DNA of 64,000 nt from Nitzschia sp. DOCU1 (Eukaryota > Bacillariophyta > Bacillariophyceae > Bacillariales > Bacillariaceae): contig OX595989.1 of NCBI GenBank assembly GCA_951394045.1, positions 1,674,001 through 1,738,000 on the forward strand, written 5' to 3'. Numbering within the stretch: position 1 is the stretch's first letter; each line of letters starts with the position of its first letter. Positions 1-64,000 of the stretch are shown here, in pieces. The notes below the pieces were generated by a model. That model had not been told where the DNA came from. It saw nothing but the letters and a program-made list of their open reading frames with translations, and searched no databases. The translations under genes were made by a program, and so were the position numbers.

Positions 1-704
1 TGAGATAATCGAAGACTTGCCATGGTCTGAAGCGCGTCCACCATTGGCTCGCCGTCGGAATCTTTGATTTGAAGCGCCTTGTCTAGATAGGACTCGCATT
101 CGGTCTCGGCATTTTCGTCGTAGCACAAGTCTGTCAAATATAACTCGGCAACCGTACAATAGGCCCCTGATAATTTTTGGTTGAGCACCTTTTCTGTGTC
201 ATCGTTGTTGTCATTGTCCGCCATGGCCGCGTCGGTTGTCGTCCGCTGGGTCAGTGCCAAACAAGCTTCTAGGCTCTGAATTCCTTTCTTATACGTCTCC
301 AGAGCCTCTTGCTCCATACATAGTTGTCCCGCGTACAAGTACAGATTAGACCTTGTCTCGTGGTAGGCCATTGAATCTCGCTGTTCATTTTCTTCCAACA
401 GTGCAATTGCTTGTTGAAAATCGTGGCGGGCCCCTTCCGGATCGCCCATAGAGACCTTGCATTCTCCCATTTTCCCGAACACATGCACCAACAGCTCGGT
501 TTGTTGGGTACCACGGGCAGTGTTTTGTAATTTGAATACGGCCTGGGAATAAAACTGTGCCGCTCGTTCTACATCCAGCGCGGCCATGGACGATTCCGCC
601 GAAGCGATTAATTGGTCGACGGGAACATCCTTGCTCTTCTTTCTAGCGCCGTTGTCGCGACGAGGCTTGTTCTTTTTCGTTGATGATCCAGTTTTCCGCC
701 TCAT
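1..704 (-). CDS. ACL4: ACL4-like ribosomal protein L4 assembly chaperone (3' end beyond window)
   Basis: Reading from the ATG at 704 to the window edge gives about 234 open residues without a stop; the C-terminus lies outside. The N-terminus is very basic (MRRKTGSSTKKNKPRR), as expected for a nuclear or nucleolar protein. It is followed by tetratricopeptide-like helices (for example GDPEGARHDFQQAIALLEE) and by YLTDLCYDENAE plus EPMVDALQTMASLRLS. These last motifs match the conserved end of the Acl4 family, TPR chaperones that bind newly made ribosomal protein uL4 before its incorporation into 60S precursors. The family function is established in yeast; the role here is inferred from the motifs. 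The gene is divergent from the nucleotidyltransferase that starts at 1143. Alternative: another TPR protein. Confidence 0.72.
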   Translation of the reverse strand, partial: MRRKTGSSTKKNKPRRDNGARKKSKDVPVDQLIASAESSMAALDVERAAQFYSQAVFKLQNTARGTQQTELLVHVFGKMGECKVSMGDPEGARHDFQQAIALLEENEQRDSMAYHETRSNLYLYAGQLCMEQEALETYKKGIQSLEACLALTQRTTTDAAMADNDNNDDTEKVLNQKLSGAYCTVAELYLTDLCYDENAETECESYLDKALQIKDSDGEPMVDALQTMASLRLS

Positions 705-1142
705 TTCTTGGTTATGTGAAAATAACGGTATTATAAGTTGTTGGTCTCAAGCAAGTGCAAGGGGATATTGATCTGTCATAATCAATTTGATAGCTCGGTA
801 GCAGGAAAAGAGTCCGCAACCTTTAATAAGCGCACAACGCCTTCCTCTCTAAAAAATGAGTGGTTTTGTGGCGACCTTGAATCACGAGTTGTGGATCATG
901 GATCCGTTTGCCTTGTTCTCGGACAGTGTCCGTTAGGTTTAGCGATGTCCTCGCGTCCGGGATTTTTTTTGGCGGGAACCGGTCGACTCGACTCGACTGT
1001 GGCATGACAAGCGGTGGGACCATGGCGACACCTGTTGATGCATTTTACTATTATTGCAAACGCCGCAACAGCATTGTTGAATGCTTCCATCGAACAAGCT
1101 GTGGTAGTATGGACCTGTCAGCTCCACTGGGAATTTAGAACC
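705..1142. other. Intergenic region between divergent genes
   Basis: It separates the start codons of two divergent genes and should hold both promoters and leaders. I see no convincing coding segment; the short overlapping frames have no recognisable protein features. Confidence 0.5.
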
Positions 1143-4100
1143 ATGGGGAAGGATTCAAATTTGTCGGTCCAAGATCGGGAAGAACTTCGTCAATTTCAAC
1201 AATGGTTGCAGTCTCTTAGTCGCCGGGAGTTGCTTCAAGCGATGCAATTTACGTTTCAGGGCACACCTTCGAGTCATGAATACGAATTATTATCGGAGAT
1301 GGTACGGTTAGAGTCGCCACCGCCTACACCTGTTCACCCACGCGCCATGGGATACTGGCCGCTGATGAGTCAAAGGGGAGCTCAATTGGACCACCCACAC
1401 GGGGCACGGGTTCTTCTACGGACGCGGCCACAACTATTTCAATGGACGGAGCGCCAATCGTATCGTGCACGAGGAGCTCGAAACCAGACGTGTCCAAAGT
1501 TTGATGTAATTGCTCGACGAAAAGTTGCGCCCTGGGGCGAGGTTTACAGCATTGGCTCCACCGAAGAACAACGCTACGCCGACAGGATACTTGTGGATGG
1601 AACGTGGGTGGTGCACTCCAAGGATGTTCCGTCGGTTTTATTTCGGGGTAATCAGTCTACCAGTGAGATTCTGAACATCCTGCAGGTCGCTTCCCGTGGA
1701 TACTTTAAACAGGCGCCTGCCAAATCGTCACTTCCCTTTTGTTCGTCGTGGCTCCAACCGACAGAGCGATGGTTTTCTTTGAGCTTTTACCTTGCAAGTC
1801 GATATCACGTGGCCTTATGGGAGTCTTACACGGGGAAAAGTGGAATATCAACATGTACAGATTTGCAGTATGAACCGCGAATTCTAGCACGAGCAGTGCC
1901 AGCAGCTTTGAAGCTAGGATTGCTAAAGGCCCTCGAACAAGACGGACAAAATATCAAGGCTCTGCGGGATTCTTTGGTTTGGGGGTTGCTGGGGGAGAGC
2001 AGTTTGCTGAAGTTTGATTATTGTGGTGTTGACATTGATTGGGGTGGAATGCATCAGTCGCTGAAACACACGAAGTTAAGGGACCTGGTAACGCCAGAAA
2101 GTCGACTCAAAGCTTTGGTGTGTACCGATTTGAAAGATACTCTTGCTGCAGAAATGCAAAAGTTAATTATGGAGGAGACGCTGGACACTGCCTCATCTCC
2201 ACCACTGTCTTCCAAGAGCAAGGGCAAGAAGAAAAAGAAGTCGAAGAAAAAGAGGCGAGCACAAGGTACATCGACGGAATCGGGCATTCCTAACAATGAT
2301 GACGCAGGCAAGGAGGAAGCCATGGCTACCGAGCCCCAAAGGAGCGTGAGGATTTTGAGCCCAGTTCACTTTCCCAGGAATGACACTCTTCCTATGGAAC
2401 GAAATCGAAATATCATCATAGCTCTTTCGGTGTTGGAAGAAGTGATGGAAGCTGCGTTTTTGAAGGTTGGACTGGAACCCACGCCACCATTTGTCGAGGC
2501 GAAACCCAAACCAAAGGCGAAGAACAACGAAGTTATCACGATCACCATGACAAAAAGGAAGAAGGAAATCCCAGTTCAACGGAAAGCTGACAGTCAGGAA
2601 GGAAATAGAAACGGGGTTGCACCTGTCCTCCGTGGAGGAATGTTCGCTCCGTCACCATTTAGCCCGAACTTCAGTCAGGGACTTCCGTGGCCGCCACTTA
2701 CTTCCAATACCCTCAGTGCCTTTCAATCCTTTATCCCGCCTCCTCAGCCCTTCCATCCAAGTGGCTTTTACCAACCCATCGTTCCCGATGAGTTTGCTCC
2801 AGGCACTTCGTCGATCGATGAATCTTTAGAAGGATGGCCGTTCTTGAATCGGTTCCATGCTAGAGAAGAAAGTATTTTGTCTGATTTCTTTCAAGCACAG
2901 CAGATGCTTATTGAAATAAGGGACGATGGTGATGACGATGACGACGACGATGACGACGAAGAGTTGATGGTCGCGTCGACGGCGGCTTCCGTTTCGTCGT
3001 CCACCTACAAAGATCCCATCGTCCTTGCTGAGACCGACGATATGGCAAAGGCAGTCGAAGAAGCAGGGCTGGAAACCACAGGTCAGATTGAAACTATTGC
3101 GGAGGACGCAGTAGATGAGGACGTTGACGATGATTCCCCGGGTCAGATTGAAACTATTGAGGAGGACGCAGTAGATGAGGACATTGACGATGAGGACATT
3201 GACGATGAGGTGGAGGTCGTCCCAGCCTCAGTTTCTTCCGGCGTGACGGACCCATCCGAATCTCCGTCAAAAAGGAAGATTGTCCCGTCTACCGAAGGCG
3301 ATTCTCTAGCTGGTGACTCGGATTCACACTCCATTGCAGGCAGAGACAGTCCATTATTGGAAACCCCAGTTTCGCCGACAATACCCAGGTCACCTTCGCC
3401 GCAGGCCCCACTCACCCCACCTCCCACACTTTCTCCCATTCTGGTCTCCCTTGCCGATCTACGCCATCTAAAACGAAACTTATCACTGACTCCAGAGCGG
3501 GCGAAGGCCAAGCAAACAAAAGACATAAGGTCTTATTCCGCCGTGGCGTCGGGTAGTTTGCCATCCTCTCCGACTCCCGCTCAAGACAACGGTCTTAGTT
3601 CTAGTTGGTCTCGAGATGACATACGAATCAAATCCTTTCGTGACGATCTGAACATTAGGCCAAAGCGCAAGGTACCACAGCCACAAAAATCCTCTTCTGA
3701 ACTTCAGCCCTCATACCGAGCTGCGGCTGTCAAGTCTCTTGCCAGGCCCATCGCTTCATCAAAGGCCACTAGCTTGGACTTTCGCTCCCAGGTTCTTGCA
3801 GCGGTTCGGCGTGAGGTTCCGCGAGATTCTTGTGCTCGCAGTGAAACGGCTGTTGAAGCCCAGAGAGAAGATCCGCACTGGCAAGGGGACTTCAGGAAAT
3901 CAGAAGAATTCGATAACAAATCTATGACCAAGGATGAAACCACCACCATCACATCGGCAATGTCACCTCGAGAACCAGAAGAAATCGCTACGCTACGCGA
4001 AGAACGAAATACATACAGAGACATGTGCCTGACACTGGGAGCAGAAGTTGCAAAACTGAAGGCTATGTTAGCAGCTCAACAGGCAACGGCCGTTGTCCAA

Positions 4101-5723
4101 CCATTTGAGTTCCAAGATCCCTTTGGCCATCCAATCTATCAGCCGTCTTCGTTTGATCCACAAGGTATGCAGCCATTCTACTACGGCAACAAACGTGGTC
4201 AACGCCTTGGACCAATGAGTGATGCAGGGCTTCATCGCGCAGGCGATCACGAGTCACAAATCAGCGAGGATGATAACTTTGATCTGTCAAAATCAAGAAT
4301 GGAAGCAATCCGACAAATCTCGTCTAGCGCCACGCTGGTGGGCTCTGATGCTTCAGTGGACTTTAACAACAGCAATTCGGCGCTTCAAAGTGGACCCATC
4401 AGCAGTATGCCTGTCTACGACTCAATGCCGGTTCACGGCCTGCAATCGCGGCTGACGAAAGATATCATGCGATTTCTTGATTCCATTAGTGCGCAACTAA
4501 AGAAGCAGGATGGCAAACGGCAGACGGCAGTGGAGCGCTTCAGTCGTTTGGTGACCGCCATTTGGCCTCGTGCCCAGGTCAAGCTCTATGGGAGCCATGT
4601 CTCTGGATTGTGCTTGCCTTCGAGTGATCTTGACTTTGTTGTCTGCTTGCCAGCCGTGCACAAAAGAGCTCCAGCCCTCGCGCCCGGTGTCCTGGAAGGG
4701 AGAAACGCAATCAACGAATCCTCCCAAAAGCTCCTAGCCCGTGAGCTCAAGGGTGAATCATGGATTGATCCTCGGTCTATAAAGTTGATCGAGCGGACGG
4801 TTGTTCCCGTAATCAAAGTTTCCACGAAGGACACCCGTGCGAGGGTCCTTCAGTTGGATATCAGCTTTGACAGCCCCGAGCACCACGGGCTCGAGGCCAA
4901 TGCCATGGTGACTCAAATTCTCGAAGAACTTCCTCTCATTCGGCCGCTTATGTTGATTTTGAAACAGTTCTTGTTGGACCGGGGTTTGCTCACGGCATAC
5001 ACCGGAGGACTGTCATCGTACTGCCTCTTTCTAATGGTAGCTCGATATCTTCAAGAGCAACCTCGATCAATTGGAGACTGCGGTTCTCTGCTGATGGGTT
5101 TTCTGGACTTTTATGGGAACTGTTTTGATCCGCGAGCCACAGGAATCAGTGTTCGGAGGAGACAGTACTTTATGCGACCGACCAATTATCGACCAGGGAG
5201 CTTCCCTGTTGCTGGGCAGCCACTTCTTTGGCCGCCCGCTATGCAGCCCTCTCCGCAGCATGTCACTGCCCCATCGCCCAACTCCCTCGGACCCCACGAC
5301 TTTTTGCGTCGAAATAGTTTTAGCAGTGATACAGGGAGCGTGGACGGTGGAAGGAGGGGGCATCGTCCTCCCCGATTCCAAACTGGCCCTGTTGCGGCAC
5401 ATCGCTATAGCAAGCCACCCAAACCTGTCCCCCCACCTGCCCCCGCAAACAATGCTGGGACCTATGATCAGAATTTTGGTCACGGTAGGCCCTTCACGTT
5501 TGATCCCTTGTTTGTGGAAGACCCACTATCGTCGGGAAACAATGTGGGGCGCAATGCCTTTCGCATTTTTCAAGTCCAGCGAGCCTTTTCCGATGCACAC
5601 CGTGCCTTGGTGGCGAGTTTGGAGTGGGACATCCATTCATCCGGCGAGCTCAACGAGGGAGTGGAATCCTATCCTTTGCTCAAGTGTCTGTTGCAGACCG
5701 AAGATGTGCTATACGAACTATAA
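1143..5723 (+). CDS. Non-canonical poly(A) polymerase / terminal uridylyltransferase (TRF4/Cid1 type)
   Basis: A single exon of 1526 codons if translation starts at ACCATGG (1143); the frame is open further upstream, with another ATG at 1038. The catalytic part is near the C-terminus: LYGSHVSGLCLPSSDLDFVV gives the nucleotidyltransferase GS motif (G1150-S1151) and metal-binding D1162/D1164, and LQLDISFD supplies the third aspartate (about D1239). The PAP-associated motif TGGLSSYCLFLMV follows. This order is that of Trf4/5, PAPD5/7 and Cid1 enzymes, which add A or U tails to RNA. About 1100 residues in front are mostly low-complexity: a lysine-rich run (KSKGKKKKKSKKKRR, nuclear-signal-like), an aspartate run, a duplicated acidic segment, and Ser/Pro-rich stretches. 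Trf4-type enzymes normally lack so long an N-terminal region. A or U specificity cannot be read from sequence. Confidence 0.87.
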   Translation: MGKDSNLSVQDREELRQFQQWLQSLSRRELLQAMQFTFQGTPSSHEYELLSEMVRLESPPPTPVHPRAMGYWPLMSQRGAQLDHPHGARVLLRTRPQLFQWTERQSYRARGARNQTCPKFDVIARRKVAPWGEVYSIGSTEEQRYADRILVDGTWVVHSKDVPSVLFRGNQSTSEILNILQVASRGYFKQAPAKSSLPFCSSWLQPTERWFSLSFYLASRYHVALWESYTGKSGISTCTDLQYEPRILARAVPAALKLGLLKALEQDGQNIKALRDSLVWGLLGESSLLKFDYCGVDIDWGGMHQSLKHTKLRDLVTPESRLKALVCTDLKDTLAAEMQKLIMEETLDTASSPPLSSKSKGKKKKKSKKKRRAQGTSTESGIPNNDDAGKEEAMATEPQRSVRILSPVHFPRNDTLPMERNRNIIIALSVLEEVMEAAFLKVGLEPTPPFVEAKPKPKAKNNEVITITMTKRKKEIPVQRKADSQEGNRNGVAPVLRGGMFAPSPFSPNFSQGLPWPPLTSNTLSAFQSFIPPPQPFHPSGFYQPIVPDEFAPGTSSIDESLEGWPFLNRFHAREESILSDFFQAQQMLIEIRDDGDDDDDDDDDEELMVASTAASVSSSTYKDPIVLAETDDMAKAVEEAGLETTGQIETIAEDAVDEDVDDDSPGQIETIEEDAVDEDIDDEDIDDEVEVVPASVSSGVTDPSESPSKRKIVPSTEGDSLAGDSDSHSIAGRDSPLLETPVSPTIPRSPSPQAPLTPPPTLSPILVSLADLRHLKRNLSLTPERAKAKQTKDIRSYSAVASGSLPSSPTPAQDNGLSSSWSRDDIRIKSFRDDLNIRPKRKVPQPQKSSSELQPSYRAAAVKSLARPIASSKATSLDFRSQVLAAVRREVPRDSCARSETAVEAQREDPHWQGDFRKSEEFDNKSMTKDETTTITSAMSPREPEEIATLREERNTYRDMCLTLGAEVAKLKAMLAAQQATAVVQPFEFQDPFGHPIYQPSSFDPQGMQPFYYGNKRGQRLGPMSDAGLHRAGDHESQISEDDNFDLSKSRMEAIRQISSSATLVGSDASVDFNNSNSALQSGPISSMPVYDSMPVHGLQSRLTKDIMRFLDSISAQLKKQDGKRQTAVERFSRLVTAIWPRAQVKLYGSHVSGLCLPSSDLDFVVCLPAVHKRAPALAPGVLEGRNAINESSQKLLARELKGESWIDPRSIKLIERTVVPVIKVSTKDTRARVLQLDISFDSPEHHGLEANAMVTQILEELPLIRPLMLILKQFLLDRGLLTAYTGGLSSYCLFLMVARYLQEQPRSIGDCGSLLMGFLDFYGNCFDPRATGISVRRRQYFMRPTNYRPGSFPVAGQPLLWPPAMQPSPQHVTAPSPNSLGPHDFLRRNSFSSDTGSVDGGRRGHRPPRFQTGPVAAHRYSKPPKPVPPPAPANNAGTYDQNFGHGRPFTFDPLFVEDPLSSGNNVGRNAFRIFQVQRAFSDAHRALVASLEWDIHSSGELNEGVESYPLLKCLLQTEDVLYEL
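3081..3200 (+). repeat. 60-bp coding tandem repeat (two units)
   Basis: Two adjacent units, 3081-3140 and 3141-3200, both begin GGTCAGATTGAAACTATTG and encode GQIETI(A/E)EDAVDEDxDD. A shorter acidic duplication (EDIDD twice) follows at about 3180-3210. They lie in the acidic disordered region of the nucleotidyltransferase and probably arose by slippage. Confidence 0.9.
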
Positions 5724-5800
5724 TAGCAATGCTACGCATCTAGAACATAGCTGTTCAAATTTGTGGACGTTTCCGTTTACTCTGTTAGCATGAGAGGCTC

Positions 5801-6829
5801 TCATTCCTCCTCTGGTTCGGCACGCGCCAACAAGACAATGACGTTTTCCCAATGGTCCAATTCGATCTGGGCAAACTCCCGGTCTTCCCCAGTCAAGGCT
5901 CGCAAGGATGCAATCCGCCGCACTCCCAGTGCTGCCAGGGCGTCTTTTCGTTGCATCAAAATTCGGACACCACCTTTTCGATCCTCCAGCAATTTCTCCA
6001 AAAGCCCAATCCCCATTTCTCTTAATTCCGAAGCGAAACTCTCTTCCAGGTATGTATCTGCGACCAGCAGAATGGATTTTTCAAATACTCGAATTTGTGA
6101 CTGTTTCACCAGATCCGACGTTACAAGTGCTCGCAGGAAAAAGAGACTTTTGGATCTTAGGGATTGAGACGCGGACGATGGATCCAAGCCGGCCAAGAAG
6201 AGTTCCGGCGCTTGGGGCAGTTGTGTAAAGACCGTCTCGGAGACCTCATGATTTCGGACTAACGAACTCATACTCTGCATCAGCTTGGCTTTGGTAGCAT
6301 CAGCGGTCGCCTCGTTAAAAAACAAATCGCTCAGTGTTTTGAGCGCTCCCATTTCCAATAGTTGCTGCTGGACGGGAGGATTATTTTGTCCCAGCGTCGC
6401 CAGAATTCCTAGGCATACATGTCGAATTGTCACGGGAACTTCGAATTGTTGAATACATCCCAATAAAAATGGCAAGCCTTGTAAACTGCAAAAGGCTCGG
6501 GCGTAGTCAATTTGTTCGACAATGTCTCGAAGTTCTTGCAACAAGTCTTCCAAGGCGTCTTCGGTAATGGGCGGATCAACATTCCCTGCACTCTCAGCTG
6601 CCAATGATCGATAATATTCCATGGCATTGGTAGCTTCGGTCAAAATAAATTTCATTCGCTCGCCTTCATCCACGATTCCTTCTCGCATCACCTTTTCCAA
6701 AAAGGCCTTGTCTTCTGCCGACATGGGCGTGATATCGCTGACATCTTTGGTGCCGTCGACGTAGTTGAGACTCCATTTCAAGAGACCCGTCCAAGCCCAG
6801 GGGTTATTGCCTTGATCACCACCAGTCAT
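5801..6829 (-). CDS. FES1: HSP70 nucleotide-exchange factor, Fes1/HspBP1-like armadillo protein
   Basis: One exon, 342 aa from the ATG at 6829. The frame stays open upstream, but MTGGDQGNNPWAWTGLLKWS is the natural start because the W-x-GLLKWS helix opens Fes1-family proteins. The body consists of armadillo-type helices (residues about 95-320), with DALEDLLQELRDIVEQIDYA and IRHVCLGILATLGQNNPPVQ as the hallmark Fes1/HspBP1 repeats. Members bind the HSP70 nucleotide-binding lobe and speed ADP release; some also protect substrates from degradation. No signal peptide is seen, so a cytosolic (Fes1) rather than ER (Sil1) role is inferred. It ends in an acidic EPEEE tail and is convergent with the upstream nucleotidyltransferase, with only 77 bp between the stop codons. 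Confidence 0.85.
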   Translation of the reverse strand: MTGGDQGNNPWAWTGLLKWSLNYVDGTKDVSDITPMSAEDKAFLEKVMREGIVDEGERMKFILTEATNAMEYYRSLAAESAGNVDPPITEDALEDLLQELRDIVEQIDYARAFCSLQGLPFLLGCIQQFEVPVTIRHVCLGILATLGQNNPPVQQQLLEMGALKTLSDLFFNEATADATKAKLMQSMSSLVRNHEVSETVFTQLPQAPELFLAGLDPSSASQSLRSKSLFFLRALVTSDLVKQSQIRVFEKSILLVADTYLEESFASELREMGIGLLEKLLEDRKGGVRILMQRKDALAALGVRRIASLRALTGEDREFAQIELDHWENVIVLLARAEPEEE

Positions 6830-7256
6830 TTTTATTGTAGAATGTATGTGCGATGAATGTAGGGAATCGAGACGAAGGTAAATGAAAAATGAAAATGGAC
6901 GATCGACAACGACTTCGACAAAATGATGGTTGGTCTCGGCGGGACATCGCTGTTTTTTTCTCGAAGAGCTTCGTTGGAGAGTTTTGGCGGGAATGACGAG
7001 CACGACTGAAAAGAAGGGGAGTACTTCCCCTGTTTGCGATCGGGGTCACAGCGCAGAGGATGACGTGGAAAAATGATGAGTCACACGATCGAAAGAGACG
7101 AGGACGGCAGAAAAAATATGCAGAGGGAGAATTTAGCTACCGAGAAACCATCTGATGATGCGGTTGATGACTCCCCACCCAACCTTCTTCCGTCCATCAA
7201 AAACGCTTTCATCTCATTCTCGCCCTCTTATTCTCTTTTTCGCTCAAGTGGGCTTG
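6830..7256. other. Intergenic region between divergent genes
   Basis: It lies between the Fes1-like gene and the PhyH-family gene. The frame of the latter is open back to 7155, so part of this stretch may be coding if an upstream start is used. No other feature is seen. Confidence 0.45.
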
Positions 7257-8384
7257 ATGATTGTTGGTTTTTCTTCCGTGTGGATGTTAGTTGGTAGTAT
7301 CACCCTCGTTCGAGCGTGGAGCACTGCCCGACTTTGGCATTCTTCGTCGCATCTCTGTTACAAGGCCACTGCTACTCGCTTGTATCAATCTACGCTAGCC
7401 AAGACGATGGAAAACTCTACTGACATTGCTGCCATGGCGACTCCAGAATACCCAAAAGAAATGTCAGAAGATGAGCGATATTTGTTCGACCTGAACGGCT
7501 TTTTAATTGTGCGAGGCGTCTTGACACCAGAAGAAGTCCAAGAAGCCAACCGAGCAATTGACAACCATGCACAAGAAATGGTCGAGCGAAGTGACGGTTC
7601 CTTACGAAATGCCGTGGCAGGGACCAAGTTTTATGGAAGAGGTCCCGGTCGAAAGGATCTGGGACGCGTCTTAGAGTGGGGCGAGGAATCGCGAGTCTTT
7701 AAGAGTATCTTGGCGCATCCTAGATTGGTGCCCATTTTCCACGGAATTTTAGGCCAGGGGTATCGCATGGACCACCTACCTTTGGTGTTGGCTCAAGATA
7801 AAGGCTCAGAAGGCTTTCAACTACACGGTGGTACCATTGACTGTTCCAGCGGGGAGTACAATCCCTACTTGGCCTACACTTGCCAGCATGGGACGATTCG
7901 ATCTGCCCTTCTGGGATGCAATGTCATTTTGGAAGATCATAATCCAGGCGACGGAGGATTCTGCATCGTTCCAGGATCTCATAAATCGAACTTTAAAATG
8001 CCCAAGGGCATGGTGGACGGAGAAAAATACGAAGAATTCATCATCCAACCAGCCACCAAGGCTGGGGATGTCATTTTGTTCTCGGAGGGCACCGTTCACG
8101 GTGCCAAAGAGTGGACGTCGGACCGACAACGTCGCACCTGCCTTTATCGATTCAGTCCTTCGACCAACGTCTACGGTCGTAGCTACTTTGGGCATGAAGG
8201 TGGTGGCTGGCCGACCAAAATATACGAGGGCTTGACCGAAGCCCAAAGGGCCGTGTTGGAGCCACCCTACGCCAACCGCTTGGATCGACCAATTATCCAA
8301 GAGGATGGATCTGTCGAAATCTCTTCCCGAAATGCAAGAAAGAAACAGCACGATCGGGAAGTTTTTGGAACCAAATATTTCTAA
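7257..8384 (+). CDS. Phytanoyl-CoA dioxygenase (PhyH) family protein with HxG in place of HxD
   Basis: One exon, 375 aa from the ATG at 7257 (the open frame extends back to 7155). This start gives a hydrophobic N-terminus MIVGFSSVWMLVGSITLVRA followed by W, compatible with a diatom signal peptide; a shorter cytosolic form from MENSTDI is also possible. The core shows PhyH-fold features: LNGFLIVRGVLTPEEV, NPGDGGFCIVPGSHKSNF, GDVILFSEGTVHGA and the arginine-bearing RRTCLYRFSP strand. The family uses Fe(II) and 2-oxoglutarate to oxidise substrates. The first metal motif reads FQLHGGTID, that is H190-G-G192 where hydroxylases have HxD; the distal histidine is H281. Loss of the carboxylate ligand is known in Fe/2OG halogenases but could also mean a non-canonical or inactive site. 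Substrate unknown. Confidence 0.8.
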   Translation: MIVGFSSVWMLVGSITLVRAWSTARLWHSSSHLCYKATATRLYQSTLAKTMENSTDIAAMATPEYPKEMSEDERYLFDLNGFLIVRGVLTPEEVQEANRAIDNHAQEMVERSDGSLRNAVAGTKFYGRGPGRKDLGRVLEWGEESRVFKSILAHPRLVPIFHGILGQGYRMDHLPLVLAQDKGSEGFQLHGGTIDCSSGEYNPYLAYTCQHGTIRSALLGCNVILEDHNPGDGGFCIVPGSHKSNFKMPKGMVDGEKYEEFIIQPATKAGDVILFSEGTVHGAKEWTSDRQRRTCLYRFSPSTNVYGRSYFGHEGGGWPTKIYEGLTEAQRAVLEPPYANRLDRPIIQEDGSVEISSRNARKKQHDREVFGTKYF

Positions 8385-8442
8385 TCATAGATTTATGGTA
8401 TTTCGTCGAATGGTCGATCACCTTGTTGTTGCAGAAGGTAGT

Positions 8443-9987
8443 CTATAGAAAGCTGTTGGCATCGGCGGCGAACTCTCGGAGTCCCAACGCGCATGCCATC
8501 AGAACTCGGTGTTGCGACCAGCGCAACGAGGCCGCTTGTCGACTTGAAACTACATCAAACAAAGAGGCAGTCGCTGCCGGATGATCGTCGTACAGATCTC
8601 GTTCCGGCTCCAAAAGCAAGTAAAAGGCAACGTCGGAAATGCGTTCGGCCAATTTCAAAGCCACTTCAGGAGTTAGGGCAACTTCTGCATCTTCTCCTTC
8701 CGCGGCAACAGGATAACCACTACTGAAGGCGGCCACCACCATATCAAATGGCACGTGCGAGGGCCCAACAACGTAGCGGACACCATCCATGTACACTTCA
8801 GCTTCGTTGTCCTCTTCGTCGCTGTCTGCAGTGGCGCCTTCATTTGGACCGGGGAGACGATTGTACTGGGGAACGAATCCATACGATAGGAGGCACCTCC
8901 AAGCGGGCCGTGCCGAGTCTCCATAGTCAATCAATACTTCGTCATGAGCTCGAATGTCCTTATCAGCACGGACCACCAGGTTGTCACCGTCTTCCAGTTG
9001 AAAATGAGCGTTCGCACCAGCGTCTCCTTTTACTTTCATTGATCCATGGTTGAGAAAGTCAAAGACTGGCGCGAGAACACGGAGTGGTGTAGCATAGTTG
9101 TCATCTTGAATTAGACGACAGGAGCGTGTTTGGACGACATCCAAGGCATTGTGGCAAAGTTGACGCAGGTCGGCGTCGTTTAGGTCTTTCGCCAAGTCCG
9201 AGTTGGACTTCAAAGCAGATACAATGTCTTCCACAGCTTCAGCTCGTGCGAAATAGGAGCTGTCCACGGCAAGTTCCAAGGCAGTGGATCGAGCGCTCTG
9301 CACTGTCTCTTCGGGCCAGTGAACGGGAAGGGTTGCACGCAAAAAGTCTGGATCGGGCAACAGAGAGAGCCACTTGGAATGACCCTTGCCAATGTCGGCG
9401 TTTTCATTGTCCTTCCTTTGCCGCAATTGTAAATCCAGCAGACTGGCCGCTAAGCGCGTTGCCCAGTCACTAGGATTATACGAGGACGACGACGATTCCT
9501 CCTCTCCTGTCTGCATCCAAGAGGGCGGTTCATCGTCTTGAAGACAGGCCTCTAGTGGAAGGGATAGTATAATGTCGCCTTCCTTTACAGGTCGATTCAA
9601 GTAAACTCCTCGAACTCCATCAGGGGTAGACTCAAATCGAAGAAGGTCCGTTGGTGTTGCATCGAGCATGTCACACAACTCTGATAATGTCTCAGAGTCT
9701 CCGTCGTCCTCTTCATCGTCCTGATCCAGCGTATCAACATCGTGTCGATCCGAGAAATCAAGCCCAGCCGAAGACGAACAATCCGAAGGCGACTTGGTGT
9801 TGAAAGGCGATATCACAGTAGCATGAACATACTTCTGCGGCGCCGCAATCTGTCTCGGTTGCCGGAACGACCTGGATTCTCGACAATAGGCCCCTTGACC
9901 TGCACAATAACTCGGGCCTACGAAAGCCGACGACTTCCAGAGCGATAAGACAAGGATTATGCAATGTATTGACTGAAGCGGAATCAT
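8443..9987 (-). CDS. Plastid-type SET-domain protein lysine methyltransferase (Rubisco LSMT/SETD3-like)
   Basis: One exon, 514 aa from the ATG at 9987. The frame is open to 10194, but this start gives a clean signal peptide, MIPLQSIHCIILVLSLWK, followed by SSAFVGP, the diatom plastid-import motif with cleavage before F. After an acidic linker comes a split SET domain (residues about 115-355): GVRGVYLNRPVKEGD (SAM-binding start), FDFLNHGSMK (NHxS core) and DEVLIDYGD (catalytic-tyrosine strand). A partial C-terminal substrate-binding domain follows. Plant relatives methylate plastid proteins such as Rubisco large subunit or fructose-bisphosphate aldolase; SETD3 methylates actin. The plastid location is inferred from the leader and the substrate is unknown. 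It is convergent with the PhyH gene, 58 bp apart. Confidence 0.83.
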   Translation of the reverse strand: MIPLQSIHCIILVLSLWKSSAFVGPSYCAGQGAYCRESRSFRQPRQIAAPQKYVHATVISPFNTKSPSDCSSSAGLDFSDRHDVDTLDQDDEEDDGDSETLSELCDMLDATPTDLLRFESTPDGVRGVYLNRPVKEGDIILSLPLEACLQDDEPPSWMQTGEEESSSSSYNPSDWATRLAASLLDLQLRQRKDNENADIGKGHSKWLSLLPDPDFLRATLPVHWPEETVQSARSTALELAVDSSYFARAEAVEDIVSALKSNSDLAKDLNDADLRQLCHNALDVVQTRSCRLIQDDNYATPLRVLAPVFDFLNHGSMKVKGDAGANAHFQLEDGDNLVVRADKDIRAHDEVLIDYGDSARPAWRCLLSYGFVPQYNRLPGPNEGATADSDEEDNEAEVYMDGVRYVVGPSHVPFDMVVAAFSSGYPVAAEGEDAEVALTPEVALKLAERISDVAFYLLLEPERDLYDDHPAATASLFDVVSSRQAASLRWSQHRVLMACALGLREFAADANSFL

Positions 9988-10451
9988 ATTGAAAGCAACG
10001 TATAATAAAGAACTTTGTGTGAAGCAGTTGGGAAAGCGCCTGCTGATGTAGAGGGGCACTTGCGTCCGATGGATCTTCTCCACGAGATGTTCTTTTGATG
10101 GGTGGATGATGTTTGAACTTGGCAAGCTGGAAGATTTTCTGTCCTTCGTCGCCGACCGTCGTTTGCCTTGACAACCAATCGTTTCGTTCCACATGTCGGG
10201 TTCTGATTGAAGGTTCTCAATTTCCCGCCATTTTTCGAACGTTCAACACATCGTGGCCAGACCGCCACATTCGTACGACAGCAGACCATCCCCGCCAACC
10301 AACCAAAAAAATATCCCACCAACAAAATGCTCGAAACCAAGAAGAGGATGCTTCCATTCATTTGTTCCTGATTCACTCGGTGTTGTTATCATTCCTTTGA
10401 ACTCAGCGCTACGTTTCAAAAGATTCCACAAGTGACTTCGTTTTATTCAAT
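9988..10451. other. Intergenic region between divergent genes
   Basis: It holds the 5' regions of the SET-domain gene and of the Pumilio gene. The SET-gene frame is open to 10194 but lacks a better start there. Nothing else is recognised. Confidence 0.45.
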
Positions 10452-12283
10452 ATGGGCGAGCACAAGAGAAAATCCGGCGGAAATGACTTCAAGTCCAAGA
10501 AGAAACCAAAGACCGTGGAACCTCCGACAGAAGATTTGTCCAGCAGCGCGCAAAAGCGTCAATTGAAGAAGGAAAGACAATCTCATCGACGCCATGCAGA
10601 CACTGTAGCAGAGGCCAAGGCGTTGTGGAACAAGTTGCGTGTAAGGTCGAACACTCCTGACGACACAAAAGCACTGATGGAGCAAGTGATGACATTGATT
10701 CGAGGAAAAGTCAATGAAATTGCTTTACAGCACGACGCCAGTCGAGTAGTACAAGCGGCGGTTCAATTTGGAAACGATGAACAGCGGAAGGAATTATTGA
10801 CGGAGATTTGCGCTGAATCAGCTGCAGGACTCGCGGAACTTTCAAAGATCCAGTACGCTCATTTCTGCTGCTTGAAATTTATCAAGTATTGCGCGCGTGA
10901 TCCAGACTGTGTAAAGACGATAGTAAAGGTGAGTGATGATTGAGCCGGTATGAGGAAGTTTTGGATCCAATTCGTTTAGATCTTTGCACTCATATTAATA
11001 TTTGACAGGGTTTCAAGGGCTCCATTCCCAAGTTGGCGGTACATTCGGTTGGCGCCCGTGTGATCGAATCCTTGTTCCTGAATTTTCCGCCAAAGTCGAC
11101 CATGTCATTGAAACAGGAATTGTACGGTCCCCATTTCAGTCTGTTCGTACAGGACTTGAAAGCTGTACCCACCTTGAAGAGTAACTTGGATTCTGCGACA
11201 ACCGAAACACAAAAGCAAGCTGCGCTGAAGTTCGTCAAAGAAATTATATCCAAGGGCACGACCAAGAGCTTCTACGGGTACACGTACTTTCAGGAGCTTT
11301 TTGCAGAATACATGGACGTTGCAGAACCAGATGAAATTCGAACTTTGGCTTCGAGCGTAGCCGATCACTCGATTCACTTGCTGTCCACTCGAGCAGGGGC
11401 TCGGGTGGTGGCGGCGTGTGCATCATATGGTACTCCGAAGGATCGAAAACGTATTTGCAAGAGTTTGAAGGGCTACGCGGCCTCGTCGCTTCTCCACCGA
11501 GATGCGTACTTGGCCTTGCTTCGTTTGATACAAGTGACCGATGATACCGTATCTATCAACAAAAGTGTGTTCAATGAAATTCTAACCGCTCCCAAGGATG
11601 CGGAAGACAAGGCATCGCCTATGCTACAGCTAGCTCTCAGCGAGTCAGCGTCGAAAATGTTCTTGTTGGTGTTGGTTGATGACGATGAGGCTCGATCAAA
11701 GTATTTCGATCCGTACGAACGAAGTATCCTTGAAATAGAAGCTACAGTGAAAGAGAATGTCAAGGAGGTTTCCACGTCGAAGAAGGATCCAGCTTTGCGC
11801 CGGGAAGAATTGTTCAAATACCTTGAGAAAGAGCTCGAGGAACTTTGCACCAAACACGCGCTCGAGTTGGTCAAATCGCTTCCTGGATCGCGAGTCATCA
11901 AAGAATTCTACAACCGAACAGGATCCAAAGGAGTGGCAGAAGCTGTGGTGAAAATCTGCGAGACTGAACTGGCAACGGATAATGGCAATCTTTTTGAAGA
12001 TTCCGTAGGTCATCGCACCATCAAGAATTTGATTTTGTGTGACGTGGAAAGAAAAGATGCCGTTTTCTCTTCACTCTTGTTTGAGAGGTTTGCTGACCAG
12101 CTGGCGTCAGTGGTGGAATCGAATCGGGGGGCTTTCGTTGTGTCTGCACTCTTCCAAGTCCCAAGTCTCAAGCACAAAGTCACCAACAAGTTGAAGCCAC
12201 TGAAGAAGATCTTAAAAGAAGCAAGCGGGGGCGAAGGCCCTACTGCTGGCTACGAGGCTTTGATTAAGGCCTTGACTTCGTAG
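10452..12283 (+). CDS. PUM3: PUM3/PUF6-like Pumilio-repeat nucleolar protein (2 exons)
   Basis: Exons 10452-10928 and 11009-12283 join in phase 0 across an 80-bp GTGAGT...TTGACAG intron and give 583 aa. The basic N-terminus (MGEHKRKSGGN...KSKKKPK) is followed by EAKALWNKLRVRSNT and by irregular Pumilio-like repeats: HDASRVVQAAVQFGN, QYAHFCCLKFIKYC, HSVGARVIESLF, STRAGARVVAACASYGTPKDRK. The last block, with GTPKDRK, and the C-terminal CPL-like region are typical of PUM3 (Puf-A) and yeast Puf6, nucleolar RNA-binding proteins involved in 60S ribosome assembly. The exon join is supported by the continuous repeat CVKTIVK/GFKGSIPKLAVHSVGARV. Role inferred from family. Confidence 0.88.
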
Positions 12284-15200
12284 AAACCTCTTTCATTGTA
12301 CGCTACAGATCTTTACTATGCTTGACAGTAGAAATGCACTTCAAATACTGTTACTCTGCCAGCCATATACTCGCGCCTGGTCCATTCTGGCAACGCGTAC
12401 TTGATAGTTACCCGTCGTTAGGTAGCTAGCCCCACTTCTCTGCTTTACAACGAGATAACGAAGCGATTCCAAATAGAGGGGAACTTCAATTGTGCATCCC
12501 CAGTTTCCCCCTAACTAATTTAGCTTTTTCCGAGAGAGGCTGGCTTGTACACGCCGGGTGGTCTTGTCCCGCCATCCGTTGCCTAAATAGGCCATCGACT
12601 CTGGGCAAGAGACCGCAGTGTCCCGAAAATGTTGGTGTCAAAAGTTTGGGTGGCGAAGACACCCATCTGAAATTTCATAGCAAAAGGCTCCCGTTCCATC
12701 AACATGTCTGCAGCTGGTGGCCCACTGCGTGTCTTAGAATCCAATCCGACTTGTGGTGCAGGGATGAGTTCTCGGTGGTGGCCAATGCTGCCCAGCTGGT
12801 GTCATTGGACTCTCTAGGAGATGTGGTTATTACAGGAACTGGTTGGTATCTCCTATTAGCTAACATTACATCTATTAGCTCGCTCTACTAGTTGTTGTAG
12901 GGTCGAGTAGAGACGGGATCGCCTGTTCCTTCCTCGATGCTACCAACGAACAACGGTGGAACGGCAGCTACTGCTAACGAACCTGTATTGCAGCATGTAA
13001 AGCTGGGAAAAGGAGTCGTATTGCACTGATTAGCCAGGCGACAGGGCCATGCTGCAACCTGCTAGAAAAGCGGACTATCGGCGGTTTGAGCTAGTTGCAA
13101 AAGGAGCCTCAGCTGCGAAAGGCTGAAAGCCGAGGCCCATTCCGCCCTCCGACCATGAACACAAAACTAATTGTTACGACGAAGGCTAGAGAAGGAGATA
13201 GCACATAATAAGAAGAATGGCGATTTGTCTACTAAAGACCTTACAACTTGCGAGTATGTAGCGACACATGGTGTGCGTGTGCAAATAGCAGCTTAACAAA
13301 ACACATGGATGATGGCCATCCACGTATGTAGCAGAATTAGCGTGCGAGAGTGCCTGTCCTTGAGGAAGGCACCACGACTAGCAATGGAAGAACAGCTCAT
13401 CGAGACCTGTTTCTCCACGTCGTGGCTGCAACCGTATTGTGGGTAGATCTTGATGGTTCTTGGTCCTGTTTACTAATCTCAAACCAGGCAAACGGAGAGT
13501 GTCACCTGGTGATCCGCATACGGAGACACGATCTTCGTCGAAGATTGATGACCTTGGCGGGGGTGGTGCCGTGAGGATGGGTGAAATGCGTAGAGACACC
13601 ACCGAGCGAGGTGTGGAAGGGGCGGGGGAAAGCTGTTCTGAGCTCATTGTCTTGACCAATGACAGGTGATGGGTTTGACGGGAGATTTCTGCTGGAGTAG
13701 GAATTATGATGCTGGTGCAGAGGACGGATGATAGGATATGGTTTCTCGTTTGTGGTTGCATTGATGCCAATCCCCCCGTCAAGGCGAGCGAATCTGCCTG
13801 CCACTGGGAGGTGCATGACATAATTGAAGTTTGGGCACGATGTCACCGCCAAAACAACGACAAAGGAGAACAAATCAAATTATTTTAGAACGCAATGGAT
13901 ATCCAATCAACAAGACGTAGGGAATGTTCTTTTGACAGTCTGACCACGTATTGTGAACATACCATAAGTATGAAACGGCGAAGAAGGATGGTGTCCTGGC
14001 GACAGAAATTCAAGCATGCAGACTCGATTATGGCCTACCTGGTAGTCGGACGGGTACTGTACGATACGGTACATAATGCGTTGGCGCGGTGATGTCAGTT
14101 GGTGTCACGCTCACCTCCGTCTATGAAATCAGAAGTTTTCGGCCAGTGTCACATCCCTTCCTTCGCTGTAAATGAAGAGGTCCAACACGTTTCATGTTTC
14201 TGTTCAAGTTGATGGTCTGGAGAATTGTATGATTCAGAATAACGGTCCAAACGCTCTATTGGATTTCGCAATGCCGACTATCGTCCGATTGTATTTGGGG
14301 GAGCAGGCCAGAAAGAGTGATGAAAATCGAATGAGAGGACCAAAATGACCAATGGGATCACAACACATAGTACTTTTAGCTTCTACTCTGGTTACTACTA
14401 GCTAGTAGTAGAACAACCCTGTCATTATTGGAATAATTTTCACTTTAAAGGCTAAATCGGGAAGCCTCCTTGCACTATGTGTTATCGTAAAGAGTGGCGA
14501 GCTTCGTGGTGTATAAACGTATAGTAAACGCCTTTAAACTGGCAGTGGGCACTGACGATTTCATTCTCGATTTCTTGGCGGGCGTTTCCTTCCCATGTAC
14601 TCGTATTTTGAACCCAAAGTAGATCATGGTCGACAATTGTCTTGAAATCAATTGACACCATTTAATGAACGAAAATCCTGGGAATTGACGTCGCGGCAGA
14701 GCTGTCAGCCGTCGTAGTATAAGAACCCGCCAGTACAAACCCGCCGATAGACACCCATCAGCAGCAACAACCGGCCATGATTACCGAGGAGGAATATTTC
14801 ACCCTCATGGTGTAAGAGAGCACATCTCAGTCTTCACAACAAAATTTTAAGAAATAACGGCGGTCATTGTAGTGATATTGATGCTCGGTGGCAACATCTT
14901 CGTCTGCGCCAGCAATGTTGTTGCAAATGAAACAACGGCACGCTTTTGCGACTACTTTCTTGCTTTGATCCATTCGACCACTTATTTGAAACGAATCACA
15001 CTTCCAGCCCGTTTTTTATCAAAGGAAACTATGCCCTTTGACCAACTGTTCCTTATGTAAGACACTGCCCTATAACATGTTTGGTTGCGAGTCTTATTCG
15101 ATCGATCTTGAGAATGATGTCACCCTACTTAGTGAATGACCTTCCTCCTTTTAGACGTGAGAATTTTCAAATAGCCTTGTGACCAAACGAGGTGTCCCAA

Positions 15201-15606
15201 ACCTCGTGGCGAAAAAGTTTATCTGCGGTCAGGTTCTCCACTTTGGTGTTGTACGTACCACGCACAACCAACGACCAAAACTATCGAGTCCCGCCGCCGC
15301 AGGACTCGAGAGACGGCGGGGCCGACGACACGTCGCCGGCGGGTGTCCCGTTTGGTTGGCAAGAAAGAGGGTTATCGCGGCGGCGCGTCGGCTGGATGAT
15401 TTGGCTTTCGCTTCGCTCTCGCTCTTCCCAACGGGACGGGACCGCGCGATTGAAAGGCAGCAGTTGGCACAGCTGAAGTTGCTCCGTGGGCAGAAGCAAC
15501 AACACCCGGGGTAAGAGCAAGGCACCAGGTGGTCTTGCTTACTCTATTTCTTCATCTTTCACTCCCGTTCTATCACTGGAGGCTCTGGAGATCTTATTCT
15601 TTAATA
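12284..15606. other. Long gene-poor intergenic region
   Basis: About 3.3 kb without a recognisable gene. Frames of 123-147 codons (13378-13821 and 13502-13873 on the minus strand, 12490-12891 on the plus strand) show no domain, and no tRNA or snRNA was recognised. CTAGTA-rich stretches occur near 12850-12900 and 14390-14410. At 14777 an ATG opens MITEEEYFTLM and then meets a possible donor; a frame VILMLGGNIFVCASN follows from 14872, but no exon join of correct phase was found. The last part (about 15285-15606) is presumably promoter and leader of the armadillo gene. Confidence 0.5.
15285..15308. repeat. Short perfect inverted repeat (possible hairpin)
   Basis: CGAGTCC (15285-15291) and GGACTCG (15302-15308) are a perfect 7-bp inverted repeat around a GC-rich 10-nt loop, about 300 bp upstream of the armadillo gene start. 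It could form a hairpin in the leader or be a protein-binding palindrome; the function is unknown. Confidence 0.5.
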
Positions 15607-18600
15607 ATGGCGACGAGACGGACATCCGGATATAACATACACACCCCTTCTCCAGGGCAACCCCGAGACATGTTGGCTGCGGGTATCGATATTATTCCCG
15701 ACAGGAGAAATAACCTGGGAGCTAAGCGAGAAAAGCGCGGAGAATGCCCCACTTGTGGGGTTAAGACGCACCAGATGGTGCTCTTTGGAAAGCCGAAACC
15801 GCTGACAGAAGAGGGGAGAGTTTACAAAGGGAGGTGCTTAGTTTGCCATCCGCTGGAAGGCTATATTCGGCGTCCACCGGGAGCCATGCACAACCACCAG
15901 CAGCAACAGCAGCATCTTCGACAGCAGCAGCAACAACAACAGCACAATCAAGGTCATGTTCCTCCGCCGCCGCAGCACAACCAATACGCAAACTCGCCGC
16001 CGCGGGAACAACAATCGCGTCCTTCCATGGTCGGTCATCCGCCGCAGCAACATTATGGCCAGGTCATGCCTTCTCAACAGCCGCAATATCCACGGAGTCA
16101 AATGCCTTCCCAACGGCAGCTCATACCACAGCAGCAGCTGCTGCAGCAGCAGCAACAACATTATCCAGTAGAAGAAGCAAACTATATGCCGGCCACGGAA
16201 TCAGGAATTACCGTTCCCCGCACCCTGGAAGTCAACGAGCTAGACGACGATGTTTCTGTGATTACAATGGATTATCGATTGGCTCAGGCTGCTCGAAATT
16301 GGACGCCTGGTATGGGTTTACCAGAAGATGAAGTTTATGCTTCGGACGACGAACAGGATGAAATGGCACCACCTATACCAAATAAGAGGCCAGGACCTGA
16401 TACAGGTTATTCAAATGATGACGCTGGGAATAGCCGTGTGGTGCCTCCTCCTCGAAATGTCCCTTCGTATCAGGGTAACGAAGATACCACAGGGCACTCT
16501 CGTCCTTCCATGATGGAAGGAGGCTCGTATCGAAGAAAAGTTGCGCCTCCTTCGTTATTACCCACGATCTCGCAGGAACACGCTCCTGACTTCTCTCGTG
16601 AAGAATCCATGCAGAATTCTCACGTTCAGGACTTCCAAAGCCGGCATCAATTTCATCACGGTCGCCACACACAGCAACAGGACTATGGACATCAACAACC
16701 TGGCTTTGATGCGGATGGATATCCTATCGCAAGCAGTGGCTATGGCTGGGATAAGCAAGCAGATTTGTTGCCGCCCGGTGGAAACATGGACATGTTGCTT
16801 CGAAATCGGTCAGGGGAAGCACCACTCCCAACATCGTCTAATCGACAGAAGTCCCATGCTACATTGCCCATTAATCTGAATGCTAGTGGGGAAATTCGAT
16901 TTCAACCTCTTTCTGAAGATGACGAAGATGATCAAATCGATGACGAACCCCAAATGATGATGCAGATGGAAGAAGACCACAACAAGGAATACCCTCTTCC
17001 TCCAGGTCTTCGGGGAAATCTTCCGGCTCCCCCTCCGATCCCCAACCCGCGACGAATGGAATCGATGGAGTCTGGACCCATGTTTTTACCGGATGATGTT
17101 CCGACATACGATGAAGGGATAGGGACACCGTCCCAAACAAGGCTCAAGAGTCAGCTCTCCGAACCCATGTTTAACATGACCGCAAGTCGTCCAGAATTAC
17201 CTCCAGGCCTTAGGGCGAGCAAAACTGTTGGAGCTGCTCGGTTTACCAATGGGTTTAGTGGCCACAACCGGGGAGTTGGAAACAAGTATGACTCGAGATA
17301 TAGCGAGTCGGGGGCGTCTGAAAGTACCGGTACCATGGCTCCACCTTTGGTTGGCCATGATCGGCGGGGTCGACCCGATGATGATTTGATTCAAGATCCG
17401 TCCTTCGCTATGATGCAATCTGCACCACAGCAACAGTCGGCGGCAGTAATGGGTACCGTGCTCGATAATGACAATGAAGATGAAGAGCCGGAAGAAGAAC
17501 AACCAATTGTCCCTAGGAAAGGATCCAAAAAGGAACCTCCAAGTCAATACATGCCTGAAATTTCACCGATCGCAATGCCAAGACCAGGTGTGTCTGTTGG
17601 GGGTGAGAGTGAAGCCTCAACCGGTCTCATGTTTATGGATGATGGGAACGAACCCAATATGGCTACCGCTCCTCCTGCACCTGAGCTACACTTCAAAAAG
17701 ACCCCACCCCCGGATTATAGCAATGATTACAAGCAGGAGGAGGAAGAGCGGATGGACTTCAAATCTGCTTCTGTAGCAGCGCCTCCTTCTTCGGAATGCG
17801 TCACAGCAATGATTCGCACCCTCTCCATACAACCAGGAGAGGAACATCTGGATACCACAGCAAGACCTGGAGTTCATGCGGTGAATAACCAGCAGAAGCC
17901 AGGGATAGAGGATATTCCTGTCATTATGCATTGTTTGAATTTGGACCAGGCAAATGCAAATATGCGAGAAAAGGCTCTTCGGAGCTTGGCAGACATTCTA
18001 TGGAAGGCTGGCCCGAAAGCTCGGGATTTTGTCATTGAATTCAAAGGCGTTGAGACATTGGTAAAGACAATGTGGGACGAAATCGGTAGTGCAGCAGTCC
18101 AAGATGCGGCGGCCGATCTCTTGCTAGCCCTAGCAGCGTCGTCGGACGCAGAGCCGCACAATGATTTGCTAGCGAACCAAGATGATTGTTGCGATTCGCT
18201 TTTATTCGCGATGCAGACTCATGCCCATGTTGAGAGCATTCAAATGAAGGGGATAACGATCTTCTCGTGTCTGGCGGCGGCTTCTTCCAACAACAAGAAC
18301 GTGAGCGATGGAAGTCTCTCCGGTGCTTCCATGATGGTTTTGACGGCCATGAGCAACCATGCGCGTTCCACCGACATTCAAAAGGCGGGGTTGCAGGCAC
18401 TTTACTACCAGTGTACTCTGTCGGAACATGCCGAAAGTAACAAACGAAGTCTGGTGGAAAGTCGTTTGGACAATGGGTCATCGGGCATGTCTGTCATTGT
18501 CAGTGCCATGAAATCTCCCTTACAAAACGACCCCGTGTCCATGGAATGGACCAGTCGGTTATGTTGGTGTTTGACGTCGAGCGAAGATCTAGTCAAGGCT

Positions 18601-20028
18601 GTTACCGCATCACCTGGAATGATCCAGGAGATTGTCAAGTTGTGCCAGCGCAATGTCACCAGTGATGCTGCGGCCACCTTGGAGGCCTGCGTCGGCGTGC
18701 TTGGAAATATGGCTCATAACGAGACGAGCCGAACCGAGCTGCTTCGTCAGGATGGCGTTCGCACGGTGATTGAAACCATGAAATATAATCCCGAAGATTT
18801 CGGCGTGAACATAGAAGCTTGCTCTGCCATTGCCAATTTGGCAGTGTCTACTCAGATTCGGGAAGCTGTTCTGAAAGCCGGTGGCCTTGAGTGTGTCATG
18901 AATGCGCTGTATAAGTTCTTGGATAGCGATGAGCTTGTCGGTGAAGCAATCCGTGCCATGGTCTGTCTGGCAATTCATTCTCAAGAAACCAAGGAAGAAA
19001 TGGCTCTTCCGGACGTGATTGGATTGATTGGAGCTGCGAGTTCCAAGCATCCCGAAATGGGCATTGTGCAGGAAATGTGTTGCAAGTTATTGGCCTCCTT
19101 AGCCGTAGGCCGTGCGACGACGGACGTGATTGTCAACAATGGCGGTTTGGAGTTGATTCTGCGGGCGCTCAATTCCATTTCGGATGAAAAGGTCCAAGAT
19201 GCCGCCTGTGCTGCGTACAGAAACTTGACCTGTCAGATCCATGAGGCAGATCCCCTGTTGCAAAAAGGTGCCATAAAGTCCATCCTCAATGCCATGTCCA
19301 GTCACGAAAAGTGCGTTTCGCTTCAGACGAATGCTTGTTGCGCTATTTGGAATATTGCTTTCAAAACCCAACAAGACCCGGGTGTACTCGTGGGAAATCA
19401 GGGAGTTCAAGCCATTGTTAGGGCCATGCAAAATCACATGGAATTCAGTGATTTGCTAGAAGTTGCCTGCGGCGCATTGTGGAGCATTATTGACAATTCC
19501 CAAGACTGCAAGAAGGATGTGGTAGGTAGTGGCGCCATTGATGCCGTGATTTGTACTTTGGTAATGCACCCTACGTCCACGTCAACTTTGATCAAAGCGT
19601 GTGGAGTATTTGCTAATATCAGCGCGGAAGGGGGCTTTGCCGAGGCCATTGCCAATGCCCAGGGTGTCAGTGTTGTGTCAGACGCCATGCGCAACAACGC
19701 CAAGGCCATTCCCTTTCTCGAAATTGGCTGCGTGACCCTTCGGAACATTGTCTATCACTTACCGGACGTTGCCCGGGAGGCGTCCATGGCCATTTCCCCG
19801 ATTATAGATGCCATGAAGGAGAATATGACTGCAACTAGCTTTCAAGCCGAAGCATGCAAACTTTTGTGGGTCTTGGCTTCGGAGGCCGAGAGCTGCCAGT
19901 CCAAGATTTTGGCCTTGGATGGAATTTCGGTGTTGATGCAGTGCCTGGAGCAAAACAGCTACGACTCCAATGTGCAGGAGGCCGCCTTGGGTGCTTTCAA
20001 TCAGCTAGCCACAAGCGGAAATCAATAA
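15607..20028 (+). CDS. Large polyQ, CxxC-motif and armadillo-repeat protein
   Basis: A single exon of 1473 aa from ATGGCGACG (15607); the frame is open upstream to 15529 without another ATG until this point. Near the N-terminus, ECPTCGVKTHQM...GRCLVCHP holds two CxxC pairs that could bind zinc. Next come glutamine-rich (about residues 97-190) and proline/acidic low-complexity regions up to about residue 735. The C-terminal half is a run of armadillo-like helical repeats (residues about 770-1470), for example SRTELLRQDGVRTVIETM, IEACSAIANLAV and TNACCAIWNIAF, ending in EAALGAFNQLATSGNQ. Armadillo solenoids bind proteins. Similar CxxC-plus-armadillo or -LRR proteins occur in diatoms, but the function is not known. 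No signal peptide is seen; a cytosolic or nuclear scaffold is inferred. Confidence 0.8.
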   Translation: MATRRTSGYNIHTPSPGQPRDMLAAGIDIIPDRRNNLGAKREKRGECPTCGVKTHQMVLFGKPKPLTEEGRVYKGRCLVCHPLEGYIRRPPGAMHNHQQQQQHLRQQQQQQQHNQGHVPPPPQHNQYANSPPREQQSRPSMVGHPPQQHYGQVMPSQQPQYPRSQMPSQRQLIPQQQLLQQQQQHYPVEEANYMPATESGITVPRTLEVNELDDDVSVITMDYRLAQAARNWTPGMGLPEDEVYASDDEQDEMAPPIPNKRPGPDTGYSNDDAGNSRVVPPPRNVPSYQGNEDTTGHSRPSMMEGGSYRRKVAPPSLLPTISQEHAPDFSREESMQNSHVQDFQSRHQFHHGRHTQQQDYGHQQPGFDADGYPIASSGYGWDKQADLLPPGGNMDMLLRNRSGEAPLPTSSNRQKSHATLPINLNASGEIRFQPLSEDDEDDQIDDEPQMMMQMEEDHNKEYPLPPGLRGNLPAPPPIPNPRRMESMESGPMFLPDDVPTYDEGIGTPSQTRLKSQLSEPMFNMTASRPELPPGLRASKTVGAARFTNGFSGHNRGVGNKYDSRYSESGASESTGTMAPPLVGHDRRGRPDDDLIQDPSFAMMQSAPQQQSAAVMGTVLDNDNEDEEPEEEQPIVPRKGSKKEPPSQYMPEISPIAMPRPGVSVGGESEASTGLMFMDDGNEPNMATAPPAPELHFKKTPPPDYSNDYKQEEEERMDFKSASVAAPPSSECVTAMIRTLSIQPGEEHLDTTARPGVHAVNNQQKPGIEDIPVIMHCLNLDQANANMREKALRSLADILWKAGPKARDFVIEFKGVETLVKTMWDEIGSAAVQDAAADLLLALAASSDAEPHNDLLANQDDCCDSLLFAMQTHAHVESIQMKGITIFSCLAAASSNNKNVSDGSLSGASMMVLTAMSNHARSTDIQKAGLQALYYQCTLSEHAESNKRSLVESRLDNGSSGMSVIVSAMKSPLQNDPVSMEWTSRLCWCLTSSEDLVKAVTASPGMIQEIVKLCQRNVTSDAAATLEACVGVLGNMAHNETSRTELLRQDGVRTVIETMKYNPEDFGVNIEACSAIANLAVSTQIREAVLKAGGLECVMNALYKFLDSDELVGEAIRAMVCLAIHSQETKEEMALPDVIGLIGAASSKHPEMGIVQEMCCKLLASLAVGRATTDVIVNNGGLELILRALNSISDEKVQDAACAAYRNLTCQIHEADPLLQKGAIKSILNAMSSHEKCVSLQTNACCAIWNIAFKTQQDPGVLVGNQGVQAIVRAMQNHMEFSDLLEVACGALWSIIDNSQDCKKDVVGSGAIDAVICTLVMHPTSTSTLIKACGVFANISAEGGFAEAIANAQGVSVVSDAMRNNAKAIPFLEIGCVTLRNIVYHLPDVAREASMAISPIIDAMKENMTATSFQAEACKLLWVLASEAESCQSKILALDGISVLMQCLEQNSYDSNVQEAALGAFNQLATSGNQ

Positions 20029-20352
20029 AGTAATAGAAGACGGAGATTTCTGCATCCTTGGGTTGCTTTTTGGGAAACTAACAACATCGATGAATAGCTA
20101 TGCGGTTGAGTATTCACAATGGAATGAGAATCCTGCTATGGCAGAAGTGGACTTTGTCAACCCTGTTCATGACTACATTCGCCCCCAACTCATCAACTCA
20201 ACCTGTACGTTACCAATATCGGTAGCTTCCAACCCAGACATATACAGGTTACTCGCAGAATATTATCACAGCGATGATTGGGATGCATTTCAATAGGAGT
20301 ACCAACACCTACTTTAGCGAGAACGTTGATTACTACTTCTACGCGTTGGCTC
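20029..20352. other. Intergenic region between convergent genes
   Basis: It contains the two 3' flanks only. No feature is recognised. Confidence 0.45.
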
Positions 20353-21635
20353 CTAAACAACTTCAGATAGTTTGGTTTCGTCGCGTTTTTCTCGAGATCC
20401 CGGCATTTCGACTGTTTTGTCGCCCTCCTCTCCAAAGTCACTGGACTGAAGGTCCCGTCCCCCCATGTCATCCATGCCATCCCCCTGCGAGACCATCCAC
20501 CACTTTATCGAAAAAATTGGGAGGCCTTGTACATATCTCGCAAGAAAGATTGCATGGAGACCCAGCATCATCGCAATAAAACCACATACCATTGCGAATA
20601 CTGGATCCAACCACCATGTCGAAGGAGCCTTTTCGACGACCAAAGTTGTGACGAAAAGTCCGGTTGCGAGAGCAGTCCCGATTAGACTGCAAAGGCCGTC
20701 CTTATGTAGAGATGCAGAATTCAACTTGCTTGCGTATCTGAATTTGACAACTGTCAGAGAACCAAAGACGAAAATGCTCACGAACGAGATGGCCGTAACA
20801 ATTTTAAGGTCATTCTCCGTTTCGGGACCGCCTACAAAATCGTCCGCCGCGGCACCAAGCACTACAATTCCGAGAAGCACAAGAAGAAATGAAATGGCAG
20901 TGCTTGCTCGCTTTAAAAAATGGCGTTTTCAGTAAAAAGTACACGGCTGTGATCTGTCTGCGTCCACCAAGCACGATGACCAACTCACCTTCTCGCGTTT
21001 CACAAGCAGGGCTTCCCGTTCCTTCGTAGGGCGATAGAACCTCCACAAAACAATGATTGACGAAGCTGTTGGAGGGAGAGGAGACATAAGATTCCTGAAA
21101 GAAATTGTCGGCCATCGATGATCAAACACTTACTCAAATCGACTATATTCTCCAATCCATACACCAAGCACAGTGCTGATCCTGAGGCCTGCGATAGTAT
21201 CCGAGGATAATCCAAGTTAGCAATTGCAAACGTTGTCTTGCTGACACAATGGCCGAGGTGGGGTTCCTTGGAGAAATATAGCCCTCAAGCGAAGTACGAA
21301 GACCCCGCATTGATTAACGTCCCTCGCTGCGAACAAAGCACTTGTTGTTGTCCGCATGCCCAACAAATTCTGTGGTGTTCGGTTTATTCGGTTGGCTCTG
21401 CGTCTTCCTTAATGACCTCGTCGTTGAGTACAATGATCAGTGTTGGATCAAGACTCGCACCATTCCAAATTCTCTAACAAACATCCAGCGCGAAAAGAAA
21501 CCCCATCGATCGCATCAACAACGAACTCACCATGTAGAACGATATACCGGCGACTGCCGCGATCGTCTCTAGCACGACGCCCACCCACGACAGGATGAAC
21601 GCATGATTACTAGTTGGATCATTCCACCACGACAT
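20353..21635 (-). CDS. TMEM163 / cation-efflux-like multi-pass membrane protein (4 exons)
   Basis: Exons on the minus strand are 21635-21531, 21188-21134, 21065-20989 and 20910-20353; together they encode 264 aa in one open frame. The first exon begins MSWWNDPTSNHAFILSWVGV and is the first membrane helix. Joining exons 2 and 3 gives GLENIVDLTSSIIVLWRFY, a helix typical of TMEM163 and related CDF-superfamily proteins, followed by KEREALLVKREK. Exon 4 supplies helices including HKDGLCSLIGTALATGLF and STWWLDPVFAMVCGF, with the aspartates expected for metal binding, then an acidic and basic cytosolic tail. TMEM163 binds and exports zinc in animals; zinc or other divalent cation transport is inferred. 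Introns 2 and 3 are 68 and 78 bp, but intron 1 is 342 bp. Exon 2 is only 55 bp. Confidence 0.78.
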
Positions 21636-21994
21636 TTCTTATAGTCCTATGGTAGTCGGAATCGGAATGTGAACGGTTGGTCCACTGTGTGCTCTCTTTG
21701 CGGAAGGTTTGTGTTATCCTTTATGTGTTGAGAGAAGATCGAGATTGCCGACGATCCTCTTTCGTTGACTTTTTGGAGCGGCACAGTTAGTCAGCACGCG
21801 ATTCGAGTATGTCGACCGGAAAATTCGACTAAAATGATAAAACATGAACTGAAATAGTTTCTTGTCACCAGCAACGGTCATTGCGATAAACGCAATCGTC
21901 GTCATCACGACCTGAAATCGCGCAAATGAGGTTTGCCGGTGATCGACCATGATCATGGTCATCACATCACAAACTTTTCTCCTTCTTCACAATC
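21636..21994. other. Intergenic region between divergent genes
   Basis: It separates the TMEM163-like gene from the glycosyltransferase gene and presumably holds both promoters. Nothing else is seen. Confidence 0.45.
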
Positions 21995-23990
21995 ATGCCC
22001 TCGGACGTGGAACGCAAAAGCCGCACCAAGCGGCGAGACAAGAACAAATCTCTTCAGCTTCCTTCTCAGGTTGTGTGTACGGCTCAGGATGCCCTGGTGA
22101 CCAAAGGAAGCATTGAGCTGGGCGTGGTTTTTTGCCTGGTGGTGATTGGACTGTACTTGTATGGCTTTTGTGAGTCGATACAAGCCTTGCCAGACGTGGC
22201 GACGGGTCGGATTCTCGGAGGGAATCTCAATCTTGCCAAATTACAACGAGATGAAGTACTCTTGTCGACGAGCGGTAGTGATCATACTGCAGTAGCAGCT
22301 GCCGAGGAGACTTTGACGGTCGGTGGCGTGAAAATTCCCGTAGGAAAGTGGCCCGTGTCCACACGAGATGAAGAGGACGATTTTGAAATTCTGATTCATA
22401 CCGGAGATCACAAGACGGAAATGCGAGTACCGAAATTCTGGGCACCTCCTGTACACAACAAACAGCAGTTTACCAGAGAACAAGCCTCGAAAATTGGAAC
22501 GTGTCTTTCGCCGGATCCAGTGACTGGCTCGCATGTTCGGGGGACGGATTGTCCAGTAGATGATCGGACGATTTTTATTGCCATTGCCTCGTATCGAGAT
22601 TATCAATGTCGCTATACGGTAGAATCTGCCTTTTTGCGAGCCAAGAATCCACACCGTATTCGTATTGGTGAGTTTTGCTATATAGAAGAAATCGTTGCCA
22701 GGCAAACGAGTGGGGGAGTACAGACTTTCTCATATGCGTGATTGCTATTTTGCTGTTGCTACTATAGGCGTCGTGGATCAGATTGTCGATGGAGAAGATG
22801 ATCTTTGCAATGCGCCGATTGAACCATGCGAGAAAAATCCCGACCAGGCCTTGTGTAAGTACAAGGACCAGGTAGACGTCTATCAAATGCACGCCCATTT
22901 ATCCGTCGGACCTGTCTTTGCGCGACACATTGGACATCGTCAATACCGCGGAGAATATTACTCGACGCAATCCGATGCCCATGTGTCCTTTACCCAAAAC
23001 TGGGATTCCGATATTATTTCACAAATGGAGTCGACACACAATGACATGGCAGTGTTGACTACCTACTTGACCGACGTGCAAGGCTCGATCGACGCAAATG
23101 GACATTCCCTACGCAGTACTCGACCTATTATGTGTAATACGGACTACGAGGGGGGACCACAAGGAATGCATCTGCGGCACTTGTCACAACCTGAACGACA
23201 CCCCAGTATTCATGGTACGCCGCAACTCGAGCCTTGGTGGGCGGCGGGTTATTCGTTTAGTCGGGGTCATTTCGTCGTTAATGTTCCCTATGATCCATAT
23301 CAACCAATGATCTTTCAAGTAAGTTTATGTTGAGTTCTGGAGAATCGCCACTTGTGGGTCAACGCAAAGTCTCTAACTTGGCTGCTTTCCCACTCAGGGG
23401 GAGGAAATGAGTATTGGAATTCGGGGATTCACCATTGGCTATGACTTTTATGCTCCAGAGAGATCAGTATGCTTCCATCACTATGCTGTAGGAAAGAATG
23501 CTCAAGCACGCAACAAGGTGAAGCATTTCTGGGAAAATGGAGACCGGTACAAAGGGTACGTTGCTACTTTAAAAAGGAGTGTCAAAACTGTTGAATCCAG
23601 GGTTGTCGCTCACGTGGCGTCTCTCTCATACAATCATTTGGTAACCGTAGAGTGGGCAAGGCAGCAATGAAACGTCTCTTGGGTATTGTCCACATGAATC
23701 CGGAAGTTGACCCTACCACCTGGGATCATGCCGAGGAAGATGTTTATGGTTTGGGTGGCGTGCGAACGCCAGAGAAGTTTTATGACCTGTTTGGTATCGA
23801 TGTTGTCCGAAAGAAAACGCAGGGCCATTTGTGTATGTTTGTGGAAGCAGGAAAAATGCACGAAATGTTTTCCAGAAGGTTGCGCAGCGATGGAATGGGA
23901 ATCGATTACAGTGGAATTGATTTTCATTGGAAAGATCCCAACCCGGGGGAGGACAGTGGTGAGTCAAACGACGACAACGACAACGACTAG
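21995..23990 (+). CDS. GlcNAc-transferase family protein, type II membrane (4 exons)
   Basis: Exons 21995-22667, 22768-23318, 23398-23555 and 23651-23990 give 573 aa; introns are 100, 79 and 95 bp with GT-AG ends. A short basic cytosolic N-terminus is followed by one hydrophobic segment (about residues 40-60), so the protein is a type II membrane protein of the Golgi or ER. The catalytic region starts IFIAIASYRDYQCRYTVESA and contains QMHAHLSVGPVFARH, YYSTQSDAHVSF with a DxH metal-type motif, QNWD, and MSIGIRGFTIGYDFYAP. These match the Glycosyltransferase (GlcNAc) family, whose best-known members modify hydroxyproline of Skp1 in protists. The acceptor here is unknown. The C-terminal exon ends in an acidic tail (GESNDDNDND). 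Confidence 0.83.
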
Positions 23991-24141
23991 AAATCGTTTG
24001 AACACGCGTTTCTGGCGGTACTGAACCTCATATTATTGTCATGCCTCTATGATTGTCAGCAAATTGAAGAGGTTGTTTCAATCTACCTATAGGACTTCTC
24101 TGTATCACAATGCGAATAGTTCTAGTATAAGTAGTCCAGCA

Positions 24142-27100
24142 TTACACTTCTGCCTTCACTTTCCCACTACCACTGTCCACGTCCTTTTCAGCAGCTAGCT
24201 GCCATCGGCCCGTGACTCCGTCAAAAGAACGCTCCCCACCTTGCTCATTTGATCGCTTCTGAGCCGTCTGTAAATCGAGCTTCCATTTCTGCAAAACAGA
24301 TTGCGAATGGACAGGTGCTTGCTCAAAGAATGTTTGCAGCTCCCTCGCCAGACCCACATAGCCACCAACTATCGGATCCGGGCCCACGCCCGTGTTTGGC
24401 CGCATTGATAAAGTTCGCATGGTATGACGCATCCATTTTGGAAACTTCTTGTAGCTTCTGGGAATGCCATCATTGGGAGAGCCATCATCGCAATGTCTCG
24501 AATCCATCAAAATCACAGTCCCATAATCAGCACCATGGCGAATGCAGCGACCGAGTGCTTGAGCGATGGCGCGGTAAGCCTGCTGAGAATACCACTCGTC
24601 GCCGGGCAGTAGGTTTGTATTCTTACAAATCTTGCGCTGTTCATCATTGTAGGCCTTCTTTGCCTTGATGTTTCGATCATATGCATTTGGGAATGGAAGT
24701 CCGATGCAGATGACCGCACGCGCATTGTCGTCATTGAAGGATATCCCCTCGGACATCTTTCCACGGAATACGGCCAAGAGAATGCATTTCTTCTCCGTCC
24801 GAACCTGTTCCTTATACTCGTCACGTGCGGCCTCAAACTTTTCTTGGCTCCCAGAGGGCTCCACGATTACTTTGGTCTTTGACTGAAGCAGTCGGGCCCA
24901 TATCCGAGGAGCCGATGAATTCGTCATTTGCTGGACGGTTGGATTCCAACACTTGATGCATTTGTTCAGAAAGCTATAGGAGGGAACAAACACCAATACT
25001 CCACCCGACGGTATTGCTTCAATCACACTAGCCAGGGCATTGCCAAGTCGAGGAAAGAAGGAGTCTTCCTTGTAGTTGGAATAGCTGACTGTCAGCGGAC
25101 TTCCATCCGGAAAGTTTCCAATCGCACAAGCAAATAGTTGCTTCTTCAGATTCACCACATGGTCGGCTTCCAAAGGTGCTGGTTTGACTTGCAGTCGCCC
25201 GACAAGTTCCCTGGGCTTTTGAATTGACGTTGATTTGGACGGCATCCCCTGCGATAGGGGGGACAGATTCTTGGCAATATTGGACTTCGACCCTGTTGTG
25301 ACCGAAAGTGGATCTGTCGCGGGGGTAGCCGATTTGGGAGCATATAAGCTTAGCTCTGCACACAACGAGGGAAGTGGAGCCAAGGAGCCGCTGGCAAGAA
25401 TCACAGTTCGACACTGAGAAGAAAGCTCATTCATCAAAATCCCTGGACTGAGGAGCCGCAGTGTCAAATATGCCTCCCACAAATAACGGACTCCGTTGCA
25501 CATTGCTCCATGTCGAACTGCCTGACCAATGAAATAGCCACTACTGTTTTTGCTAGAGCAAGAATCATGATTGCACACACGCAGAGGTTCATTGGGATTG
25601 CGTTCCGTCCTCGGATCGACAAAAGGCATGGGTCGCGGATGCTTACGCCAGCGCTGCTTTCCAATCATCTCTTCGTACTCCTCTTGATTCATCCCGGTCG
25701 CGTAGTCAATATTGCCGTTTGGTTTCATATGGAATGCCAAATAGAAGTGTCTGTTTGAAACATGTGTTAGATGGGGGAAACACAACTTGAGTCTCACTCA
25801 AAAAGCATACTTACTCTGGATGTTTCGCAGCAAGTGCAAAACGACCAATGAGATCAACGAGATCGCTCATTGCAGCCTCACCAGTAGTGCGATCCGCCTT
25901 GTCTGATTCGTTCCTTCCAAACAGGTGGTTTTCAAGAGACTTGGCCAAGTTCTCTAATCGCGTACAGCTAACGGACGTAATTCCGAATTCTTCCAATTTA
26001 GGGCGGCATCCGACGGCCTGACCGCCTAATCCAAAACCTGTCGGACCCGAGTACGAGGCTTCTACAGAGTGATCATCTGAGAGACGAAACTTTGCGTGTT
26101 CCTGCTTGACGCGGGCAAGAGCTGCAACCAAAGCCGAATTCAACACGTCAGAACCCATTCACAGTTCCTCAACTGATCATACAACAACACCTACCTGGTC
26201 CAGTCTCAAACTTCTTGCGCTCGCCTTGCATGCACTTCACCATCTTCTCGAGAAATTGAAGTAACTCATGTGCCACCGAAGAAATAGGCTCTTCACCCCC
26301 ACCGAAAAGCTCGACCACCGATTCATCACGTGAAGCGTCGCGTGTTGATGATTTCTGATTTGAGTAGGTGGCCAGAAAGCTTATCATTTGGCACATATCG
26401 ATTTCACCATATTCTCCACTCCCACTTTCACAAAGAGTATCTTCAATGTTGTGCGCTTCATCCAACACTACGACGCTACCCTTCAAGTCCAAATTCAGTG
26501 TGCGACGGATTGCAGGATCCAGAACATAGTTGTAGGCTAATTTGCGCAGCAACAAGAAAGTTTAGAGACAATGCAACAACATGTTCGAACCAACTTGTCA
26601 GTGGTTTGATGAAGACCAACACTTACGTGCAAAGATGAGATCCGCAGATGACATTAGCGCTCTTGATAAATAGTAGGGGCACACTGCATGGTCAGAGTAC
26701 TCAACGTCGTCCTCGCTTTCCTCAGACACCGGTGCGTTATCTCGCTGTACTGTCAGAATCAGGGGGTCATGGGCGAGACTGACAATCCGTTGCTTCACGT
26801 CCGCAAGTGACCAAGATTTCACGGAAACACCATTGATCGACTGGATCCAGTCTCCAGGCTTGACTCTGCCATCTTTTGCCACGGGACCATCTGGCGTCAA
26901 ACTCACGACGCGGCATCCTCCCTCCTCCCGCCGTCCAAGACTCATACCAAAAGAACCCTTGGCTTCCTGTCGGTACACGGCAATTCGACTCTCGCGGTAT
27001 GGGTTCTTGCCGAATTCGACCAGATCTTCAATGTCCATTACTCCTAGCGTTGTTTCTTCCCCTCCCTCACAACAATTATTAATATGGTCTGCGGTCTTGA

Positions 27101-28724
27101 AGAACCGATCCTTGACAGCCCGAGCGGTACGCAAAGTCGTAAGCTGCTGATAATGTGGGCAGGTGGGCTTGGGTTTGCCTCGGCGCTTGGTGTCATTGGC
27201 CGGTGTGTCTGCATTCTGGTCGGCGTTTCCATCCATCTCGTCATCAACAATCTCAACCTCATCCGCAGTCTCCTTTCCTCCCGAGACAAATGGCTCTGGA
27301 TTGTCATCATCATACTTGCCCGTCTTGCTCTTGTGTATGTCCCGTCGCTTCTTATCCGTCGCCATTTTGCGGTCCCGGCACTGCTGGTTGAGATTGACGT
27401 TTTTGCCGACTAGCTCGCGATTGATGCAAAGCCTATCTCGACTGCCCAGCACAGTCATACGAGGTCGATAAGGGGTCTTTCTCAAACTTGCCACCATTTG
27501 TGCCACTTGTGAATGCGTCCGCGAGCAATAGACAATGGTAGGTACGTCCGGCTCCACCCTTTCACCCGCATCGCGTTGATCTTCCTCCTCATTGCTTTCG
27601 TCACCAGCTCCTGCTACTTTCTGAATAAGCTTGTCGATTTCATCGTCACACTCGGGTACTATTGCCTCTGCAGCTTGAGCAAGGCGCTGCTGCTTCTTGG
27701 CTAGATTGACTTTGGCCTGATATCGCTGCCATGCCAGGACGCTGCAGAGAATGGCAGCTGATTTCCCCGTTCCGGTCGGACTCTCCAATACTACATGAAG
27801 TTTACGCTTGAGCGCCTTGACAATATGAATTGCCATTTGTCGTTGTGGGGTCAAAATGGTGGAAAACGGCCATCCAATCCGAATACCTTCGACAAAGAAG
27901 GAGTTATGCAGCCGCAACTGGGCCACGTCTCCCTCCATTTTCAGATTCCCTGCCAAGGGTTCCGTCTCCCCAATGATGGACCGGGTCATCCACGGGGAGA
28001 GAGACATCCAGGGGGAGACACCGTTATCCTCGGATTTAAAAATGTGATTCAAAATTTCTTCCTGGTCTCGTTCCGACTTGGTTTCGGTAACTTTAACCAT
28101 GAGTGACAATTTTTCTGCCAGTACATCCGTGATTCTCTTTGAGCCAACGACGTTTTGTGTTGCACGTGATGCCATTGCTCGATCCTTTCGCAAGAGTGCT
28201 GGAGCTCCCCATATTCCTTGTTCGTCTTCCCCATAATCATAATAATAATCATCGTCGTCTTGCTCCATCATCCATCGCTGCCGCCGACGAGGATTTCTTC
28301 CAGTCATGTTATTCGTTCGATTCCGCAAAAAGGCGGCTAGGCCAGCCGACATGGCGGCTGCTGAACCGGCAGGAGACAAAACGGTCACTTCGTCTGTACT
28401 CACAGAAGTATCCTTGACAATGGGCTTGGCACTACAGTGGAGCGACCATGACGGACAGTCCTTGGCAGGAATGTCGCAAACGTGGCAATAGCACTTGGGA
28501 CAATGCTGCTGTGCGGTCTCTACAGAGAATCGAAACTTGCCACAATTGATCCGACCATGTGGATAGTCAATGTTTGGATTTACAAGGGTAGAAGAGACTA
28601 CCAAAGCGCCATCATCATCGTCATCTCCATCATTATTAGTTTCAGCCGGCTCATCACTGTGATGCTTTTTGGCGGGAGGAGGGGAGCAAATTTCGATGGA
28701 AGAATCGTCGTCATCCATGGCCAT
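24142..28724 (-). CDS. FANCJ: FANCJ/BRIP1-like superfamily 2 DNA helicase with an inserted PDZ domain (4 exons)
   Basis: Minus-strand exons 28724-26627, 26536-26195, 26121-25815 and 25750-24142 join in phase to 1451 aa; introns are 90, 73 and 64 bp. Residues about 55-95 hold a cysteine/histidine-rich module with CPKCYCHVCDIPAKDC. Helicase motifs: Walker A ESPTGTGKS (K321), YCSRTHSQVAQ, DEAH at 725-728, and motif VI QALGRCIRH. Iron-sulphur cysteines are assigned as C433, C449, C522 and C682. Between the last two lies a PDZ-like domain (about 580-662): GSFGMSLG carboxylate loop, then PGDWIQSINGVSV. The motifs ESPTGTGKS/LCSVLAW and PYNYVLD are FANCJ-like rather than XPD or RTEL1. FANCJ unwinds DNA 5' to 3' in crosslink repair and at G-quadruplexes. 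A nuclear repair role is inferred; the PDZ is not part of the usual family architecture. Confidence 0.85.
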
Positions 28725-29456
28725 CAAGTTTCACTGTGTGGATCCTTGCAAAGATCTCTCGTCTCTACTGTCTAAACGTTAGTTTCTGCAACGAAGTTGC
28801 GTTTCAGGATACGTATTATGGAGCGAAAGTGAAAAGATTTGTTGTGCAGTGGGCTTGTCATTTCTTTTGTTTTGCTGGGAGCCCCGCCGACCCACCAAAG
28901 GAGTGCCGCAAGGTCGGCGCGGCAAATCTTTTTCGCATGAATCTTTGTCTCTATTTACCATAACTATGCCACTACTGTTCGATTTTACGACTAATTCAGT
29001 AGATACGCACGTCCGGCCGTCCGATCGCGCCGCGTAGAAATGCTCTTGTACAAAATGTACCAGCCAAAGATGAGAACCCTGGTCAAAGCGCGCCTTTTCC
29101 GTCGCCGGTGTCACAAAACAACGGTCCAATGAAAATAATAGGCAGATACCTGGTACTATGAGTAAAAAGCGTCTGTCATTCTATGCCAAAATCAAAACGT
29201 TTGGTTGAAAGTCTACGTGCAATGGTTCTCTACTGGACTAAAGGACAGATGTTTCTGACGCCATCACAAGCGAAATCCCGTTTTGGCTCGAGATTTTCTC
29301 TCTGGCGGATCTTTGGGAGGTTCGCATCCATCGCGACGCAGGAGGTGCGAAGAAGGGGTCGGTGAACCCATCACTGCTTTCTCACAAACGGTGGCATCGT
29401 CCTCATAAACCAAACTTTTTGGACAAAGAAGAAAAGAAAGCCTTTAATAAGTCACC
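28725..29456. other. Intergenic region between divergent genes
   Basis: About 730 bp between the helicase start and the first small plastid-type gene. No convincing gene or RNA was recognised; it should hold two promoters. Confidence 0.45.
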
Positions 29457-30029
29457 ATGAACCGCCTTTCCCTTACCATCCTCCTTGCCGCTATGGCTTG
29501 CACCCAAGGATTTACTGCCGCACCTCGTCCCGTAAGTGGAATGACGAATTGATTCGTGCTGGGGATACGATTGCCTGAAAGGAAAGGGATTCATCATCTC
29601 ACCGACTTGTTGTTACTTTTCGCCTTGCAGATGATTCGTGTCCAGCCTTTGAATCTCTTGTCATCCGAAGAAAATGCTGCCATTCTGAAAAAGGCCGATG
29701 ACTGCTACCAGGGCGAGTGCTCCTTGGACGACGTCCAAGAGCTTATCTACACTCTCAAGGAGCAACAAAAGGAATTGCACGACCGCGTCAGCCAGGTTAG
29801 AAGCATGATCGAGACTCTGGAAAAGGTCAACGGCGAGCCAGATCGCCCCGTGAATGAAATCAGAGAGACTGTCCGTGCTCTCTTCCGTGTCTTCCAGCTC
29901 GGTGACAAGGCGTCCGGAAATGATTACCCTTCCTTGTCCAGGCCTACTGGATGGTCGGGTGAAGTTGGAAAGGGACCCACCACTGCTTATGATGCCTTGC
30001 CTCCCAAGAAGATCAATAAGACTCCCTAA
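29457..30029 (+). CDS. Small plastid-targeted-type protein, unknown function (paralogue 1, 2 exons)
   Basis: Exons 29457-29531 and 29631-30029 are joined over a 99-bp intron ending TTGCAG and give 157 aa. The first exon encodes only the leader: MNRLSLTILLAAMACTQG, then FTAAP, an ASAFAP-like motif suggesting passage through the ER to the plastid. The mature part starts near a conserved EENAAILKKADDCYQGECSL, continues with a coiled-coil-like helix (LIYTLKEQQKELHDRVSQVR) and ends in GEVGKGPTTAYDALPPKK. I do not recognise a named domain. The gene at 30637-31308 encodes a clear paralogue with the same leader/intron layout in convergent orientation. An AATAAA lies near 30176. Confidence 0.82.
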
Positions 30030-30636
30030 ATTGGACGGAAGACAATATTCTCTCCCACAATCCACTCCCCACCAACATTCCCTCGGCCCGTTGACACTAA
30101 TGACCGCTTGGAAAATGTCTAAAACTCGTCAGCAAAAGTTGAACGCAGCTATTAGCGAAAGTACTTTTCTCGATTAATAAAAGAGATAATTCCGCACTAC
30201 TTCATCTATACTGTTTAATTTTTGTTTTAATAGACGACCCCAGGGAATACTATTGTCTCTGTTAGTGCGGACGATCACTGAATGTCAGGAGCCTGTGACG
30301 ACCACTAAAGTCACTTCGTTCGTCATGACGACGGTCGTATCACGACTGCTTACAGACGCAAAATGGTCGTTTCCGCCTCGCTGCAGAGTTCCTGATATCC
30401 ATCATGCCTCGACAGTGACAAACAAATCTACTTTCTCTTGAGCATTGGCAGTATGTCGAGTTGTGAAAACGCAATGCTAGCTTGTTAATTTCATCTATTT
30501 GTAGCTACCTTTGGCCACTGCGTTGTTGGGGCGTGGGTGCAATGGGGGAGGTGAATTTATTGTACGACCAATCAATTTCCAGAAAAGACGACTTCGGAAA
30601 CGTGGCAAACGATGGAATCCGTGCGGCTGCTGCTGC
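30030..30636. other. Intergenic region between the convergent paralogues
   Basis: It holds the two 3' flanks, with an AATAAA near 30176. No gene recognised. Confidence 0.45.
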
Positions 30637-31308
30637 TTAGTTCTTGTCGCTGGGCTTCCACTTCTTGGGGGGAAGGGCGTCGTATGCCGTCATGGGTCCC
30701 TTGCCAATATCACCAGAAAATCCCGAGGGGAAATAAGTTGGTTTCTACAAAAAGAGAGCATAAAGAATAAAATTCATGAGATACATTCTGCACTGGGAAG
30801 AAATGCGGTCGTGGCCAGTGATGTCCAACGGCCGTAGATAGATATGACGAGACTTACCGAGCTGTCGAAAACTCGAAGAAGGTCCTTGACAAATGCTCGG
30901 ACTTCATCGGTCTGGCGTTCCTTCTTTTCGTTGATATGTTGAAGGTGGCCGACCATGTTCATTATGCTTTCCAAGCGGGTTTCCAAATCTTTCTCGGTTT
31001 TCTTCAAAACAGACAGCAACTCAGCAACTTCGTCGAGGGAGCATTCACCATCAATGCAATCTGTGGCATGCTTCAAAACTACTTCTGTCTCTTCTTCAGT
31101 CAAGACGTGGCGGGCTGTGGGGGAGGCAACAAAAGGCTGTGGGAACAATTAACAACGAATCACAGGTTAGAGGAGGAAGCCATAACGCCGCTGTCCATCG
31201 AGATTCACGACAAAGATTCCCGCGTACCTGACGAACAAAGGCAGGCTTGTTGGTAGTGAAGGCAGCAACAGCGGCAAGGAGGAGGGCAAACTGAGTCAAG
31301 CGGAACAT
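30637..31308 (-). CDS. Small plastid-targeted-type protein, unknown function (paralogue 2, 3 exons)
   Basis: Minus-strand exons 31308-31228, 31136-30858 and 30744-30637 give 155 aa. Exon 1 is the leader: MFRLTQFALLLAAVAA then FTTNKPAF, a signal peptide with F after the predicted cleavage site, as in diatom plastid precursors. Exon 2 carries EETEVVLKHATDCIDGECSL and LLSVLKKTEKDLETRL, aligning with paralogue 1 (EENAAILKKADDCYQGECSL). Exon 3 carries GDIGKGPMTAYDALPPKK and ends SDKN. The first intron sits at the same leader/mature boundary as in paralogue 1; the second intron is absent there. The function is unknown. The invariant DC-x-x-GECSLD core has two cysteines five residues apart, which could form a disulphide or bind a ligand. 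Confidence 0.82.
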
Positions 31309-32227
31309 GGTGGCTTGAGAACTTTCTGCTTTATTAGTTTTGTCGACGGAGGTGTTGTCAATGATCGTTCGATCGGGGATTTGTGAAATGATGGGTGATG
31401 GGTACAACTCTCTCGCTCTTTTGAAGACCGGAGAAGATCTTCGGATGCCGTAAGACATCGCGGTAGACGCATTTTCAGTGACGTTGGTCGGTCGTTCCTC
31501 GAGTACGATTGAGAACCCTAATTTGGATGCGAACACTTTTAGTACGAATCTTCCCTAGGTTTCTACGGAGAAAAAAAGCACAAACGCCTAAAACTAAAAC
31601 TAAAAAGAACAAGCCATCTGCATCGGCACGTCTGCGGCCGATGTCTTTCGAGCTCGTTAGTCGATTGGTTGATTGTATTCTTCGCCATGGCGGTGATGCC
31701 TTGTTCCTTGATGATGAGGCTGGTCGTTTCGCACTTCTCTACAGAATAGGTCCCGAGAAAGTGGCAGAAGGGAATCTGGGGTACCAGGTACACGACTGAG
31801 TCATTGCGATAGTCGTCGTCTATGATTGGTGGGTGCTGCTAAACAAGATTACTAAATTATGTCGATGTTCTCTAGGAGAAAGAATTCGAGCAAGAATTAG
31901 TTTCTGCCAAGTGGCAAATTTGTGTCGGTTGCAGTATCGTCATTGCCACTAGTATTCGAGGACAAAATTGACGAGGAAGGAGGTTAATCGTCTTTCTTGC
32001 CCTGTGGTTGTCTTGAATGAAACGTAGAAAGAATTGGTGCCGACAAGTAACGGTAGTCGTATAAGTCGGTTCATATCAATAACCATGTACTGCGAGCTAC
32101 AACTCAATCGTATTGCAGCTTTACGGCAATCTAGAATCTCTAGCAGACTAGTTCGCTGCTACCGTGCACATCTACTAATAGCATAACATAACAGTAGAAA
32201 AGATGCATCTCTACTGTTGGAGCTATA
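31309..32227. other. Intergenic region
   Basis: About 920 bp upstream of small paralogue 2 and downstream of the SH3-like gene. A 96-codon frame at 31509-31799 has no recognisable domain. CTAGTA/CTAGCAGACTAG-type sequence occurs near 32140-32230. Nothing else is seen. Confidence 0.45.
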
Positions 32228-35200
32228 CTAGTTCCATCTCCGTTTCGGTCTACCTTGCTGCTGATTCTCCTCATGTAGCTGGTTGTGGAACAGCCGCGCA
32301 ATAATGGTGTTGTAGGCGATTTCTTCTTGCTCCGGTCTTCCTGCCTTGGTAGGACGTCCCAAAGGCGCCTTGCGATGGCGCAACGAGTGCGGAATCATGA
32401 GTGCCTCTCCATCGGAATCCACATTATGGACCCAACCCTGACCGTCCTTCAGCCTCAACCACGTGATGGTATCATCCGGCCCCGTCACCCTTTCATTGAT
32501 CAGCACGCTCTCCCCTCCTAGCAAAACAACTCCATTGGCTTCGGCCTCAAAGGAAGGACCCTTACGGACTTGTACCCGGGCATCCAACACCACATTGTAC
32601 CTCCAACCCTGAGAGTGCCGTTCAATCCTAGGTTCTACGGCGCACTCTTCCAAAAAGAGTTCTTGGTAGCCAAAGACCTGAACCCATTCCGCTTGGACCG
32701 TGAGACTGGAAAGCGGCCGGATGGCACCGTGTCCCGCGTAGAGACGCACGTGACGATTGCGATACAACTTGGCATAGCACTCTGCCGGGGCATTCTGGCG
32801 GAAAAAAGTGACAACCTCCGAGGCACGAAGAAACTCGCCGCATTCAAAACGAAAATAGATACCGTCTTCGGATTTGATCGACGGCGCACGTTTGGACGGA
32901 CCCCATCGCACCTTGATTCCATTGCGATCCTGCACTCGGAACCAGAACGAGCCAAATCTTATTTCAGGGGGTGCAATTATCTCCGAAATAGGCTTGCCAT
33001 TCAATGAACGTGGAATCCAGCCTTGGCCACCACGCAGCCTCACATACTCTGTCTTGACGTTGTTGTGGCGTTCTGCGTCGGTTGGTGATGTCCAGCGTTC
33101 CACCTCGACAAATGAACCACACGGTAAAAGTGTCGAGAAGGGAAGTTTCTCGTTGACTGGCGCTGCTTGTTTGGGAGGATTGGGATTGCTGCTAGTAGTA
33201 ACACCGGCATCGCGACGATTTTCGTCCAGATCGCGTGGCTTTCGTGCCGGCGTTCGAAACATGGCATCCAAAAACGAGCTTCCAACGGAGGATGCCACAT
33301 CCGAGTCTTGACTACGAACGTGACCAGATCCATTGATGTTGTTCCCACCACTGATTACCGACGACGAGCCTCCAGCAGATGACGTAGGTGAAGTTTCATC
33401 ATCAGAGGAAATGTTCGATGACGGTGGCAACGATACCGTTACCCCACCTCGTGTCAGAATTCGGATATAAACTGGATTGTGGCGGTCGTCCACAATCGCG
33501 TTCCCTACTTCTTCAAAGGCGCGACTCGCTTCTCCTTCCTTGATTCCTCCAGCTAATAGTGCACCACCTGAAATATTTCGATATTGCTCATCCAATTCTT
33601 CTTTTTTCGGAACAATCGCCCAACCACTATTGTCCGAAAGCTTGATCAAGCCAGATCCCTGACTAAACGCTCCAGATGCCTCCATGCGTTTAGAGGCTTC
33701 AAACAAACTTCCGCGTGGTAATTTTCGAGCCTTGGTATTGGAATCAAAAACAGCCGGATTCCCAATCTTGCTTGTCAATGTCGTAGTATGATGGCCTCCC
33801 GACATGGTTTGAAAAATAGACTGATTTCCAGCACCACTGGCTGTGCTTAATTTGGAGAAAGAATCTTTGGAAGGGGACGCCGAAATGATGGAACCAGGAC
33901 CAGAAGGACGGCTGCCATGAATCAAATTGTTGACTTGAAAATGAGGAGCGTCTAGAATCTTCAACCCACGCGGGGCATTGACTTGCATTAAAAAGAAGGA
34001 TGAATGACTCGCAAGACCACCAGCTGATGATGAAGCAACACTTCTCGTAGCAATGGAAGACCGATCCGGTGTGATCAAGCCCACATTTCGAAGTTGAATC
34101 ATGGAATGTTCCAACGACGACGATTCGTCGGACAACAGAGACACGTTGGAGGAGGGTGACATTACCCCACGATCCATCGTTGGCGCATGATGATGATGAT
34201 GATGAGGCGGGGGCTGATTACTATGCTGTGAATGTTGAGGAAGATTCTCGCTTTGGTCATAGGAACTGTTGCGGGACGACAAAGCCGACGGGACAGCACC
34301 TGCGGGTGGTCCCGGTACATGTCGAGGAACGTTTTCAATAATTTCCTTTTTGACTTCACGACGCCTTCGAGGTGGTCGATGCCGTCTCGTTGCACTTGGT
34401 ACGGGTGTAGCCAAAGAAGAGGTGGTACTAGTAGCAGCCACGGACGCCACCGACAAGGCACAACACGGATCTTCCGTCGTCGTATCTTTGGTATCCGTCA
34501 CATCTTTCATCACAATCATTGTAGTATCCACTGACAAGGATGATGATGATGAATCTTGCGCATTTCTATGTCTGTGGTTGGAAATATGAATCCTCCGATC
34601 CGCCACCCATCCTCGTCTACGCGTCAATCGCAAATAGCAAACGTCCTTTTCGACGACGCGAAGACAGACTTCATGAACCGTACCCGGCACTAGCATTCCC
34701 TTGGTCGTCGGGGCATCTATCGAAGGTCCCATATAGACGGCCAGGGGTGTCGAAGAAATCACCTTGTACAAGAATTCTCCTCGCTCACAAACGGGAGGCT
34801 GGTCAATAGGGACCACAATTGGAACATGATTGTTGTTATTGCTGCGAGAAGAATCGATCCATAAATAGCCATGAGGCCGCCGGGTCTTTTTCATCATAAT
34901 TTCATCTTCGACGTCATCTTGCAATAATGGTAGGGGTGACGGTGGTGCTCCCATGGCAGAGAATCCATAATGTGTATTTCCTCGTTTGGGAGTGTGATCA
35001 CTTGCGGCAATGGATGTTGCGGATACGTCTACAAGAGCATCGACGGTATAACCTCCCGTCAAAACTTGGTCGACGCAAATGACTTTTTCGTCCTTTTCAC
35101 CACTCGTTACAATAATTTCGCCATAGCTGACATACGCGCCACTTCGTGGAGACGTTCGACTGGGACCCGATAACAAGGATACCACACCTCGATAAACGAC

Positions 35201-35617
35201 CCGATAATACGATAGATGCTGCGGTGTCGTTTCTTCTTCCTTATCGTATTGGTGATCGTCCCCCGTGTCCACATGTGGTAAAAATGATGCGGCTGCTGTT
35301 GCCTCTTCTTCATCCGACGGCATGCTGCTGCTCGTACTCATCAATAGTCGAGGTGGAGAGTGAGGATCAGTACTAGTTGCCGATTCCAATGGCGGGGTAT
35401 TATCAGCCGCAGCCGCTGTAGTAGAAGAATGACGTGGATTTTCCCCCATGAAATATTCCGTCGCCTTTCGTTGCGTCGTTGTTGTTGTTGTTGTTGTTAT
35501 CCTGCCGTCTGGAAATCGAGGTGGAAAATAAGAGGCTGCCGGAGTCGTCGAAGATCCCAAGGAAGAGACATCGCTGAGCGCGGATTGCGGCTCAGCATCA
35601 GGCTGTTGATGATCCAT
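32228..35617 (-). CDS. Large low-complexity protein with bacterial-SH3-like segments
   Basis: One exon, 1129 aa from ATG at 35617 (four codons inside the open frame, which has no earlier ATG). The protein is rich in Ser, Thr and Pro, with homopolymer runs (TTTTTTTT near residue 50 and HHHHHH near 480). Between these are repeated beta-rich segments that look like SH3b/SH3-type modules: YKVISSTPLAVYMGPSIDAP...RLTRRRGWVADRR, FRVQDRNGIKVRWGPSKRAP, and VVLDARVQVRKGPSFEAE...WLRLKDGQGWVHN. The pattern V-R-x-GPS, a variable loop, then GW-V is shared by all of them. Such modules bind peptides or glycans in bacteria; similar diatom proteins are uncharacterised. No signal peptide or membrane helix is seen. 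The function is unknown. Confidence 0.72.
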   Translation of the reverse strand: MDHQQPDAEPQSALSDVSSLGSSTTPAASYFPPRFPDGRITTTTTTTTQRKATEYFMGENPRHSSTTAAAADNTPPLESATSTDPHSPPRLLMSTSSSMPSDEEEATAAASFLPHVDTGDDHQYDKEEETTPQHLSYYRVVYRGVVSLLSGPSRTSPRSGAYVSYGEIIVTSGEKDEKVICVDQVLTGGYTVDALVDVSATSIAASDHTPKRGNTHYGFSAMGAPPSPLPLLQDDVEDEIMMKKTRRPHGYLWIDSSRSNNNNHVPIVVPIDQPPVCERGEFLYKVISSTPLAVYMGPSIDAPTTKGMLVPGTVHEVCLRVVEKDVCYLRLTRRRGWVADRRIHISNHRHRNAQDSSSSSLSVDTTMIVMKDVTDTKDTTTEDPCCALSVASVAATSTTSSLATPVPSATRRHRPPRRRREVKKEIIENVPRHVPGPPAGAVPSALSSRNSSYDQSENLPQHSQHSNQPPPHHHHHHAPTMDRGVMSPSSNVSLLSDESSSLEHSMIQLRNVGLITPDRSSIATRSVASSSAGGLASHSSFFLMQVNAPRGLKILDAPHFQVNNLIHGSRPSGPGSIISASPSKDSFSKLSTASGAGNQSIFQTMSGGHHTTTLTSKIGNPAVFDSNTKARKLPRGSLFEASKRMEASGAFSQGSGLIKLSDNSGWAIVPKKEELDEQYRNISGGALLAGGIKEGEASRAFEEVGNAIVDDRHNPVYIRILTRGGVTVSLPPSSNISSDDETSPTSSAGGSSSVISGGNNINGSGHVRSQDSDVASSVGSSFLDAMFRTPARKPRDLDENRRDAGVTTSSNPNPPKQAAPVNEKLPFSTLLPCGSFVEVERWTSPTDAERHNNVKTEYVRLRGGQGWIPRSLNGKPISEIIAPPEIRFGSFWFRVQDRNGIKVRWGPSKRAPSIKSEDGIYFRFECGEFLRASEVVTFFRQNAPAECYAKLYRNRHVRLYAGHGAIRPLSSLTVQAEWVQVFGYQELFLEECAVEPRIERHSQGWRYNVVLDARVQVRKGPSFEAEANGVVLLGGESVLINERVTGPDDTITWLRLKDGQGWVHNVDSDGEALMIPHSLRHRKAPLGRPTKAGRPEQEEIAYNTIIARLFHNQLHEENQQQGRPKRRWN

Positions 35618-36204
35618 GTTATTTGTCAAAGTTGTTTGCTGGTCAAGGACAATACTCCAATAAAAAATTCACGCTCTCTTGGATAGCAGTGGTTGTTGTT
35701 GATAAAAAACACCACACCGAACTCCCATGCAACAGCGCACTCTTGCTCACACGAGGAGCCGGGCGTCAAACGCAATCTACCTCCTTTTCTACGAAAGTCT
35801 TGCCCCGAGCAAGGCCAAGTCTCGAAAGGGAGAGGGAAATGCTATGTAAATAGTAAATAACTATCGGTAACAGCAGTTGAAAGAGGACGGAGAGAAGAAA
35901 AAAATCGAAACGTAGCGCGGGAAAAATCGCCCGTTCAAAGGGCATCAACGCTGGCCGAGCGCGCCCGTTCATGTTAAAAGAATGATGTGTATTGATTTCT
36001 TCAAAAATGTATATGATGATAAATAGATGACTGACTGACTCGACTCAACTATGAAATCTTGGAACTGGAAACTATTTGCGAATGAACGTCCCCCGCTGAC
36101 TACGAGCACCAGGTTCCGCTGCTACAGTAGTGACTCCTTCTATTACATACTGGGTGTGGCAGTAGTACCAGATAAAGCAATTTCTCCTAAGAAAATGTTA
36201 ATCC
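35618..36204. other. Intergenic region between same-strand genes
   Basis: It holds the promoter of the SH3-like gene and the 3' flank of the SF-assemblin-like gene. No other feature. Confidence 0.45.
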
Positions 36205-37839
36205 CTACTCGCCATTGCCGCCGACTGCTGCCAACAGTGCTCGTTTCATGACTACAGTCGTTCGAATGATATCGTCCAAAATCTTGCGATCTTCTCGCTG
36301 TCGCGCCAAGCGTTCTTGACGAACTTGTTCTCGCAACTCTTGGAGTGTCTGCAAAATATCATCCCCCCGCGCATTCTCTTCTTGTGCGGCTCGTTGAAAT
36401 TTTTGCTTGACCAACTCCAGAGATGCTCGCCGTGCCGCGGCCTCTTGATGAAATTGCCTGGCAATTATACCCGCCACATTTTCATATCGTCGAATGACGC
36501 CACCTTCAATCTTGTCGGATTTGATATCTTCCATACGCATACTCGGAAGGATTTCTTGAAAGACGTCATTTTGCAAACTATCCAATTGATCCCGTTTGGC
36601 GTCACTGAGTGTGACATGGACATGCCGTGTCATGTCGTGATCCAATGCGGCAACTCGGTGTTCGAGTTCAGCAATGGCGGGTCCTCGAACCTCGGAGGAT
36701 TCTCGTTCCATGACCAGTCGTTCCATGGAGGCTTCCAGTGGATGACAGACTGATCGATCCAACGTATCTCGAATGGCCACGTCTAAATCCATTGTTTCTT
36801 CGGCATACAAGGACAGTAACCTAGCCACTTGACAATCCAAATCATGCATACGAGAAATAGTATCCCGTCGTCGCTTGATGGTGGTTTGTTGGAGTCGTTT
36901 CAAATCGGTGGGTAGTGCTTTTTGATCGCTCAAGAAAACAAATTTGGGGGAGGGACGGACAGCAGCGGGGGGTGTTTCCAAAAAGAGTCGTTTCGAAGTG
37001 GACAAGGAGGAGACACCTGAGATTGTAGTTTTGACCATGGGGGTCGAGATAACCAATGGCGTCTGTTGCTCTGGAGCGGGAGGTTTCGGTCGTTGTTCAC
37101 CGTCATCATCTTCAGGTCGTTCCGCAGATGAAGAAGAGTCATCGGAAGACTCTTCTTGTCCGACCGGCGGTGGTGCAGTATCTTTCTTCTCTGGTGCATT
37201 CATGGTAGCGCCAGCAGGACTATTCTTCTTGCTGACAGGCGGCGTCTCCTTTGGACGAGGAGGAGGTGGTGGCGGCGGAGGAGGAGGGCCTCGACGTGTC
37301 GACCGATGGATGGAAGGTGGTGGGGTAGGCTCAGCAACTGGAGTGGCTGGAGGCATCTTTGGTGGCGGAGGTTTGATTTTTGGTTTCTCGGAAACTCTGG
37401 GCTTGTCCTTTTCAGACGACGGCTCCTCCTTGGATTTCTCTGGTTCTCGGGCGGCGCTGTCGGACGCTATTTTTGTTGCTGCTTCTGGACTAGTTTCAGG
37501 AGCCTCTGCATTGCTGGTTTCCGACGCTACAGATGGCACAAAAATGTGAACACCGGGATTTGGCGCTGTAATGGGAGTCGCTAATTTGGGAAAGGTTCCT
37601 TGCGCCGCCTTAAATACAGGATCCAAAGGTCGTCCGCGATGGCGTGGTGGCGGTGAATTCGCATGGGGCGGCGACGAATGATGCTGAAAGACATTCAAAG
37701 TGGGTGGCGGTCCTTTTGGAGAGAGAACTGTGGATGGAGGAGGTTCATCCTCAACGACGTCATTTGGGTCGGTTTCATATCCCTCCGACGGATCAGGAGG
37801 CGGGTTGGAGGATTTGTTTAACTGGGACCAAAAGGACAT
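36205..37839 (-). CDS. Proline-rich protein with SF-assemblin-like coiled-coil C-terminus
   Basis: One exon, 544 aa from ATG at 37839. Residues 1-300 are disordered, with many PPP motifs and a run of ten prolines near residue 190 (profilin or SH3 type ligands). Residues about 325-540 are helical and charged: MHDLDCQVARLLSLYAEE, DQLDSLQNDVFQEILPSMRM, RRYENVAGIIARQFHQEAAA and QELREQVRQERLARQRED. The arrangement of RRYE-x-x-AGxIARxFHxE-x-AxRRASLE followed by a long basic/acidic helix resembles SF-assemblin (beta-giardin family), which builds striated fibres at basal bodies or microtubule-organising centres in protists. That assignment is by eye. A cytoskeletal role is inferred. Glycine-rich frames on the opposite strand are shadows of the proline codons. 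Confidence 0.65.
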   Translation of the reverse strand: MSFWSQLNKSSNPPPDPSEGYETDPNDVVEDEPPPSTVLSPKGPPPTLNVFQHHSSPPHANSPPPRHRGRPLDPVFKAAQGTFPKLATPITAPNPGVHIFVPSVASETSNAEAPETSPEAATKIASDSAAREPEKSKEEPSSEKDKPRVSEKPKIKPPPPKMPPATPVAEPTPPPSIHRSTRRGPPPPPPPPPPRPKETPPVSKKNSPAGATMNAPEKKDTAPPPVGQEESSDDSSSSAERPEDDDGEQRPKPPAPEQQTPLVISTPMVKTTISGVSSLSTSKRLFLETPPAAVRPSPKFVFLSDQKALPTDLKRLQQTTIKRRRDTISRMHDLDCQVARLLSLYAEETMDLDVAIRDTLDRSVCHPLEASMERLVMERESSEVRGPAIAELEHRVAALDHDMTRHVHVTLSDAKRDQLDSLQNDVFQEILPSMRMEDIKSDKIEGGVIRRYENVAGIIARQFHQEAAARRASLELVKQKFQRAAQEENARGDDILQTLQELREQVRQERLARQREDRKILDDIIRTTVVMKRALLAAVGGNGE

Positions 37840-38025
37840 GATGATGATGATGATGGTGATCTTCGACAGGTAACAGTCAACAAACTCAATATTCGATTGC
37901 TACAACAAGGGGACAATCAAGCACAGCCGCAAACTGTACCACTCAAGGGAAGGATTGGGTCAGCAGGCTGATACGGTGAAAGTCCCTCGACTGTTTCACA
38001 TCGATCGTCATTGTCAAAGAACGAC

Positions 38026-39463
38026 GGCAATTTTCTAGTGTTCCTGGCCGGCCGAAAAAAGAAGGGGGAAGGGGGAGAAATTCAGTGCAATTAGGGGAGC
38101 TTTTTGCACATTCGAAACACCATACTGTGCCTTTGGCCACCACAACAAGAATGAGTTCGAGTACTACCTAGCTACAGTACTATCATAACAAGACTACTGA
38201 CGTAGCTACCACCATACTAGTAAGAATGAGCTAGTATGACCAGCAGCCAGCAGCAGCTCCAATGCAAGTAGTAAGAAGGGGCGCTAATAGCACACGACCA
38301 GTGTCATAGCTCGTACTAATATAGTGGCTGTCACAAAATACTATTCTAGTGGTGGCACCTATAGAGCTACCCTACTTTCCACTAGGAGCTACTACTAGCT
38401 AGGTCCTGCTGATACTAGCTAGTACTACTGGTGCTATGAATACTCTAGTAGCACGCACAAGCACCAAGGAGAATGACAGGTGACGTTAGTAGTAGTAAGA
38501 AGCAAAAGCACCAGCCACCCCACTACTGGCAGTGAACTACTATTCCGGAGTATAATACAGATACCATTACTAGCTAGGTACTAGCTCCAGATAGTAAGTT
38601 GTGGTGGCTTGTTTACTTTTGTAGCTTGCAACCAAAAACTGTGGTGGTTGTTCATGAAGCACGAGGGGGACACGACTGTTAGTACTTGGGTGGCGTGGTG
38701 CCTTGGCAACTCCATGATCATCTTGAGCTGCTAGCAAGCAGTAGCTGAAAGCTGCTATTCCAAGCTAAGAGTACTTTCGTGGCCACCACCATCATGAGAG
38801 AGTGGCTAGAGTACTACTAGTACTATTACTACTACTAGTAGCGCCCTAGTAGTAGTACACAAGGAGGACCACGACTAATCTCACTACTACTAGTAGTAGT
38901 AAAAGCTTGATGAGTAAGAAGAGGCAAATAACAATAGCTAGCGGCAGTGGCGGTTGCAAAAAGATAGCTATTGTAGTGGTGGCACCAGTAGAGTAGCTAA
39001 TTCTTCCACTACTAGCTACTAGTGCGTGAGTTCTGCTGATACCACCACCAGTCTTAGCTACAAGTAGTAGTAGTAGCTAGCTAGTAGTAAGACTAGCACC
39101 ACACCACTACTGCTAATAGTATATTGGTGATAATATCTTGTAGCAGCAAACTACTATTCTGGAGTATGATACAGATATCTATCGCTACTACTTGTAGCTG
39201 TGTACTACTACTAGTAGCACATGGTAACTTTGGGGGCGGCGGGAAAACCCAAATAATTTATTTTGATGCATTCCACGTGTAATATTCCGCTGTTGGAGGG
39301 GTTTCTTATGCCCTCAATTTATTTTTCTAAGCATTTAGCTTTGTTTTCCCTTGAGTCAGGACGCCGGTCAATTTTTCTAAGCATTTAGCCATTCTAATTT
39401 TAAGAGTATATACGCCCGTCGAGCTCTTCGAAGCACCAGGAACGTGAGAGGGTTGCCTTTAGT
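38026..39463. repeat. Tandem duplication unit, copy 1 (1438 bp)
   Basis: It begins GGCAATTTTCTAGTGTTCCT and is followed directly by an identical second copy. No coding frame of note is present. The unit is rich in CTAGTA/TACTAG and (TAG)n or (ACT)n motifs. Near its end a 50-bp-spaced repeat of TTTTTCTAAGCATTTAGC occurs at 39322 and 39372, followed by a TATATA stretch. Confidence 0.95.
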
Positions 39464-40901
39464 GGCAATTTTCTAGTGTTCCTGGCCGGCCGAAAAAAGA
39501 AGGGGGAAGGGGGAGAAATTCAGTGCAATTAGGGGAGCTTTTTGCACATTCGAAACACCATACTGTGCCTTTGGCCACCACAACAAGAATGAGTTCGAGT
39601 ACTACCTAGCTACAGTACTATCATAACAAGACTACTGACGTAGCTACCACCATACTAGTAAGAATGAGCTAGTATGACCAGCAGCCAGCAGCAGCTCCAA
39701 TGCAAGTAGTAAGAAGGGGCGCTAATAGCACACGACCAGTGTCATAGCTCGTACTAATATAGTGGCTGTCACAAAATACTATTCTAGTGGTGGCACCTAT
39801 AGAGCTACCCTACTTTCCACTAGGAGCTACTACTAGCTAGGTCCTGCTGATACTAGCTAGTACTACTGGTGCTATGAATACTCTAGTAGCACGCACAAGC
39901 ACCAAGGAGAATGACAGGTGACGTTAGTAGTAGTAAGAAGCAAAAGCACCAGCCACCCCACTACTGGCAGTGAACTACTATTCCGGAGTATAATACAGAT
40001 ACCATTACTAGCTAGGTACTAGCTCCAGATAGTAAGTTGTGGTGGCTTGTTTACTTTTGTAGCTTGCAACCAAAAACTGTGGTGGTTGTTCATGAAGCAC
40101 GAGGGGGACACGACTGTTAGTACTTGGGTGGCGTGGTGCCTTGGCAACTCCATGATCATCTTGAGCTGCTAGCAAGCAGTAGCTGAAAGCTGCTATTCCA
40201 AGCTAAGAGTACTTTCGTGGCCACCACCATCATGAGAGAGTGGCTAGAGTACTACTAGTACTATTACTACTACTAGTAGCGCCCTAGTAGTAGTACACAA
40301 GGAGGACCACGACTAATCTCACTACTACTAGTAGTAGTAAAAGCTTGATGAGTAAGAAGAGGCAAATAACAATAGCTAGCGGCAGTGGCGGTTGCAAAAA
40401 GATAGCTATTGTAGTGGTGGCACCAGTAGAGTAGCTAATTCTTCCACTACTAGCTACTAGTGCGTGAGTTCTGCTGATACCACCACCAGTCTTAGCTACA
40501 AGTAGTAGTAGTAGCTAGCTAGTAGTAAGACTAGCACCACACCACTACTGCTAATAGTATATTGGTGATAATATCTTGTAGCAGCAAACTACTATTCTGG
40601 AGTATGATACAGATATCTATCGCTACTACTTGTAGCTGTGTACTACTACTAGTAGCACATGGTAACTTTGGGGGCGGCGGGAAAACCCAAATAATTTATT
40701 TTGATGCATTCCACGTGTAATATTCCGCTGTTGGAGGGGTTTCTTATGCCCTCAATTTATTTTTCTAAGCATTTAGCTTTGTTTTCCCTTGAGTCAGGAC
40801 GCCGGTCAATTTTTCTAAGCATTTAGCCATTCTAATTTTAAGAGTATATACGCCCGTCGAGCTCTTCGAAGCACCAGGAACGTGAGAGGGTTGCCTTTAG
40901 T
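39464..40901. repeat. Tandem duplication unit, copy 2 (1438 bp)
   Basis: Line-by-line comparison shows no difference from copy 1. Similarity ends at 40902, where both copies still share one G, so the breakpoints have minimal microhomology. There is no internal region between the copies and no terminal TG...CA, so it does not look like an LTR retrotransposon. Confidence 0.95.
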
Positions 40902-41374
40902 GCACCAAAATCGGTAGGCCATAAGGTAGGTACATAGCATACCGCTTTGGACACCCTTATGGTTATGATGACGTGGCAACGGAAGCCCCGACCCAAAATT
41001 CAAAAGCGTGCGTACCCGCTGGCGCCGCAGTCTCGTAATAGTTAGTACCCTATCCGCGAAGACGCCGGGACTGCGACGCCGGGATCGACATTCCCGATGA
41101 TGAAAATAATCGTGGCAGTTAGATCGGAACCGTTCATTGCACAACACAAACAAAAGCTCTATCAGTAGGTAGCAAATCGTCAAACTATCTACATTCCCTC
41201 TTCTATTGTACCATCAAAGCCTTCAATTGATTGCTTTGAAACACTTTGAAGAGAGAACACTCGAAAACAAAGCAGCCAGCCCTCGCGCACCTCGTCGTTC
41301 CTTTGCGATATTCGATACCTTCCGAATTCGATCCAGCTTGAACGCCTCAATCTTTGTCTCGCACCAATAACAAC
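40902..41374. other. Intergenic region upstream of CTL gene A
   Basis: Unique sequence between the duplication and the first choline-transporter-like gene. It holds that gene's promoter and leader, and no other feature is recognised. Confidence 0.45.
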
Positions 41375-43235
41375 ATGTCCACTCCAGTCGTCGTCCAAGG
41401 TACGGCCGTCCAACCTTCCTTTGGTGACAGCCCACAACCCGTTGCGGATGCCGAGCATCAACCCGCCAAGGGCGGTTGCAAGGATCCGCTCTTTGCCCTT
41501 TTGTTCTACATCAATGTCTTTGCCATTATTGCCGTGGCGATCGTTTATGGACCCGCAGCCTTTGCCGATGACGCCGAGTTTGATTATACAGGATACATTT
41601 ATGCGGCGGTCATTTCGGCCGTCTTGTCGCTCATCTTTTCGGCGGTGGGTTTGTTTGTGCTCATGAAGATACCAGAAACCATGATCAAAGTCGCTCTGAT
41701 TTTTGTGGTGGTCATGTCAGGAGTCTGGGCTGTCATGGCATTCTTGTCGGGATCCATGTTTGCGGGTATCATGGGAGTGCTTTTCTTTGCCATTGGGCTC
41801 TGCTATGCCAGAGCAGTGTGGTCGAGGTGAGTATGCCTGGTCGTTTCGGCATCAAGAATTTTGTGCGCACGTACTCATTTGCTTGTTTTTCAGAATCCCG
41901 TTCGCCGCGGTGAACATGACCACGGCCGTGACTGCCATCCGGGCGAACCTTGGGGTCGTTACCATTGCCTACCTTTTTACCATTCTTGCAGCCGGTTGGT
42001 CCATCTTGTGGTCCATCGCCGTTTCAGGTACCATGGAACAAACCTATAACTGCGATGAGAATGGCGTCTGCTCGAATCCAAACTATGGATACATCTTTTT
42101 GCTCTTTCTGTCTTTTTTCTTTGCTCACCAGGTCATTCAGGTGAGTGTATATCTGTGTTAAAAGTTGAGACGGGGTAGATTTTTCGACTGACCTTGTCTT
42201 GTTTGTCATCGCAGAACTCTGTACATGTCACGGTTGCGGGAGTTGTGGGTACCTGGTGGGTCGCTCCGTCGGACAATGGTTTCTGTGGAAAAGCGGTTTG
42301 CAACTCGTTCATTCGAACTTTGACGACTTCTTTTGGTAGCATTTGCTTTGGAGTAAGTGTGGTACACGTTTGGCGGATTATATCCATGGATGAAATCACT
42401 CAATCTCGTTTATTAGTCCTTGATTGTCGCATTTCTGCGATCTCTAGAAATGTTGGCAAATATCGCTCGGGCCAACGACGACGCGGGTATTGGAGCTTGT
42501 ATTGCGGAATGTATTTTGAGCTGTTTGGCTTCCCTCGTGGAATACTTCAATAAGGCAAGTCCGGGTCAGTTTTGGCTTGCTTTGGTAAACGCATTACAGG
42601 TCACTGTCGCACTCATCGTCTTTGGTTGCATTTCCATCACCTCTTCCTCGGAAACCTGGACAGTGGGCATACATCTACGTGGGCGTCTATGGTTTTGGAT
42701 ACCTGGAGGCCGGAAAGAATGTGTTTACCCTCTTCAAGAATCGCGGCTGGGAAGCCATTATTGCGGACGTAAGTACGAGAATGTCGGGCATTCGACCGTT
42801 GCGCTTTTCCGGTTCCTACTAACATCGTTTCCTTTACCAACAGGATTTGTAAGCTCTATACTGTTGCTTCTTTGCTGCAGGTCTTTTCATATGGCACCTC
42901 GCTCACTTCTTTTCTTATTCGCTTGTAGAGTCGGCAACGCCCTGCTGCTGGTATCATTGATTGTGGGTGGTATAATGGGGGCCTTAGCGCTGGTTTTTGT
43001 GAAATCTACAGAATGGTTCGCTGATGCGGGGGAGAATGATAAGGCCGTTGCGTTCGCCTTGGGTTTTGTGGTTGGACTTGCCGTTTGCAGTATCCTCCTC
43101 TCCACCGTGGCAAGCGGTGTCAACACTGTCATTGTCATGTTTGCCGATGCCCCCGCTGAACTACAACGTAACCACCCCGCCATATCATCCAAGATGCGCC
43201 AAATCTGGGGCGAGATTTATCCAGGGGCTGTGTAA
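41375..43235 (+). CDS. Choline transporter-like protein A (CTL/SLC44 family, 7 exons)
   Basis: Exons 41375-41826, 41894-42140, 42215-42352, 42417-42554, 42664-42768, 42844-42848 and 42929-43235 give 463 aa in one frame. Start MSTPVVVQGTAVQPS. About ten membrane helices are visible. Family signatures: HVTVAGVVGTWW, TTSFGSICFGSLIVAFL, WAYIYVGVYGFGYLEAGKNV and ASGVNTVIVMFADAPAEL near the end. CTL/SLC44 (yeast Pns1) proteins are plasma-membrane or organelle transporters linked to choline or ethanolamine. Substrate here is inferred only. Two splicing oddities: intron 4 has a GC donor (AAG|GCAAGT...CAG|TGG), and exon 6 is just five nucleotides (GATTT), needed to restore IIAD-DLVGN, which aligns with IITDDLCDR and IIADMLVD in paralogues C and B. 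Confidence 0.87.
42844..42848 (+). other. Five-nucleotide microexon of CTL gene A
   Basis: GATTT is flanked by ...CAACAG and GTAAGC. Retaining either neighbouring intron meets a stop (GAT TTG TAA). With the microexon, codons GAT TTA GTC GGC are formed and the protein aligns with its paralogues without a gap. Confidence 0.75.
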
Positions 43236-43364
43236 TCATCCCACTGGTGGGATGGCGCCGTACTCTGGTAGTGGTGCAGGCAAGAAGTTTTTTGTCTCTG
43301 TCTCCCTTGTATGATAGCCTGGCTTGCACCCCTTTGGCTGACCCGACAAATACTTAGAACCAGT

Positions 43365-43970
43365 TCAATCATAGTCATCTTCGTCCACAATAATTTGATC
43401 ATTCGCACTGCTAGAGGCAAGTGCAGCTTCCAAACCCTCCTTTGGTTGTGCAGCTGCTTCCATTACTTTCTTGGCTGTACGACTTGACGCCGTGTCTTTC
43501 CGTGACCGTTTCTTTCGGGGCACATACTCTCCAGAGCTGGCCTGTTCCTTTTGTATCAGCTTGTCAATACCATTTTTCTCCAAAGCTTCTTTCACAAAAG
43601 CAAAACTTTCCTTGTCTTGGACCGCTCGGTACACATGAGTGCACTTGATGATATGCCCTTGACTTGTTTCTTGTTCGGAAGCAGCCGCTCGTTTCACTAA
43701 ATCTTGTAAAAACAAGGCAGACGTGGTTCCAATCAAAGACGCCGCCTTGGGAGGAATGCGAGATAGTTTGGGTTCTTGTCGGTACAGTTTGTTTCGTACT
43801 TGATCCGGTGGGAAGAGCTCCGTGAGAGGGACAAGGACCGGTGCTGGTGGTGACATCTTTTTCGAATCATCATCCTCATGGTCCATGATTCCAACTGCAG
43901 CAGCAGCCGTGCCATCCTTTGGCGCCTTGCCACCACCATCGTTGCTGTTGTCGTCAAGAGCATCATTCAT
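43365..43970 (-). CDS. Histone-fold protein of the NF-YC/CHRAC/POLE4 type
   Basis: One exon, 201 aa from ATG at 43970. Residues about 60-130 form a histone fold: KLYRQEPKLSRIPPKAASLI (helix 1 and loop), GTTSALFLQDLVKRAAASEQ (long helix 2), then GHIIKCTHVYRAVQDKESFAFVKE (helix 3). This is the pattern of the CBF/NF-Y and archaeal-histone family, with closest resemblance to CHRAC1 and POLE4-like subunits, which pair with a second histone-fold protein in chromatin remodelling or DNA polymerase epsilon. The flanks are acidic and basic: PRKKRSRKD is a probable nuclear signal and the tail is DEDDYD. The partner is not in this window. Which of the subfamilies it belongs to is unclear. Confidence 0.78.
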   Translation of the reverse strand: MNDALDDNSNDGGGKAPKDGTAAAAVGIMDHEDDDSKKMSPPAPVLVPLTELFPPDQVRNKLYRQEPKLSRIPPKAASLIGTTSALFLQDLVKRAAASEQETSQGHIIKCTHVYRAVQDKESFAFVKEALEKNGIDKLIQKEQASSGEYVPRKKRSRKDTASSRTAKKVMEAAAQPKEGLEAALASSSANDQIIVDEDDYD

Positions 43971-44383
43971 GACAACAAGGCTGTATCGTGCGCTTTACTA
44001 CTGCTTTTTGTGGAGTCATCATCGTACACATCATGGTCTAGAGCAACCACAAGCCACTTCTCTCCAACATCATCGCCATCGTTTTGGAAAGATGTGGGGG
44101 AGATGACATTTTGATGGAGGGAGATGCTCCCCCACAACGAGCCGGGTATCTTGGCGCGCCGGCACATTCTCCAACGGAGTGTGATCCAACGGAATCTCCA
44201 ATGAAGTGCCGAGTCAGGCCAACGCGCGCATGGCCGAGCCATCATCGGTCATCGCATCGCCAAGCGTTGTAGGCGACGATGATGGACGCACGAGAAAGAA
44301 AGGAGAAAGGAAGAAACATACAGTAGTAAAGTGCAAATCATCCTTCAAGTGCACTCTTCCATCCACACCAACACTAAATTGCC
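43971..44383. other. Intergenic region between divergent genes
   Basis: A shared 5' region of the histone-fold gene and CTL gene B. No other feature. Confidence 0.45.
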
Positions 44384-45874
44384 ATGTCATCACCCTATTT
44401 CAATGCTGGGAACGGCTCTGCACCTGTCGTGGTTCAGGGTCAAATAGTGGAGGCCAATAATTATCAACCAGCTCCGAGTGGAGGCCAGGAAGAATGGACG
44501 AAGGGAGAACCACAACCTCGACAGTGTCGGGATGCATTTTGGGCCATTTTATTTTATATTCATATTGGTCTGATTGGATTTTGTACAGCAAGATTTGCTC
44601 CATTAATGATCCAAGATTTGGGCGCCGCCGATTATTACAATGCCCAACGAAGATTTCTGGAGAACAATAATGACAATGCAGATTTTACTGTGGATCCACA
44701 AGCCGTTATGATTATTCTGGCCGTGTCCGGAGTAGCAGGTTTTGTGTTGAGTTCTCTAGCGATGTTGTTTCTCATGAGATTCGCGGAAGGTCTCATTAAA
44801 ATGGCACTCATTTTCAATGTGGTGGTATCCGCCGCCATGGCCATTGTGGCCTTGATTGGTGGCGTCGTGGGAATGGCGGTCATGTTTGGGATGGGATTCT
44901 TCTTTAGCATTTACTATTGTTGTATTGTCTGGTCGAAAATTCCCTTTGCGGCATCGAATCTTATTACTGCCACAACTGCTGTTCAAGCCAATATGGGTTT
45001 GGCCTTTTTTGCCTACTCGAACCTGATTGTAACTTTTCTGTGGAGTTTTTGGTGGGCGATTGCCTTTATTGCTACTTCCTATGTACTTGGAGGCTGCGAT
45101 GCTGATGGAACCTGTGACAATGACATCAATGGGGGACTGGTATTTGGATTTTTGGTCAGTTACTTTTGGACGGCTCAGGTTATTAAGAATGTCGTGCATA
45201 CGACTGTTGCAGGGACTGTGGGAACCTTTTGGTTTACTCCTATTGAAGCGAATGGATGTTGTTCCAAGGGCGTCCGTGATTCTTATTGGAGAAGTATCAC
45301 CACATCATTTGGCAGTATTTGTCTGGGATCTTTGATTGTAGCATTGATTCAAGCTACGAAAGAAATTGTGCATTCCATTCGAGAAAAAAACGATTCGTTA
45401 CTGGTCTGTCTAGCAGATTGTGTATTGGGTTGCATTGAAGCGCTCGTGGAGTACTTTAATCAGTGGGCCTATGTCTACGTGGGCCTGTATGGGTACAGCT
45501 TTGTGGAGGCTGGTAAAAATGTCATGTCTCTCTTTCGATCTCGGGGCTGGACGGCCATTATTGCCGACATGCTGGTCGACACTGTATTGCTCATGGTGAG
45601 CCTAGGTGTCGGCATTTTGACGGGTATCGTGGGCGTCTTGGTTGGAAGCTTAATCCAACAAGATGCAGTGACGCTGGTGGGAGCATTTTTGATTGGAATG
45701 GTCATTGGAATTGTCTTGTGCAGCACTCTCTTCAGTCTCATTAGCAGTGCGGTCAACGCCACGATTGTACTCTATGCGGAAGCACCCGCCGAATTTCAAG
45801 CCAACCATCCACAATTATCTGAACAAATGCGAGCGGCGTGGAAGCAAGCATATCCTGTCGAGTTCCGATATTAG
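44384..45874 (+). CDS. Choline transporter-like protein B (intronless CTL/SLC44 paralogue)
   Basis: One uninterrupted frame of 496 aa from ATG at 44384, beginning MSSPYFNAGNGSAPVVVQGQ. The order of helices and motifs follows the other three paralogues: KIPFAASNLITATTAVQANM, TAQVIKNVVHTTVAGTVGTFW, TTSFGSICLGSLIVALI, WAYVYVGLYGYSFVEAGKNV, IIADMLVDTVLLMVSLGVG and SAVNATIVLYAEAPAEFQ. Unlike paralogues A, C and D it has no intron, though all sites where they are interrupted are present in its protein. That could mean reverse-transcribed origin or intron loss. No poly(A) tract is apparent after the stop; the downstream P4H gene is only 93 bp away and convergent. Confidence 0.88.
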   Translation: MSSPYFNAGNGSAPVVVQGQIVEANNYQPAPSGGQEEWTKGEPQPRQCRDAFWAILFYIHIGLIGFCTARFAPLMIQDLGAADYYNAQRRFLENNNDNADFTVDPQAVMIILAVSGVAGFVLSSLAMLFLMRFAEGLIKMALIFNVVVSAAMAIVALIGGVVGMAVMFGMGFFFSIYYCCIVWSKIPFAASNLITATTAVQANMGLAFFAYSNLIVTFLWSFWWAIAFIATSYVLGGCDADGTCDNDINGGLVFGFLVSYFWTAQVIKNVVHTTVAGTVGTFWFTPIEANGCCSKGVRDSYWRSITTSFGSICLGSLIVALIQATKEIVHSIREKNDSLLVCLADCVLGCIEALVEYFNQWAYVYVGLYGYSFVEAGKNVMSLFRSRGWTAIIADMLVDTVLLMVSLGVGILTGIVGVLVGSLIQQDAVTLVGAFLIGMVIGIVLCSTLFSLISSAVNATIVLYAEAPAEFQANHPQLSEQMRAAWKQAYPVEFRY

Positions 45875-45967
45875 ACGAAGAAGGAAGTGCGGCGAGCTTC
45901 ATCCACCAACCGTGTCATTAATAATATAGACTAGAGAAGCTTGTTCAATGAATGAAATTACTATTGT

Positions 45968-47299
45968 TTATTGGCTATCTTGCACATAAGTCATTGGAGA
46001 ATTCCACACCCACTTGTTGGCGGCCCATTTGATGCCTTCCTTGACGGGACATGCTCCATGCAGACTGTATGGATCCAACGCTCCATTCGGCGTTTGACTA
46101 TAAAACACAATGACTTTTCCAGCTTGCGGCCGCACTCGCAATCCCTTTTCCGAATCACATTGCTCTTCTTTTGGTGGCGCCACCTGCCTGTCAACTGCCG
46201 GAAAGACCGTTTCGCCTCCTTCCTCGACATCACTGAGGTACCAAAAGACGGTAATCATTCGATTGCGTCGGCCATTTTCAATCAGTCGGAGAGTGTCGGG
46301 GTCTTGTTGATAGAGAGAAGGCTCAAAGAAATCATGGTGAGAATCATACTTTTCGGTCTGTCCATATCTCAAGACTTGCACAGGTTCTTGATGATTGACG
46401 GGCAGCCGCACCAACGATGCTGTTTTGCGTTCAATCGACTTTAAAAACGGATGCATTTGGCTGTGCAAAAAAGTGGTTTGGGATGTACGAAAATCAGATG
46501 ACGGACGACCCTTATCCTTGTCCATCAAGGTAACTTCCGAATACCGCATGGTCGGTGTTGCCGCAGTTTGGATCTGTTCGCACTCTTCCAGGGTCAAAAA
46601 CCCTTGCACACTCAAAACGAGAGGAAATAACGACAATGTCTCGAGCGTCGCATTCTTTTGTTCGTCCAGTCGAATGACACGCTCAAATCCTTTTCGAACG
46701 CCCGGCCAGATCCACGCGCCACCTTGAAAGACTAGAAACATGCCCGAAAAGTCTTCAATGGAATACAAGTCATCATCTACTTCCGTCAAGTACTTTTGAC
46801 CCAGGGGCGAATACGTGGCCCAGGGTTGGTGAAATGCGTCCGTCGGAGTCAGTTCGAGATGTTGGACCAGCAAACTCTTGAGAGCGCCCCAGTTGTGAAT
46901 CAAAGTAGTATCCACAGCCACTGGTCCTTGATAGAAATCATCGAATTCTTCTTGATGAAAGGCATCTTTGTGGAGCGTCAATTTGCCATTCTCCAGACAG
47001 GCAATGTGAAGTCCATGAATGGGCACTTGGTGAAGAAATTGCGATAAAGTCTCGTCGGTACATGGAAACTTGACGTGTGCGGTAGTTTCTAGTAGTGTAC
47101 GCGATGATAATGACGACTGCGATAGATTCCATATCGGAGGAGTCACCAAGCCAGCCATCAAGGCCACGAGGGCCTTCAATACAGGAACCGAAGAATTCGA
47201 CGTCTTTTCGTTAACAGATTTCCCAGTGGTCGATGACCCATTGTGTTTCTCTGGACTTGCCTGACTGGAAGGCTGTTGTTTAGCGCTGGGTTTTGCCAT
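45968..47299 (-). CDS. Prolyl 4-hydroxylase-like Fe(II)/2-oxoglutarate dioxygenase
   Basis: One exon, 443 aa from ATG at 47299. A hydrophobic stretch at about residues 43-60 (LKALVALMAGLVTPPIW) could anchor it in the ER or Golgi membrane. The catalytic domain is C-terminal (about 235-435). It shows VQVLRYGQTEKYDSHHDFF, where H321 and D323 form the HxD iron motif; NRMITVFWYLSDVEEGGETV, the conserved strand; and the distal LHGACPVKEGIKW, with H414 and a downstream lysine that binds 2-oxoglutarate. This order is that of P4H alpha-subunit-type enzymes (P4Hc domain) acting on proline-rich secreted proteins. The N-terminal 200 residues are not recognised. A role in wall or secretory glycoprotein hydroxylation is inferred. 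Confidence 0.86.
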   Translation of the reverse strand: MAKPSAKQQPSSQASPEKHNGSSTTGKSVNEKTSNSSVPVLKALVALMAGLVTPPIWNLSQSSLSSRTLLETTAHVKFPCTDETLSQFLHQVPIHGLHIACLENGKLTLHKDAFHQEEFDDFYQGPVAVDTTLIHNWGALKSLLVQHLELTPTDAFHQPWATYSPLGQKYLTEVDDDLYSIEDFSGMFLVFQGGAWIWPGVRKGFERVIRLDEQKNATLETLSLFPLVLSVQGFLTLEECEQIQTAATPTMRYSEVTLMDKDKGRPSSDFRTSQTTFLHSQMHPFLKSIERKTASLVRLPVNHQEPVQVLRYGQTEKYDSHHDFFEPSLYQQDPDTLRLIENGRRNRMITVFWYLSDVEEGGETVFPAVDRQVAPPKEEQCDSEKGLRVRPQAGKVIVFYSQTPNGALDPYSLHGACPVKEGIKWAANKWVWNSPMTYVQDSQ

Positions 47300-47568
47300 T
47301 GTCGATGGTGATTCTTCTTTAACAGTAATAAGGATATATTAAGGACGGATGGGATTGTGGGACAAGAGAGGTCATTTTCGCATTCAAGTCGTTTTGCGAA
47401 CCCATGCAGCATCGACTCATTTGACTTCAATTCAACGGTTGGCTGGCAGGAGTTGGATTTGGCGACCGACACGCGCGCGTCAACCCCGTCAAACACGACA
47501 CAACCGAACCTCTATCGAAATCACGAGAGATGATGCCCCCTTTGAAGGTGCATCACAAAACTTTCACC

Positions 47569-49204
47569 ATGACGATCCCGATTGTGCAAGGAACGGCCGT
47601 CCCATCTGGGCAGTATGCCGAACCTCATTACAGCCAGCCCTATGTGGCATCGGAAGAAGGAGATGTCATGAACTTTTCGAATAACGAACCACAAGCTCAA
47701 AAGAAGTTTCAAGATGTTCCTTGGGCGATTCTCTTTATTTTGCATTTGGCGGCCATGTTGGTCGTCATTTCTCTCAACATGGCCGGTATGCAAGGTGGTG
47801 GTGGTGGTGGCGATTATAATGGCGTCATTTGGATGGTAGGAATGACAGCTGTCGTGGCGATTGGAGTCTCGTGTGCTTCGTTGAGTCTCATGATGAAGTA
47901 TCCACAAGCACTCGTCAAAACGGCACTGATTTTTACCGTGGCAATGAGTCTAGCCATGGCCATTATGGGATTCATGACGGGACAAATGTGGTTTGGAATC
48001 CTAAACTTGGTGGCATTTGCTATTAGCGTCTGCTATGCCAAGCTTGTGTGGTATCGTATCCCTTTTGCCGCCGCGAATTTGAATACGGCATTGACAGCGG
48101 TCAAGTCCAACTCGGGATTGACCTTCATTGCCGTGTTCATGCTCGTTGTGGCCTTGGGGTGGTCGGTTTTGTGGTTTGTAGGGCTCGGGCAAGCATTATC
48201 TTCTAGCAGCGGGGGCATCGTCTTCTTGTTGCTGGTCAGTTACTACTGGGTCCATGAAGTGCTGTGCAATATTGTGCACGTGACTAGTGCCGGTACCGTT
48301 GCCACTTGGTGGTACGTGCCACTGGAAGCAGCCGCCTGCTGGTCCCAAGCCATTCAGGACTCCTTTTGCCGGGCCACTACGTATAGCTTTGGTAGTATCT
48401 GCTTTGGATCACTCTTGGTGGCAATTGTCCAAGCGCTCCGAGCCATGGCGCACATGGCTCGAGAGAACGATGATATGCAAATCTTGGCCTGCATTCTAGA
48501 ATGTATTCTGGCCATGATTCAAGATATCATTGAGTATATGAATAAATGGGTAAGTGGAGTGGAACGAAGGAATGCTTGCTAGGTTTATTGATGGAAGCGC
48601 TCACCTTTTCTCTCAGGCTTATGTTTATGTGGGTATCTACGGCTTTAGCTACTTGGAAGCTGGACGCAACGTCATCCAACTCTTCCAGAACAAGGGATGG
48701 TCCGTCATCATCACGGATGACTTGTGCGATCGAGTCCTCTTCATGGTGTCCTTGGGCGTTGGATTTGTCACGGGCATTGTTGGATGGGCTGTGGCCGCTG
48801 CAGATCAGAATCTATTGAGTGGACTCAACCTTGGGGATGGAGCAGGCCTTGGAGGATTCATGTAAGTGCCATCGTTGGGATAGACGGGGGGATTCCGCGC
48901 GTACAATGATCAAAACTTACCCGTGCCTTCTTCTCAGTATTGGCCTCATTGTGGGCTTTGTCTTTTCGAGCATTTTGCTCAGTGTAGTTGGCTCTTCCGT
49001 CAACACGGTAATTGTTTGCTATGCCGAGGCTCCGGGTAAGTAAAGAGGTTAATGTTGCGTTCCAAGCTAGCTGTTTCAAAAATGTTTCTTACAAAAAGTT
49101 CTTTTCTGTCCGCAGCTGAATTTGAAACCAACCACCCAGAATTGAGTAGGGAGATGCGATCGGCTTGGACCCAGGCTTGGCCAGAACTGACGATTGGGGC
49201 CTAG
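47569..49204 (+). CDS. Choline transporter-like protein C (CTL/SLC44 family, 4 exons)
   Basis: Exons 47569-48549, 48617-48861, 48938-49035 and 49116-49204 give 470 aa. The ATG at 47569 (CACCATGAC) was chosen because MTIPIVQGTAVPSG aligns with the start of paralogue A (MSTPVVVQGTAV); an in-frame ATG at 47530 would add 13 residues. Motifs: YRIPFAAANLNTALTAVKSN, HVTSAGTVATWWY, TTYSFGSICFGSLLVAIV, AYVYVGIYGFSYLEAGRN, IITDDLCDRVLFMVSLGVG and SSVNTVIVCYAEAP. The first intron falls one codon later (NKW|AYV) than the corresponding intron of paralogue A (NK|WAY). It shares a 269-bp upstream region with the divergent P4H-like gene and is convergent with the Sec14-like gene. Confidence 0.87.
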
Positions 49205-49275
49205 GTTCTTCTACGACCAGCTTGTTTCCTAGTACTGTAATTGACTTGACTTTCTTGAAAATGATCCCATAATCA

Positions 49276-50673
49276 TTATTGCATTCGAATTCGTTTGGAA
49301 CTGATGTCTTCTTCAGGACGCATACCTTCTCTTTCTTCACTGGATGTAGTAGAATCGGCAAGTGGATCACCTAAAACCGATCGACGCTTCCGTAGTTCTG
49401 CGCGCATTATCTGACTAATCTTCTCCTGGGCTGCCTTCTCTGGCACTACCTCCCATCCCTCTGTTGTTCTCCGGAGAAATCGACCTCCTCCCTGCTTGAC
49501 CGAGTTCAAAATATGGATCGTTGTCATTGTCTTCGTCACCCTTTCCGTGGCTTCCATGTATTGCTCAGCATACTCTATAACGAGTCTCGTAAGGTGAGCG
49601 TTCCCGTGCCACGAGTGAAAAGGTGGGCCGCGGCCGCACAATACGTCCATTTTAGTTGGAAACAGAGCGAAACCAGGCGTCGCCGACTGTTCCTCGAGGC
49701 GTCTTGCGGCTGCTTCCGTTTGTTGGCGCTCACGGATATATGCTTCGATGGATGCCTGGGACAAGACCCCTTCGCCAGGGGATAAACAGTGCTGCAAGTT
49801 CACGCCAAACTGCATCAAAGCGTACTGTACCTCCAACTTCGAGCCAAAGTGGGTACGTTCACGAAGCCGACCATTCTTCCCAACCAGCACGTGGACAAGG
49901 TTCAAGAAGGTACGAACAGCCGGCTGGTCGTAACATAGATGGAAAGCACAAGTCCGGAACGGCCATGCAGTTAGGATTCTTTCTGTTTTCAAAATAAAAT
50001 CGATGAATTGGCCGACGGAGGACCTCCATTCTCCGAAACAATTGACAACTTTCACGACACCCTTCTTTTGAATTTCTTCGTTCTCTTCGAGGGCCGACAT
50101 GATCTGGTACCAGTTATATCGAACAAGTGATTTCCAGTTCGATACGTCGTACAGACATAGTGTCTGGAAATAAATGCCCCTCCCTTGTCGATCTCGCAAT
50201 AGCTGAGTGGAGCCACTACGCATGCATATCATTTCTTCTCCCGTCAAGTCGTCCAGTGTGATTTTCTTGGTTAGCTTGTCGTCACCAAACAAGAGGAGTT
50301 TGTACTCGAAGTGTCTGTACATTGATTCAGCCGCTTTGGCGGGATCAAATCGTTCTGCACGCAAGAACATCATGTGAAACTTGTCGTCGGTTTCCAAAGA
50401 TGGCTTCAAGAAAATAGCTCGATCGAGCGCCTTTTTCTTCTGCCTGGGAACCTTGGAAAGTTCGTCTCGCATTTCTTGAAGACAGGCCGAGACAAATTCT
50501 GGCGCTTCGTCCGTAATTTGAGAGACACCGTGAACCTCCTCGTACACGAGTTCTCGCTGTTCGACAGTCAACTCATTCATCTCTCTTGCCATGAGATCTC
50601 CGTTGACTTCGACATCCTCAGGGCGATTGTGTCGTCGTACCGCCGTACCGCTTCCGCCACTGCAGCAAACCAT
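49276..50673 (-). CDS. CRAL-TRIO (Sec14-like) protein fused to a DUF6824 domain
   Basis: One exon, 465 aa from ATG at 50673 (MVCCSGGSGTAVRRHN, where the leading CC could be acylated). Residues about 80-290 are Sec14-like: MMFLRAERFDPAKAAESMYR (CRAL-TRIO N-terminal helices), GRGIYFQTLCLYDVSN, and the lipid-pocket region with KVVNCFGEWRSSVGQFIDFI. Residues about 335-425 start DVLCGRGPPFHSWHGNAHLT and continue through FLRRTTEGWEVVPEKAAQEK, the pattern of DUF6824, a domain abundant in diatoms with unknown function. Sec14 domains shuttle phosphoinositides, phosphatidylcholine or other lipids. The combination suggests a lipid-sensing or transfer protein tied to whatever DUF6824 binds. Its position beside CTL gene C is suggestive but not proof of a shared role. 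Confidence 0.82.
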   Translation of the reverse strand: MVCCSGGSGTAVRRHNRPEDVEVNGDLMAREMNELTVEQRELVYEEVHGVSQITDEAPEFVSACLQEMRDELSKVPRQKKKALDRAIFLKPSLETDDKFHMMFLRAERFDPAKAAESMYRHFEYKLLLFGDDKLTKKITLDDLTGEEMICMRSGSTQLLRDRQGRGIYFQTLCLYDVSNWKSLVRYNWYQIMSALEENEEIQKKGVVKVVNCFGEWRSSVGQFIDFILKTERILTAWPFRTCAFHLCYDQPAVRTFLNLVHVLVGKNGRLRERTHFGSKLEVQYALMQFGVNLQHCLSPGEGVLSQASIEAYIRERQQTEAAARRLEEQSATPGFALFPTKMDVLCGRGPPFHSWHGNAHLTRLVIEYAEQYMEATERVTKTMTTIHILNSVKQGGGRFLRRTTEGWEVVPEKAAQEKISQIMRAELRKRRSVLGDPLADSTTSSEEREGMRPEEDISSKRIRMQ

Positions 50674-51180
50674 CCTTCATGCCAACAACTCTGAGTTGCG
50701 GGAAACTAGCAATATCTCCAGCTCAAATCGTTGATGTTGTGGACGACGAAAGGCTATCGTAGCTACCCATCTGGATTAGATTGCCTGGGTGGCAAAAGAT
50801 AGGACCTGCTACTCGACTACGACCCACTCACTTTGACCGATAGTACGGTAGTTTATACCTGGTATGCGACGCACGCCATGACACATAATGCTGGCTATGT
50901 ACCTAACACCGCCGCATGGGACGAGTACCATATGTGCGTCATTACATAACGATACTTTCTGTATGCGCCAATTTGCGTGTTAAATGGAGTGTTCTATTTT
51001 AGTGATGCCCCGGCGTCTAAATTTCTTCCCATTCTACTGCAGACGCGGGCAATACTGTTCGGATTTTGGCCTTGACTGGAATGTCGTGCAAACATAAATA
51101 TTTAACGGCAAAGATGCGGAAATCGGTTCTCCTCTATATTTTTTTAAGAGTATCGGCAGTTCATTCTGGGGAGCTTCTGT
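50674..51180. other. Intergenic region between same-strand genes
   Basis: It lies upstream of the Sec14-like gene and downstream of the ABC gene. No feature is recognised beyond AT-rich sequence near 51135. Confidence 0.45.
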
Positions 51181-52339
51181 CTAATTATGATGTTTAGCCA
51201 TGACGCCGGCATTCCCCATCATATCGCTCAGTCGTCCTTGACGAGTTTGAGTCGATGTAGTCACATCTAGAGGAATGTTTCTTCCGCTAGCATATCCACC
51301 TTGGCGATCGGTGGGGTCGCATTCCATATGCTCATGTTGAGCCTTTTCAAACTTGCCAAGTCTTCGAGCTTCTTCTAGTTCCTTTCGTAGCCAGTGGTCG
51401 GCTATGGCTAGCATCTTCGACGGATGGTTGTCCCGCTTTAGTTGCTGGTAGACCTCAAGTTCTTCCATCTTGCCTTGCCAGCCACATTTCCCTTCATTTG
51501 TCAAATAGAACAGATGCGACGCCCATTCATCAAGGCCGTCAAAAATGTGGGTGGCATAGAGGATGGTCGCCTTGCGCTCGTCAGATTCCCGGACCAGCCA
51601 TTTCAAAAGATCCTGTCGGACGCAGACATCCAAGCTGGTAGTAATTTCATCCAACAGCAAGATCTTAAAGGGTCGAACCAATCCCAACATGATTTGCACA
51701 CGGCGACGCTGGCCATCCGATAGTTGATGCATGTGCCAATTCAAATCAATGCCCAACAATTGCACGAGTTCATCCCGACGCTCTGGATACGACTGTTGAA
51801 GCTTCTCCATCATTTTGTGTACGGGAATATCTGCCATCAAAGGAACACTGGCACCTACGAAAGCAATTGAAGTCATACCCCAGTCGCAGTCGAGGTAAGC
51901 ACGATGAAAGTTGAGTTTGGTATCGCGGAAGGAATTGAGTCCCAAAACTTTAACTTCTTGTTGCGTGAGGTGGCGGCCTGCCAAAATTCGGAGAAGTGTC
52001 GATTTACCACTGCAAAGTGCAAATGTGTTGACGAGACGAAATTATGAGAAAGACGGGGTAGAAATGACACAAAAAGACGACATGGTCAATGACATATTGT
52101 CGCAAATCAACATTTCGGCGCGTCTCGTACCTTCCGTTGGCACCAATCAATAAACACCGAGATCCTGTCTCCAATGTCAAATTGAGACTTACAAGGGTCG
52201 GTTTCACTTTCGTATTGACCAACGCACTTCCGCTATTGCTGTATGCGAAACTCAAATCCTTCACTTCGATGGCATTGGGACCGTAGTCGTTAATGACGGG
52301 CAATGGCTTGGGCTGCACAGCTGGCTTTGGAGCAGTCAT
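51181..52339 (-). CDS. CAF16: CAF16-like cytosolic ABC ATPase (2 exons)
   Basis: Minus-strand exons 52339-52131 and 52009-51181, separated by a 121-bp GTACGA...GCAG intron, give 345 aa. The splice falls inside the Walker A loop and rebuilds GANGSGKST. Other motifs: LSDGQRRRVQI (ABC signature, residues 166-176), ILLLDEITTSLD (Walker B, about 186) and ILYATHIFDGLDEWASHLFY (H-loop). No membrane segment is present, so it is a stand-alone nucleotide-binding protein. It resembles yeast Caf16 and plant ABCI19-21 in length and in the IFDGLDEW motif. Caf16 associates with the CCR4-NOT complex and transcription; the plant relatives act in hormone and light responses. The role here is inferred from homology only. 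The tail is low in complexity. Confidence 0.87.
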
Positions 52340-53139
52340 GTTTGTTGAGCTAGCGATTTTACTGTAAAGTGAGGTTGTGGCCAGGCGTTGAATCTTCGGA
52401 GCCAAGTGAAATAATGTGGACAGTGCAACGATGATGCACCGACGACGACAAATCCACAACCTTCACTTCGTGGCGAATGATGGCAGACTGAAGTCATCGG
52501 AACGACGTGTTTCGTTGCGACAAACCCAAGATTGTTGTCGCACGCGCAAATTTCGTTCCGGGAACGTTCCTTCGTGACTCGAACGTGCGTGATTTAACTG
52601 CATGCAAATCCTTTGACCCGTTTGATTGGACTACCTTCCGCAGTTGCTGAATTCGACGAAACTTTCACCACCACTTTCTACTTTGGCAGGAGGCCCTTTT
52701 AAGTACTATGCTATGGTAGACTCCTCTCTCAATCACGCCGTAGTTTCGACGAAACGATTCATTGAGTTGATGACAAGAATTCTACTGCTCGAAGTGCCAT
52801 AAAACGAAAAGAGGGTCAACCTTCTGTGTACTAGTAATGAGTTTTTTCTCGTTGAAGCAGCATCAACCAATCTCCAATTTCCTCGCTTCATCCTGATGAT
52901 AGAAGGAATCATAGATCAATACCATGAACAGTCTCAAGACCCATTGTTCGCATTCCTGAATGAGTGGTAGATGAGGTCCACAATGAACAAAACAAACAAC
53001 GAAGCACCAGACTCTCCTTACGCATCGCTTCAAAAATTTGTATTTCTAAGAGGTCTATTAGAGATATCCAAGAGATTCCTATATATCGATGAACCGTCTT
53101 CGATATTTCAACAACACCCATAACCCCCTTCGTGAAGTG
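52340..53139. other. Intergenic region between same-strand genes
   Basis: About 800 bp. The ABC-gene frame stays open upstream to about 52459 with no better ATG. No other gene, repeat or RNA recognised. Confidence 0.45.
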
Positions 53140-53775
53140 TTAGTTAACGTATCCACGTCCATTGGGCGTTCGATCTCTGGGTAAGGATGCCACAAATGAG
53201 GCATGCCGACACCTCGAGGAAAACTCCATGCTCTTGGCCGCCAACAGAATGACGTCTTTCTGGCTTAGCTGTCGCTGACGTTCTTGTTCCTCCAAAACTA
53301 GACTTCGAACAAACAGTTTGTGCATGGCACGTTGACGAGCATAAGGGTGTGCATCGTCGGCAAGTCCCAAAACGCATTGATCTTCGTTGTCTGCGACTAA
53401 GCCGCCTCTTCGAATCAATGACCTGGTCTGCCTACATTCATTTTGAATTCGTTTTAAATCCTTTTTCCGGTACCAAGTATCCTTTTTCAGCTTGTTGCTC
53501 ATGGACTCGAGATTGGGGACTTCATGAACTTGAGGCACGGTATGAAATCGGACCCGCTTAAACAATTGTCGTTGACGATTGGGTGCTAAAACGTACGGAG
53601 ATGTGGGTGGTGAGGAGAGGGCATGCTTGGCATCCCGAACATGAAAACTCGACTCGGAGGTTGTTGGCTCCGCGGAAGGAACTAGCAAATGCAACGGTGC
53701 ATTGCCAGCTTTGGCACTACTCGCAGATTCTACTGAGAAGGCAACGCCAGCATTCTTTTTCCCGTCGAGTCTCAT
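53140..53775 (-). CDS. Diatom-type protein of unknown function (KRVRF/CVLGL motif family)
   Basis: One exon, 211 aa from ATG at 53775. The middle carries KRVRFHTVPQVHEVP, then DTWYRKKDLKRIQNECRQT, then QCVLGLADDAHPYARQRA, and a helical VRSLVLEEQERQRQ. I recall this succession (VxF...V..V.....WY.+.DLK.I..E......CV.GL......+..R......VL.EQ..Q) from many uncharacterised diatom proteins; that is recollection, not a search. The N-terminus is Ser/Pro-rich and low in complexity. There is no signal peptide, membrane helix or catalytic motif. The function is unknown. Confidence 0.72.
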   Translation of the reverse strand: MRLDGKKNAGVAFSVESASSAKAGNAPLHLLVPSAEPTTSESSFHVRDAKHALSSPPTSPYVLAPNRQRQLFKRVRFHTVPQVHEVPNLESMSNKLKKDTWYRKKDLKRIQNECRQTRSLIRRGGLVADNEDQCVLGLADDAHPYARQRAMHKLFVRSLVLEEQERQRQLSQKDVILLAAKSMEFSSRCRHASFVASLPRDRTPNGRGYVN

Positions 53776-54649
53776 GGTTAAAATTCAGAAGGAGAGTGGA
53801 GTAGTTCTTTTGTTGTTTGTTTTAATGTCCCTTATCCAAGCAACAATGCCCCTTTCAATGGAAATCCTCTCTTCTCTTGAGTGATGATGATTTGCGAACT
53901 GACAGTCATCTGCATGGCCAGTGGACTACGGAGAAACTCATTCACCACCACATGTGCACAGCCAATAAATGCCAAGAAGCTTTTTTGTTGAGGTTCCATT
54001 CCGTAGGATTTGCGTTGAATTGAGTACCACGGATTTCGAAACTGCCGAATCAGGCGGCCGCCGCCAAAACAAACACGGGAAAAGCGCTCCCTCCACCATG
54101 AGGCATATATTTCGAGTCGGAAACATAATCGATTATGATGTACCACCATCTCATTTCAATAAGTAAAAATGTCAACCCAGGTAAACTTCAAGTCTTGAGT
54201 CAAGTTGTTTTTCCTATGTTACTTAGGTACTGTTGTCGATACGTCCAGTACTGTGGGGTGCATTTAACAGTACCTCGCGTACTGATGACTGGGCACAAAG
54301 GACCAACCAAAATATTCCCCTCTTTCCGGTCGCGAAACTGTGACAGGGCACTTTCCGACTAACCAGGTATAGTACTGGTAGAGGCATAATCCTCAAAGAG
54401 CGAAAACCCAGGAACAACACTCTCTCCTCGCGCCATGTGTCAGTAAGAAGTTACATCTGTCTCTGCAGTATCCATAAACATACAAAGTCCAAAGTTCCAG
54501 ATCGCTGCTTCCGTCCGTCCGCCATCCTGCCGTTTGTCTTTTGTCGTCGTGTGGCGACGAAGCAAGCCAGGCAAGCCTTCTCGCTTGTGGCACGACAATG
54601 CCATTTTGATGCTCTTTGTCCATGCAACAGGGTGAGCATTATTTTCACC
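53776..54649. other. Intergenic region between divergent genes
   Basis: About 870 bp with no recognised gene. AGTACT-rich sequence occurs at about 54220-54300. The frame of the downstream membrane-protein gene is open back to about 54437 without an ATG. Confidence 0.45.
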
Positions 54650-57600
54650 ATGATGCCCCCACCGCCTCCTCCTCCTCCCCCGAGGCGAGGGACGGGAACA
54701 ACGAACAATAATAATGGATCTACCAGTCGGCCGTTGCCACCTCCACCGCCTCCCCCTCCCCCAGCTGCTGCCAAGCCAAAACCGGCGCCGCCAGCTCCTT
54801 ACATGATATCGTCGCCATCACCTGTGGTTCCCATGGCAAAAAGCAATGAGCCATACGGTGAAATCCCCTCGCCAACGGCTGCTGCTTCCAAGATTCATCA
54901 TCGACATTCAGCGGCAGCACAAGCGCCGATTCCTCCGACGTTTGCCTACGGCATTGGAAGTGGGGCGAGCAGTTCGTACCCCCTCCCTCCATCCTCCTAT
55001 CCACAACCAAAAATGTCCAAGAAAGACCGTCAGGCGTCCGTTTCTTCCGCTACTGATGCAGCAGATAACCCCCTGCAATATGAATACAACTCCAAGGCAT
55101 TGGCGTTTCTGATCCCTTCTCTAGTGTCGATTCTATGGTGGCACGAATCACCGGTCATTCTGCAGGTGCTCTTAATTCTGGGGTTGATCTTGTATGGATT
55201 GGATATGATTAATGCCCGAGACTCTCTTCCTGTGGTGGCTTGGATAGGGGCCTTGATAATGACCATGGTTAGTGGATTTGCCACTCTGCTCCAAGTGGAT
55301 GATTCGGAAGCGTCAGGAAGTGCAATGATTCTCTACCTGATTCGGCTGGCAGTGGAAGGAATCTTTTTCTGCATCGTGGTAAGTGGCGGCCTAATAATAT
55401 ACTATGATTTTACACGAGACTGTGCATCCTCACTCTCTTTTGGATTGTGATCTAGGCTTGCTGGTTCAATCTCCAATTCTCATGGCTACATCGAGATGTT
55501 CCGACCGTTGCAAAGAGTATGGAACAGGCATTGCATTCCATATTGCCACCCATTGCGGCGTCTATTTTGTCATATCATGTTGCCCGCTTACTAATGGATT
55601 ACTGGGGAATGGATCGAGTGGCCACGTTTCTGCCACATTTGTTTGCCATGCTGCTGGCGGCTGGAATGTTGTCGTTGGGATGCACCTATAGTTCCTTTGT
55701 TCCACATCATGCAGAGGAAGACGAAACCCTGCCACCAACGTCATCGTCGTATGCGATTACTTCGTTTGCAGCCCGGGGCCATTCCATGCTGTTGCTATTG
55801 GTGCCGGGGACGATGCATGTGCTCATGTTTCGACAACGGATTCTCAGTCGACACGCAGCTTCCGATGAACTCCACGACTTGATTCTGGTCTGGACCATTC
55901 CTTACTTGTTGCACTGTGGAGTCTTGCTGTTAAGTCCAGCCAGCTGTCCCTACAAGTTGTCTATGAAATATTTTCCAGATGTCAGGGAGAAGACATTGCG
56001 ATGGGCAGCCATCCCGTTTGCAGCATCGCTCTTGGCTTCCTTGGCGGCTCAGCAACGGTACATTATTCCTCTTTGTCACAAGGTTTCCTATCAATTCAAT
56101 GGTCATGATCATCCACCGAGTTGGGTTGTATCGGGATACTTGACATCGGCAACCTTGTTTACGTTGGTTGCCATTTGGACTTGGGGACGGAAATCGGCAG
56201 TTACAGGAGAGGTGCTCTTTGGAGACTATCACGAGGATGTTGTGCAATTATCCATTTCTGCCAGTGGAATGCTTTTCGGTAAAGCATTTGGTATTCCATG
56301 GAGTTTGACACCACTACCGATTTTAGGATTTTTGGGAATTGCTGTCTGGTTCACTACGCGGATGCTTCGGTACTTGTCGCTCTTTTTGTTCGTTTTCCAC
56401 GCCGGGGCTGTGGTGCTATTTAGCTATCGATTTGCATCTATCAATATTCATATACCTTTGGCGATTCCAGGTTTTGAAGTCGGGTTGTCTCGATTGGGAA
56501 ATCTCGAAGCCATGACAGCCGTCGCAATTGGTTTAGTGGCAGGTTTTGCAGTACGCCCACCAGGAGGCCTTGGAGCCTCCTTTTTGAAACGAGTCGATGT
56601 GGCGGGTATGATTCTCATTTGCTATGAGTTAATGCTGACAGCTCTGGAAATTACCCTGCTCAAGCGGCCAGCACCTCGCGAGATGGTTGGACAAGAGTCA
56701 GACACGGGCGTGGAAGATTCGGGATTCCTTTATGATCATGCGACGGCAATGTTGACGAGTTTGGCCGTTGTGGCAATCACAGTTTTTATGCAACGAATGA
56801 AAATCGTTTCTGCGAAATCGAGCATTGTGGCACTTTCATTGGGTATTGCCAAAGCTATCGCTGTTCTTATTGATGCCAATGAGGCAGATGGAAAGTTTCG
56901 GACCGAGTCCAAGGAAGAACATCTTGCCCAAAGAATGTTCTATCGAACCTTGGTGGCGTCGTCTTTGCTAATTGTCATGATGGCGCCCAGGGCGATCCTG
57001 GCACCCATTCATTTGAAAACGACTGCACGGCACAAACGGTCGCTAGCGGATGGAAAGCCCCTTGGATCCATCCCTCCGTCTGCTGTACGAAATATCATGG
57101 CGTACACCCTCGTGATTCTTCCTGCTTCGCTGCTGTCATCGGTCCCCATGGTTTTGACGCCTCTGATCATGGCTTTGTCGTCCCATTATGGTGGCGGGGC
57201 TTATTACAAGGTAGCCCCTCCCCTCTCTGAAATGGCTGGGTTCGCACTGACCTTGTGGGGTCTATCCAGTTTGTCCATGTTAAATTACTATCTGCCAGAT
57301 GGCGGAGGCGAAACTTGGAAAAAAGCGTCAGCACTTACTCTGCTCATGGGTGTGGGAGTCATTTTTTCGGCTCCAACCGTCCCGGATTGGATTGCTGGAG
57401 ATAGTGGTCTCGGTGTTTCAAATCCTTATGCTGCAATATCTAGTCTGGGAACGACGCTGGCCTCACAAGGTCGCAACCGAACTGGCGGCTGGGGAATTCT
57501 TTCGGCGTCCTTGGCCACCTTGCTGGCTATCACAGGCCCGCTCGAATTGCGAGAGCGACGGCACCCGTCGGGGCGCAAGGACCAGTACTTGCTGCTCCGC

Positions 57601-58782
57601 CTGATGATCTTCAGCGTTCTCTTTGGCTCTGGTGTCGCGTGGTTCATAACAATTCAAAGCATGGGCCAAGAAAACTTCTTTGAATTGCTCATGACGGCTT
57701 TGGCTTGCATGGTCGTGGCGTTCTTTGGAACTGTGACTTGTGTTTTGGGCTATTTTCTCGAGCTGGAAAATTTTGATGAAGTTGACCAAATTGCCAAGAT
57801 TTGGGCTGGAGCGTTTTGTATCTTCGGAGCGGTGACTGCAGTGCCGGCTCTGGTGTCATCATCTTCGACGATGCACGCGTTTGGTGCTGGTGGATGGCTC
57901 TCGACATATCTCTCGGTAACTGGCTTGGCTCTGTTTTCGCTGACAATGGCACTTCGGTTTCGCCACAACAAAAATCAGGCTACCCGAGGTCTTGGCAATT
58001 TGAGCTGCGTTCTCTCCTATGTCTTTGTCACTTTGGTCCTTTATGGGCGATACGGAGTGTCTGGAATGGACAATACCTTTGCCGTCACAACGATCTTGCG
58101 CGTTCCCGCTTCCGTCATTGGGACCTTTGTATTCTCTCCCATGCTGCTGGCACTGGAGGGCGAAGTTGGAGGTGAACGTCGGAGTCGAGTGTCACGGATA
58201 TCAGGGGGTGGTTCCAAGGCTCCCTCCAACATTATAGGCCTGACCTTGTCGAGTCTTTCGGATGCAAATCGACTCGCACCTCCAATGACTGCCACGGTCG
58301 CAGTCTTCTTTTTGGCTGCGGCTTACGTCATTTTTTTGCGTGGATCCTTTTTCTTTGGCGGGTCATCGGTTGTTACCAGTCATACGGACCTCTTTTCCAA
58401 GGTCCAGGGCGGTGCTACTGGTAGTGAAACTCTGGCACAACTTGCCCAACGCTCCGTATCTCATAGTTTGTCTTTGGTGGTATCCGCTCGCATGGCAGGC
58501 AGTGGCTTTTGGACCGCGTCTAATCCCTTGGGTCCTTTGATTCATTTAGGTGGTTTGGTAGCCACCGTCCCGTCCTTGTATCTTTTGCTACTGCAGACTT
58601 GGACGGGTGTTCGAGCACCCCAATCACAGGTTATTGTGGCATTGCCCGTAAACTTGATTCCGCTCTTGTTTTGCCGAGGCATTCCCGCCATTCCGGCGGC
58701 TGCCTTGATTGGCTCTGTGGGTGGACTCCTTCAGCTTGTGAATCAACACCGAAGTGACCGACGATCCCAAATGCGAATATAG
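54650..58782 (+). CDS. Very large multi-pass membrane protein with polyproline N-terminus (2 exons), unknown function
   Basis: Exons 54650-55378 and 55456-58782 join in phase 0 over a 77-bp intron (GTAAGT...TCTAG) to 1351 aa. The N-terminal 150 residues start MMPPPPPPPPPRR and contain a second proline run (about residues 30-38), then Ser/Pro-rich sequence. From about residue 160 to the end the protein is a long series of hydrophobic segments, at least twenty-five by eye, such as ALAFLIPSLVSILWWHE, VVAWIGALIMTMVSGFATLL and GWGILSASLATLLAITGPLE, separated by short loops. There is no recognisable transporter, channel or enzyme motif. The polyproline segment could bind profilin-like or SH3/WW proteins at the cytosolic face. 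An AATAAA occurs just after the stop (near 58822). No homologous family is recognised. Confidence 0.75.
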
Positions 58783-59131
58783 TAGCTACACCGGTCGGTC
58801 TCTAGAGCTAGTAGCAATAACAATAAAAAAGAAATTTGAAACAAGCTATGGGAAGGTTGAGGATATCAAGGCAACTACTGATATCTATCCGCGAAACCGT
58901 AGGCAAGTCGGATTAGTCATCTTAACTCGAATGTTCTCGGGACTCTGGCGCAACGCACGAATGACTGCCTCTGGTAGAGTTTCTACATGCTGTTCCACGA
59001 ACCAGCTGTCACTTTCTAACGCGACGGAACTTCGAAACGACGATGAAGAGAACAACACTTCAAACACTTTCCATTCGTTGCAACTGATATCATCCTCCTA
59101 CTCACTACTTTACAAGAACACACTTAAAACA
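58783..59131. other. Intergenic region upstream of CTL gene D
   Basis: It contains the 3' flank of the membrane-protein gene and the leader of CTL gene D, whose frame is open upstream. No other feature is recognised. Confidence 0.45.
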
Positions 59132-60780
59132 ATGGAGGATCCCAAGGGAGAAGAATCGAATTTATCCGAGCGCCTCTTGGCGGAGCATCATTCGCATGAG
59201 CAGGATATTAGCGAAATTATTGTCGATCCACTCCAGGCGACTTTGCGAGGAGAAAATCAAACCCCACAATACCGAGATACACCCTTTGCCATTGGATTCC
59301 TTCTTCAGCTCATGGGGGTCGTGTTTCTGGCCGTCTTTTGGGGATTTGGATCTTTGCGTCAAGACGAAGTGGATGATAATAATGAAAGCGACACGCTGTC
59401 ACTCTGGGGATTTTTCTTCTTGCTCCTTTTAGTGAGTACCTCGAGTATTGCCATTGCTGCGGCCTCTCTGGACTTTATGACGTCCCATGCGGAACATTTG
59501 ATGCAAGCTAGTTTGATGATTTCCTGCGTTGTGCTGGCGGCTGTTGTCGTGCTACTCTTTGCCAACGATGCGCCCGGCTTTGGATTTGGTGGTTTATTTG
59601 TCCTAGTGTGCACAGGCCTCTATGCCTACAGTGTGCAACGACGAATTCCCTTTGCCAGTGCCAATTTAAAAACAGCCTTGTCGGCCATTCAAACGAACTA
59701 TGGAGTTTGCATGGTGGCCTATGCGGTGGCCCTACTAGCGAATCTCTGGGTCGTTGTATGGGGCTTGGCGGTACTAGGTGTGGCATTTCGATCGTCGTCC
59801 TGCCAAGAGGGATCGTGTGACATGCACATGAATCCAGTGGCTATTGGCTTCATGTTACTATCGTACTTTTGGACGGCGCAAGTATTGCAGGTACGTGGAA
59901 GAAGGAGGAACATGGATTGTTGTGGGGGACGAGGGTCATGCACCTCTACTGATCTCAACTCATTCTAACCTTTACGCTTTTAGAATGTGATTCATGTGAC
60001 GGTGAGCGGTGTGATTGGAACCTGGTGGTTTGCACCCCAGGAAGCCCAGAGTGCGTTTTCGCCGGCCATTGTCGACTCGTTTTCACGAGCTACCTCGTAT
60101 TCCTTTGGCAGCATTTGTTTTGGAAGTCTATTAGTGGCCATGATTCAAACCTTGGAACAAATCGTTCACACTGTTCGGCAGCAGAATCAACGAAATTCGA
60201 TTATTCTTTGTATTGTCGAGTGCATTTTGCATTTCTTACAACGAATCGGTCAATATTTCAACAAATGGTCCTTTGTGTACGTGGGACTGTATGGGTATGA
60301 CTATCTGACGGCTGGCCGCAAGGCTTTGGAACTCTTTCAATCTCGGGGATGGTCGACGATTATCAAGTAAGTTTCAATCGACACTTGCTTGGTTGGTTGT
60401 TATAGATTTCTTGGAATGTATATCCAGTGTCTTACGCCTTTTGTTCGTTTGGCAGCGACAATCTGGTACACCGGCTGTTGATGCTGATCTGCCTGGTCGT
60501 TGGAGCGCTCACGGGTTTGGTGGGCATGTTCCTTGCCATGGTGACCAAATGGGCCGACCCGGTGCTGGGCGAAGATCCTCACGCACCCATGTTCTTGATC
60601 GGCTGTTTGATTGGATTTTCACTTTCCTACGTCTTGATGGGTGTGGTGTTGAGTGGAGTGGATTCCATTATTGTTTGTTTCGCAGAAGCTCCGGGTGAAT
60701 TTGAAACGCATCATCCTGCTCTATCGCGCGACATGGTGGCAGCGTGGAGACAGGTCTACCCACAAGAGTGTGGATTCTAA
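59132..60780 (+). CDS. Choline transporter-like protein D (CTL/SLC44 family, 3 exons)
   Basis: Exons 59132-59890, 59984-60366 and 60456-60780 give 488 aa. The ATG at 59132 was chosen by length and position relative to the paralogues; the frame is open further upstream, to 58754. Motifs follow the family: RRIPFASANLKTALSAIQTN, NVIHVTVSGVIGTWWF, ATSYSFGSICFGSLLVAMI, WSFVYVGLYGYDYLTAGRKA and SGVDSIIVCFAEAPGEF. The N-terminal part is acidic and shares little with the other three paralogues. Its first intron (VLQ|NVI) coincides with an intron of paralogue A (VIQ|NSV), which shows common ancestry. It lies about 10 kb from paralogue C and is convergent with the NDH-2 gene. Confidence 0.86.
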
Positions 60781-60917
60781 AACGTAATAACGAGGGCACG
60801 GGGTCCCTTCATGTCGATGTAATCATGTGTTGGCGTGATTGCAAAACTTGTAGTATTTTTGGGTGTTCTAATTACTTCTCTATCTATTCGGCGAGTAATA
60901 GCTGTTTGGTATGTAAC

Positions 60918-62722
60918 TTAATTGCCACCTGGTTTCTTTGGTACTTCGTTAGATCGCCCAAGCTGTTCGGAGACTTCCTTGGACAATGCTGCCGCCGTGG
61001 AAATGGCACCCAAAACGGCAGACTTGGCTCGTTGTCGATTCGTTGGCATGCGAAGTGAGTAGATGGCACGTCGTGCGGCCCCCGAAAGAGTCCCCGAGAG
61101 GGTTCCGGGAGCCGAATCGGTATCCACACCTAAACCATACCCACCCAAACTCAAACCAAGATTATCTGCCAAAGATGACCCTAATTCGCTTTGTTGCGTC
61201 AAGACTTCGTCTGCCAAATCTAGAGCTGTACGAGCAGTATCCAGCAACGTAGAAAAGAGTGGATACAGAGGACTGTTTTCTTTGGGCGCAAGAACTGCTC
61301 CATTGGGTCCGCCCAGAGTCAGCATGGAACCGAGATCTTGGTATTGAAAAGCACGGGCTTCTTGGGCCCCCCGAATGTCGGAAAGAACGTTTAGTGCCAC
61401 AACATCAGATTGTTGTATGGCTGCTTGCGCAGTTTTTGGGACTTGGTACGAAGCTAAACAGTGAAAATAAAGAAATTCCAAGCGAAAATAGGATCAGTGG
61501 CGTTGTGCATGACAAGGCATATAAGTCTCCACCACATACTATACTTACCGGTCGCATCCACAATCGTTGCACAGTCTCCTAGTGCCCAAACGGGTGCCTT
61601 GCGTGTTGTACCCGAAGAATCGTCCAAAACACATCGAAGCGTATTATCGACCACGAGACGGCCACAACCTTCCACCTGTTTTAATCCAAGGATACCTTGG
61701 CTAACTGGAAATGCTGGGCCAGATCCAGCCGTCCAGAGAACCGCATCCCAAGGGTCGTTGTCGTAGCTCGGCGTCATCGATTGATCCATGTCGGTTCTGG
61801 AAATTTTCACTCTGTCCTTTGGCATATTATCAAGTGGTGGTTCGGCTGGCTGTATGGACTCGACACCACAAATTTCGACCTTGACTCCCAAACGAGACAG
61901 TGCCTTGTTCACTAGCACTTCCGCTCGAGTCCCCTTCATGGGTGGTCCTCTAGTGAGCAGGGCGACATGGCACTGAGGCAATCTCCGTTTTACACAAGCT
62001 GCAAGTTCGACTCCTCCGTAGCCGCCTCCAACAATCGCTATACGAGGCTTCAATCCACTCCGAACCCGACGTTCCATTTTCTCCAAGAGGATCTTGGTCT
62101 CTTGAGCGTTTTCCCGCGTGTAAAATGGCTGTGCGTATTCTGGGGCGCCAGGAATAGAGGCCAATGTCGATTGCGGTGTAGCTCCGACTGACACAACCGA
62201 GGCCCGAAATGTTAATTTGGTGGGATCTCCATTGACTTTGGTCACATTTGCCGAATAGAGGTCGGGTGTCGTGAAATTCTGAAAGGAAGCTTTTACGTGC
62301 CGAATTCCAGTGTCCTCCAGCAACTCTTTGTATGTTGGACACACCTCTCCTTCACTCGCTGTGTACCAAACGAAGGTGTGTTAGAGTAATTACAGCTCGT
62401 CTGTCATACAAAAAATAGTTTTCTTACCCGTTCCCATGACAAGGTCGTACAGGAGAGGAAGAAAAATGAAACGATCGGATGGATCGACGAGGGCCACATC
62501 CAACCTCTGTCCTCTGGAGCGAGCCTCCCTCGACAAGGCGAGTGCTGTGTAAAGACCACCAAAACCACCTCCAAACACAGCCACATCACACCTCTCCTCC
62601 GGTACCACGCCCCAAAGAAGAGTCGAGGAGTGTCGTGAATACGTGTACGACACGAATGCTTCTGCGCTGAATGACAAAAGTGCCATCAAGACCATGGAAA
62701 TCATTCTCAAAGGTATCCGCAT
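60918..62722 (-). CDS. Plastid-type type-II NAD(P)H dehydrogenase (NDC1-like flavoprotein, 3 exons)
   Basis: Minus-strand exons 62722-62428, 62358-61549 and 61453-60918 give 546 aa; introns are 69 and 95 bp. The leader MRIPLRMISMVLMALLSFSAEA is followed by FVSYTYSRHSS, a signal peptide with F at the cleavage site, consistent with plastid import. The first Rossmann motif AVFGGGFGGLYTALALSRE binds FAD and the second, IAIVGGGYGGVELAACVKRR, binds NAD(P)H. VWALGDCATIVDATG is the second FAD contact and TAQAAIQQSDVVALN follows, as in NDH-2 enzymes. NDC1-type enzymes reduce plastoquinone or phylloquinone precursors. The final ~100 residues, after FQYQDLGSMLTLGGPNGAV, lack a clear membrane anchor. Localisation is inferred from the leader. 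Confidence 0.85.
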
Positions 62723-63296
62723 GGTATTGGATCCTTCGTGTACCTGGTATCACGACACAGTGATCTGGGTTCTGATAGAAACAATCGTCAAACGCTAATG
62801 AATAATCGCAACGCCTGAATTCACCGTCGATAGTATCATTGTCCACAACATCAAACAGCCACATCAACACGATGAAACGAGAAAAAAGAAAATGAGTCAG
62901 ATCTCCGACCACTACGATTTAATGACGACCGACGTACGCACGAAGATGACAATAGAAATCGACTGGTTCGACTATCACGACAGATGACAGACTTCCAAGA
63001 CTCAAAAGCGGCATTCCGTGCATTGTTGATGTAGGTTTAATACCGGCGGTCACCGGGCCACACCAAAATAACACGACCGATGAATGTGTCCAGAGCAGAG
63101 GTCTTTCTTTTCCCACGACAGGCGAGTCATGAGCAAACCCGTATCGACACCCGCGACCGCTCTCATTCTTTGTTCCATGCCATTGCAACTTATGCAAGAT
63201 TACTCCAGCAACAACCACAAACTCGTACCCCGTCTTTCTCACAAATAAAACAATAGACGAGGTGCACGATCACAACCAGTAAGCAATATCATCAGC
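62723..63296. other. Intergenic region between divergent genes
   Basis: A shared 5' region of the NDH-2 gene and the secreted-protein gene at the right edge. No other feature. Confidence 0.45.
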
Positions 63297-64000
63297 ATGA
63301 GGGCTTTGGATTCTATGGTCAGGGCCACCTGCTTTGTGGCGCTAGTTTCGGCCACCACCATTCTGAATTCCGATCATCACCTTACTACCAACAGCGACAG
63401 CAACAGCAATGAGCGGAGACTTGAGATTGATGATTTTGCTCGTTTTAACCAGCTGTTTCAAAATGCCAGGATTGCTATACCTGGTACCTTCCAAGTCTCT
63501 GAAAAGGTTGGCATTGCCACGCTGGACATGGACCTGTCAAACATTGAATGCTACGGCATTTCGATTGGTGATGTGACCATGAGTCACGCCCGAAACTCGT
63601 CTCAAGACTTTGATGTATTCATCCGCGTGAGTGAGCTCGATTTGAAATGCGACTTGTCGTACAAATACGACTATGGATTCTTGGGCGGCGATGGAAACGC
63701 TCAAGTTTCTACAGATAACAATGCTCTGAGTACAAGACTGGGCTTTACCTCTACAGATTTTGACCAGTTTCCTCCCAGCAGTTCGGAAACGGAGGCGTGC
63801 AACGCCAATTTTCAAATCACCAATATCGATTTCTCTGGCGACTTTATTTCGAGTATTGTGGAGGTCTTTGAACGATTCATTCGAGACACTATCGAGTCCG
63901 AGATTGAAAAGGTTGCATGCAATGAGCTAGGTGCACTCGGAACCTCATTTGTGCAAGATATGCTGGATCTAGCTGATGAAACGTTGGCGCAATACAGAGG
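63297..64000 (+). CDS. Secreted protein, possibly BPI/LBP-like (3' end beyond window)
   Basis: The frame from ATG at 63297 stays open to the window edge (about 234 codons). It begins MRALDSMVRATCFVALVSAT, a probable signal peptide, then Ser/Asn-rich sequence. What follows looks beta-rich with amphipathic strands and regular cysteines (ECYGISIGDVTM, LDLKCDLSYKYDYGF, ACNANFQITNIDFSGDFIS) and ends with a helix IVEVFERFIRDTIESEIEKV. This layout resembles the BPI/LBP/SMP lipid-binding fold of some large diatom secreted proteins, but I cannot confirm it without the rest. A surface or extracellular lipid-binding role is only a possibility. An intron may lie beyond the window. Confidence 0.6.
   Translation, partial: MRALDSMVRATCFVALVSATTILNSDHHLTTNSDSNSNERRLEIDDFARFNQLFQNARIAIPGTFQVSEKVGIATLDMDLSNIECYGISIGDVTMSHARNSSQDFDVFIRVSELDLKCDLSYKYDYGFLGGDGNAQVSTDNNALSTRLGFTSTDFDQFPPSSSETEACNANFQITNIDFSGDFISSIVEVFERFIRDTIESEIEKVACNELGALGTSFVQDMLDLADETLAQYR

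Follow-up and report, generated by a model that had tools for sequence, protein, structure and literature searches.

A PDZ domain before the fourth predicted cluster cysteine of a FANCJ-type helicase in diatoms and Parmales

The helicase gene and its PDZ domain

The window (i.e. the whole 64,000-nucleotide stretch of Nitzschia sp. DOCU1 DNA that was analysed) carries on its minus strand a four-exon gene for a FANCJ-type helicase, in which the following features were placed:

24142..28724, minus strand: FANCJ-type helicase gene, 4 exons, 1451 residues (splicing and translation; Pfam DEAD_2 and Helicase_C_2)
28724-26627, 26536-26195, 26121-25815 and 25750-24142, minus strand: exons of the helicase gene (splicing)
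28428..28559, minus strand: N-terminal Cys-rich segment, residues ~56-99 (sequence)
27759..27773, minus strand: helicase motif I GTGKS, residues 318-322 (sequence)
27426..27428, minus strand: predicted cluster cysteine 1, C433 (column conservation; aligns with a human FANCJ cysteine)
27378..27380, minus strand: predicted cluster cysteine 2, C449 (column conservation; aligns with a human FANCJ cysteine)
27180..27317, minus strand: acidic segment of low complexity lying between C449 and C522, residues ~470-515 (sequence)
27159..27161, minus strand: predicted cluster cysteine 3, C522 (column conservation)
26742..26996, minus strand: PDZ domain, residues 577-661
26943..26954, minus strand: putative carboxylate-binding loop S-F-G-M, residues 591-594 (function assumed by analogy to characterised PDZ domains)
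26682..26732, minus strand: acidic linker from the PDZ domain to the fourth cysteine, residues 665-681 (sequence)
26679..26681, minus strand: predicted cluster cysteine 4, C682 (column conservation)
26451..26462, minus strand: helicase motif II DEAH, residues 725-728, exon 2 (sequence)

The three introns (90, 73 and 64 bp) are all GT-AG, and the spliced protein contains no internal stop. An earlier, sequence-only reading had put a PDZ module at 26745..26990 (residues 579-660), in a frame running on within a single exon, and this holds: the domain lies wholly in exon 1, which is open throughout, and a Pfam scan of the whole spliced protein returns PDZ (PF00595) at residues 584-659 (E=1.2e-9, 38.9 bits, cut-off 23.2) together with DEAD_2 (E=9.8e-38) and Helicase_C_2 (E=4.7e-45). 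When the 108-residue segment is scanned alone, the PDZ match reaches E=1.8e-11. In the predicted model the strands of the domain span residues 577-660 in a canonical PDZ fold, and SFGM follows the x-phi-G-phi pattern of a carboxylate loop. Over 104 inserts the domain is flanked by linkers with a mean length of 11 residues at its N-terminal end and ~20 at its C-terminal end, the latter being 24% Asp+Glu. The full-length model of the relative P0023 is confident (pLDDT 85.7, pTM 0.87); in the predicted model of the window protein the acidic stretch of residues ~470-515 is a low-confidence part.

Two further Cys-containing segments were observed. A Cys pattern resembling the N-terminal segment, under a loose definition, occurs in 26 other proteins of 134; the segment is common to diatom and Triparma relatives, is assigned PF27679 in many of them by a newer Pfam, and is presumably reminiscent of a plant RIN13-like domain. 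Residues 975-1000 in exon 4 (24142-25750, minus strand) contain Cys-x4-Cys ... His-Gly-x-x-Cys, which resembles a zinc site of small size; its three Cys positions are Cys in 52, 50 and 45 of 109 rows, P0105 and P0108 among them (the rest being mostly gaps in truncated rows).

Elsewhere in the window, two similar small ORFs face each other at 29553-30029 (plus strand) and 30774-31148 (minus strand), with a common GECSLD[DE]V...L motif, and look like recent relatives. Three similar membrane-protein ORFs are clustered on the plus strand (44384-45874, 47530-48582 and 58754-59968) and by eye look like choline-transporter-like proteins. No tandem repeats were found at 20000-34000.

Family identity

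Motif VI of the window protein (QALGRCIRH) is identical to that of human FANCJ, while the three other family genes of the genome have QAVGRVIR, QSVGRAIR and QCVGRVIR. The tree places the window protein outside the RTEL1 clade (97/90), in a larger group with FANCJ-named proteins; the support of that group, however, is no more than 80/91, and it includes rows labelled Rad3 as well. L021 from the same genome groups with animal RTEL1 (95/96), which the window protein does not. An RTEL1, CHL1 or XPD identity was rejected, the genome having one separate gene resembling each. The best PDB match being FANCJ was discarded as a discriminator, since L021 and L022 also match human FANCJ best. The human FANCJ structure 9ej9 was absent from the 50 matches listed, which is no counter-evidence, and an NCBIfam scan of exon 1 gave 14 families, none of which exceeded its own cut-off (the top one being rad3, at 61.8 bits).

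Cluster cysteines and the insertion site

The assignment of C522 and C682 as third and fourth cluster cysteines, proposed from the sequence alone, is borne out by the alignment columns. Among PDZ-bearing rows Cys is found at C433 in 100/107, at C449 in 99/107, at C522 in 103/107 and at C682 in 107/107 (with 6, 8, 4 and 0 gaps, respectively), and among short-linker rows in 80/80, 78/80, 80/80 and 80/80. The four conserved cysteines of an FeS helicase are present in C433, C449, C522 and C682, and a cluster is predicted. Splicing, Pfam, model strands and column counts agree that in this FANCJ-type helicase the PDZ domain lies between the third and fourth cysteines, as the sequence-only reading had it. 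The CPYY block of the PDZ-less relative P0037 aligns with human C350. An extra Cys was also seen between cysteines 3 and 4, at residues 551-552, in 92/107 PDZ rows and 4/80 short-linker rows (75 gaps); it may be a fifth ligand or unrelated.

Linker length and occurrence of the insert

The relatives compared are the best 120 of 3306 and the best 120 of 844 matches, so that the counts below are not population frequencies. The alignment has 196 rows, namely 195 database proteins (including P0001, the window's own copy) and the spliced protein. Linker length was counted in this alignment, from the V of DIEDLV to the fourth cysteine; a pattern-based count overlooks rows from plants and oomycetes as well as some diatom ones, and it gives false stretches in P0104, P0114, P0155 and P0164. 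Six rows with no letter at the fourth cysteine (P0141-P0146) were set aside, leaving 190.

The linker is at least 90 residues long in 110 of the 190 rows, exactly 9 in 72, and intermediate in 8 (P0152 12, P0037 21, P0183 23, P0036 24, P0047 27, P0167 29, P0176 38 and P0123 44 residues). The 9-residue linkers belong to Phytophthora, plants, green algae, fungi, dinoflagellates and animals, and span XPD and RTEL1 family members as well as FANCJ. The search for the same insertion in other diatom FANCJ homologues was strongly positive: a PDZ-type stretch occupies the site of the window protein in 108/190 rows with the fourth cysteine, in linkers of 98 to 344 residues (median 113; 107 rows, P0001 excluded).

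A PDZ family is listed for 93 of these 108 rows (precomputed, or from Pfam for the window protein). When the other 15 were scanned, P0084 exceeded the PF00595 cut-off (24.7 bits), twelve fell below it (17.2 to 23.1 versus 23.2 bits), and P0056 and P0095 gave no PDZ match up to E=1; the 14 rows below the cut-off or unmatched still align with the others and have the common flanks. The slot holds two PDZ stretches in P0007 and P0082; in P0014 Pfam recognises two, and one more is seen by eye.

Two distant relatives, P0105 and P0108, were observed to have other long inserts at the PDZ position (90 and 145 residues) with no Pfam PDZ match; they score -1.0 and 10.4 bits, respectively, against the helicase-PDZ profile, and were kept out of the PDZ-type rows and of the groove and identity statistics. 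By eye the insert of P0108 faintly resembles a PDZ (LVRTGDVIIAASHG ... VLLVVRRR); if real, this could be an independent insertion.

Spread, gain and loss

Carriers of the domain include Nitzschia inconspicua, Cylindrotheca fusiformis, Cylindrotheca closterium, Amphora coffeaeformis, Seminavis robusta, a Bacillariaceae MAG, Thalassiosira profunda, T. exigua, T. oceanica, T. sp. AJA248-18 and Conticribra weissflogii, as well as Triparma verrucosa and Triparma laevis, Triparma being a member of the Parmales (Bolidophyceae). Judging from their id prefixes, P0070 is presumably Cyclotella cryptica and P0096 Pseudo-nitzschia multiseries.

In a 113-row tree calculated with the insert left out (and omitting 21 rows, through the pattern-based linker definition), the window protein lies among PDZ rows. 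In a 29-row tree the PDZ-less P0036, P0037 and P0047 share a clade supported at 99/99 with five PDZ rows, and a single clade of the 18 chosen PDZ rows versus the 11 others is rejected (p-AU 0.0011), as expected if these three lost the domain. The short linkers of two of them start with FGRNPYQR (P0036) and FGRNPE (P0037), which resemble the diatom N-side linker (F571 in 97/104, G572 in 99/104, P575 in 99/104), whereas 9-residue linkers lack these residues. The FGRNP remnants are read here as a deletion scar, although gene-model errors may also account for the short linkers of P0036 and P0037. P0098, which has a RING and no PDZ, joins Triparma in the 113-row and RTEL1-containing trees and is basal, with unsupported placement, in the 29-row tree; its PDZ may have been lost or may never have been present.

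A profile built from 94 inserts was applied to ten inserts held out of it, which scored 59.8 and 54.5 (Triparma), 45.6 (P0135), 45.4, 44.0, 41.9, 41.2, 33.1, 23.6 and 20.2 bits, versus 33.7 bits for the best other single PDZ of the genome (19 of 49 other PDZ places examined). Seven of the ten, Triparma included, are above every other PDZ examined, while P0035, P0063 and P0033 are not. The pattern is read as one PDZ gain before the split of diatoms and Parmales with later losses; independent gains may also have occurred.

The C-termini of these proteins differ. A C-terminal RING on the FANCJ polypeptide was observed in the named Thalassiosira and Triparma and in many further rows, being among 134 proteins P0049, P0051, P0052, P0055, P0062, P0065, P0066, P0068, P0069, P0070, P0074, P0077, P0091, P0092, P0094, P0098, P0102 and P0118, and also in P0136 and P0139-P0146. 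Pfam zf-C3HC4_3 exceeds its cut-off in P0066, P0092, P0094 and P0098 (with UPF0029 too in P0098); a Pfam scan of the whole window protein found no RING. In the pennate group of the window protein, psi-K-x-E tails were seen (VKAEV in the window protein, MKAEL in P0057, VKEEILT in P0081 and VKKETT in P0073), possible SUMO sites.

The peptide groove and sequence change

Groove statistics cover the 104 single inserts, the three multi-PDZ rows being omitted. Gly593 of the loop is Gly in 102/104 and Ala in 2/104, both of the latter being Triparma rows, and Arg585 before the loop is Arg in 99/104 and Lys in 5/104, which is as expected if the groove works. Tyr584 is Tyr in 95/104 and Asn631 is Asn in 97/104. 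In PDZ domains the residue at alpha-B1 indicates the ligand class. Position 640, taken here to be alpha-B1, is L in 26, V in 17, I in 16, P in 12, K in 11, A in 5, M in 4, S in 4 and others in the remainder; because it is mostly hydrophobic and rarely His, it points to hydrophobic C-termini as predicted ligands rather than class I ones.

The insert evolves faster than the helicase core, with a mean pairwise identity of 32% compared to 70% for the region that runs from about motif I up to C433, and 50% for C682 and the next 128 residues.

Possible roles of the PDZ domain

Human FANCJ interacts with BRCA1. For the window protein and its relatives it seems rather probable, from sequence and by analogy, that the PDZ cassette in the FeS domain grips the C-terminus of a partner and that FANCJ is anchored in this way to a complex active in repair or replication. 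The cassette would have entered the FeS domain of a FANCJ-type 5'-3' helicase, in the loop before the fourth cluster cysteine, and the groove (judging from the carboxylate loop and position 640) would hold the free C-terminus of a partner protein; once docked, this partner would tie FANCJ to the complex and would probably keep the enzyme in place, or direct it, where DNA is damaged or folded. Binding of C-terminal peptides by the PDZ domain, as well as 5'-3' unwinding and G-quadruplex activity of the helicase, are predicted properties, and an effect of the PDZ ligand on unwinding is possible. The presence of two or more PDZs in the slot of P0007, P0014 and P0082 fits an outward-facing cassette, while the kept cluster cysteines and the confident P0023 model indicate that the helicase fold tolerates the domain.

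Animal FANCJ is recruited through short peptide motifs, whose part the PDZ would take here. According to the available text of PMC10897178, AND-1 is bound by a CIP box of FANCJ located between motifs IV and V, and according to that of PMC8109800, MLH1 is contacted via an insert after Walker A. Against docking, position 640 is varied, so that the ligand preferred may not be the same in all species, and some may have lost such a preference; the loop Gly is replaced by Ala in Triparma, P0036, P0037 and P0047 lack the domain, and the identity of the insert is low.

Rather than positioning the helicase, the domain could mainly be a gate, its ligand shifting the FeS domain or Arch and so switching unwinding on or off. 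The closeness of the PDZ to the cluster ligands would suit this, as would the path of the translocating strand, which on a Y-fork passes the FeS domain of XPD; in the same available part of PMC11479942, however, the strands separate at the Arch domain, and the acidic, loosely predicted C-side linker would weaken mechanical coupling, which leaves a gate unlikely. The sequence-only reading had set the domain next to the wedge that separates DNA, where it could recruit a partner or gate unwinding; in view of the strand path in XPD, this position at the wedge is conjectural. A structural spacer or inert passenger, kept for stability with no notable ligand, is similarly doubtful. Its rapid sequence change, the apparent losses in P0036, P0037 and P0047 and the weak or absent Pfam score in 14/108 rows are compatible with such a role, but the loop Gly (102/104) and the Arg before it (99/104) are kept more than a spacer needs, and the domain is still present in lineages as far apart as Triparma and raphid pennates.

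Improbable on present grounds is a compound function, in which diatom and Parmales FANCJ would be peptide-gated (occupancy of the PDZ groove controlling loading or unwinding) and would, in RING-ending centric diatoms and Triparma, also ubiquitinate the recognised partner or neighbours at the fork. It is more improbable still that the PDZ binds the tail of its own polypeptide, either intramolecularly or within a dimer: the endings KAEV (window protein) and KAEL (P0057) could fit a class II groove and several RING-bearing relatives end in V-F/Y-W, but the latter motif directly follows the RING, where it may serve RING dimers, and C-termini differ from one PDZ-bearing row to the next, for which reason the own tail was dropped as a conserved ligand of the domain. 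Finally, an artefact (a fortuitous match, an unspliced intron or fusion with a neighbouring gene) was rejected as very unlikely, because the Pfam match is accompanied by the identical domain at the identical site, with cysteines and flanks kept, in more than 100 database proteins.

With docking as the preferred reading, the PDZ domain would offer a handle on FANCJ recruitment and control outside animals, and a ready bait for the partner. The architecture is kept from Parmales to pennate diatoms, and it indicates that an FeS cluster domain can accept a folded module of ~85 residues with its cysteines retained.

Comparison with known systems

The sequence-only reading knew of no helicase with a PDZ in its FeS domain, and the literature search concurs, no description being found among the matches listed (which included few subscription papers and preprints); PMC9479744, in its available part, names both domains in unrelated contexts. 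Both parts are familiar; it is their combination, a folded interaction domain between two predicted FeS-cluster ligands of a helicase, that no listed paper was found to describe.

Canonical PDZ domains (MPDZ PDZ11, InaD, LNX2 and choanoflagellate Dlg) differ in setting, as that of the window protein lies inside a helicase FeS domain, without an adjoining scaffold or protease domain. RTEL1, XPD and CHL1 share the DEAD_2/Helicase_C_2 family, with one gene of each type in the genome, but in all three genes the linker before cysteine 4 is short. Chl1/DDX11 and FANCJ offer a parallel in the insert that follows Walker A and precedes the FeS domain, which in the available part of PMC8109800 is an insertion in helicase domain 1 for partner contacts; that insert is mainly disordered and located elsewhere, whereas the one described here is predicted to be a folded module for peptide binding, placed between C522 and C682. 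Human FANCJ/BRIP1 (9ej9) corresponds in its helicase core, in the alignment of cluster cysteines 1, 2 and 4 and in motif VI, to which the window protein adds an N-terminal Cys-rich segment, an acidic stretch separating cysteine 2 from cysteine 3, and the PDZ domain before cysteine 4.
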